From: an uncultured Microbacterium sp.
GTDB lineage: Bacteria > Actinomycetota > Actinomycetes > Actinomycetales > Microbacteriaceae
Direction of reading: 5' to 3'
DNA: 39,010 nt
NCBI GenBank assembly: GCA_913774845.1
Contig: CAJYJO010000024.1
Coordinates: forward strand, 1-39,010
The stretch's first letter is position 1; every line of letters starts with the position of its first letter. Below are positions 1 through 39,010 of the stretch, one piece after another. The notes below the pieces were generated by a model, which was not told the DNA's origin, ran no database searches, and worked only from the letters and a program-made list of their open reading frames with translations. Both the position numbers and the translations under genes were made by a program.

Positions 1-39
1 CCGGCGACGAAAGCGGTCTTGTCCGCAGGGGAGGTGGGA

Positions 40-70
40 GTGAGGGGCAGCGAAATCGCCTGCCCCTCAC
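40..70. terminator. Perfect 11-bp inverted repeat, probable terminator hairpin
   Basis: GTGAGGGGCAG (40-50) pairs perfectly with CTGCCCCTCAC (60-70) around a 9-nt loop. It lies downstream of the minus-strand accE stop and there is no T-run, which is common for actinobacterial terminators. It could also terminate a plus-strand gene entering from the left of the window. Confidence 0.6.
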
Positions 71-74
71 CCGG

Positions 75-101
75 GCGAACGGTTACCCGAAAACCGTTCG
101 C
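75..101. terminator. Second perfect inverted repeat (10-bp stem)
   Basis: GCGAACGGTT (75-84) pairs with AACCGTTCGC (92-101) around a 7-nt loop. It sits four bases from the hairpin at 40-70, forming a tandem pair between the end of accE and whatever lies to the left. Readthrough protection between convergent genes is the simplest role; this is inference. Confidence 0.5.
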
Positions 102-222
102 GCGGCCGGAGCCGGCTCGAAGGAGCGGTCCGACCGAACGCGTGATGCGTTCCAGCTCCTCCAGTATCGACGGCTGTGCCGCTGTCGTCTGTAGGTATTT
201 CGGGGGACAGTCGACGAGGGCG

Positions 223-459
223 TCAGCCCGTGAAGCCGTGCCAGCCCGCCGTGCGGTTCAGGGGCGTGCGCAGGCCCCGCGCCGACAGCTCCCAGCGCGA
301 GCGGGGAGCGTCGTCGGGAGCGGTGGCCTCGGCCACCTCGCGCACGTACGCCTCGCCGACCACGACGATCGCCGCGGCCAGCTCCTCCTCGGTGGGCGTG
401 CCGCGCACGACCTCCGCCACGAACGGGCGGGGGGCGTCGGCGTCGAGGGCGTCGCTCAC
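223..459 (-). CDS. accE: Acyl-CoA carboxylase epsilon subunit (AccE/PccE-like), 78 aa
   Basis: Small acidic protein with the late, Trp-anchored motif of actinobacterial acyl-CoA carboxylase epsilon subunits: W-E-L-S-A-R-G-L-R near residues 56-64, then a second Trp in GWHGFTG at the C-terminus. In this family the epsilon subunit binds and stimulates the biotin-dependent carboxylase holoenzyme (alpha biotinylated chain plus beta carboxyltransferase). The GTG start overlaps the stop of the upstream carboxyltransferase gene by 4 bp (456-459), so translation is probably coupled and the two are one operon. The N-terminus ([27 protein letters not shown]) matches the usual helix that starts such proteins. 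Length is normal for the family. The assignment relies on motif plus operon position. Confidence 0.85.
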
Positions 460-2045
460 AGCGGGATGTTCCCGTGCTTCTTGGCGGGCAGGCTCGCGCG
501 CTTGTTGCGCAGCGCCCGCAACGCCTTGGCGATCGACACGCGCGTCTGCGCGGGCTCGATGATCCCGTCGAGCTCGCCGCGCTCGGCCGCGAGGAACGGG
601 GATGCCACGTTGTAGGTGTACTCGTTCGCGAGGCGCGTGCGCACGGCCGCGACGTCTTCGCCCGCTTCCTCGGCACGCTTGATCTCGCCGCGGTAGAGGA
701 TGTTGACCGCGCCCTGGCCGCCCATGACGGCGATCTCGGCCGTGGGCCAGGCGAGGTTGATGTCGGCGCCGAGCTGCTTGGAACCCATGACGATGTAGGC
801 ACCGCCGTAGGCCTTGCGCAGGATCACCGTGACCAGGGGCACGGTCGCCTCGGCGTAGGCGTAGAGCAGCTTCGCGCCGCGACGGATGACACCGGTCCAC
901 TCCTGATCGGTGCCGGGGAGGTAGCCCGGCACGTCGACGAGCGTGACGATCGGCACCGAGAACGCGTCGCAGAAGCGCACGAAACGGCTGGCCTTCTCGC
1001 CCGCGTCGATGTTGAGGGTCCCCGCCATCTGCGAGGGCTGGTTGGCGATGATCCCCACGGTGCGCCCCTCGATGCGGCCGAAGCCGATGACGATGTTCGG
1101 CGCGAACAGCGGCTGCACCTCCAGGAACTCCGCGGCATCCACGATCCCGTCGATGACGGTGTGGATGTCGTACGGCTGGTTCGGGGAGTCGGGAATGATC
1201 GTGTTCAGCGAGCGGTCGGCATCCGTCGTCTCGAACTCGAACGGGGTGTCGTAGACCGGGATCTCGGCGAGGTTGTTGTCGGGGAGGTAGCCGATGAGAC
1301 CGCGCGCGTAGTCGATCGCGTCGTCCTCGTCGTCGGCGAGGTAGTGCGCGACGCCCGAGCGGGTGTTGTGGGTGTGGGCTCCGCCGAGCTCCTCCATGCC
1401 GACGTCTTCGCCGGTGACGGTCTTGATCACGTCGGGGCCGGTGACGAACATCTGGCTGGTCTTGTCGACCATGATGACGAAGTCGGTGAGGGCGGGGGAG
1501 TACACCGCTCCGCCGGCGGCGGGTCCCATGATGATCGAGATCTGCGGGATGACCCCCGAGGCGGCGGTGTTCAGCCGGAAGATCTCGCCGTACTTGCCGA
1601 GCGCCACGACGCCCTCCTGGATACGGGCGCCGCCGGAGTCCAGGATGCCGATGATCGGGATGCCGCTTCTCAGCGCCAGCTCCATCACCTTGATGATCTT
1701 GTCGCCGGCGACCTCGCCGAGCGAGCCGCCGAAGGTGGAGAAGTCCTGCGCGTACACCGCGACCGTGCGGCCGTGGATCGTGCCGGTGCCGGTGACGACG
1801 GAGTCGCCGTAGGGGCGGGACTTGTCCATGCCGAAGGCGGTGGTGCGGTGGCGCACGTACTCGTCGAGCTCCACGAACGAGCCCGGGTCGACCAGCATCT
1901 CGAGACGCTCGCGGGCGGTGAGCTTGCCCTTCGCGTGCTGCTTGGTGCGGGCGGCGGCTTCGGCGTCGACGACCGCCTCCTGGAACCTGTTGCGCAGGTC
2001 GGCGATCTTGCCGGCGGTGGTGAAGAGATCGGGCTGGTCGGTCAC
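456..2045 (-). CDS. pccB: Acyl-CoA (propionyl-CoA type) carboxylase beta subunit, carboxyltransferase, 529 aa
   Basis: Carboxyltransferase subunit that moves CO2 from biotin to acetyl- or propionyl-CoA to give malonyl- or methylmalonyl-CoA for fatty-acid and branched-lipid synthesis; cytosolic. Recognisable family segments in order are [20 protein letters not shown] near residues 38-57, the oxyanion-hole stretch [17 protein letters not shown], the [16 protein letters not shown] segment, and the second oxyanion hole and CoA-site region [17 protein letters not shown]. Length is typical (about 530 aa). I chose GTG at 2045 because the first conserved helix begins there; an in-frame ATG at 2141 would add 32 untypical residues and run into the divergent promoter region. 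Acyl specificity (acetyl versus propionyl) cannot be settled by eye. It is followed by accE with a 4-bp overlap and diverges from birA, whose product biotinylates the partner subunit. Confidence 0.93.
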
Positions 2046-2052
2046 GCATTCC

Positions 2053-2058
2053 ACCCTA
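2053..2058 (-). promoter_or_regulatory. -10-like hexamer TAGGGT, leaderless-type, for pccB
   Basis: Minus-strand TAGGGT ends 7 nt before the GTG start at 2045, the spacing expected when transcription begins at the start codon. The GGGTGGA stretch covering it could instead act as a ribosome binding site, so the reading is ambiguous. Confidence 0.45.
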
Positions 2059-2191
2059 GCGACCGCACCGGCGGCGAGGTTGGAGGGTGCGCACAAGCGA
2101 ACGGGCGAGGTGCTGTGGCATCCGTCCATCGGGGCGGCCACCGGCGTCGAGTCCCGTCGTGCAACCGGATGCCGTGCCCCCGGCGTTTCCC

Positions 2192-2197
2192 TAAGGT
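2192..2197 (+). promoter_or_regulatory. -10-like hexamer TAAGGT, leaderless-type, for birA
   Basis: TAAGGT lies exactly 6 nt upstream of ATG 2204. Its AAGG core could also serve as a Shine-Dalgarno, but the TANNNT geometry recurs at many genes in this window. Confidence 0.45.
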
Positions 2198-2203
2198 GTG
2201 GGC

Positions 2204-2986
2204 ATGCCGATTCCCACCGACGGATACCCCCGCGCCGCCGCGCACACCCCCCGCCTTCAGGTGGTGGAGACCACCGGTTCGACCAACGCCGACGTCGTCG
2301 CGGCGGTCACCGCCGACCCCGCCGGATGGCCGCACCTGTCGCTGCTCGTCACCGACGATCAGCGCGCCGGCCGCGGGCGCCTCGACCGCTCGTGGACCGC
2401 CCCGGCCGGGACGGCCCTCGCCGTGTCGGTGGTCGTGGACGCCTCGACGATCCCCATGCCGCTGCGCGGTTGGATCCCGCTGGCGGCGGGGGCGGCGATG
2501 ACGCGCGCGGTGCGCGGGCAGCTGACCGGGCACGGCAGCACCGCCGAGCTGAAATGGCCGAACGACGTGCTGGTCGACGGCGGCAAGATCTGCGGCATCC
2601 TCGCCGAGGCGGTGCCCGGCACCTTCGACACGGTGGTCGTGGGCGCGGGCGTCAACACCCGGATGACGCGCGCCGATCTGCCCGTGACGACCGCCACCTC
2701 GTTCGCCGCGATCGGCGTCGACAGCGACGACGATCGGCTGCTCGCGGACTACCTCGAGGAGCTGGGACGCATCCTCGCCGAGCTGGAGAAGGGCGACATC
2801 GAGCGGGTGCATCCCGACATCGAGAAGCTCTGCGCCACCGTCGGCCGGGACGTGTCGGTGGCGATGCCCGACGGCTCGACGCTCGCCGGGACAGCCACGC
2901 GCCTCGACGACGAAGGGCGGCTGGTCGTCGACGCCGGCACGATCGAGACCGTCGTCTCGGCCGGAGACGTCGTCCACGTGCGCTGA
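2204..2986 (+). CDS. birA: Biotin--[acetyl-CoA-carboxylase] ligase, group I (no HTH), 260 aa
   Basis: Biotin protein ligase: makes biotinyl-5'-AMP and transfers biotin to the target lysine of carboxylase BCCP domains. The class motifs are all visible: TTGSTN (residues 23-28), the adenylate loop [14 protein letters not shown] (51-64), and the biotin-site motif [19 protein letters not shown] (117-135). There is no N-terminal helix-turn-helix, so it should not act as a bio repressor. The C-terminal SH3-like domain ([19 protein letters not shown] onward) is present. I prefer ATG 2204 to GTG 2198 because it matches the -10-like hexamer spacing. It diverges from pccB/accE, which encode parts of a biotin-dependent enzyme; the pairing makes functional sense. 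Confidence 0.95.
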
Positions 2987-3027
2987 CCGCCCCCGCGTGG
3001 CGGCGGGGCGCTCCCGGCGCGACGTCG

Positions 3028-3033
3028 CACAAT
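3028..3033 (+). promoter_or_regulatory. Near-consensus -10 hexamer CACAAT before the PH-domain gene
   Basis: CACAAT lies 6 nt before GTG 3040. The spacer GAGAGG is also a plausible Shine-Dalgarno but would be too close to the start, so leaderless transcription is the more natural reading. Confidence 0.3.
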
Positions 3034-3039
3034 GAGAGG

Positions 3040-3594
3040 GTGACCCAGCCGTCGAGCTCGATCGGCCGCCCGCGCACGCCGGCGCCGGGAAAGGCCGCGC
3101 CCGAGCTGCGCATCGCGCGGCTGCACGCGCACGCGCGTCGGCTGCTGTGGTCGGCGCTCGTGCTCATCGCCGTCGCGGGAGCGACCGGATACTTCTACGA
3201 CAACCTCCCCGCCCCCTACGAGAACTGGATGCTGCTGACGGCCGCCGGCGCCGCCGTGCTGCTGCTGGTGGTGGTGCCCTTCCTCGTCTGGCTGTCGCAC
3301 ACCTGGACGATCACCACGCGCCGCGTGATCGAGCGCTCGGGGCCGTTCGGCGCGAATCACCGCGAGATCTCGCACGTGCGCGGGTACGCGATCCAAATGC
3401 GCCGCGGCATCCTGCAGCGACTGTGGGGCGCGGGAACCCTGACGCTGTCGAACGGCGTCGAGCCGCCGCTGCGTCTGAAGAACATCCCGAACGCGGTGCT
3501 CGTGCACGAGACGCTCATCGACCAGGTCGAGGTCAATCAGATCCTCGCGCACCGCGACTCGCAGGCCTTCGGTTCGGGCTCGATCGGCCTCTGA
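3040..3594 (+). CDS. Bacterial PH-domain (bPH2/YdbS-like) membrane protein, 184 aa
   Basis: Two hydrophobic segments at about residues 36-52 (LLWSALVLIAVAGATGYFY) and 64-84 are followed by a compact soluble domain beginning WTITTRRVIERSGPFG, where the phrase T-x-R-R-V-I-x-R-S-G is the standard opening of bacterial PH-like (bPH2) domains; the following I-x-x-V-R-G-Y-x-I-x...G.G.L.L....G.E.P segment also fits. No enzymatic residues are evident. Role unknown; family members are membrane anchored and of uncertain function. GTG 3040 is the first in-frame start with a sensible upstream signal. It sits between birA and purK on the same strand, with a REP-like repeat separating it from purK. Confidence 0.75.
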   Translation: MTQPSSSIGRPRTPAPGKAAPELRIARLHAHARRLLWSALVLIAVAGATGYFYDNLPAPYENWMLLTAAGAAVLLLVVVPFLVWLSHTWTITTRRVIERSGPFGANHREISHVRGYAIQMRRGILQRLWGAGTLTLSNGVEPPLRLKNIPNAVLVHETLIDQVEVNQILAHRDSQAFGSGSIGL

Positions 3595-3661
3595 CGCGGG
3601 CCGCGGTTCCGTCGCCGGCGTCCGCGGGTCCGTGTGGGGGTGGCGTTCGGTGGGTTGCGGT

Positions 3662-3780
3662 CCCTTCGACAGGCTCAGGGACCGCGGTTCGTGTGGAGGT
3701 GGCTGAGCCTGTCGAAGCCATCGGGACCCGCGTCGGCGTCCGCGGGGTCGCGTGGGGGTGGCTGAGCCTGTCGAAGCCAC
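3662..3780. repeat. REP-like palindromic repeat cluster (three copies of CTTCGACAGGCTCAG)
   Basis: The 15-mer CTTCGACAGGCTCAG occurs at 3664-3678 and, in reverse complement, at 3703-3717 and 3762-3776. The first and second copies form a 15-bp stem with a 24-nt loop; the second and third are direct repeats 59 bp apart with shared flanks (GGTGGCTGAGCC, GAAGCCA/GAAGCCAC, CGGGACC). It fills the 254-bp gap between the PH-domain gene and purK, which otherwise holds no gene. Such mobile intergenic palindromes often create spurious ORFs on both strands, as happens here. Confidence 0.8.
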
Positions 3781-3848
3781 CGGGACCCCGCGTCGGCTCG
3801 CGTCCCCGCGGCGGTGCCGACAGAATGGATGCCGACGGAAGGAGCGGC

Positions 3849-4982
3849 ATGGCGCTGCGAGTCGGAGTGGTCGGTGGCGGACAGCTGGCGCGGATGATGA
3901 TCGCGCCCGCCGTGGAGCTCGGGGTCGAGATCCGCGTGCTCGCCGAGGACGAGGGGATGTCGGCGGCGCTCGCCGCGACGGCCGTCGGCGACTACCGCGA
4001 CGCCGAGACCGTCCTGGCCTTCGCGCGCGACGTCGACGTCATCACCTTCGACCACGAGCACGTCCCGCAGGACGTCCTCGCCGCCCTCGTCGACGCGGGC
4101 GTGCCGGTCCACCCGGGTCCCGCGCCCCTCGGCGTCGCCCAGGACAAGCTGGTCATGCGCGCGAAGATGGCCGAACTCGGTTTGCCGCAGCCCGACTGGG
4201 CCGCCGTGTCCTCGGCATCCGATCTGCAGGACTTCCTCGACGCGCACGGCGGTCGCGCCGTGGTGAAGACGCCGCGCGGCGGCTACGACGGCAAGGGCGT
4301 GCGGGTCGTGTCGGCCGCGACCGAGGCCGACGACTGGTTCGCCGCCCTCGCGGAGGATGCCAACGGCGGTTCGCTCCTGGTCGAGGAACTCGTGGACTTC
4401 ACGCGCGAGCTCGCCCAGCAGATCGCGCGCCGCCCCTCGGGCGAGGTGCGCGCCTACCCCGTCGTCGAGACGGTGCAGCGTGGCGGCGTGTGCGCCGAGG
4501 TGGTCGCGCCCGCCCCCCGCGCCGACCAGCGCGTGCAGCGGATGGCGGCCGAGATCGGCGTGGCGGTCGCCGAGGGGCTCGGGGTGACCGGCATGCTCGC
4601 CGTCGAGCTGTTCGAGACGAGCGATGAGCGCATCCTCATCAACGAACTCGCGATGCGCCCGCACAACAGCGGCCACTGGACGCAGGACGGCGCGGTGACC
4701 AGCCAGTTCGAGCAGCACGTGCGCGCGGTGCTCGACCTGCCGCTCGGGTCGACCGACCCCGTCGCCCCCTGGACCGTCATGATCAACGTGCTGGGCGGCC
4801 CCGTCGAGGGCACCCTCGAGGAGCGCTTCCCCGCCGCGATGGAGGCCCACCCCTCGGCGAAGATCCACACCTATGGCAAGGCGCCGCGACCGGGACGCAA
4901 AGTCGGTCACGTCAATGTGACCGGTGACGACCTCGACGACGTCGTGTACGAGGGGCGCGCCGCAGCGGCCTTCTTCGACTGA
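3849..4982 (+). CDS. purK: N5-carboxyaminoimidazole ribonucleotide synthase, 377 aa
   Basis: ATP-grasp enzyme of de novo purine synthesis: AIR + ATP + bicarbonate to N5-CAIR. Features in order: Rossmann-like N-terminus [13 protein letters not shown] (residues 5-17), the ITFDHEHVP segment, the ATP-grasp nucleotide loop [11 protein letters not shown] (140-150), LLVEELVDF, and the metal/substrate region [16 protein letters not shown] near residue 265. Length matches the family. ATG 3849 has a strong Shine-Dalgarno GGAAGGAG at 3837-3844. purE follows 46 bp downstream, the standard pairing, so the two products act consecutively. Confidence 0.96.
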
Positions 4983-5016
4983 GCGCGCCGTTCCGCGATC
5001 TTCCAGCGAGCCGCCC

Positions 5017-5022
5017 TACCCT
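5017..5022 (+). promoter_or_regulatory. -10-like hexamer TACCCT, leaderless-type, for purE
   Basis: TACCCT lies 6 nt before GTG 5029 in the 46-bp purK-purE gap, and no Shine-Dalgarno is visible. It suggests purE and the LCP/GT genes behind it can be transcribed separately from purK. Confidence 0.45.
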
Positions 5023-5028
5023 GGACCG

Positions 5029-5544
5029 GTGACCCGGCCGCTGCATTCTTCCGAGACGCCCGTGGTCGGCGTCGTGATGGGCTCTGACTCCGACTGGCGC
5101 GTGATGAACGCCGCCAGCGAGGCGCTGACCGAGTTCGGCATCCCGCACGAGGTCGAGGTCGTCTCGGCCCATCGCACCCCCGACAAGCTCATCCGCTACG
5201 GGCGCGAGGCGCGTGAGCGTGGGCTGCGCGCCATCATCGCCGGGGCCGGAGGCGCCGCGCACCTGCCGGGCATGCTGGCATCCGTCACCGCCCTCCCCGT
5301 CATCGGGGTGCCGGTGCAGCTGTCGACCCTCGACGGGATGGATTCGCTCCTGTCGATCGTGCAGATGCCGGCCGGGATCCCCGTCGCGACCGTGTCGATC
5401 AACGGGGCGAAGAACGCCGGTCTCCTCGCCGCGCGGATCCTCGGCAGCTCCGACGCCGCCCTCGCCGAGCGCGTCGAGACGTACGCCCGCGACCTCGAGG
5501 CGCAGGTCGAAGAGAAGAACCGCCGACTGAAGGAGTCGCTGTGA
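5029..5544 (+). CDS. purE: N5-carboxyaminoimidazole ribonucleotide mutase, 171 aa
   Basis: Class I PurE: converts N5-CAIR to CAIR, the step after PurK. Motifs are textbook: GSDSDW (18-23), SAHRTPD (46-52) carrying the catalytic His, and [12 protein letters not shown] (71-82). GTG 5029 gives a normal-length protein; an ATG at 4924 would extend into purK and add residues that do not resemble the family. The stop overlaps the GTG of the LCP gene (5541-5544), which couples purine synthesis to a cell-envelope gene in one transcript. Confidence 0.96.
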
Positions 5545-7004
5545 CCCTTGCCGCGTCGCGCCCTCGGGTGCAGGCGCGGGTGGTCGAGCAGCGGCCCCTG
5601 CGCCACCCAGACGCGTCGTCGAGCGCGGTGATGACGCGCCGCGGCTGGTGGCTCGTCGTGCTCAACTTCCTCGTTCCGGGGTCGGCCCAGGTGCTCGCGG
5701 GCAACCGCCGGCTCGGCCGGTTCGGGCTCGGGGCCACCCTGGCGCTGTGGACCGTGCTCATCGTCGCCGGCCTCGCGGCGCTGCTGTGGCCCAGCGGGTT
5801 GTTCGCTCTGGCGACGGGGTCGTTCATCCCGGACTTCCTGTCGTGGTTCCGTCCGGTGCCCTTGACCCTCGTGCAGATCGCGCTCATCGGTTACGCGGTG
5901 CTGTGGATCGTGCTGACGATCGACACGCTGCGCCTGGTCCGCCTGGTCAAGGTCGGACCGTTCTCCCGCATCGCGATGGCGATCGTCTCGGTGGGGCTGC
6001 TCGTGCTGTCGGGCTCGGGTGCCGCGTGGGCCGCGCAGACGGCGGGCACCACCCGCGACGCGTTCTCGGAGCTGTTCGCCGAGTCGGCACCGGTCGTGCC
6101 CCCCTCCGACGGGTACTACAACATCCTGCTGCTGGGCGCCGACTCCGGCGAGGGGCGCGACTCGATGCGCTTCGACAGCATCTCGGTCGTGTCGATCAAC
6201 GCCGACACCGGCGCGACGACGATCACCGGCATCCCGCGCGACATGCCGCACTTCCCCTTCGCTCCCGGCCCCATGCAGGACGAGTACCCCGACGGGCACA
6301 CCGGCTACGCGAACGCCACCTGCGGATGGGGGAGTGGCATCAACCAGCTCAAGACCGAGGTCGAGGTGTGCCAGGACGGCACCAAGCTGTACCCGAACGC
6401 GAAGGCCGAGGGATCCGGGCCGGGTATCGAGGCGACGAAGGATGCCGCCGAGGGGATCATGGGGATCCAGATCCCGTACTACGTCCTCATCGACATGAAG
6501 GGCTTCGCCGACCTGGTCGACGCGCTCGGCGGCGTCGACATCGACGTGAAGGAGCGCCTGCCCAAGGGCGGCCCCGCCTACGACGGCCAGCCGGTCGACG
6601 ATTGGGCCTTCGGATGGGTCGAGCCCGGCCAGCAGCACATGAACGGTGACACCGCCCAGTGGTACGCCCGCTCGCGCTACACCACGAGCGACTTCGACCG
6701 CATGCGCCGGCAGCGCGAGCTGCAGGAGGCGATCCTCGCCCAGACCACGCCGCAGAACGTGCTCGCTCACTTCCAGGAGGTGGCCAAGGCGGGCACGAAC
6801 ATCGTCGAGACCGACCTGCCGCAGGGGCTCATCGCCCCGACCCTCGTGAACCTCGCCATGAAGGCGAAGGACCAGCCGGTGGGCACCCTCGAGCTGACGC
6901 CGGCGGGCGGGGTCGACGAGTTCGACCCCGACTACGACCAGGTGAAGCAGATGGTGAAGGACAAGCTGCACCCGCCGACCGAGACGGAGGCACCCTCCTC
7001 GTGA
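5541..7004 (+). CDS. LytR-CpsA-Psr (LCP) family protein, 487 aa
   Basis: LCP proteins transfer undecaprenyl-phosphate-linked glycopolymers to peptidoglycan at the outer face of the membrane. The N-terminal 170 residues hold about four membrane segments, the first preceded by [18 protein letters not shown], a TM2-domain-like start. The LCP catalytic domain runs from [12 protein letters not shown] (192) through [13 protein letters not shown] and [13 protein letters not shown] to [18 protein letters not shown] (374-391), with the conserved Asp and Arg residues that bind the polyprenyl pyrophosphate. There is no LytR_C extension. GTG 5541 has Shine-Dalgarno AAGGAG (5530-5535) and overlaps purE by 4 bp. 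Its neighbour is a glycosyltransferase overlapping by another 4 bp, consistent with glycopolymer attachment. Which polymer it attaches is unknown. Confidence 0.92.
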
Positions 7005-8104
7005 CCGTGACCCTGCGCGTCGTGCTGGACCAGCTCGTCGCCCCGACCTCTCCCGACCTCGCCGAAGCCTCCGCGTCGCTTACCGCGGCGCTCGTGGCCA
7101 CCGCCCCGCGCGGCTGCGACGTCTCGGCGATCGTCCCCTCCCCGGGCATTCCCGAGGAGCAGGCGATCGCCGGCCTCACCTCCGAGACCCGTCTGGCCGT
7201 GCGCCGCCGCGAGCTCGCGGCATCCTGGCAGCTCGGTGTCGCCCCCGGCATCGGCAAGGGACTCATCCACTCGCCGACCGCCCTCGCCCCCCTCGTGCGT
7301 CACGACCGCGTCAACGAGACGCACCAGATCGTCGTGACGCTGTGGGAGCTGCGGGCGTGGGAGACCCCCGACGAACTGCCCCGGGCCGAGATTCTGGCGT
7401 GCCGGGCCCTGCTGTCGCGCGTGACCAAGCACGCCGACGCCGTCATCGTCCCCACGCACGCGATGGCCGCGCGACTCGCCGACGTCGCCAAGGCCAAGCT
7501 GGTCAAGAAGGTGCGCGTCATCGAGGGCGCTCCCGCCGCGGGCCTGCGCGTGCCCTCGGATGCCGTCGGCCGACTGCGCGCTCTCGACCTGCCTTCCACG
7601 TCGATCGTGCTCGCCGGCGGCACGGCGGCCTCCGACGGCCTCGAGGCCGCGTTCGCCGCGGTCGTCGCGTCGGGGTGGGACGGCGACGTCGTCATCCTCG
7701 ACGTCCCCGAGGGTGACGAACCCGCCCTCGCCGAGCTCGCCGCGGCAGCGGGAATCCCTGAAACCCGCATCCACGCGCGCGGAGCGCTCGACCGCTGGGA
7801 CCGCGCCGCCGTCCTCTCGCACGCCGCGGCGTTCGTCACCGCGTGCGGCCGCACCGACTGGCCCTGGCGCGCGGTCGACGCGCTCGCCGTCGGCATCCCG
7901 ATCGTCGCCCTCGACACCCCTGTGCACCGCGAGGTGCTGGCGGATGCCGCCGCCTTCGCCGCCGCGGACGACCTCGGCGCCGCCCTCACGCGCGCGCTGG
8001 GGGAAGACGCCGAGCGCCTCCGCGTTCTCGCCGGCGACCGCGCGAAGGGGTTCGCCTGGGAGCTTTCGGCCGAGCGGGTGTGGGCGCTGCACGCGGAGCT
8101 GTGA
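7001..8104 (+). CDS. GT-B fold (GT4-like) glycosyltransferase, 367 aa
   Basis: Predicted cytosolic glycosyltransferase. The C-terminal half is Rossmann-like with the usual late donor-site layout: a short beta-strand and Gly-rich loop SIVLAGGTAASDG, then DALAVGIPIVALDTPVHREVL and AAAFAAADDLGAALTRAL. The acidic pair that normally marks the GT4 EX7E motif is not clean here, so it may be a diverged member. The N-terminal half contains HQIVVTLWELRAWETPDE and HADAVIVPTHAMAARLADVAK, typical of GT4 acceptor domains. The start GTG 7001 overlaps the LCP stop by 4 bp (7001-7004); GTG 7007 is an alternative. Co-translation with LCP points to wall glycopolymer synthesis. Sugar specificity cannot be read. 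Confidence 0.75.
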   Translation: MTVTLRVVLDQLVAPTSPDLAEASASLTAALVATAPRGCDVSAIVPSPGIPEEQAIAGLTSETRLAVRRRELAASWQLGVAPGIGKGLIHSPTALAPLVRHDRVNETHQIVVTLWELRAWETPDELPRAEILACRALLSRVTKHADAVIVPTHAMAARLADVAKAKLVKKVRVIEGAPAAGLRVPSDAVGRLRALDLPSTSIVLAGGTAASDGLEAAFAAVVASGWDGDVVILDVPEGDEPALAELAAAAGIPETRIHARGALDRWDRAAVLSHAAAFVTACGRTDWPWRAVDALAVGIPIVALDTPVHREVLADAAAFAAADDLGAALTRALGEDAERLRVLAGDRAKGFAWELSAERVWALHAEL

Positions 8105-8117
8105 CGCAGCCCGCCCC

Positions 8118-8123
8118 TATGCT
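8118..8123 (+). promoter_or_regulatory. -10 hexamer TATGCT, leaderless-type, for the GT2 gene at 8131
   Basis: TATGCT ends 7 nt before ATG 8131. No Shine-Dalgarno is visible (spacer CGACTCC). The identical hexamer precedes the GT9 gene at 9130. Confidence 0.6.
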
Positions 8124-8130
8124 CGACTCC

Positions 8131-9069
8131 ATGTCTTCACGCGTCGGTATCGTCGTCCGGACCCGGCAGCGGCCGGAGTTCCTCCGCCGGGCGCTCGCCG
8201 ACATCGCCGCACAGACGTTCACCGACTTCCGTGTCGTCGTCGTGAACGACGGGGGAGACCCCGCACCGGTCGAGACGGTCGTCGCCGAGGCCCCGATCGA
8301 CGCCACCTCCGTGCGGCACGTTCCCGCCGGACAGGGCGGCCGCTGCGTCGCGGCGAATCTCGGCGTGCGCGACGCCGGGAGCGAGTACGTCGTGCTGCAC
8401 GACGACGACGACCGGTGGCATCCGGAGTTCCTCGCGCGAACCGTCGCGTGGCTCGACGCTCACCCCGCGGACGCCGCGATCGCGGTGCCCACCGAAATCG
8501 TCTACGAAGAGAAGCGCGGCCGAGACTGGATCGAGGTGGGACGCGCGCCGTTCTGGGCCGGCATGCAGCGGATCTCTCTCAGCGAGATGATGCGCATCAA
8601 CCGGGCCGTACCGATCTCCGTGCTGTACCGCCGCGCGATCCACGACGAGGCGGGCTGGTACGACGAGACCCTCGACGCCGTGGAGGACTGGGACTTCTAC
8701 CTCCGGGTCCTCCGCCGCGCCGGTTTCGGCTTCCTCCCCGGGGAGCCCCTCGCCTTCTGGACGCAGAGACCGGATGCCACCGGCCTCGACGCGAACAGCA
8801 TGTTCGCCCTCACGGAGGCACACGCGAACGACGACGAACGCGTGCGCGACCGTGCGCTGGGGGAGTGGGTGCGGCGCGAGGGAGAGGGCCTGCCGTTGTA
8901 TCTCGCCTCGCTGCAGGACGAGCTCATCGCGCACATCGACCGGCGCTTCGACGAGTTGCACGCCCGCCTGCGCGAAGACGTGCGCGGTGACGTCCGGCGC
9001 GAGATCGACGCGCATCAGCCGGTGATGTCGCGGTTGCGGCGGCTGCGTCGTTCCAGGCGCTCGGGCTGA
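8131..9069 (+). CDS. Family 2 glycosyltransferase with C-terminal coiled-coil tail, 312 aa
   Basis: GT-A fold enzyme. Visible motifs: VGIVVRTRQRPEFLRRALADI at the N-terminus, VVVNDGGD for the nucleotide Asp, the metal-binding HDDDDRWHPEF (90-100), and VEDWDFYLRVLRRAGFG, the ED motif with the catalytic-base position. The last 70 residues (from about 240) are charged and helical with heptad-like spacing (LQDELIAHIDRRFDELHARL) and end in a basic cluster RLRRLRRSRRSG, suggesting a coiled coil and membrane-surface contact. It lies just upstream of the heptose genes and has its own promoter-like hexamer. The acceptor is unknown. Confidence 0.9.
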   Translation: MSSRVGIVVRTRQRPEFLRRALADIAAQTFTDFRVVVVNDGGDPAPVETVVAEAPIDATSVRHVPAGQGGRCVAANLGVRDAGSEYVVLHDDDDRWHPEFLARTVAWLDAHPADAAIAVPTEIVYEEKRGRDWIEVGRAPFWAGMQRISLSEMMRINRAVPISVLYRRAIHDEAGWYDETLDAVEDWDFYLRVLRRAGFGFLPGEPLAFWTQRPDATGLDANSMFALTEAHANDDERVRDRALGEWVRREGEGLPLYLASLQDELIAHIDRRFDELHARLREDVRGDVRREIDAHQPVMSRLRRLRRSRRSG

Positions 9070-9117
9070 GGGTCGGGCCACGGCCACCCGCCGTCAAGGG
9101 TGTCGGCGAGCGGACCG

Positions 9118-9123
9118 TATGCT
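9118..9123 (+). promoter_or_regulatory. -10 hexamer TATGCT, leaderless-type, for the GT9 gene
   Basis: TATGCT ends 6 nt before GTG 9130 with no Shine-Dalgarno. It decides the start: the in-frame start at 9100 would place translation upstream of the promoter. Confidence 0.6.
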
Positions 9124-9129
9124 CGATGG

Positions 9130-10377
9130 GTGCCCTCGCCGATGAACCTCTACCGACGAATCCATTGGCAGATCAATGCGATCCGCAAGCGTGACCCTCT
9201 GAGCCCCCGGCTCTTCGCGCGGCTCTTCGGCGCGTGGCGCGCCCGGTCCTGGGATCCGACGACCGTTCCGCGTCGGGTCGTGGTCCTCCGAAGCGACGAG
9301 ATCGGCGATACGGTCACCACGCTCACGCTCCTCGCTGCGATGCGCGCTCACTGGCCAGAAGCCACCATCGATCTGGTCCTCAAGCCCGGCCCGGCCACCA
9401 TGTTCCATGCCGTGCCGACCATCGACCGTGTCGTCGAGTGGACGCCGATCACCGAGGGCTCGGCTCTCAAGAGGCAGGTGCTCACCGCGCGTCAAGCGCT
9501 GCGGCGTTTCGGTGTGCGCGGGTACGACCTGGCGGTCCTGCCGCGGTGGGATTTCGATGACACTCCGATGCGCTACCTCGCGGTCGCATCGCGCGCGCGC
9601 TCCGTCGTCGGCTTCGTCCCCGTCTCCGATCGCGAACCTGTCTGGTTCGGGCCGCAGGTCGAGTTGCTGACCGACGTCATCTCGCGGGGCAGTCGTCCCC
9701 TGTTGACCGTCGCGCAGCTTCGACGCGTGGCGGAGTATCTCGGAGTGCCCTGGCTTGATGAGCCTCGTCCTGCCGTCGGCACGGGACTCTTCGACGCCGC
9801 GGATTCTCGCGCAGCCGAGCGGCACGGCGATCTCGGCTCAGACCCGGGTCTGGTCGTCGGGTTGGGTATCGGGGCCCGCGACGCGAAGCGACAGTGGCCC
9901 CTCCACGATCTCTCGGAGACTGTCATGACCCTGGCCCGGCAACGCCCGGTCACGGTGCAGATCCTCGGCGGGAAGGTGGACGTCGAACGCGCCGCTGAAC
10001 TTGCCAGTTCGCTCGAGAGCGACGGCGTGCGCGTCGTCGATGTCGCCGGGAAACTGAGCCTCAGCGAAAGCGCTGCGGCGATCGCGCGGTGCGATGTCTT
10101 CATCGGTAACGACTCGGGCCTCCAGCACATCGCCAGCAGCCTCGATCTGCCCACTGTCGTGGTGACGTGCCACCCAGCGGACGGGTCGCCGTGGAGCGAT
10201 AATGCTCCCGAACGCTTTGGACCGTGGTCGTCGCGCAACGCGCTGCTCCAGCCCGCTCACTCCGCCGACGGGTGCACCGACGAGTGCGTCGCCACCGAAC
10301 CTCACTGCATCCGAGCGGTACGCCCGACCGAGGTGGCGCAGGCCGTCGAGGACCTGCTCCGGCAATCGCGCGACTGA
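9130..10377 (+). CDS. Family 9 glycosyltransferase, heptosyltransferase-like, 415 aa
   Basis: GT9 enzymes in LPS synthesis transfer heptose from ADP-heptose. The N-terminal signature VVLRSDEIGDTVTTLTLL places R-x-D-x-x-G-D at residues 54-60. The C-terminal domain shows IARCDVFIGNDSGLQHIASS with GNDSGLQH at 326-333, the family donor-site motif. A Cys-rich C-terminal stretch (CTDECVATEPHCIRAV) follows, as in several GT9 members. I use GTG 9130, supported by the -10-like hexamer. It is followed 64 bp later by hldE and then gmhA, the genes that make its presumed donor, so heptosyltransferase is the best reading. GT9 enzymes using other donors exist, so specificity is inferred from context. Confidence 0.85.
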   Translation: MPSPMNLYRRIHWQINAIRKRDPLSPRLFARLFGAWRARSWDPTTVPRRVVVLRSDEIGDTVTTLTLLAAMRAHWPEATIDLVLKPGPATMFHAVPTIDRVVEWTPITEGSALKRQVLTARQALRRFGVRGYDLAVLPRWDFDDTPMRYLAVASRARSVVGFVPVSDREPVWFGPQVELLTDVISRGSRPLLTVAQLRRVAEYLGVPWLDEPRPAVGTGLFDAADSRAAERHGDLGSDPGLVVGLGIGARDAKRQWPLHDLSETVMTLARQRPVTVQILGGKVDVERAAELASSLESDGVRVVDVAGKLSLSESAAAIARCDVFIGNDSGLQHIASSLDLPTVVVTCHPADGSPWSDNAPERFGPWSSRNALLQPAHSADGCTDECVATEPHCIRAVRPTEVAQAVEDLLRQSRD

Positions 10378-10383
10378 GTCCGC

Positions 10384-10389
10384 TACGCT
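10384..10389 (+). promoter_or_regulatory. -10-like hexamer TACGCT upstream of hldE
   Basis: TACGCT lies just after the GT9 stop and about 50 nt before ATG 10442, allowing a leader of about 45 nt. No good -35 is visible. The identical hexamer occurs before the GT2 gene at 38885. Confidence 0.35.
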
Positions 10390-10441
10390 CTTTCGGTCCG
10401 GTTTCACCGCCGGCCCACCCGCCCAAGGTCTGGATACAGCC

Positions 10442-11926
10442 ATGTCTGCACTCGCGTCGATCACCCCCCAGCACGTGCTGGGGTTCGAGGGAGCCCGGGT
10501 CGTCGTGATCGGCGACGCAATGCTCGACCGGTACGTCGACGGAGCGGTCGAGCGCATCTCGCCCGAGGCTCCCATCCCTGTGCTCCGCGTCCGTCAAGAC
10601 CGCAGCGTCGCCGGTGGCGCCGCGAACGCGGCGATGAACATCGCCGCCCTGGGCGTGCGAACGACGCTCGTCTCGGCCTGGGCCGACGACGATGCCGGCG
10701 CCGAACTCGAGCGCTTGCTCGCCGACGCCGGGGTGACGGCCGCGCGAGTGAGCCGCGGCGATGCGCCGACCATCGAGAAGCTCCGCGTGGTCGCGGGGGC
10801 GCAGCAGATCGTGCGGGTTGATCGCGAAGACACCTCGGCTCTGGATGCCACCGGCATCGACGCCGCGTTCGAGGCGGTGCGCGCGGCTCTCGGCGACGAC
10901 ACGTCGGCCACTGCCGTGGTGGTGTCGGACTACGCCAAGGGGCTGCTGGGCGACGAGCTCGTGGGCCGCGTCATCGATCATGCGCGGGAGCTCGGCATCC
11001 CGGTGGTCGTCGACCCCAAGTCGAGCGACATCAGCAAGTACCGCGGTGCCACCGTTGTCAAACCCAATTTCGCCGAGGCGCTGCAGATGTCGGGTCTTCG
11101 CGCCGAGAGGCCCGACGAGCCCACACTCGACGCCATTGCCGAGCACCTGCTGGTCGACGGCATCGGCGCGCTCGCGGTGTCGCTCTCGGCGGTCGGGGTC
11201 GAAGTCATCGAGCCCGCCGCGCGGACCCGCATCCCTACGCGGGCTCGGCTCGTCGCCGATGTGTCGGGAGCGGGCGACTCGATGATCGCCGGCATCGCGG
11301 CGGGCCTGGCCGCGGGACTCACGGTCCTGCAGTCGGTGCAGGTGGGGAACATGGCCGCGGGCATCGCGTGCGGCCGGCCCGGCACCGCGGTCGTCTCGAG
11401 TGCCGACCTGCTCACAGCCCTCCTGGTGGAGTCTTCGCCCGAGGAGCGCCCCGGGACGATCGAAGACTGGGAGGAACTGGCCCAGCTCGTTGCCGTCGAG
11501 AAGCAGGCGGGTAAGACCGTCGTCTTCGCCAACGGTGTGTTCGACCTGCTGCACGCCGGGCACGTGTCGCTGCTGCGTGAAGCGCGGTCGCTCGGCGACG
11601 TGCTCGTCGTGGGGGTCAACTCCGACGAGTCGACCGCACGGCTCAAGGGTCCGTCGCGCCCGCTGCAGCCGCAGAACGACCGGATGAGCGTTCTCGAGGC
11701 CGTGCGGTACGTCGATTTCGTCACGGTGTTCGGCGAGGACACGCCCCGCGAACTCATCCGCACCATCCAGCCCGACGTCATCGTCAAGGGCTCCGACTAC
11801 CGCCCGGATCAGGTCGTTGGCGGAGAGGATGCCAAGGCCTGGGGCGGCCGCGTCCATATCGTGAACCTGCTGGACGGGGTGTCGACCACGCGCCTGTCGC
11901 AGGGCCAGCAGGTCCGCCGCGGCTGA
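10442..11926 (+). CDS. hldE: Bifunctional D-beta-D-heptose 7-phosphate kinase / 1-phosphate adenylyltransferase, 494 aa
   Basis: Two fused enzymes of the ADP-heptose pathway. Residues 1 to about 325 are a PfkB/ribokinase-type kinase: VVVIGDAMLDRYVDG near 20-34, SVAGGAANAAMNIAALG for the substrate Gly-rich motif, and DVSGAGDSMIAGIAAG (from 273) with the catalytic Asp of the GAGD anion hole. Residues 350-494 are a nucleotidyltransferase: VVFANGVFDLLHAGH (360-374) with the H-x-G-H signature, VGVNSDESTARLKG, and the C-terminal GVSTTRL. Kinase and adenylyltransferase are separate proteins in some species; here the fusion is intact, with the E. coli HldE domain order and near-normal length. It is followed 28 bp later by gmhA. 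The adenylyltransferase class indicates an ADP- rather than GDP-linked heptose, based on family knowledge. Confidence 0.95.
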   Translation: MSALASITPQHVLGFEGARVVVIGDAMLDRYVDGAVERISPEAPIPVLRVRQDRSVAGGAANAAMNIAALGVRTTLVSAWADDDAGAELERLLADAGVTAARVSRGDAPTIEKLRVVAGAQQIVRVDREDTSALDATGIDAAFEAVRAALGDDTSATAVVVSDYAKGLLGDELVGRVIDHARELGIPVVVDPKSSDISKYRGATVVKPNFAEALQMSGLRAERPDEPTLDAIAEHLLVDGIGALAVSLSAVGVEVIEPAARTRIPTRARLVADVSGAGDSMIAGIAAGLAAGLTVLQSVQVGNMAAGIACGRPGTAVVSSADLLTALLVESSPEERPGTIEDWEELAQLVAVEKQAGKTVVFANGVFDLLHAGHVSLLREARSLGDVLVVGVNSDESTARLKGPSRPLQPQNDRMSVLEAVRYVDFVTVFGEDTPRELIRTIQPDVIVKGSDYRPDQVVGGEDAKAWGGRVHIVNLLDGVSTTRLSQGQQVRRG

Positions 11927-11954
11927 CGCCGATCGGACCGGGAAGGAAGACAGC

Positions 11955-12536
11955 ATGGGTGTTCTGCAGGAGAACCTGCTCGAGAACGTACGCCGCCTGG
12001 CGGCGCTCGCCCAAGACGAGGCGTTCGGGGCGGCCTTCGATCGCGCCGCTGCGGTAATGGTCACCTCGCTCCGTCAGGGCGGCACGCTACTGGCGTGCGG
12101 CAACGGCGGGTCGATGACCAATGCGCAGCATTTCGCCGAAGAACTCACCGGCCGCTTTCGCGGGAACCGCCCCCCGCTGCGGGCGATGGCGATCTCCGAT
12201 CCCTCGCACCTCACCTGCGTCGCGAACGACTACGGCTACGAGTACGTCTTCTCGAAGTTCGTCGACGCCTTCGCCCGCCCCGGCGACGTGCTGCTTGCGC
12301 TGTCGACGAGCGGCAAGTCACCGAACGTCCTGCGGGCGGCCGAGGCCATGAAGGCCGCCGGCGGCATCGTCGTGGCTTCCTCCGCCACGGCGCAGTCGCC
12401 GCTGGGCGAGATCGCCGACGTCGTGATCGAACTCGGCGCCAGCCGCTGGGCGGACCGCGTGCAAGAGGCGGAGCTCGTCGTCATCCATTCGCTCATGCAA
12501 GCGATCGAGGATTCCTTCGGCTATTCCACGGATTGA
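11955..12536 (+). CDS. gmhA: Phosphoheptose isomerase (sedoheptulose-7-phosphate isomerase), 193 aa
   Basis: SIS-domain enzyme that converts sedoheptulose-7-phosphate to D-glycero-D-manno-heptose-7-phosphate, the entry step to heptose nucleotides. Visible motifs: LLACGNGGSMTNAQHFAEEL from about residue 45, ending in TGRF, STSGKSPNVLRA for the sugar-phosphate loop, and EAELVVIHSLMQAIED with the catalytic-type His near the C-terminus. Normal length (E. coli GmhA is about 192 aa). ATG 11955 follows a clear Shine-Dalgarno GGAAGGA (11941-11947). Its 3' end overlaps the convergent gmhB by 16 bp. Confidence 0.95.
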   Translation: MGVLQENLLENVRRLAALAQDEAFGAAFDRAAAVMVTSLRQGGTLLACGNGGSMTNAQHFAEELTGRFRGNRPPLRAMAISDPSHLTCVANDYGYEYVFSKFVDAFARPGDVLLALSTSGKSPNVLRAAEAMKAAGGIVVASSATAQSPLGEIADVVIELGASRWADRVQEAELVVIHSLMQAIEDSFGYSTD

Positions 12537-13132
12537 TCCTGACGGGGCGAACGTGTCGGCGTCGCTATCGTCGACGCGAACGCTGCGAGGGCCGGAAAGG
12601 TCTCGTGAGCGTGGACATCATGTGTGGCGCCGATCCTCACTGTGTGACATCCGCCGGTGATGACACTGAGCCGGTGCCCCATCTCGATATCCGAATCGGT
12701 GTCGCCCACCATGACGGAGCGGGCTGCATCCAGCTCGGGATGTGCAGAGAGGTAACGCAGCGCCATCCCCGGTTGCGGCTTTCGACACGCACATGCCGCG
12801 TCTGCCATATGTGGGCAGACTTCGATCGCGTCGATGCGGCCGCCCGCTTCGACGACCGCCTCGCGCATACGCGCGTGAATGGATGAGAGATCGGACGGCG
12901 TCATGAGCCCCTTCGCGATTCCCTGCTGATTGGTGACCACGACGATCCGGGGCGCCCACGTGGATAGGGTGACGAGCGCGTCCAGCGCCCCCGGAAGGAA
13001 TTCGAACTCCTCCCATGACCGGACGTAGCCGTGCATGATTCGTGAATTGATGACGCCGTCGCGGTCGAGGAAGAGACACCAGGCTCCCCGATCGATGGAG
13101 TCCGCGGCGGTGGGCATCGACGCACTGGTCAT
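12521..13132 (-). CDS. gmhB: D-glycero-beta-D-manno-heptose-1,7-bisphosphate 7-phosphatase (GmhB), 203 aa
   Basis: HAD-superfamily histidinol/GmhB-type phosphatase that removes the 7-phosphate from heptose-1,7-bisphosphate between the two HldE steps. Catalytic motif FLDRDGVIN has the nucleophile and acid/base Asp at 23 and 25; VVTNQQGIAKG carries the motif-II Thr; CRKPQPGM has motif-III Lys; MVGDTDSDIE is motif IV. The structural zinc ligands are present as C106, H108, C114 and C116 (CPHMADAACAC). The ATG at 13132 has a -10-like hexamer 7 nt upstream; longer in-frame reading to 13645 overlaps the neighbouring gene and is not family-like. It is on the opposite strand from the other heptose genes and shares 16 bp with gmhA. 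A general histidinol-phosphatase-like role is possible but unlikely beside gmhA and hldE. Confidence 0.92.
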   Translation of the reverse strand: MTSASMPTAADSIDRGAWCLFLDRDGVINSRIMHGYVRSWEEFEFLPGALDALVTLSTWAPRIVVVTNQQGIAKGLMTPSDLSSIHARMREAVVEAGGRIDAIEVCPHMADAACACRKPQPGMALRYLSAHPELDAARSVMVGDTDSDIEMGHRLSVITGGCHTVRIGATHDVHAHETFPALAAFASTIATPTRSPRQDQSVE

Positions 13133-13139
13133 GTCCTCG

Positions 13140-13145
13140 ACTCTA
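13140..13145 (-). promoter_or_regulatory. -10-like hexamer TAGAGT, leaderless-type, for gmhB
   Basis: Minus-strand TAGAGT ends 7 nt before the gmhB ATG. The spacer CGAGGAC includes a weak GAGG, so a Shine-Dalgarno reading is also possible. Confidence 0.5.
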
Positions 13146-13189
13146 ATGGCGCGGTCTCGAACGGCGCGGGGCAGGACGATGAGCTCGCC

Positions 13190-13195
13190 TAGACT
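13190..13195 (+). promoter_or_regulatory. -10-like hexamer TAGACT for the gene at 13224
   Basis: TAGACT lies 28 nt upstream of ATG 13224, allowing a short leader with Shine-Dalgarno GAGGGGG at 13209-13215. It faces away from the gmhB promoter, so 13133-13223 is a divergent promoter region. Confidence 0.35.
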
Positions 13196-13223
13196 GAACG
13201 GGTAATCCGAGGGGGACACGCGT

Positions 13224-15005
13224 ATGCTCGTGCGATTCTGCACGTCTACACGGCGGCGGAGCGAGCTGCTGATCGCTGCCGCCGTCATCGTCATCATCAC
13301 CGTGATGGTCGCCGGAGGGTCCTTCTTCGATCGGGATGATCTGTTCTTCGCGGAGTACTTCCAACTCAATCCGCCTTCGGTCGATGCCCTGACACGGTCG
13401 TGGTTCGGCCACCTCATGCCCGGGTACATCGCGAGCGTGATCGCCTTTCTCACCCTCTTCGGCTTGTCGTGGCCCGTGGCTCTCGTCCTGACGGCTGCCA
13501 TCCACACGGGCGCCTTCGTGGCCCTCGTTCGTTGCCTCGATGCTGTTCTCGGCCCCGTGCGGCTCAATGTCATCGCGGGCGTGGCGTTCTCTCTCTCACT
13601 GGGGCCGATGATGGTCCGTTTGTGGTGGGCGGCGACATTGAACAACTTCCTGGCGCTGGCGCTGGGCCTGGCGGTGCTGGGATGCGCTACCCGCTGGGTC
13701 GTGCGGCGTCGCGCGCGCCATCTCGTTGCGGCCCTCCTTTTGTACGCGCTGGCGCTGACGATGAGCGAGAAGAACCTTCTCTTCTCTCTTCACATCGCTG
13801 CCTGGTTCGTGCTGGTCGTCTGGCGCGGACTCTCCGCCCGCAGTCGCATCGCGGAGATCGTGCGCGCGTGGCCTCTCTGGATCGGGCTCGTTCTGCTGTC
13901 CCTGATCGACGTGATCGCCTTCCTGCGCGGTCCGTACTTGCAAGAGTCCGGTACGTCGCCGGGTTTGGGGACCTCGATCCGATTCGTCGCTCACAACATC
14001 CTCGGTGGCCTCTTCCCATCGCTGTTCGGGATCGACATGGCGGATCAACCCGCGTCGTTCACGGACCCGCGCGTCGTCGTGAGTAGCGCGCTCGTGGCGG
14101 CTTTCGTTGTGTGGACCATCGTTCGCACGCGCGCGAACGTCGGTGTATGGGTCTTCGCTTTGGTGGCCGTCTCGGCGAATGCGGCGGTTCTCTCGCGTCG
14201 CGCGGATCTTCTTGGCGAAGCCGGAGGGCGTCAGCTCCGATATCTCCTCGAAAGCTCGGCGCTGTTGTGGCTGGCCATTGGGGTCGCCGCCGTGTTGGCA
14301 ATGTCGGTATCGCGGGCCACCCCCTCCGATACCCGTCGCCGAGACCGATCCGCCGATCGCCGTCGCCGCGTGCTTCGAACCGTCGGCGGTGGTCTCGCGG
14401 CGGGTCTCATCTTGTTCTCAGCATGGTCCTGGAGCAATGGAGTGCTCCGTGCGATCGGCTCGAGCGGAGGATACGCGGCACGCGAATGGATCGAGACGCT
14501 CCGGACGGAGCTCCCGAATCCTCTCCCCGCAGCCCTCATCGACACACCTTTGTCGAGCGAGTTCGCAATCCCGCAGCTGCACCCCTACGACATGGTCGCC
14601 CCGGTGCTTCCAAGTCTGGGTTGGACGGACGTCCGAACCACCAATGTTCTGGAGGGTGCCTGGACCGTCGGCGAGGACGGTCGCGCTGGGCCCGCCGTGC
14701 TCGCTTCGCCGGACGTCCAGTTCTCCGGAAGCCGATGCAGCGACGGTTCGACGTTGCTCCCGGTCCCGGAAGCTCATACGCGCGGGCGAACCTTCATTGT
14801 GCTGGACTTCTCGCGAAGCGAGGGGGCGTCGGTGGGACTCCAGTTCAGTGGAGGCTCCGTGAGCGTCGACCTCGATGCCTCTCAGGGACGAATTGCCGTC
14901 TATCTGCCGAACCCGGTCGACGGCGATCTCGTCGTCGACCCTCACGGCGCTCCGCTGTGCGTCGACGCGATCACCGCGGCAGACGTCGTCCCCGCGTCGA
15001 ATTGA
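13224..15005 (+). CDS. Polytopic membrane protein, GT-C-like, 593 aa
   Basis: I do not recognise a named family with certainty. About ten hydrophobic helices fill residues 15-420, followed by a soluble, probably extracytoplasmic, C-terminal domain (about 430-593) rich in beta-type sequence with two Cys (SGSRCSDGS and APLCVDA) likely disulfide bonded. Right after TM1 is FFDRDDLFFAEYF (34-46), an acidic loop in the position where GT-C lipid-dependent glycosyltransferases carry their catalytic Asp/Glu. This suggests a polyprenyl-phosphate-sugar dependent glycosyltransferase or an O-antigen-ligase-like role; inference only. It is divergent from gmhB and 95 bp upstream of the lipoprotein/LGFP operon. 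Confidence 0.7.
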   Translation: MLVRFCTSTRRRSELLIAAAVIVIITVMVAGGSFFDRDDLFFAEYFQLNPPSVDALTRSWFGHLMPGYIASVIAFLTLFGLSWPVALVLTAAIHTGAFVALVRCLDAVLGPVRLNVIAGVAFSLSLGPMMVRLWWAATLNNFLALALGLAVLGCATRWVVRRRARHLVAALLLYALALTMSEKNLLFSLHIAAWFVLVVWRGLSARSRIAEIVRAWPLWIGLVLLSLIDVIAFLRGPYLQESGTSPGLGTSIRFVAHNILGGLFPSLFGIDMADQPASFTDPRVVVSSALVAAFVVWTIVRTRANVGVWVFALVAVSANAAVLSRRADLLGEAGGRQLRYLLESSALLWLAIGVAAVLAMSVSRATPSDTRRRDRSADRRRRVLRTVGGGLAAGLILFSAWSWSNGVLRAIGSSGGYAAREWIETLRTELPNPLPAALIDTPLSSEFAIPQLHPYDMVAPVLPSLGWTDVRTTNVLEGAWTVGEDGRAGPAVLASPDVQFSGSRCSDGSTLLPVPEAHTRGRTFIVLDFSRSEGASVGLQFSGGSVSVDLDASQGRIAVYLPNPVDGDLVVDPHGAPLCVDAITAADVVPASN

Positions 15006-15087
15006 CGGCGGCCCGCCTCGAGGTCACGAGATACTTCTTCCGATCAGTGGAGATCGTGTCGTTATGCATAAGCAGGCTCATGCACCC

Positions 15088-15093
15088 GATACT
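15088..15093 (+). promoter_or_regulatory. Near-consensus -10 hexamer GATACT for the lipoprotein operon
   Basis: GATACT ends 6 nt before ATG 15100 with no Shine-Dalgarno. It supports that ATG as the start, and may be the main promoter for the coupled run of genes to 24477. Confidence 0.35.
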
Positions 15094-15099
15094 GGTCCC

Positions 15100-15651
15100 A
15101 TGGACCAATCTGCAGGTATCGGCGATAGAGTACGTTATTGTCGGCGAATTCACCGTGCATCCGCCTCGCTGCTCCTCGGGTGCGCGCTGCTGGTCCTGAC
15201 CTCGTGTGCGACTCCTTCCGCCACTGTCGCGGTGAGCCCGCCCCCGACGGCGACAACTCCTTCTCCGACCGCATCGAGTTCCTCTCCGACAGAGCCGGCG
15301 CCGACGGATTCGCCTATCCCCATCCCCACCGATCCCGCGTTGCCTGATCCGTCGCCCACAGCTCAAGGCGACACGAAGGTCACGATTGTCAACTCCGGAG
15401 CCGATGGGCGCGTGATCTCGGCCTCGGGGCTCGTCACCGGTGCGACCGGCTCGGATGGTGTCTGTACCTTGACCGCGACCTCTGAGGGACTGACCCTGTC
15501 GGGGCAGATTGACGCGCAGTCGACACCCGCGGCGGTCAACTGCGGGCTGATCGAGATCACGGCGCCGACGGGACGGTGGACGATGACGCTCACCTACCGT
15601 GTGGGGACCTCAGCCACCGTCTCCGAGCCAGTGACGGTGGATCAACCGTGA
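15100..15651 (+). CDS. Putative secreted lipoprotein, Pro/Thr/Ser-rich, 183 aa
   Basis: Lipoprotein signal: a charged n-region (RVRYCRRIHR), a hydrophobic stretch SLLLGCALLVL and lipobox LTSC with Cys at residue 36, so the mature protein should be diacylated on the outer membrane leaflet. Residues 37-88 are a Pro/Ser/Thr/Ala-rich tether (many SPT-type triplets), a likely wall spacer and possible O-glycosylation region. Residues 90-183 form a small Ig-like beta domain (TIVNSGADGRVISASGLVTG ... VCTLTATSEGLTLSGQ ... WTMTLTYRVGTSA) with two Cys. Function unknown. Its stop overlaps the GTG of the LGFP gene (15648-15651), so the two are probably partners. An upstream in-frame ATG at 15064 would also be possible. 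Confidence 0.8.
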   Translation: MDQSAGIGDRVRYCRRIHRASASLLLGCALLVLTSCATPSATVAVSPPPTATTPSPTASSSSPTEPAPTDSPIPIPTDPALPDPSPTAQGDTKVTIVNSGADGRVISASGLVTGATGSDGVCTLTATSEGLTLSGQIDAQSTPAAVNCGLIEITAPTGRWTMTLTYRVGTSATVSEPVTVDQP

Positions 15652-18347
15652 GCCGGGTGGCGGCCCGTCCCTCCTCCATCGGTCGACTCGGGGCGGTGGT
15701 CGTCGGCCTGTTCGCCGTCATCGCCGGCCTGCTCGTGGCCATCGCGCCAGCGACGTCTCCTGCCGCTGTGGCGGCCGATGCGGCGGACTTCCAGGATGGT
15801 TACCTCATCTCGGACCAGAACTTCTTCGACTCCCGGTCCATGACCGTCGAGGAGGTGCAGGCGTTCCTCAACTCCAAAGTCGCGAATTGTCGATCCGGCA
15901 GCGCAATGCCGTGCTTGAAGGATTACTCCGCGCAGGACACACCCGCTTTGGCGGCGAACAACTATTGTTCGGCATTCCCCGGTGGCACCATGAGTGCTGC
16001 GCGGCTTATCGTTACCGTCTCGCAAGTGTGCGGGATCAGCCCAAAGGTCATTCTCGTCATGCTCCAGAAGGAGCAGGGACTTATCACGGACACGTCGCCG
16101 TCGCGCGGTCAGTACAGTGCGGCCCTAGGGCAGGGATGTCCTGATGGGGGCCAGGCTTGTGATCCGGCATACGCTGGTTTCTTCTACCAGATCTATGGCG
16201 CTGCCCGACAGTTTCAGATCTACATCAAGTTCCCAAAATCCTTCAGCTATCAGCTGGGATGGAACAACATCCTCTACCAAGCGTCGCCTCCGGACACGAA
16301 CGGTGTGTGCGGTACCAAGCGGGTCAACATTCAGAACGATGCGACCAGGGCTCTCTACATCTACACGCCGTACACGCCGAACAAGGCCGCGCTCGACAAT
16401 CTCTACGGTACGGGCGATTTCTGCTCCGCATACGGTAATCGCAACTTCTGGCGCCTTTACACCGACTGGTTCGGCAGCCCCGTCACGGAACAGGTGACCG
16501 GCGAGTATGCGACGGTGTGGAGGTCGCTGGGAGGTGCCGAAGGCATGCTGGGCTCCCCGACGAGCGCGGTCGTCTGCATCAACAGCCTGTACTGCCAGCA
16601 GTCTTTCCGTGGCGGCACGATTTTCTGGTTTCCGGGCCGAGGCGTCTTCGGTGTGCCCACGATCGTGGAGACCATGTGGCGCAATCTCGGATTCACGGGC
16701 GGAGCGGCGGGTTATCCGACGGGCACGCCATCCTGCAACCCCGACGGCACTTGCGTGCAATCCTTTGGCGGGGGCATCATCGCTGCGGATGCATCGGGTG
16801 GTTCGCTCGTGGGCCGTCGCATCGAGTCGGCATGGCGGGCCGCCGGCGGCATCTCGGTGGGTGGCGCCCGCGGACCCGAACTGTGTTCGGCCGCGGGTGA
16901 CAACTGCGCCCAGCAGTTCGCGCGTGCGGCATTCTTCGTTTCAACTGCGCGAACCCTCTCGGTGACCGGCGCCATCTTCGGCGCCTGGAGCGCGGCCGGC
17001 ATGTCGAGCGGTCCGATGGGATTCCCGACCGCAAATGCGGAGTGCGGCTCGCCAGGGTGCACCCAGGCGTTCGACGGTGGCCTGATCGTCTCGGCTGGAG
17101 ACAGAGCCCAGACCGTCCCGATGCCAATCGCTCGGAAATTCCTCGCGATCGGGGGGCTGGCCACGACTGGTGGTCCGGTTTCCGCCGCATCCTGTCCGAC
17201 CTCTGGGCAGTGTTCCCAGCGGTTCGATTTTGCTCGGATCGATACGTTCCCTGACAGGCCGGCACTGGCCACGACGAAGGGTTTCCTCGATGCATGGAGC
17301 TCGTACGGGTTCGAGACCGGCCTGTTGAAGTTCCCCAAAGCCGAAGCGACCTGCACCTCGGTGACCTGTACCCAACCGTTCGAGGGCGGTCTTCTGGTGG
17401 GGACCCCTGAAGCTGGCGTCGTCGCGGTGTTCGGCGCGTATCTCGACGCGTGGAACGCGGCAGGGGGACCCACCGGATCGCTGGGTCTGCCGACGGGGCG
17501 TGACACGTGCAACGGTTCGAATTGCTCCCAACCCTTCCAAAAAGGTGTTCTTGTCTGGACTCCGACGTACGGCGCGGTGACAGTCTCGAGCGCGTTCCTG
17601 GCACCGTGGCAGGCGAAGGGCGGGGGAGCCGGTTTCCTTGGTGCGCCGAAGAGCAACGCGACGTGCTCCTCCGCCACTTGCCGTCAGGTCTTCGAAGGCG
17701 GACTGCTGGTCGGGACTCCCGCTGCTGGTGTCGTGGCCGTGTTCGGGGCGTACCTGGACGCATGGAATGCCGCTGGCGGAGAAACCGGATCCCTCGGGCT
17801 GCCCACGGGACCGGATACGTGCAATGGGAAGAATTGTGCACAGCCATTCCAACGCGGAGTTCTGGCTTGGACACCGACCTACGGCGCCGTGACGGTTTCG
17901 AGCTGGTTCCTGGCGCCTTGGCAAGCGAAAGGGGCGGGGGCAGGCTTCCTGGGCGCCCCCAAATCCAACTCGGCATGCACCTCGGTGACCTGCAGCCAGA
18001 TCTTCGAGGGCGGGCTGCTGGTCGGAACACGCTCCGCGGGAGTTGTCGCTGTGTTCGGGGCGTACTTGGATGCGTGGAACGCCGTCGGCGGTCCGACGGG
18101 GTCGCTGGGGTTGCCCGCGGGGCCCGACTCCTGCAACGGCTCGTGGTGTTCGATGCGATTCGACAAGGGAGCGATTATCTGGACACCTGCGGCGGGCGCA
18201 ATCGTCGTTTCGCCTCCTGTCTTCGCCAAGTGGGACGCCGCGGGCGGCCCCTCCGGGTCTTATGGGCTCCCCATCGCGCCGGCGACGAAGAGTGGCAACA
18301 CCGTCTCTCAAAGATTCCAACGCGGAACGGTTTCGGCGACGGAATGA
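15648..18347 (+). CDS. Secreted LGFP-repeat protein with N-terminal lysozyme-like domain, 899 aa
   Basis: Signal peptide of about 45 residues (hydrophobic AVVVGLFAVIAGLLVAIAP, then AVAADA). Residues 50-280 form a domain with a Glu in LQKEQGLI (E142) in the context of an alpha-helical lytic-transglycosylase-like fold, including AALGQGCPDGGQACDP and FYQIYGAARQFQIY; hydrolase activity is inference. Residues 283-899 contain about 12 LGFP-type repeats of roughly 50-54 aa (repeats 6-11 exactly 52), with W near the start, a G-x-L-G-x-P core, a C-x(3-5)-C pair and a closing F-x-G-G stretch. The last repeat lacks the Cys pair. LGFP repeats in actinobacterial wall proteins are thought to hold proteins to the envelope. 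GTG 15648 overlaps the lipoprotein gene and ATG of the next GT overlaps its stop, so it is embedded in a coupled run. No transmembrane anchor or sortase signal is seen. Confidence 0.88.
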   Translation: MSRVAARPSSIGRLGAVVVGLFAVIAGLLVAIAPATSPAAVAADAADFQDGYLISDQNFFDSRSMTVEEVQAFLNSKVANCRSGSAMPCLKDYSAQDTPALAANNYCSAFPGGTMSAARLIVTVSQVCGISPKVILVMLQKEQGLITDTSPSRGQYSAALGQGCPDGGQACDPAYAGFFYQIYGAARQFQIYIKFPKSFSYQLGWNNILYQASPPDTNGVCGTKRVNIQNDATRALYIYTPYTPNKAALDNLYGTGDFCSAYGNRNFWRLYTDWFGSPVTEQVTGEYATVWRSLGGAEGMLGSPTSAVVCINSLYCQQSFRGGTIFWFPGRGVFGVPTIVETMWRNLGFTGGAAGYPTGTPSCNPDGTCVQSFGGGIIAADASGGSLVGRRIESAWRAAGGISVGGARGPELCSAAGDNCAQQFARAAFFVSTARTLSVTGAIFGAWSAAGMSSGPMGFPTANAECGSPGCTQAFDGGLIVSAGDRAQTVPMPIARKFLAIGGLATTGGPVSAASCPTSGQCSQRFDFARIDTFPDRPALATTKGFLDAWSSYGFETGLLKFPKAEATCTSVTCTQPFEGGLLVGTPEAGVVAVFGAYLDAWNAAGGPTGSLGLPTGRDTCNGSNCSQPFQKGVLVWTPTYGAVTVSSAFLAPWQAKGGGAGFLGAPKSNATCSSATCRQVFEGGLLVGTPAAGVVAVFGAYLDAWNAAGGETGSLGLPTGPDTCNGKNCAQPFQRGVLAWTPTYGAVTVSSWFLAPWQAKGAGAGFLGAPKSNSACTSVTCSQIFEGGLLVGTRSAGVVAVFGAYLDAWNAVGGPTGSLGLPAGPDSCNGSWCSMRFDKGAIIWTPAAGAIVVSPPVFAKWDAAGGPSGSYGLPIAPATKSGNTVSQRFQRGTVSATE
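17274..18209 (+). repeat. Three tandem 312-bp units inside the LGFP gene
   Basis: Units start at 17274, 17586 and 17898, exactly 312 bp (104 aa) apart, each two LGFP repeats: one ending in (P/A/R)(A/S)AGVVAV and one ending in GAVTV or GAIVV. The recurring phrase VFGAYLDAWNA begins at 17427, 17739 and 18051. DNA identity is partial, with synonymous changes, so the duplication is not brand new but is clear at protein level. Confidence 0.85.
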
Positions 18348-20410
18348 GCATGATTCATACGCGGGCCCTCGGACTTTTCCGTCGTGCCTGGCGTCGATCG
18401 CGTTCATGGCCCGTCACTCGGAACGTCGTCCGCGTCGGTGACGCGATGTTGTGGGCATTTACGATGGCTCGCTCGGGTGACGTGGACGGCGACTATGTCG
18501 CGGCACAGCTCGGCCGGCGTTCCATGTCCCGGTTGGAGGCCTCGCTCGTTTATGCCTTCGGAGGGTTCCGGCGAGGGCTTTCGGTCAAACACGATTTCGA
18601 TGACGTCTACGCTGCCCCCCTCCTCCCCGAAGCAGGGCGCGTCCCGGCCTTCTACTCTTTCCTCCGCAATACCGTCGCCCAGCCTCTGTGGCACCCGTAC
18701 GTGCCCGCCGTAACACGAGAGCAGGCTCTTCGAACGGCCGCGGAGTGGGGTCACGGCAACGCCCATATCGGCGTCGCCCCGTCTCCCGCCCCCGACGATG
18801 TCGTCGTCGTGGTGGTCGCCTCCGGCCCGGACTCCCGGTTGGCAGATCGATTGAACGCCGCGCTCTCGTTCGCGGACCATGTCATCGTCGTGGGCTTGGG
18901 GCTCCACATGGCCGAGTGGCTGGCGATCACGGCGCTCTCCACCTCGGCGTCCCTTAGCGCCCGGCTGTTCCCGGCGGGTGCGAATGCGCGGGAGGCAGTC
19001 CTCTCCTTGCTGCCGCGTTCCGGTCGAGTCGTTGCGATCGATCCCCGGGTCATGCCCGATCTCGAGCAGATGCGCGCTCTTGTCGAGGCGATCCGTCCAG
19101 GCCGGACAGTCGTCCCGGTCGAACAGGCGCCCGATGACACCGTGCACTCGGCCGGCGGTGCTGTCATCGGGCAGGTGAGGGTTCCTCTCTTCCGGGGGCT
19201 CCCGATTGAGGACGTCCGGCGAATCGGGGAGTCATTCGAGGCTCCGCACTCCGTCGGACTCACCTTCTCAGCGGCGGCGCCTTTCGATCCGCGCATGCCC
19301 GTACTGGTCGACCCGCAGATCAGTGTGCGTCTGGATCCTGCCGCCCCCGGCTGGCCCGATCAGGGCATTGATACTCGGACGGCGGGCGAGGACAGCGACG
19401 CCGCGCGCTCGATCTACCTCAGGGCGGGATTCGAGGCGATCGAGTGGAACAGCTCCGCTCCGTCGCTTCGCTGGATTTCACCCCGGGTGAGATGGGCAGT
19501 CAAAGTCGCGTCACTAGCTGGGCCGGTGGGTGATGTGTGGGGTGATACTCACTTCGGCGAAGCCCTGGCGGACGCGCTCCGGCGCCGAGGCCATGATGCC
19601 GTCGTCGACCGCCGTGAAGCAGCGCTCCGAGAGACCAGTCGGTTCGATGACGTGCACGTCATCGTGAGGGGACCGACGCGCTTGCACCCCCCCTCGCATG
19701 GCGTGCGCGTTCTGTGGATCATCAGTCACCCGCACGAGATCACGCAGGAAGAGCTCGACGAGTTCGACCTCGTTTTCGCAGCATCGGAACGGTGGGCCAA
19801 TGAAGCGAGTCGTCGGTTCGACCGGGAGATTTTTCCCCTTCTCGAGTGCACGGATGCCACTCGATTCCGGCCGCGCGGCCTCCCGCGATCCAACGAGATT
19901 GTGTTCGTGGGGAAATCCCGCGACGTACCGAGGCGCGTGGTCATCGCTCCTGTCGAGGCCGGCGTGCCTGTTCGCGTGTACGGGCCCGACTGGAGCGCCT
20001 ACATCCCACCGGCGCACGTCGTGGCCCCGTTCGTCCCCCTTTCGAGGCTTCCTGAGATGTACGAAACCGCCGGCGTCGTCCTGAACGATCAGTGGGCGGA
20101 GATGAAGGAGGCCGGCTTCCCTGCGATGCGTCCTTTCGATGTCGTGGCCGCGGGTGGGCGAGTCCTCAGCGAGTACGTCGACGGGCTCGAAAATGCCCTC
20201 GGACCGGGGGTGGTAACCTATCGACTCGAAGCGGAACTTGTGGCGCTCCTGAAAGAGGGGGACCTCGACCGCCTCTTCCCGTCCGATGCCCTGCTGCGAG
20301 AAAACGCAGAACGGGTTCGTCGTGAGCACTCATTCGATGCGCGTGCCGCCGTGCTCGAGGAGGCCGTCTTGCGACGCGGCCCGGGTGTGGACCGAGAACC
20401 AGAGAGGTGA
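18344..20410 (+). CDS. Two-domain glycosyltransferase (N-terminal GT-A-like, C-terminal GT1-like/CgeB-type), 688 aa
   Basis: The C-terminal domain, from about 400 (GDTHFGEALADALRRRGH) to 680, follows the pattern of PF13524-type glycosyltransferases: VLWIISHPHEITQEELDEFD, LVFAASERW, EIVFVGKSRDVPR, VRVYGPDW and the late motif LNDQWAEMKEAGFPAMRPFD with acidic donor-site residues, then VVAAGGRVLSEYVDGLE. The N-terminal 330 residues include a Rossmann-like DDVVVVVVASGPDSRLADRLNAAL segment resembling a degenerate GT-A domain; I cannot see a clear DxD motif, only AIDPRVMPD. ATG 18344 overlaps the LGFP stop. A 6-nt gap separates it from the coiled-coil gene at 20417. Donor and acceptor are unknown. 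Confidence 0.75.
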   Translation: MSMIHTRALGLFRRAWRRSRSWPVTRNVVRVGDAMLWAFTMARSGDVDGDYVAAQLGRRSMSRLEASLVYAFGGFRRGLSVKHDFDDVYAAPLLPEAGRVPAFYSFLRNTVAQPLWHPYVPAVTREQALRTAAEWGHGNAHIGVAPSPAPDDVVVVVVASGPDSRLADRLNAALSFADHVIVVGLGLHMAEWLAITALSTSASLSARLFPAGANAREAVLSLLPRSGRVVAIDPRVMPDLEQMRALVEAIRPGRTVVPVEQAPDDTVHSAGGAVIGQVRVPLFRGLPIEDVRRIGESFEAPHSVGLTFSAAAPFDPRMPVLVDPQISVRLDPAAPGWPDQGIDTRTAGEDSDAARSIYLRAGFEAIEWNSSAPSLRWISPRVRWAVKVASLAGPVGDVWGDTHFGEALADALRRRGHDAVVDRREAALRETSRFDDVHVIVRGPTRLHPPSHGVRVLWIISHPHEITQEELDEFDLVFAASERWANEASRRFDREIFPLLECTDATRFRPRGLPRSNEIVFVGKSRDVPRRVVIAPVEAGVPVRVYGPDWSAYIPPAHVVAPFVPLSRLPEMYETAGVVLNDQWAEMKEAGFPAMRPFDVVAAGGRVLSEYVDGLENALGPGVVTYRLEAELVALLKEGDLDRLFPSDALLRENAERVRREHSFDARAAVLEEAVLRRGPGVDREPER

Positions 20411-20416
20411 AGGCAT

Positions 20417-20683
20417 ATGGGCCAGAGCAGGGAACTGACGGCGGCGGTCGTCGACTCGGTGTCGCTGGATCGGGCTTTGCTCGACGCGGAGATCGCGAAC
20501 AAGCGCGTCATCGAGCTCACAAAGGGCCTGCTCGAACGGGAGGCGCAGATTGAGAAGCTCCAGATCGAGATCGTCTCCTTGAAGCAGCTCATGGACCCCC
20601 GTCGCAAAGTCGAGCACGTCTTTCGGAAGAACCACGCCCTGTACGTCATGGCGCGCCGAGCCAGAAGGATGATGGGGCGGTGA
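20417..20683 (+). CDS. Small coiled-coil protein with basic tail, 88 aa, unrecognised
   Basis: No family recognised. Residues 15-58 form an amphipathic heptad pattern (ALLDAEIANKRVIELTKGLL, then EREAQIEKLQIEIVSLKQLM), likely a coiled coil. The C-terminus (VFRKNHALYVMARRARRMMGR) is strongly basic and hydrophobic, as for a membrane-surface helix. Shine-Dalgarno GAAGG (20409-20413) precedes ATG 20417, and the stop overlaps the GTG of the following GT2 (20680-20683), so it is a genuine coupled gene. Similar coiled-coil plus Arg-rich ends appear as the C-terminal tail of the GT2 at 8131-9069, suggesting a detached scaffold or membrane tether for the glycosyltransferase next to it. That role is inference. 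Confidence 0.8.
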   Translation: MGQSRELTAAVVDSVSLDRALLDAEIANKRVIELTKGLLEREAQIEKLQIEIVSLKQLMDPRRKVEHVFRKNHALYVMARRARRMMGR

Positions 20684-21807
20684 CCGCGGGGCGGACCCCG
20701 CGGATCCTTCTCGCCGTCACCTTCTACAACGGTCGTGAGTTCGCGCATCGCACGCTGGAGTCGATATCGCGTCTCGGCCACGCGGGTTTCGAGCTCGATG
20801 TGCTGGTTCTTGACGACTGCAGCCCGGAGCCGGGGTTCAGCGAGTGGCTTGAGACCGTCTCGCACGACTTTGGCGCTACCTACTATCGGTCTCCCCGAAA
20901 TGTGGGCATCCCCAGGAACGTGAACATCGGGTTGGCGACGGCTCAACGCCTCGGTTACGACTACGTCGTCGTCTCCAATTCTGATGTCATCTACGCACGG
21001 GATGCCGTCGAGGTCCTGTTCGACGTCATCACGTCAGCGCCGAACGCCGCCTCCGCCACCGCCTGGTCCACCAACGTCGATCCTTACTCGCTGCCCAATG
21101 GCTCGGACATGTTCATCGAGACGCAGGAAGTGACGGACGCCATCGGTGAGGCGCTTTCGGCGCGATTCGACAGGCAATCGCTTGACATCCCGGCAGGTAT
21201 CTCGTTCGCGATGATCGTACCGGTGACCGTCCTGTCACGCGTCGGGCTCATGGACCCCGTCTTCGGGCGCGGATACGGTGAGGAATCCGATTGGTCGGCC
21301 CGCGCCACGAATGCGGGATTCCGCCACCTGCTCGCTCAAGGCGCCTTCGTCTATCACGCCGGTCGGGGCTCGACGCTCGCGGCGGGCGTCGTCTCGCAGA
21401 GCGATATCGCCGACTGGAGCAACCAGCACATCGTTAATCATCGCTCCCCGATGTTCCGCTGGAGCGTCGACGGGTTCCTGCGATCGCACGTCCTCGAGGA
21501 CGCGCAGATCGTTGCAGTGAGGACTCTGATCGAGGCGGCCGCCCAGCGGTGGGGATACTGCGTCATCGATGGAGCACGCGATTGGGCCGACCTCGATGAG
21601 CACGTCGTCAGCGTCGCCATCCGTTCGCAGGCCAACGAGCTCTGCACTGCGACGTGGTGCGGATTCACCGTCGAGATCGATACCGATTCGATCGATGTAA
21701 TCGGTGCCATCAGAGATTTCTTCGGCGGAGCCGAGCCGGTGTATACGAACATCCCGGGAGCGACGTGGGAGGGTGCGGAGCGATACGGGTATCCGCTCAG
21801 CCTGTGA
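20680..21807 (+). CDS. Family 2 glycosyltransferase, 375 aa
   Basis: GT-A enzyme resembling rhamnosyl/galactofuranosyl-type GT2: ILLAVTFYNGREFAHRTLESI, VLVLDDCSPE, VVVSNSDVIYARD with NSD at 100-102 in the metal-site position, IPAGISFAMIVPV, and GRGYGEESDWSARATNAGFR, carrying the ExDW acceptor/base motif. A C-terminal region of about 110 residues (from 265) is unique and not assignable. The GTG start overlaps the coiled-coil gene and the stop overlaps the acyltransferase start (21804-21807). Function is inferred as one step in a surface glycan. Confidence 0.88.
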   Translation: MTAGRTPRILLAVTFYNGREFAHRTLESISRLGHAGFELDVLVLDDCSPEPGFSEWLETVSHDFGATYYRSPRNVGIPRNVNIGLATAQRLGYDYVVVSNSDVIYARDAVEVLFDVITSAPNAASATAWSTNVDPYSLPNGSDMFIETQEVTDAIGEALSARFDRQSLDIPAGISFAMIVPVTVLSRVGLMDPVFGRGYGEESDWSARATNAGFRHLLAQGAFVYHAGRGSTLAAGVVSQSDIADWSNQHIVNHRSPMFRWSVDGFLRSHVLEDAQIVAVRTLIEAAAQRWGYCVIDGARDWADLDEHVVSVAIRSQANELCTATWCGFTVEIDTDSIDVIGAIRDFFGGAEPVYTNIPGATWEGAERYGYPLSL

Positions 21808-23039
21808 GCAAAATGCAATCTCTCGGCGAGGCCTTCGACCCCCGCAACAACTCGATCGGTTTTCTCAGATGGGCGATGGCCTTCATGGTCATCTTCTCCC
21901 ACGCGGGGCCCGTGGCAGGAATATTCGGTGGTGTCGACATCGGTGCTCAGTGGGGAGCCGAGACTTCTCTCGGCGGCGTTGCCGTCACCGGTTTCTTCTT
22001 CTTGTCAGGAATGCTCATCACGCGGAGCATGCTCAGGTCTCGGTCGCCCTACCGCTACCTCTGGCACCGGGTCGTGCGCATCTTCCCTGCCTGGTTCCTG
22101 ATTCTCCTCGTGACGGCTTTCCTGCTCGCGCCGCTGGCGTGGCTGCACGAACACGGCACCATCCGCGGGTTTCTCTCCGCTCCCGTCAATTCACCCCTGA
22201 CGTACGTCTACAACAACTTCACGCTCGTTCTCCAGCAGTGGGCGATCGCCGGTACCGGCGGCTCGACCCACGCCGTTTCGCTCGGCTACGACACGTGGAA
22301 CGGGTCGGCGTGGACCCTGATGTACGAGTTCGCCTGCTATCTCGGCGTCCTGATCCTCGGCGTCATCGGGGCGCTCTCCGGCCGCATCATCGGCGCTGTC
22401 TTCGCGGGCGGGGTGCTCCTGCTGAGTACTCTCCAAGCAGTACACGTGGGCGATCTAGGTGCCGTTCTGACGACGCTGTCCAACCCCCAGGTTCTTCATC
22501 TCGCGGCTCCGTTCGCTTTCGGCGCCCTTGTGCAGCTCTTCATCGAGAAGGTGCCTTTCGATGACCGGCTCGGCATAGCGATGTTGGCGATCGCCGGGCT
22601 TTGCTGGTGGAAAGGGGGGTGGTTCCTGTTTGGCCAGTACGCCTTCTCCTATGGCCTCATCTGGTTCGGAACGCGCGTCAAGGCGCTCTCGAAGTGGGAC
22701 CGTCATGCCGATCTTTCCTACGGTATCTACATCGCAGGGTGGCCTGTCATGTTCTTGGCCGCGGAGTATGGGCTCGCATCCTTCGCAGCGGGGATCCCGT
22801 ATCTTCTTGTCGTGATCGTCGTCGTTCACGTTTATGCCTATGCCAGCTACATGCTGATCGAGAAACCCGCACTTGATCTGAAGAACTGGACGCCCGGCTG
22901 GTTGGCTCGGATACGGGGCATCCCGCCCGTCGCTCCGCAGGGAAATGGGCCGGGAGTATTGACCCGGACGCGTTTCGTCCCCCTTTCCGTTCTTCTGCTC
23001 GCAACCGCGATTCTCGTCATCGTGGGCGCACTTCGCTGA
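21804..23039 (+). CDS. Acyltransferase-3 family membrane protein (OafA/WbpC-like), 411 aa
   Basis: Integral membrane O-acyltransferase with about ten helices. Signature residues: R22 and H33 in LRWAMAFMVIFSHAG, then GFFFLSGMLITRSMLR (the usual ffxSGfLit), YLWHRVVRIFPAW (RxxRI.P) and WTLMYEFACYL (WxLx.E). These enzymes acetylate or succinylate surface sugars. No SGNH domain is attached, unlike the acyltransferase at 36737. GTG 21804 overlaps the GT2 stop; GTG and the ATG three codons later (21813) are both possible. The adjacent GT2 and SDR suggest modification of the glycan made here. Confidence 0.9.
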   Translation: MSKMQSLGEAFDPRNNSIGFLRWAMAFMVIFSHAGPVAGIFGGVDIGAQWGAETSLGGVAVTGFFFLSGMLITRSMLRSRSPYRYLWHRVVRIFPAWFLILLVTAFLLAPLAWLHEHGTIRGFLSAPVNSPLTYVYNNFTLVLQQWAIAGTGGSTHAVSLGYDTWNGSAWTLMYEFACYLGVLILGVIGALSGRIIGAVFAGGVLLLSTLQAVHVGDLGAVLTTLSNPQVLHLAAPFAFGALVQLFIEKVPFDDRLGIAMLAIAGLCWWKGGWFLFGQYAFSYGLIWFGTRVKALSKWDRHADLSYGIYIAGWPVMFLAAEYGLASFAAGIPYLLVVIVVVHVYAYASYMLIEKPALDLKNWTPGWLARIRGIPPVAPQGNGPGVLTRTRFVPLSVLLLATAILVIVGALR

Positions 23040-23050
23040 GAGAGGTCGCT

Positions 23051-23917
23051 ATGTCCGGTCAGGTTCTCATCACCGGGGCGGGGGGATACGTCGGCCCCCA
23101 CGTCGTCCGGGCGGTCGCGGACCTCGGGTATCAGCCCGTCGCGGTGTCGCGTCGTCCTCCGGAGGCCGAGCTCGACGAACGCGCTCTCTTCGTCGAGGCC
23201 GACGTGCTCGCACCGGACTTCTTGATCGAGTCGATTGCTCCGGCCGCCGAGGTGTCCGCCGTGATCCATCTCGCCTGGCAGGACGGCTTCGTGCACAATG
23301 CCCGGTCGCATATCGAGAGCTTGTCCGCTCATCATGGTTTTCTCGCGGGAGCGGCTGAGGTCGGGATCGAGCGGATCGCCTCACTCGGAACCATGCATGA
23401 GGTGGGGTACTGGGAGGGCGCCGTCGACGAGGACACCCCCACCAACCCTGTCACCCTTTACGGCATCGCCAAAGACGCCCTCAGGCGCTCGACGGCTCTC
23501 ACCGTGGCGCCCGTCGCCGAGTACATCTGGCTGCGCGCCTTCTACATCCTCGGCGACGACCGTCGAAATCGATCCATCTTCGCCAAGATCCTCGATGCGG
23601 CGGATCGAGGCGATACTGAGTTCCCCTTCACGACGGGCCGCACGCTCTACGATTTCATCGACGTCGCGGAACTTGGGAAGCAAATCGCCGTAGCGTCGCT
23701 GTCGAACGGGGTGACCGGCATCGTCAACGTGTGCAGCGGCAAGCCCGAATCGCTCGCAAGCCGGGTCGAACGCTTCATTCAGGAAAACGATCTGAGTATT
23801 CGTCTGCGTTACGGCGCCTTCCCCGACCGGGCCTACGACTCTCCGGGGATCTGGGGCGACTCGACGCGCATCGACGCGTTGATGAAAGGGTCTTCGCTCG
23901 GGAGGGACACGCGATGA
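23051..23917 (+). CDS. Extended SDR sugar-nucleotide dehydratase/reductase (4-ketoreductase candidate), 288 aa
   Basis: NAD(P)-binding GxxGxxG variant TGAGGYVG (8-15), catalytic Y137-x-x-x-K141 in LYGIAKDALRRS, and a plausible catalytic Ser/Thr in SLGTMHEVG. Cofactor fold and length fit extended SDRs acting on dTDP- or UDP-sugars. It lacks the usual RmlD opening (G-x-x-G-Q-L-G) and I do not see RmlD tail motifs. It is directly upstream of an RmlC-type epimerase with a 4-bp overlap, so it most probably reduces dTDP-4-keto-L-rhamnose, giving dTDP-L-rhamnose or dTDP-6-deoxy-L-talose. Shine-Dalgarno GAGAGG precedes ATG 23051. Confidence 0.82.
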   Translation: MSGQVLITGAGGYVGPHVVRAVADLGYQPVAVSRRPPEAELDERALFVEADVLAPDFLIESIAPAAEVSAVIHLAWQDGFVHNARSHIESLSAHHGFLAGAAEVGIERIASLGTMHEVGYWEGAVDEDTPTNPVTLYGIAKDALRRSTALTVAPVAEYIWLRAFYILGDDRRNRSIFAKILDAADRGDTEFPFTTGRTLYDFIDVAELGKQIAVASLSNGVTGIVNVCSGKPESLASRVERFIQENDLSIRLRYGAFPDRAYDSPGIWGDSTRIDALMKGSSLGRDTR

Positions 23918-24477
23918 CGATTCGCTACGGGAAGCAACTGGCCGCGCGGGAGACACCCATTCCGGGGGTGCTGTTGTTCGATCTCCCCGTGCATGGCGAC
24001 AACCGTGGGTGGTTCAAGGAGAACTGGCAGCGCGAAAAGATGCTCGAGTTGGGGTTACCCGATTTCGGACCTGTGCAGAACAACATCTCCTTCAATGATG
24101 CGGTCGGCACAACACGTGGCATTCATGCTGAGCCGTGGGACAAATTCATCTCGACCGCGGTGGGATCGGTCTTCGGCGCCTGGGTCGATCTGCGCGCGGG
24201 TACGAGCTTCGGTACGGTTTTCACAGCGGAACTCGACCCGTCCACGGCGATCTTCGTTCCCCGTGGCGTGGGCAATTCCTATCAGACCCTCGAGCCGAAC
24301 ACTGCCTACACCTATCTCGTCAACGATCATTGGAGCGCAGAGAAGGTGGAGGAGTACTCCTTCCTGAACCTGGCGGACGAGACCGTGGCCATCGACTGGC
24401 CCATCGCTCTCGACGATGTCGAGCTGTCAGAAAAAGACCGAGCACACCCCCGGCTGTCCGAAGTTCAGCCGCTCTGA
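23914..24477 (+). CDS. rmlC: dTDP-4-dehydrorhamnose 3,5-epimerase-like cupin, 187 aa
   Basis: RmlC-family epimerase acting on the 4-keto product of RmlB. Motifs: DNRGWFKENW (typical D.RG.F.E), TTRGIHAEPWDK with the catalytic His at 71, the VDLRAGTSFG segment, FVPRGVGNSYQTLEPN, and AYTYLVNDHWSAEK with the Tyr position of the base pair. The phrase HAEPWDK is a variant of the usual HxQ.P..Q.K and marks a subfamily; whether it epimerises both C3 and C5 is not certain. ATG 23914 overlaps the SDR stop. The stop is 14 bp from the convergent rmlA stop. Confidence 0.88.
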   Translation: MTIRYGKQLAARETPIPGVLLFDLPVHGDNRGWFKENWQREKMLELGLPDFGPVQNNISFNDAVGTTRGIHAEPWDKFISTAVGSVFGAWVDLRAGTSFGTVFTAELDPSTAIFVPRGVGNSYQTLEPNTAYTYLVNDHWSAEKVEEYSFLNLADETVAIDWPIALDDVELSEKDRAHPRLSEVQPL

Positions 24478-24491
24478 CATGCCGGAGTCGT

Positions 24492-25361
24492 TCAGCGCCC
24501 CTGCTCGAGAGCCTTCATGAGGTAGGTGCCATACCCACTCTTGATGAGCGGTTCTGCCCGCTCACGCAGTTGGTCATCTGAAAGGAACCCGAGGCGCCAG
24601 GCGACCTCTTCGGGACAGCCGATGGAGAGCCCCTGTCGTCGCTCGACGGTGCGAATGAATTCCGTTGCTTCGCTCAACGAATCGAAGGTGCCCGTGTCCA
24701 GCCACGCGGTGCCGCGGGGGAGTACCTCTACCTGCAGGGCGCCCCGCCGGAGATACTCCAAGTTCACGTCCGTGATCTCAAGCTCGCCGCGCGGTGAAGG
24801 CTGCAGGTTCTTCGCGATCTCGACGACGTCATTGTCGTAGAAGTACAGCCCGGGTACGGCGTAATTGCTCTTGGGATGGGTGGGTTTCTCCTCCAGAGAG
24901 ACGACGCGTCCGTCCACGTCGAATTCGACGACTCCGTAGGCGGTCGGATCATCCACCCAATAGCCGAACACGACGCCTCCCGTCAGGGAGGTGTAGTTGC
25001 GGAACCGGGTTCCCATACCGAGGCCGTAGAAGATGTTGTCGCCCAATACGAGTGCGACCGAGTCGCCGCCGATGTGATCTTCGCCGAGGACGAATGCCTG
25101 GGCAAGCCCGTCGGGAGTGGGTTGCTGAGCATAGGAGATCGACACTCCGAATTGCGATCCGTCGCCCAGCAGGCGTTCGAACTGCGACGCATCGTGCGGT
25201 GTCGTGATGACGAGAATATCCCGGATGCCGGCAAGAATAAGTGTCGACAGCGGGTAATAGATCATGGGTTTGTCATAGACCGGCACGAGCTGCTTCGAGA
25301 CTCCGAGGGTGATCGGGTGGAGTCGGGAACCCGTACCTCCCGCAAGGATGATTCCACGCAT
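24492..25361 (-). CDS. rmlA: Glucose-1-phosphate thymidylyltransferase, 289 aa
   Basis: First enzyme of dTDP-sugar synthesis: glucose-1-phosphate + dTTP to dTDP-glucose. [18 protein letters not shown] holds the nucleotide loop (G8-R13), [19 protein letters not shown], the metal Asp in [10 protein letters not shown] (D108), [37 protein letters not shown] and [13 protein letters not shown] are all typical of RmlA. ATG 25361 starts at the invariant motif; the in-frame codon at 25400 adds unrelated residues. It diverges from rmlB with a 69-bp spacer and converges on rmlC. Normal length for the family. Confidence 0.97.
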
Positions 25362-25364
25362 TGA

Positions 25365-26429
<1,065 letters not shown>

Positions 26430-26432
26430 CGA

Positions 26433-26473
26433 CGCTCTCTGGGACGACCGCGCTGCGGTCGTCCCAGAGAGCG
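26433..26473. terminator. Strong bidirectional terminator hairpin, 19-bp stem, 3-nt loop
   Basis: Positions 26433-26451 pair perfectly with 26455-26473 around the loop GCT. It lies between the stops of rmlB (26429, plus) and wzt (26478, minus), so it can serve both convergent genes. Confidence 0.85.
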
Positions 26474-26477
26474 ACTC

Positions 26478-27704
26478 TCAGGAGCCGGTCGTCGCCGACC
26501 CCTCCACGGCGATGCGAAGGTAGCCCGTGGCCTGCGGGTCGAACTCCACGTTGAAGGAGGTCGCCTGCATGATGTTGTGGAGATCGTTCCCCTGATCGTC
26601 GATGAGGGTCGCGTTGACAAAGTACTTGCCGCCACCGAGAGCAGGGCTTTTCAGAACGAACGAGACCTCTCCGCGGCCGTCGATCGGGGGCACCGGGGTC
26701 TCAAGCCAGTCCGTGCCGGTGACGAACATCTTTTGACCCATCTTGTCGTCGATCTGGATGCGGCAACCCCATTCGTCGAGACGGGATGCCTCTACGGTCA
26801 GGCGGATCTCGAGGTCGTCGCCGGGTTGGAGCGCAGCGCCCGGCTCACGGCCGGCAACGACGGCACTGACACCAGTCACAGCCCCCGTCGCGTGCGGGGC
26901 GGAGGTCTCGACGGCGGCTCGCTCGGCCAGGCGACGTTCCTCCAGCAGATCGCGGAATCGCGCGACTGCCGTCGGGGGCTTGCCGTCGAAGATGACCTCC
27001 CCGTGATGCAGCAGCACGCAACGACCGCACAACTCCATCACCTGATCCAGCGAATGGCTCACGAGGATGATGGTGCGGCCCTGCTGCTGAAAGTCACGGA
27101 TGCGGTCCATGCACTTCCGCTGGAAGGCTTCATCGCCGACCGCGAGGACCTCATCGACGAGAAGAACATCAGGATCGGTGTGCACAGCCACTGCAAAGGC
27201 GAGGCGCACATACATTCCGGAGGAGTAGAACTTGACCTGTGTGTCGATGAAGTCGCCGATCGACGCGAAGGCGACGATGTCGTCGAACTGTGCCTCTGTC
27301 TCTTCGCGGCTGAGGCCGAGAACGGATGCGTTCAGGAACACATTCTCTCGGCCGGTCAGGTCGGGGTGGAAACCCGCGCCGAGTTCGAGCAATGCGGCGA
27401 GACGACCGCGTTCCTCAACTGTCCCCGATGTCGGTTCGACGATGCCGCCGATGACTTTGAGGAGCGTGCTCTTGCCGGAGCCGTTGTGTCCGATGAGGCC
27501 GATGGTCTCGCCTGCGTAGATGTCGAGGGTGACGTCGCGGAGCGCCCAGAACTCCTTCTTGTGACGGCGCCCGGCGCGACCCAGAGTGACCACGCGCTCT
27601 TTGATCGACGAATCCTTGCGGATCGTGAACTTCTTGGAGACGTTTCGGATGCGCGCGACCTCGGGGCGGAGGCCGTTCTCGCGGGCAGCAGCGGAAGAGG
27701 ACAT
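26478..27704 (-). CDS. wzt: Polysaccharide ABC exporter ATPase with Wzt_C-like C-terminal domain, 408 aa
   Basis: Nucleotide-binding subunit of a Wzm/Wzt (TagGH-like) glycan exporter. Walker A GHNGSGKST (72-80), the atypical signature YSSGM (160-164) usual for this subfamily, Walker B LLVDEVLAVGDE (181-192), and the switch His in ILVSHSLDQV. The N-terminus carries the conserved VSKKFTIRKDSSIKERV, typical of Wzt. Residues 265-408 are an extra beta-sandwich-like region (PGDDLEIRLTVEAS ... WGCRIQIDDKMGQKMF ... GGKYFVNATLIDDQGNDLHN) matching the carbohydrate-binding C-terminal domain of Wzt that recognises the terminal sugar of its export substrate. Its stop follows the shared hairpin; wzm lies 3 bp upstream. 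Confidence 0.93.
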   Translation of the reverse strand: MSSSAAARENGLRPEVARIRNVSKKFTIRKDSSIKERVVTLGRAGRRHKKEFWALRDVTLDIYAGETIGLIGHNGSGKSTLLKVIGGIVEPTSGTVEERGRLAALLELGAGFHPDLTGRENVFLNASVLGLSREETEAQFDDIVAFASIGDFIDTQVKFYSSGMYVRLAFAVAVHTDPDVLLVDEVLAVGDEAFQRKCMDRIRDFQQQGRTIILVSHSLDQVMELCGRCVLLHHGEVIFDGKPPTAVARFRDLLEERRLAERAAVETSAPHATGAVTGVSAVVAGREPGAALQPGDDLEIRLTVEASRLDEWGCRIQIDDKMGQKMFVTGTDWLETPVPPIDGRGEVSFVLKSPALGGGKYFVNATLIDDQGNDLHNIMQATSFNVEFDPQATGYLRIAVEGSATTGS

Positions 27705-27707
27705 GAG

Positions 27708-28619
27708 TCAGAGCTCCTGGGCGAAGTTGCCCTGCAGGCGGATGAAGACACGGTGACAGACCAGGAGGAGCGCGATCCCGATCACGCCGGCAATACCCAT
27801 TCGGGTGAGCAGATCGCCGGGCCACTCGACGGCATCGCCCGCGACCCAGAACGCGCGCTGAAAACCCAGCACGGCAAGCGTGAGGGGATTGTTCGTATAG
27901 ATCTCGAGCACGGTCGGGGACGGCACGAGCGACTTCACCATCTGCCACGAGTAGACGACGGGGCTCGCCCAGAACATCAGCATCGTGAGGACTTCCACCA
28001 GGTACTGAACGTCGCGGAGATAGACGTTGATCGCGCTGAAAAGAAGGGCGAAAGCCGTGCCGTAGACGACGATGAGGAGGAGTGCCGGCACGAAGTAGAC
28101 GATCTGCAGATGAAACGGAGGCTTGGCGACGATGAGGGTGGCGCCGAGGAGCACGATGAGTTGGATGCCGAAATTGAAAAGTGCCGAGCCGACGCTGGAA
28201 AGCGGGAAGACCTCACGCGGAAGGTAGACCTTCTTGACCAATCCGGCGTTCGTCAACACGGAGCCCGTTCCTCCGACGACTATCTCGGTGAAGAGGCCGA
28301 TGGCGGACAGACCCGCGAACACGTAGACGGCGAAGTCCGGAATGCTCTTGGCAGCCTGGAGAAACTGCCCCATCACGATGAAGTACACCGCGAGTTGGAT
28401 CAGCGGCCGTATCAAGGACCAGAAGAAGCCGAGCGTCGAATCCTTGTAGCGCGCCTTCAAATCGCGACGCACCAGCAGCCCGAGCATTTCGCGATGCGAG
28501 AAGACGGCACGCATGGCCCCCCACCAGGCTCCTCGGCCGCTCATCGCGCCGACGGGCTGGAGCGGGGTCTCCGACAGCCGTCGCAGCCGAAGCGCGGCCT
28601 GATCCTGTGAATTGGACAT
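27708..28619 (-). CDS. wzm: Polysaccharide ABC exporter permease (ABC-2 type), 303 aa
   Basis: Membrane subunit of the ABC glycan exporter. Six hydrophobic segments, the amphipathic coupling region REMLGLLVRRDLKARYKDST near residues 43-62 and the FFWSLIRPLIQLAVYFIVMG segment are typical of Wzm/TagG/ABC-2 permeases; the C-terminal GIALLLVCHRVFIRLQGNF is the final TM plus short tail. Precedes wzt by 3 bp, so one operon. The ATG at 28619 has a -10-like hexamer 7 nt upstream, so the pair has its own promoter. Confidence 0.92.
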   Translation of the reverse strand: MSNSQDQAALRLRRLSETPLQPVGAMSGRGAWWGAMRAVFSHREMLGLLVRRDLKARYKDSTLGFFWSLIRPLIQLAVYFIVMGQFLQAAKSIPDFAVYVFAGLSAIGLFTEIVVGGTGSVLTNAGLVKKVYLPREVFPLSSVGSALFNFGIQLIVLLGATLIVAKPPFHLQIVYFVPALLLIVVYGTAFALLFSAINVYLRDVQYLVEVLTMLMFWASPVVYSWQMVKSLVPSPTVLEIYTNNPLTLAVLGFQRAFWVAGDAVEWPGDLLTRMGIAGVIGIALLLVCHRVFIRLQGNFAQEL

Positions 28620-28626
28620 CCTTGAG

Positions 28627-28632
28627 ATTCTA
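28627..28632 (-). promoter_or_regulatory. -10 hexamer TAGAAT, leaderless-type, for wzm-wzt
   Basis: Minus-strand TAGAAT ends 7 nt before the wzm ATG. The spacer CTCAAGG ends in a partial Shine-Dalgarno too close to the start to serve well. The rest of 28633-28751 shows no gene. Confidence 0.6.
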
Positions 28633-28751
28633 CCTTTCTCAGGCTCTCGCGCCGCGCGACGGCCCGCCCGTGGGGACGCTTCTCAGGGACTCACCAAGCG
28701 AGCAGGCCCTCGGGAAGGAACGGCCGCTCGTGGTCGAGCGCGGAAAACGCA

Positions 28752-29831
28752 TCAGTGGGACAGACGTCCGAATGCTTCGATCATGCCGTCGGCGGATGCG
28801 TCCCACGTGAATCTCTGCGCACGGGCAAGGCCGTCCCGGGTCATCTGCGCTCGTGCATCGTCATTCGACAACGTCTGCTCGATCCGTCGGGCAATGTCCG
28901 CCGGGTCGAGCGGGTCGAAGTAACGAACGGCGTCCGCGCCGACCTCACGGAGAACCGGAATGTCCGAACAAATGACCGGGCAGCCGCGCTCCATGCCCTC
29001 GAGCACCGGCAGACCGAAGCCCTCGAACAATGTGGGGAAGACCACCGCCGCCGACGAGCGGTACAGGTTCTCGACCTCGTCCTTCGTCAGCCACCCGCGC
29101 AGGTCGACCCACTTCTCGATGCCGAGGTCGGCGGCGACGGCCCGGAGCGGGTCGTCGCCATGGCTGCCGGAGATGGTCAGGACGGGCCGCGACGTCTCGG
29201 GGATGAGCGCGAGCGCCTCGAGCAGCCGAGGGAAGTTCTTGTGCGGCATCCGGTTGCCGAGGCTGAAGAGGCCCGACCGGGGCTGCGGGCTCGAGTCGTC
29301 GCGAACGCCTGACCCGCCGGGGTGCACGACGGTCACATCGTCGGCGGAGCGTCCGGTGACCTCGAGGATGTCGGCGCGGGCGGCCTCCGACACCGTGACG
29401 ATGTGGGATGCCGCGCGAGCGGCACCGCCGATGAGGAGCTTCGTGGGGATGACGCCGATCTTGCTGGGGAGGAACTCCGGACGCTTGAAGGCCAAGACGT
29501 CGTGGAGCGTCAGAATCATCGGTACTGAGGGTCGTGGCGGCCCGAAGTTGGCGGGTGCGTGGATGAGGTCGGCATCCGCGGATCGAGCCGCACGGGAAAC
29601 GCCGAAGAGCTCGCCCCAGGCCCATTGCGGGCGTTTATCGCACTGCAGGCCCGAATCGATGAGTCGGCCCGGGAACCAGTCGGCGCCGGCGGCCACCAGC
29701 TCCCTGCTGGCATAACCGACGAATTCCCAGCCGGGGCGATCCGCGAGACGCGAGTAGATCTCGCGTGCCACGGTCTCGGTGCCGCCCTGCTTGCCGGTGA
29801 AGAACAGCAAATCGACGAGCACACGGGTCAC
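28752..29831 (-). CDS. Family 4 glycosyltransferase (mannosyltransferase-like), 359 aa
   Basis: GT-B enzyme. N-terminal Gly-rich loop FTGKQGGTETVAREI (12-26), HIVTVSEAARADI in the linker region, a DVTVVHPGGSGV donor-side strand, SLGNRMPHKNFPRLLEAL typical of GT4, and the EX7E motif in FEGFGLPVLEGME. The GTG start overlaps the Wzx stop by 4 bp. It is the last gene of a five-gene minus-strand operon. Sugar specificity is not readable. Confidence 0.9.
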   Translation of the reverse strand: MTRVLVDLLFFTGKQGGTETVAREIYSRLADRPGWEFVGYASRELVAAGADWFPGRLIDSGLQCDKRPQWAWGELFGVSRAARSADADLIHAPANFGPPRPSVPMILTLHDVLAFKRPEFLPSKIGVIPTKLLIGGAARAASHIVTVSEAARADILEVTGRSADDVTVVHPGGSGVRDDSSPQPRSGLFSLGNRMPHKNFPRLLEALALIPETSRPVLTISGSHGDDPLRAVAADLGIEKWVDLRGWLTKDEVENLYRSSAAVVFPTLFEGFGLPVLEGMERGCPVICSDIPVLREVGADAVRYFDPLDPADIARRIEQTLSNDDARAQMTRDGLARAQRFTWDASADGMIEAFGRLSH

Positions 29832-31081
29832 GAGCTGATCCTATCGTCGGGGCCGTCGAGGCTCGGGGTGGTGTCGTGGGCCGGGGGAGCGGCGACGAGT
29901 TCCACGTAGGAGCGTCGCGTGCGACGGATCATCCACGCGGTGGAGACGGCTTCGGTGAGCGCGTATCCGATGGCGGTGCCGAGCGGGCCGACGGCGAAGG
30001 TCAGGGCGATCATCACGGGGAGGCCGACGGCGCTGGCCACGAGCGTCGCGACCATCACGGTGGACGTGGCGTTCGCGGGGAAGAGGAAGTGGCGGATCAT
30101 CGACGTGCGGGCCGAGTAGCAGGCGAACGAGAAGCCGAGCACGATGACGATCCCGAGAGGGGCGGCGGCCTGTTCACCGAAGAGCAGCAGGCTGACGAAC
30201 GACCCCAGCGACCCCAGGGCCACCCAGCCGAGCAGCCCCATCCCGATGTGGAGTCCGAGTGCGCGGCGCAGGCGATGTGCGCGCGCGTCTCCGGTGACCT
30301 CGGCGGTCCAGTACTGCAGCGCGTTGGCGAGGGTGATGGGAAGGAACTGGCCGAGCTTGACCATCTTGTCGCCCGAGGCGTAACCGGCGGCGTCCCCCGG
30401 GCTGACGGCGGTGACGAGGGGGACGGGGACCGACGAGTACAGGCCCAGAGCACCCTCGTTGACGGCGACGTGCCCCGTGAGGCGGAACAGGCTCGGGATG
30501 CCGCGACGCGATGGCCAGGCGGCCGGGAAGCGCCGCAGGATCCGCCCGGTGTACAGCGCCGTGCCGATCAGCGTGACCGCGATGCCGGACAGGGGGTACA
30601 GCTCGACCGGCGCGCCGAGGAAGCCGATGGCCCCGGCCACGAAGATGGCCGCGATCACACGGGGAACCGCGTCGTAAAGAGCGATCGACCACGGGTCGCC
30701 GAGCCCCACCGCGAACCACGTGTACGACATCGCGATGAGCGCGCCCTGCAGACCCATCAGGACGGCGAGCAGCGCGTGTCCGTCGGAGGCGACGAGGGCA
30801 CAGACGACCGCCATGATCGGCAGCGCGATGAGGGCGGTCAGCGACCGGACGGTGAGCGCCTCGCGGTAGAGCTCGCCGCGTCGGACATCGGATGTCACGG
30901 AGACCATCGCCGGACCGACGGTCGTCCACCCGAAAGCCAGCGCGATCGCCGCGAACGTGCCGACCGCCTCGCCGGCCAGAGCACTCGCCCATCCCTCGGG
31001 CCCGGTCGTACGTGCGAGGAACGGAAGGACGACGAGGGGCGAGACGGCGGCGAGAGCGGGTAGGACGGTGAAGCCCAGCAA
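29828..31081 (-). CDS. Wzx-like polysaccharide flippase (MOP superfamily), about 417 aa
   Basis: Twelve or so hydrophobic segments without soluble domains, with the family's usual LPFLARTTGPEGW after the first helix and PLSGIAVTLIGTALY, YASGDKMVKLGQFLPITLANALQYW, typical of Wzx/RfbX-type flippases that translocate polyprenyl-linked oligosaccharides. The start is uncertain: no in-frame ATG or GTG lies between the preceding gene and the first helix; TTG 31081 is the first conventional codon, but the basic residues RATRRR just upstream look like part of the protein, so a rarer start is possible. Its stop overlaps the GT4 start. Neighbours are glycosyltransferases. Confidence 0.82.
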   Translation of the reverse strand: MLGFTVLPALAAVSPLVVLPFLARTTGPEGWASALAGEAVGTFAAIALAFGWTTVGPAMVSVTSDVRRGELYREALTVRSLTALIALPIMAVVCALVASDGHALLAVLMGLQGALIAMSYTWFAVGLGDPWSIALYDAVPRVIAAIFVAGAIGFLGAPVELYPLSGIAVTLIGTALYTGRILRRFPAAWPSRRGIPSLFRLTGHVAVNEGALGLYSSVPVPLVTAVSPGDAAGYASGDKMVKLGQFLPITLANALQYWTAEVTGDARAHRLRRALGLHIGMGLLGWVALGSLGSFVSLLLFGEQAAAPLGIVIVLGFSFACYSARTSMIRHFLFPANATSTVMVATLVASAVGLPVMIALTFAVGPLGTAIGYALTEAVSTAWMIRRTRRSYVELVAAPPAHDTTPSLDGPDDRISS

Positions 31082-31131
31082 CCGCCGACGCGTGGCCCGG
31101 CCGTCGGGCGGGGAGGCGGCGATGACGCGTC

Positions 31132-32328
31132 CTAGCTCTCGATGACGGCTTCGGGACGCTGCTCGCGCCGCGGCGTGGTGAGAACGCCCGAGAAGAAGCT
31201 CATCATCGCGGTCTGGAAGCCGAGGATGATCAGCAGCGCGCTCGGCACGGCGATCCGCACGGCCTGCGCCGCGTTCTGCTGACCGAAGTCGAGATTGCCC
31301 CACAGGGCGACCTGCACGATGCCGATGACGATGCCGAGGACGAACAGTCCGACACCGATCAGCAGACCGCGCTCGGCGGACCACTTCGCGACGATCCGTC
31401 GATACCGCTCACTCGTCGGGAGGAAACCCTCCTGTGTGGCGTACAGCTTGGTGAGCCAGAAGAACAGCAGAGATTGGAACCCGATCACGCACAGGGCGCT
31501 CGCGTAGACCATCGTCGTGACGTCGAAGCCGACGCCGCCGACGTTCACTCCGCCGAAGGCCAGCACGCCCACGGCGATCGCGCCGAGGAAGAACGCGACC
31601 AGACCGGGGTAGACGAACAGCCACCGGGGGGCGAAGAGCAGGAGGAAACGCAGGTGACGCCACCCGTCGTGCCAGCTGCGCAGGTGCGGCGGGCGCGAGC
31701 GGCCGTCCTTCTTCAGCGTCGTGGGCACCTCTTCGATGCGGAAACGGGCCAGCGAGGCGCGCACGACCATCTCGGAGGCGAACTCCATGCCCGTGGTCTG
31801 CAGGTCGAGCTCGCGGATGCGGGCACGGTTGAAGCCGCGCAGGCCGCAGTGGAAATCGCGGATACCGGGCTTGAAGAAGAGCTCGCCGATGAACGACAGC
31901 ACCGGGTTTCCGAGGTACTTGTGCAGCGGGGGCATGGCGCCGGGGGCGATACCGCCGCGGAAGCGGTTGCCCATGACGAGATCGGCGCCGGCGCGCAGCC
32001 GCTCGACGAAGGGCTCGAGGTTCTCGAAATCGTAGCTGTCGTCGGCGTCGGCCATGATGACGTAGCGCCCGCGGGCTGTCTCGATGCCGTTGATGAGCGC
32101 GGCGCCGTAGCCCCGGCGCGGGGCGTGCGACACACGCGCGCCGAGTCGCTCGGCGATGGCCTGCGAGCCGTCGGTGCTGCCGTTGTCGGAGATGAGCACT
32201 TCTCCCCGGATGCCGCTGCGGTCCAGGAACCCCTGTGCCTTGCGGATGCAGACCTCGAGCGTCTCGGCCTCGTTGAGGCAGGGCATGAGGATCGTCAGTT
32301 CGACGTCCGTCGGTGCGGGAGTGGTCAC
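31132..32328 (-). CDS. Membrane-bound family 2 glycosyltransferase (DPM1/GtrB-like), 398 aa
   Basis: GT-A domain at residues 1-230: LTILMPCLNEAETLE, DNGSTDGSQAIAE, YVIMADADDSYDF with the DxD-type ADADD, LVMGNRFRGGIAPGAMPPLHK, RDFHCGLRGFNR and MEFASEMVVRA, all typical of polyprenyl-phosphate glycosyltransferases that make lipid-linked monosaccharide donors. Residues 235-385 contain about four TM helices. It could feed the GT-C proteins at 33523 and 13224, which would use lipid-linked sugars; this is inference. GTG start overlaps the upstream GT4 stop (32325-32328). Confidence 0.9.
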   Translation of the reverse strand: MTTPAPTDVELTILMPCLNEAETLEVCIRKAQGFLDRSGIRGEVLISDNGSTDGSQAIAERLGARVSHAPRRGYGAALINGIETARGRYVIMADADDSYDFENLEPFVERLRAGADLVMGNRFRGGIAPGAMPPLHKYLGNPVLSFIGELFFKPGIRDFHCGLRGFNRARIRELDLQTTGMEFASEMVVRASLARFRIEEVPTTLKKDGRSRPPHLRSWHDGWRHLRFLLLFAPRWLFVYPGLVAFFLGAIAVGVLAFGGVNVGGVGFDVTTMVYASALCVIGFQSLLFFWLTKLYATQEGFLPTSERYRRIVAKWSAERGLLIGVGLFVLGIVIGIVQVALWGNLDFGQQNAAQAVRIAVPSALLIILGFQTAMMSFFSGVLTTPRREQRPEAVIES

Positions 32329-33521
32329 GGGCTGTCTTCTTTCGTCTTCACCGAGGCGGGGCTCGGCAGCGGCAGTGCCGAGAGGATCCCTTCCACGGTG
32401 CGGCGGATGGTGCGGGTGTCGAGGGCGGTGTCGTACCAGGCGCGTGCGGAGCGGCGCAGGTCGTCACCGCCGTCGACGACGTCCCGGATGGCCCGGGCGA
32501 GATCGGTGGGGTCGATGGTGGGGGAGACGACGCCGTTCACTCCGGCGTCGATGAGTTCGGTCGAGGCGTTGCCCTCGTCGTCGACGAGGACGACAGGGGT
32601 GCCGTGAGCGTTGGCCTCGACCACGACGAGACCGTACCCCTCGCGCCGCGACGGGTTCACCAGGCACACCGCGCCGTGCAGGAGCGCGTCGAGATCGGCA
32701 TCCGAGACGAAGCCCGGGAGGTCGGTCCAGGCGTCGCCGCCGACCCTGCTGACCTCCGCGTGGACGGCGTCGGAACTCGGGCCGGTGCCGAGGATCACGA
32801 GACGCAGATCGGGGACGCTCTCGCGCGCCGCGGCGACCGCCGCGGGAAGGACCTCGACACGCTTGTCGGGGATGTGCCGGCCGACGTAGAGCACGTAGGG
32901 CGGCGACGCCGCGGGCCCGGCCTCGGCGACCTCGACGGCGCCGTCGATGAGACCGGGACTGACCAGCGGGGGACGACGCAGCCCCTCCCGACGCAGACGG
33001 GTGGCGCTCAGCTGCGAGTGGCACGTCGCGAGCGGGGTCACGGCGATGGCGGCGCGCTGCAGGACCCAGGCGATCGTTCCGGTGACCGCACCCGAGTACT
33101 CGACCCACTGCCGACGGTGCCACACCTCGAGGTAGTCGACGACGAGCTTCGTCCCCGAGCCCAGGAGCGCGAGTCGTGCAGCGAAGACGTTGAAGATCGG
33201 CAGGCCGCTGACGATGACGGCGGCGTAGCGGCGCCGTCGCGGCAGGAGAGCGGCGAACAGCGCGGCGGCGTAACGGAGGGCGGCGGGGATGCGGCGCACC
33301 CCGCCCGCGTCGTAGAGCGAGAGGCGAGGCGTGATCGGCAGGATGCGGAAGTGCTCTTCGGTCGGGGTCGCGCCGTCCCACTGCACCGACGTGAGGTAGT
33401 CGACGTCGAATCCCTCGCGACCGAGCACATCCGCCATGGCGCGGTACTGCCGCTCGCCTCCTCCCGTCGAGTAGGGGAAGAGGCAGTCGTAGGCGACGGC
33501 GACCGTCGTGGCGCGGGTCAC
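32325..33521 (-). CDS. Family 4 glycosyltransferase, 398 aa
   Basis: GT-B enzyme: AYDCLFPYSTGGGERQ near the N-terminus (Gly-rich acceptor loop), VLYVGRHIPDKRVEVLPAAV in the donor domain, RLVILGTGPSS, and the EX7E motif with GYGLVVVEANAHGTPVV. GTG 33521 begins the family-like sequence; the reading frame extends upstream to 33740 over unrelated sequence inside the neighbouring gene. One base separates it from the DUF6541-type gene stop. A GT4 of a wall glycan, donor unknown. Confidence 0.9.
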   Translation of the reverse strand: MTRATTVAVAYDCLFPYSTGGGERQYRAMADVLGREGFDVDYLTSVQWDGATPTEEHFRILPITPRLSLYDAGGVRRIPAALRYAAALFAALLPRRRRYAAVIVSGLPIFNVFAARLALLGSGTKLVVDYLEVWHRRQWVEYSGAVTGTIAWVLQRAAIAVTPLATCHSQLSATRLRREGLRRPPLVSPGLIDGAVEVAEAGPAASPPYVLYVGRHIPDKRVEVLPAAVAAARESVPDLRLVILGTGPSSDAVHAEVSRVGGDAWTDLPGFVSDADLDALLHGAVCLVNPSRREGYGLVVVEANAHGTPVVLVDDEGNASTELIDAGVNGVVSPTIDPTDLARAIRDVVDGGDDLRRSARAWYDTALDTRTIRRTVEGILSALPLPSPASVKTKEDSP

Positions 33522-33522
33522 G

Positions 33523-35439
33523 TCAGCACCCCTCGATACGGAACAGACGCGCGTCGGGGCCCTGCTCATCGACGAGGACGAGGTGGGTTCCCGGCGACAG
33601 GTCCTGGATGCCGCTGAAGGCTGCCGCCCCCGCGGGATCGATGACGTCCTGCGTCCCGAAGTCGAGCACGTAGTCGATGCCGAGCTGATCGACGGTCCGG
33701 CAGACGGCCGGATCGGTGTCGATGTCGCGCAGATGCGCATTGAGGAACAGCAGTTCCGGCGAGGGACTGCCGAAGACGTGCTTCTGGGTCACCCGCCGGT
33801 CGGCGAAGGCGAGCGCGAGCGAAGCCCCCGTCCGAGGGCTGCCGGCGATGAGCGCATCCTCGGGGGTCTCGCCGTCGAGGCGCTCCAGCAATGCCTCTTC
33901 GTCCGACGAGAGGATGAGGGAGCTGTCCGTGTACGCGTACGCCTCGCGGACCTGGTCGAGGGCCATGCGCACGTTCGGACCCGTCGCGACGGAGAAGAGC
34001 GCGAGAACTCCGAGCGCCGCGGCGCCGATGCCGACCCATCGAGGAGTCCGACGGTGGCGCGCGGCGCGCCGGACCAGGTCGACGACGGTTATCGCGCCGA
34101 GGGTCGCCACCGGGATGGCTACCAGTGGTAGGAGGGCGGCGAGGCGGTTCGAGTCGTTGTACCAGGGGTTGGTCACCAGCTGACGCAAGGGGCTGTCGAT
34201 GCGCAACCCGGAGGCGATCGCGAAGAGGGCGACGGCCACGGCGAACGGCATGACGGCCGGGAGCCACCGCGAACGGCGGGCGACGGCGAAGAACCCGACG
34301 ATCAGCAGGATCGAGATCAGGGTGGTGGGGTTGTATCCGCGCGGTGAGACGAACAGCCCCTCTCCCAGAGACTGCGACAGCTGCTGCCACGGGGTCCATC
34401 CCGAGTGCTCCGCTCCCGTTCGGAAGACCGCGAGGGTCGCCGCCAGCGCGAGGCCGAAACCGACGACCGCCGCCGCGAGGAACAGGATCGATCCGCGCGT
34501 GCGTTCGCTCGCCGCCTTCACTGCGGCGGAGGTGATGACGACCGCGGCGGCGAAGAACAGGAGACTGAGGAACGCGTTCGGGTGCCCGAGGAACGTTCCT
34601 CCGGCCAGGAGGGCGACGAGCAGGGCGGAGCGCACCAGCGCGGGTGCACCCCGCTCCGGCAGCATCGTCACGACGGCAGCGAGTGCCGCGGGGATCATCG
34701 CGTACCCGACGAGGTTCGGGTACAGCACGCCCCAGTTGAAGAACAGGGCCGGGAAGGCGCCGAAACCCGTGGCGAGGGCGGCGGCGGTGACGTAGGCGGT
34801 CCGACGTTCGGCGAAGAACGCTCCGGCCAGTGCCATCACGGACGCGGGCCACAGGATCGAGACGATGGCCAGGTTCGCGCCGTTGACCGCGACCGGCACC
34901 GTCGCGCCCGTCATCTCGGCACCGAGAGTCGTCAGCGCATGCCACGCATTCGGGTAGAAGCCGATGTCGGAGGTCGACCCGATCTGGAAGGGCGACGCGC
35001 TGCCGTTCTGCAGAGCCGAGGCGATGGCGTTCAGGTGGACGATGTTGTCGAACCGCTGCGCGATGTTCCCGGGCGCGCCGAAGGCCCGCGCGAAGATGAC
35101 GGCGTTGACCACGGCAGCGAGAGCGAGGGCGACGACGACGAACAGGCCCGTGCGGGGTGCGCGCGGGCGCGGATCCGCGGTCGCGCGACGGCGGAGGAGA
35201 AGGCCGATACCGGCGACGACGAGCGTGACCAGGACGAGGGGAATCAGACCCCAGCTCAACCCGACGAGGGGGGCGACCGACGCGGCGACGGCCGCGATTG
35301 TGGCCGAGATCGCCGGTGCGAGCAGCAGGCGTTGAGGGCTTCGCCATCCCCATCCGGCGACGATGACCGACGCACCCGGGAGGATCAGGACCAGTGCGAC
35401 GACGAGGTACGCCGGAACCGCGCTGATCCACTCACTCAT
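33523..35439 (-). CDS. DUF6541-like polytopic membrane protein, GT-C-type, 638 aa
   Basis: About twelve TM helices followed by an extracytoplasmic C-terminal domain of about 150 residues. The segment FDNIVHLNAIASALQNG with GFYPNAWHALTTL after it matches the actinobacterial family of unknown function DUF6541, thought to be GT-C-like. Acidic FDNIVH and the later YNDSNRLAALLPLVAIP fit lipid-sugar dependent enzymes. First gene of the minus-strand operon. ATG 35439 has Shine-Dalgarno GGAGAAG; the extension to 35478 is rejected because it reads through the promoter. Biochemical role is unknown. Confidence 0.78.
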   Translation of the reverse strand: MSEWISAVPAYLVVALVLILPGASVIVAGWGWRSPQRLLLAPAISATIAAVAASVAPLVGLSWGLIPLVLVTLVVAGIGLLLRRRATADPRPRAPRTGLFVVVALALAAVVNAVIFARAFGAPGNIAQRFDNIVHLNAIASALQNGSASPFQIGSTSDIGFYPNAWHALTTLGAEMTGATVPVAVNGANLAIVSILWPASVMALAGAFFAERRTAYVTAAALATGFGAFPALFFNWGVLYPNLVGYAMIPAALAAVVTMLPERGAPALVRSALLVALLAGGTFLGHPNAFLSLLFFAAAVVITSAAVKAASERTRGSILFLAAAVVGFGLALAATLAVFRTGAEHSGWTPWQQLSQSLGEGLFVSPRGYNPTTLISILLIVGFFAVARRSRWLPAVMPFAVAVALFAIASGLRIDSPLRQLVTNPWYNDSNRLAALLPLVAIPVATLGAITVVDLVRRAARHRRTPRWVGIGAAALGVLALFSVATGPNVRMALDQVREAYAYTDSSLILSSDEEALLERLDGETPEDALIAGSPRTGASLALAFADRRVTQKHVFGSPSPELLFLNAHLRDIDTDPAVCRTVDQLGIDYVLDFGTQDVIDPAGAAAFSGIQDLSPGTHLVLVDEQGPDARLFRIEGC

Positions 35440-35476
35440 ACGATTTCTTCTCCGTCTGCGGTCATTTCGACACGCC

Positions 35477-35482
35477 ATCGTA
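35477..35482 (-). promoter_or_regulatory. -10-like hexamer TACGAT upstream of the DUF6541-type gene
   Basis: Minus-strand TACGAT lies about 38 nt before ATG 35439, giving a short leader with its Shine-Dalgarno. No convincing -35 is seen. The 164-bp gap to glf (35440-35603) is a divergent promoter region. Confidence 0.35.
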
Positions 35483-35540
35483 TCGGACCGTCTCTGCGGG
35501 GCCGCTGGACGCGGTCAGCGGACCTCGGAGACGCCGCGGG

Positions 35541-38779
<3,239 letters not shown>

Positions 38780-38844
38780 CCGACCGTCAAATTCGAAGTG
38801 AACCGAGGAGGGGGCCTCGCGAAGGGATCTTCAGCATCCTCCGT

Positions 38845-38850
38845 TACGCT
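38845..38850 (+). promoter_or_regulatory. -10-like hexamer TACGCT upstream of the last GT2
   Basis: TACGCT lies 34 nt before ATG 38885 in the 105-bp gap after the acyltransferase. The same hexamer stands before hldE. Confidence 0.35.
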
Positions 38851-38884
38851 GGTGCGGTTTGTCCCCTCCAGATCGCGAGCCTCC

Positions 38885-39010
38885 ATGGATCTTTCTGTCA
38901 TCGTTCCGACCTTCAATGAGGGTCCGAACGTCGCCGAACTCGTCCGGCGCACGGCGGCGGCGTTGGCGGGTCGCGAGGTCGAGGTCGTCTTCGTCGACGA
39001 CTCCACCGAC
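38885..39010 (+). CDS. Family 2 glycosyltransferase, DPM1-like, truncated by the window end (first 42 aa)
   Basis: Only the N-terminus is present: LSVIVPTFNEGPNVAELVRR and VVFVDDSTD, the usual GT-A opening and nucleotide Asp pair, with wording typical of polyprenol-phosphate mannose/glucose synthases. The rest lies beyond the window, so membrane segments and specificity cannot be judged. Confidence 0.8.
   Translation, partial: MDLSVIVPTFNEGPNVAELVRRTAAALAGREVEVVFVDDSTD

What the first reader, a model, noticed from the sequence alone, without database searches (positions are those of the whole stretch)
9130..13132. Complete ADP-heptose pathway (GT9, HldE, GmhA, GmhB) in a presumed Gram-positive actinobacterium
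The GT9 gene, fused HldE, GmhA and GmhB cover every step from sedoheptulose-7-phosphate to ADP-D-glycero-beta-D-manno-heptose plus a candidate transferase. Catalytic motifs and the GmhB zinc ligands are intact. This pathway is best known from Gram-negative LPS; in Gram-positives heptose is more often described via GDP-heptose, or in a few antibiotic clusters. Next to LCP, GT and export genes it suggests a heptose-containing surface glycan. ADP-heptose is also a known ALPK1 agonist, so such a strain might be sensed by that route (inference).
Basis: partly seen in the sequence, partly recalled or inferred. Interest (0 to 1): 0.85.

Follow-up and report, generated by a model that had tools for sequence, protein, structure and literature searches.

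The report
Gram-negative-type heptose genes in Microbacterium
A Gram-positive bacterium carries, inside its cell-wall sugar-coat gene cluster, a full set of genes for making and attaching heptose, a sugar best known from the outer coat of Gram-negative bacteria; the pathway is already known from other actinobacteria, but its use as a swappable part of a wall-glycan locus seems undescribed and is easy to test.

Summary
The four genes are real and intact: GT9 9142-10377, fused HldE 10442-11926, GmhA 11955-12536 and, convergent, GmhB 12521-13132. The host is a Microbacterium. [quoted passage not shown] Of 366 Microbacterium genomes 12 carry this HldE type, and the same 12 carry the GT9 orthologue; eleven relatives keep the order purE-LCP-GT4-GT2-GT-GT9-HldE-GmhA. 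In 20 of 20 fetched regions from HldE-lacking Microbacterium the same purE-LCP-GT4 anchor leads into other glycan genes. The heptose set thus behaves as an exchangeable cassette of a wall-glycan locus (inference). HldE and GmhA lie with Gram-negative sequences, away from two other HldE lineages of the same family; transfer is likely, donor unresolved. No heptose has been measured.

The parts
9142..10377 (+). GT9 heptosyltransferase-like glycosyltransferase, 411 aa
10442..11926 (+). [quoted passage not shown] motif LLDGVSTT (no STTR5 arginine)
   Evidence: only TIGR02199 match of the genome
11955..12536 (+). GmhA: sedoheptulose-7-phosphate isomerase, 193 aa
   Evidence: phmmer 169 bits to 1x94 and 159 bits to 2i22, 97 bits to DiaA; only TIGR00441 match of the genome, below cut-off
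12521..13132 (-). GmhB: heptose-1,7-bisphosphate 7-phosphatase (HAD, zinc loop CPH...CAC), 203 aa
   Evidence: top model is the broader histidinol-phosphatase domain subfamily
5541..7004 (+). LCP (LytR-CpsA-Psr) glycopolymer transferase, anchor gene of the locus
   Evidence: PF03816 86.7 bits; next to purE in 20 of 20 fetched HldE-lacking regions
7001..8104 (+). GT4-type glycosyltransferase (start codon not determined)
   Evidence: PF13692 27.9 bits, cut-off 27; conserved
8101..9069 (+). GT2 glycosyltransferase (start codon not determined)
   Evidence: PF00535 67.2 bits; in 11 of 11 cassette-bearing Microbacterium relatives
13224..15005 (+). 593 aa membrane-type protein without a family match; possible GT-C-type transferase (inference from a poor model)
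   Evidence: no family; helices then strands in a low-confidence model, pLDDT 44.3
15576..18347 (+). Protein with LGFP repeats (7 stretches); start codon not determined
   Evidence: PF08310 241.1 bits
18398..20410 (+). Large glycosyltransferase, 40% identical to the 750 aa GT that sits between GT2 and GT9 in relatives; start not determined
   Evidence: PF13524
20680..21807 (+). GT2 glycosyltransferase
21654..23039 (+). Acyltransferase family 3
23051..26429 (.). Probable dTDP-rhamnose genes (names from Pfam class and neighbourhood): SDR epimerase 23051-23917 (+), RmlC-like 23731-24477 (+), RmlA-like nucleotidyltransferase 24492-25400 (-), RmlB-like 25422-26429 (+)
26478..28619 (-). ABC exporter pair: Wzt-like ATPase with Wzt_C 26478-27704, Wzm-like permease 27708-28619
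28752..35478 (-). Glycosyltransferases 28752-29831, 31132-32328, 32325-33740; unassigned 29828-31384; DUF6541 protein 33523-35478
35604..38779 (+). UDP-galactopyranose mutase (Glf) 35604-36740 and AT3-SGNH acyltransferase 36719-38779

Best explanation
[quoted passage not shown] The glycan is exported by the Wzm/Wzt-like pair and joined to the wall by the LCP protein. The heptose genes are an exchangeable cassette in the variable part of the Microbacterium wall-glycan locus, probably acquired from a Gram-negative-type source. Shown here: gene identity by homology, predicted fold of the GT9, conserved synteny, co-occurrence, other genes at the same site in HldE-lacking species, tree placement. 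Inferred: enzyme activities, sugar configuration, attachment site, export route, transfer and its donor.
Against: No measurement of heptose or ADP-heptose. Heptose-specific cut-offs are missed except by the adenylyltransferase, and the top model for GmhB is a broader subfamily. The GT9 could transfer to something else. In G132 (another genus) the cassette is not beside purE-LCP in the 17 kb fetched, though beside LGFP and glf. The window lacks the 750 aa GT that relatives have between GT2 and GT9. AU tests do not reject the Gram-negative rows as a group apart (p 0.434) or all actinobacterial rows but L103 as the other side (p 0.397), so nesting within Gram-negatives is not shown; one search warns that long branches meet at the window's group. 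No sharp compositional break at the cassette.
Confidence: 0.72

Rival explanations
1. The enzymes make ADP-heptose for protein glycosylation: the GT9 works like the autotransporter heptosyltransferases (TibC/Aah) and modifies a surface protein such as the neighbouring LGFP-repeat protein.
Confidence: 0.12
2. The set serves a secondary metabolite, as in the septacidin and hygromycin B producers.
For: This is a described use of ADP-heptose in actinobacteria (PMC10221265 passage; PMC11461863); a Streptomyces plasmid has a GT9 near a gene that matches GmhA and HldE together.
Against: No secondary-metabolite synthase among the 28 window ORFs scanned; LCP and ABC-exporter context; glycan genes at the same site in relatives; the two Streptomyces rows lie in another HldE lineage.
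Confidence: 0.06
3. The enzymes act on another sugar phosphate, so the product is a nucleotide sugar other than ADP-D,D-manno-heptose.
For: Kinase, GmhA and GmhB below heptose-specific cut-offs, GmhB best on a histidinol-phosphatase-type subfamily; GmhB zinc loop shorter than in E. coli.
Against: Motifs intact; GmhA scores 159-169 bits to GmhA against 97 to DiaA; HldE and GmhA lie with the E. coli enzymes in trees; every step plus a heptosyltransferase fold lie together.
Confidence: 0.1

Closest known systems
Gram-negative LPS-core ADP-heptose pathway (GmhA-HldE-GmhB-HldD, WaaC/WaaF), E. coli K-12
   Same: Same catalytic functions up to ADP-D,D-heptose, with the fused kinase/adenylyltransferase; HldE 43-45% identical to E. 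coli and Klebsiella; GT9 has the heptosyltransferase fold.
   Different: No HldD over cut-off and no LpxC in 13 of 13 carriers; genes clustered with LCP and ABC-export glycan genes.
Actinobacterial ADP-heptose for septacidin and hygromycin B (Tang et al. 2018, cited in PMC10221265; original not held)
   Same: ADP-heptose made by an actinobacterium.
   Different: There it feeds antibiotics; here the genes sit in a wall-glycan locus.
Tridomain isomerase/kinase/nucleotidyltransferase NDP-heptose synthetases of actinobacteria (Tang et al. 2022; title only, in the reference list of PMC10948575; not held)
   Same: Same activities.
   Different: Here GmhA is a separate gene and HldE is didomain.
Heptose clusters of Microbacteriaceae with two HldE genes (e.g. 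L038; lineages A and B, this work)
   Same: HAD phosphatase, GT9, GmhA and HldE together in the same bacterial family.
   Different: Two other HldE lineages, about 33-41% identical to the window's over most of the protein; other neighbours (aldehyde dehydrogenase, SDR).
Rhamnose-containing, LCP-anchored cell-wall polysaccharides of Gram-positive bacteria (recalled class; listing only)
   Same: LCP, rml-type genes, Wzm/Wzt-type exporter, variable glycosyltransferases.
   Different: I recall none described with ADP-heptose genes inside.

Membership tests
[quoted passage not shown]
   12 best of 15 PDB sequences are phosphoheptose isomerases, DiaA follows at 97 bits; H59, E63, Q170, H178 present, ligand roles recalled; NCBIfam cut-offs not reached; tree 97/94 with E. 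coli GmhA, long branches flagged
[quoted passage not shown]
   GAGD, HAGH, STT motifs; TIGR02199 over cut-off; TIGR02198 and NF008454 best of their kind but below cut-off
[quoted passage not shown]
   FLDRDG and CPH...CxC invariant in 7 of 7 aligned rows including E. coli; heptose-specific NCBIfam cut-offs not reached
[quoted passage not shown]
   no assay
LPS core heptose pathway | HldD epimerase to the L,D form | tested here: not met
   weak SDR matches in 13 of 13 carriers, none over cut-off; best 98.3 bits against 274.6
LPS core heptose pathway | Lipid A pathway (LpxC) | tested here: not met
   0 of 13 carriers
GT9 heptosyltransferases | GT9 family profile and fold | tested here: met
GT9 heptosyltransferases | Use of ADP-heptose as donor | not testable with these tools
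   no assay; co-occurrence with this HldE type in 12 of 12 genomes
STTR5 broad-NTP heptose nucleotidyltransferases | Arginine in (F/L)XXGRSTT | tested here: not met
   LLDGVSTT in 13 of 13 cassette HldE; motif from PMC11573728
Actinobacterial tridomain NDP-heptose synthetases | GmhA domain fused to HldE | tested here: not met
   separate genes
LCP-anchored wall glycopolymer locus | LCP transferase, glycosyltransferases and a polymer exporter in one locus | tested here: met
   attachment to the wall itself not testable

The most novel reading that the evidence does not exclude
Some Microbacterium species build D-glycero-D-manno-heptose into an LCP-anchored, ABC-exported cell-wall polysaccharide with enzymes acquired from a Gram-negative-type source, and this heptose set is one of several interchangeable cassettes at one serotype-like locus of the genus.
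Probability: 0.55. Interest if true: 0.6.

Novelty: new variant of a known kind. Interest (0 to 1): 0.45.

Why it matters
A 2008 survey of known bacterial glycan structures found L-glycero-D-manno-heptose confined to Gram-negative bacteria (PMC2543016, passages). If these Microbacterium species put the D,D form into their walls, heptose is a wall sugar on both sides of the Gram divide, and the wall-glycan locus of the genus becomes a Gram-positive counterpart of an O-antigen locus with readable cassettes. It also gives a genetic marker for Gram-positive strains that may make ADP-heptose, a known ALPK1 agonist (PMC11573728).

Tried and rejected
A first pattern test suggested that one HldE lineage lacked the kinase motif GAGD; an alignment of 15 rows showed GAGD present and my pattern too strict, so the idea of a dead kinase was dropped. 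The 13224-15005 protein was modelled from three sequences, but the model is poor (pLDDT 44.3) and was not searched. The AU tests did not let me claim that the window's HldE lies inside the Gram-negative group, only on its side of the deep split. The trees lean on few Gram-negative rows (12 for HldE, 4 for GmhA), from plasmid records and E. coli K-12, so no donor can be named. The HldE tree is a quick search, with odd letter make-up in 14 rows and one long branch flagged; the GmhA tree is flagged for long branches that meet at the window's group. Rows dropped: of 121 distinct HldE rows 93 were used, 42 of 70 Microbacteriaceae rows of the other lineages being kept (every second one, plus those of seven loci); of 55 GmhA rows the three over 220 aa were left out. 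Second HldE copies in genomes with two or more were not all fetched. Of the 30 purE places found, in 30 genomes of my choice among the 337 HldE-lacking ones, 20 were fetched; matches there were counted at E up to 1e-15 over at least 40% of the query. GmhB was not sought genome-wide.

Literature: ten searches listed no paper whose title or abstract start is about heptose in Microbacterium walls; five of them held more papers than were listed. Of the four papers that hold Microbacterium, cell wall and heptose I opened passages of one, PMC10892373: it reports heptose in a mixed biofilm, not in Microbacterium.

Full report
Profile and PDB sequence matches agree on all four. They are divergent members: only the adenylyltransferase domain passes its heptose-specific NCBIfam cut-off (183.5 against 181.5); HldE as a whole, the kinase domain, GmhA, GmhB and the GT9 do not, whereas E. 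coli K-12 HldE, GmhA and GmhB do. For GmhB the top model is the broader histidinol-phosphatase domain subfamily, though PDB sequences put GmhB (109 bits) before HisB (70.5 bits). Catalytic and metal-site residues are present (the roles of the GmhA residues are recalled).

The host is Microbacterium. The nearest HldE in named genomes are those of M. testaceum NS220 and M. enclense NIO-1002 at 86%, and unnamed same-genus contigs have the same lengths as the named contigs. The window is a whole 39,010-base contig of a 3.37 Mb assembly, 99.99% complete.

The genome has one match each for GT9, the GmhA model and the heptose nucleotidyltransferase, all inside this 4 kb. It has no HldD over cut-off and no LpxC; the same holds for all 13 carriers examined. 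[quoted passage not shown] The nucleotidyltransferase motif is LLDGVSTT in 13 of 13 cassette HldE, without the arginine that marks NTP-promiscuous enzymes in PMC11573728; ATP preference is expected (inference; PMC11461863 notes that promiscuity can occur without that arginine).

How common is it? By the nucleotidyltransferase domain at E up to 1e-30: 68 of 398 genomes of the family (65 over the cut-off), 29 of 366 of the genus (27), 54 of 396 of the phylum sample (48); the samples overlap. So the pathway is a minority trait, not an oddity. Of the 29 Microbacterium carriers 12 have the window's type (the other 11 at 74-88% identity to the window's); the best HldE match of the remaining 17 is 36-44% identical, in two of them over a part only.

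Three HldE lineages stand out in a quick tree of 93 fused proteins. The window's type (13 rows: 12 Microbacterium and G132 of another genus) is one clade at 100 and lies with the 12 Gram-negative rows and one actinobacterial row (L103) at 97. Two other lineages (27 and 40 rows) hold the remaining actinobacterial rows. In the family sample 55 of 68 carriers have two nucleotidyltransferase matches, many about 5 kb apart, others 10 kb or more. GmhA agrees: the 13 window-type rows join E. coli, Massilia and Janthinobacterium at 97/94, away from 35 other actinobacterial rows (with long branches flagged). Transfer from a Gram-negative-type source is the simplest reading. It is not proven: AU tests do not reject the Gram-negative rows as a group of their own (p 0.434) or all actinobacterial rows but L103 as the other side (p 0.397); Gram-negatives were thinly sampled; base composition shows no sharp break, so any transfer is probably old.

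Context suggests the function. The neighbours are an LCP transferase, GT4 and GT2 enzymes, then a membrane-type protein, an LGFP-repeat protein, more glycosyltransferases, acyltransferases, rml-type genes, a Wzm/Wzt-like pair with Wzt_C, DUF6541, and UDP-galactopyranose mutase. In 11 of 11 Microbacterium relatives with this HldE the order purE-LCP-GT4-GT2-(750 aa GT)-GT9-HldE-GmhA is kept, with GmhB convergent in 10 and cut by a contig end in the eleventh. The window lacks the 750 aa GT at that place and has a 40% identical one further on, at 18398-20410. In 20 of 20 regions fetched from HldE-lacking Microbacterium genomes, purE, LCP and GT4 are in the same order, in four of them with GT4 2.5-3 kb further on; none matches any of the four heptose genes; other glycan genes follow, with wzm and/or wzt in 19 of 20. 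A search of all 366 genomes with the GT9 finds orthologues (66-100%) in the same 12 genomes and one 36% match in G750, a few kb from that genome's low-scoring HldE. Fisher's test, with that match left out and relatedness ignored, gives 1e-22. Heptose synthesis and transfer thus travel together as a cassette in a variable wall-glycan locus. In G132 the cassette is elsewhere, near LGFP and glf.

Known and new. ADP-heptose in Streptomyces is in print for septacidin and hygromycin B (PMC10221265, passages). [quoted passage not shown] the second adds that few studies show what manno-heptose does in its producers, naming LPS, capsules, protein heptosylation and natural products. A paper on actinobacterial tridomain synthetases exists (title seen; not held). 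A 2008 structure survey found L-glycero-D-manno-heptose confined to Gram-negatives (PMC2543016, passages). What ten searches (listings, not all papers listed) did not show is a heptose-containing wall glycan of Microbacterium or such a cassette. Hence: new variant of a known kind, moderately interesting, and directly testable by wall sugar analysis.

ALPK1: ADP-D,D-heptose is an agonist according to PMC11573728; whether a Gram-positive strain would release it into host cells is open and was not tested.

Noticed in passing
L038 526-11590 (G296:C11, same genus) and similar loci in the family: Another kind of heptose cluster with two divergent fused HldE genes, GmhA, HAD phosphatase, two GT9 genes, an SDR and an aldehyde dehydrogenase; one HldE carries a GRSTT motif, the other lacks the glycine (DHSTT). 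Why two HldE are kept is unexplained.
   Followed up: partly
G711, G747, G531 and G132: Genomes with the window-type HldE and, elsewhere, one or two further HENase matches of other types, so perhaps two heptose systems in one cell.
   Followed up: no
G185 (L053), G577 (L135), G493 (L136), G750:C10: A further, lower-scoring HENase type (142-153 bits); in L053 and L135 it lies beside GmhA, with the nucleotidyltransferase match upstream of the kinase match and a GT9 32-33% identical to the window's. Separate genes or reversed fusion was not determined.
   Followed up: no
window 13224-15005: 593 aa protein without a family match; homologues at 54-68% lie near the cassette in 5 of 11 Microbacterium relatives, in either orientation.
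   Followed up: partly
L140, L141 (Massilia and Janthinobacterium plasmids): GmhA-like SIS proteins lie among heavy-metal resistance genes, with no other heptose gene annotated in the 16.5 and 12.6 kb shown.
   Followed up: no
L142 5914-7875 (Streptomyces pFRL5): GmhA and HldE matches fall in one gene, near a GT9, a carbamoyltransferase and an epimerase, on a linear plasmid.
   Followed up: no
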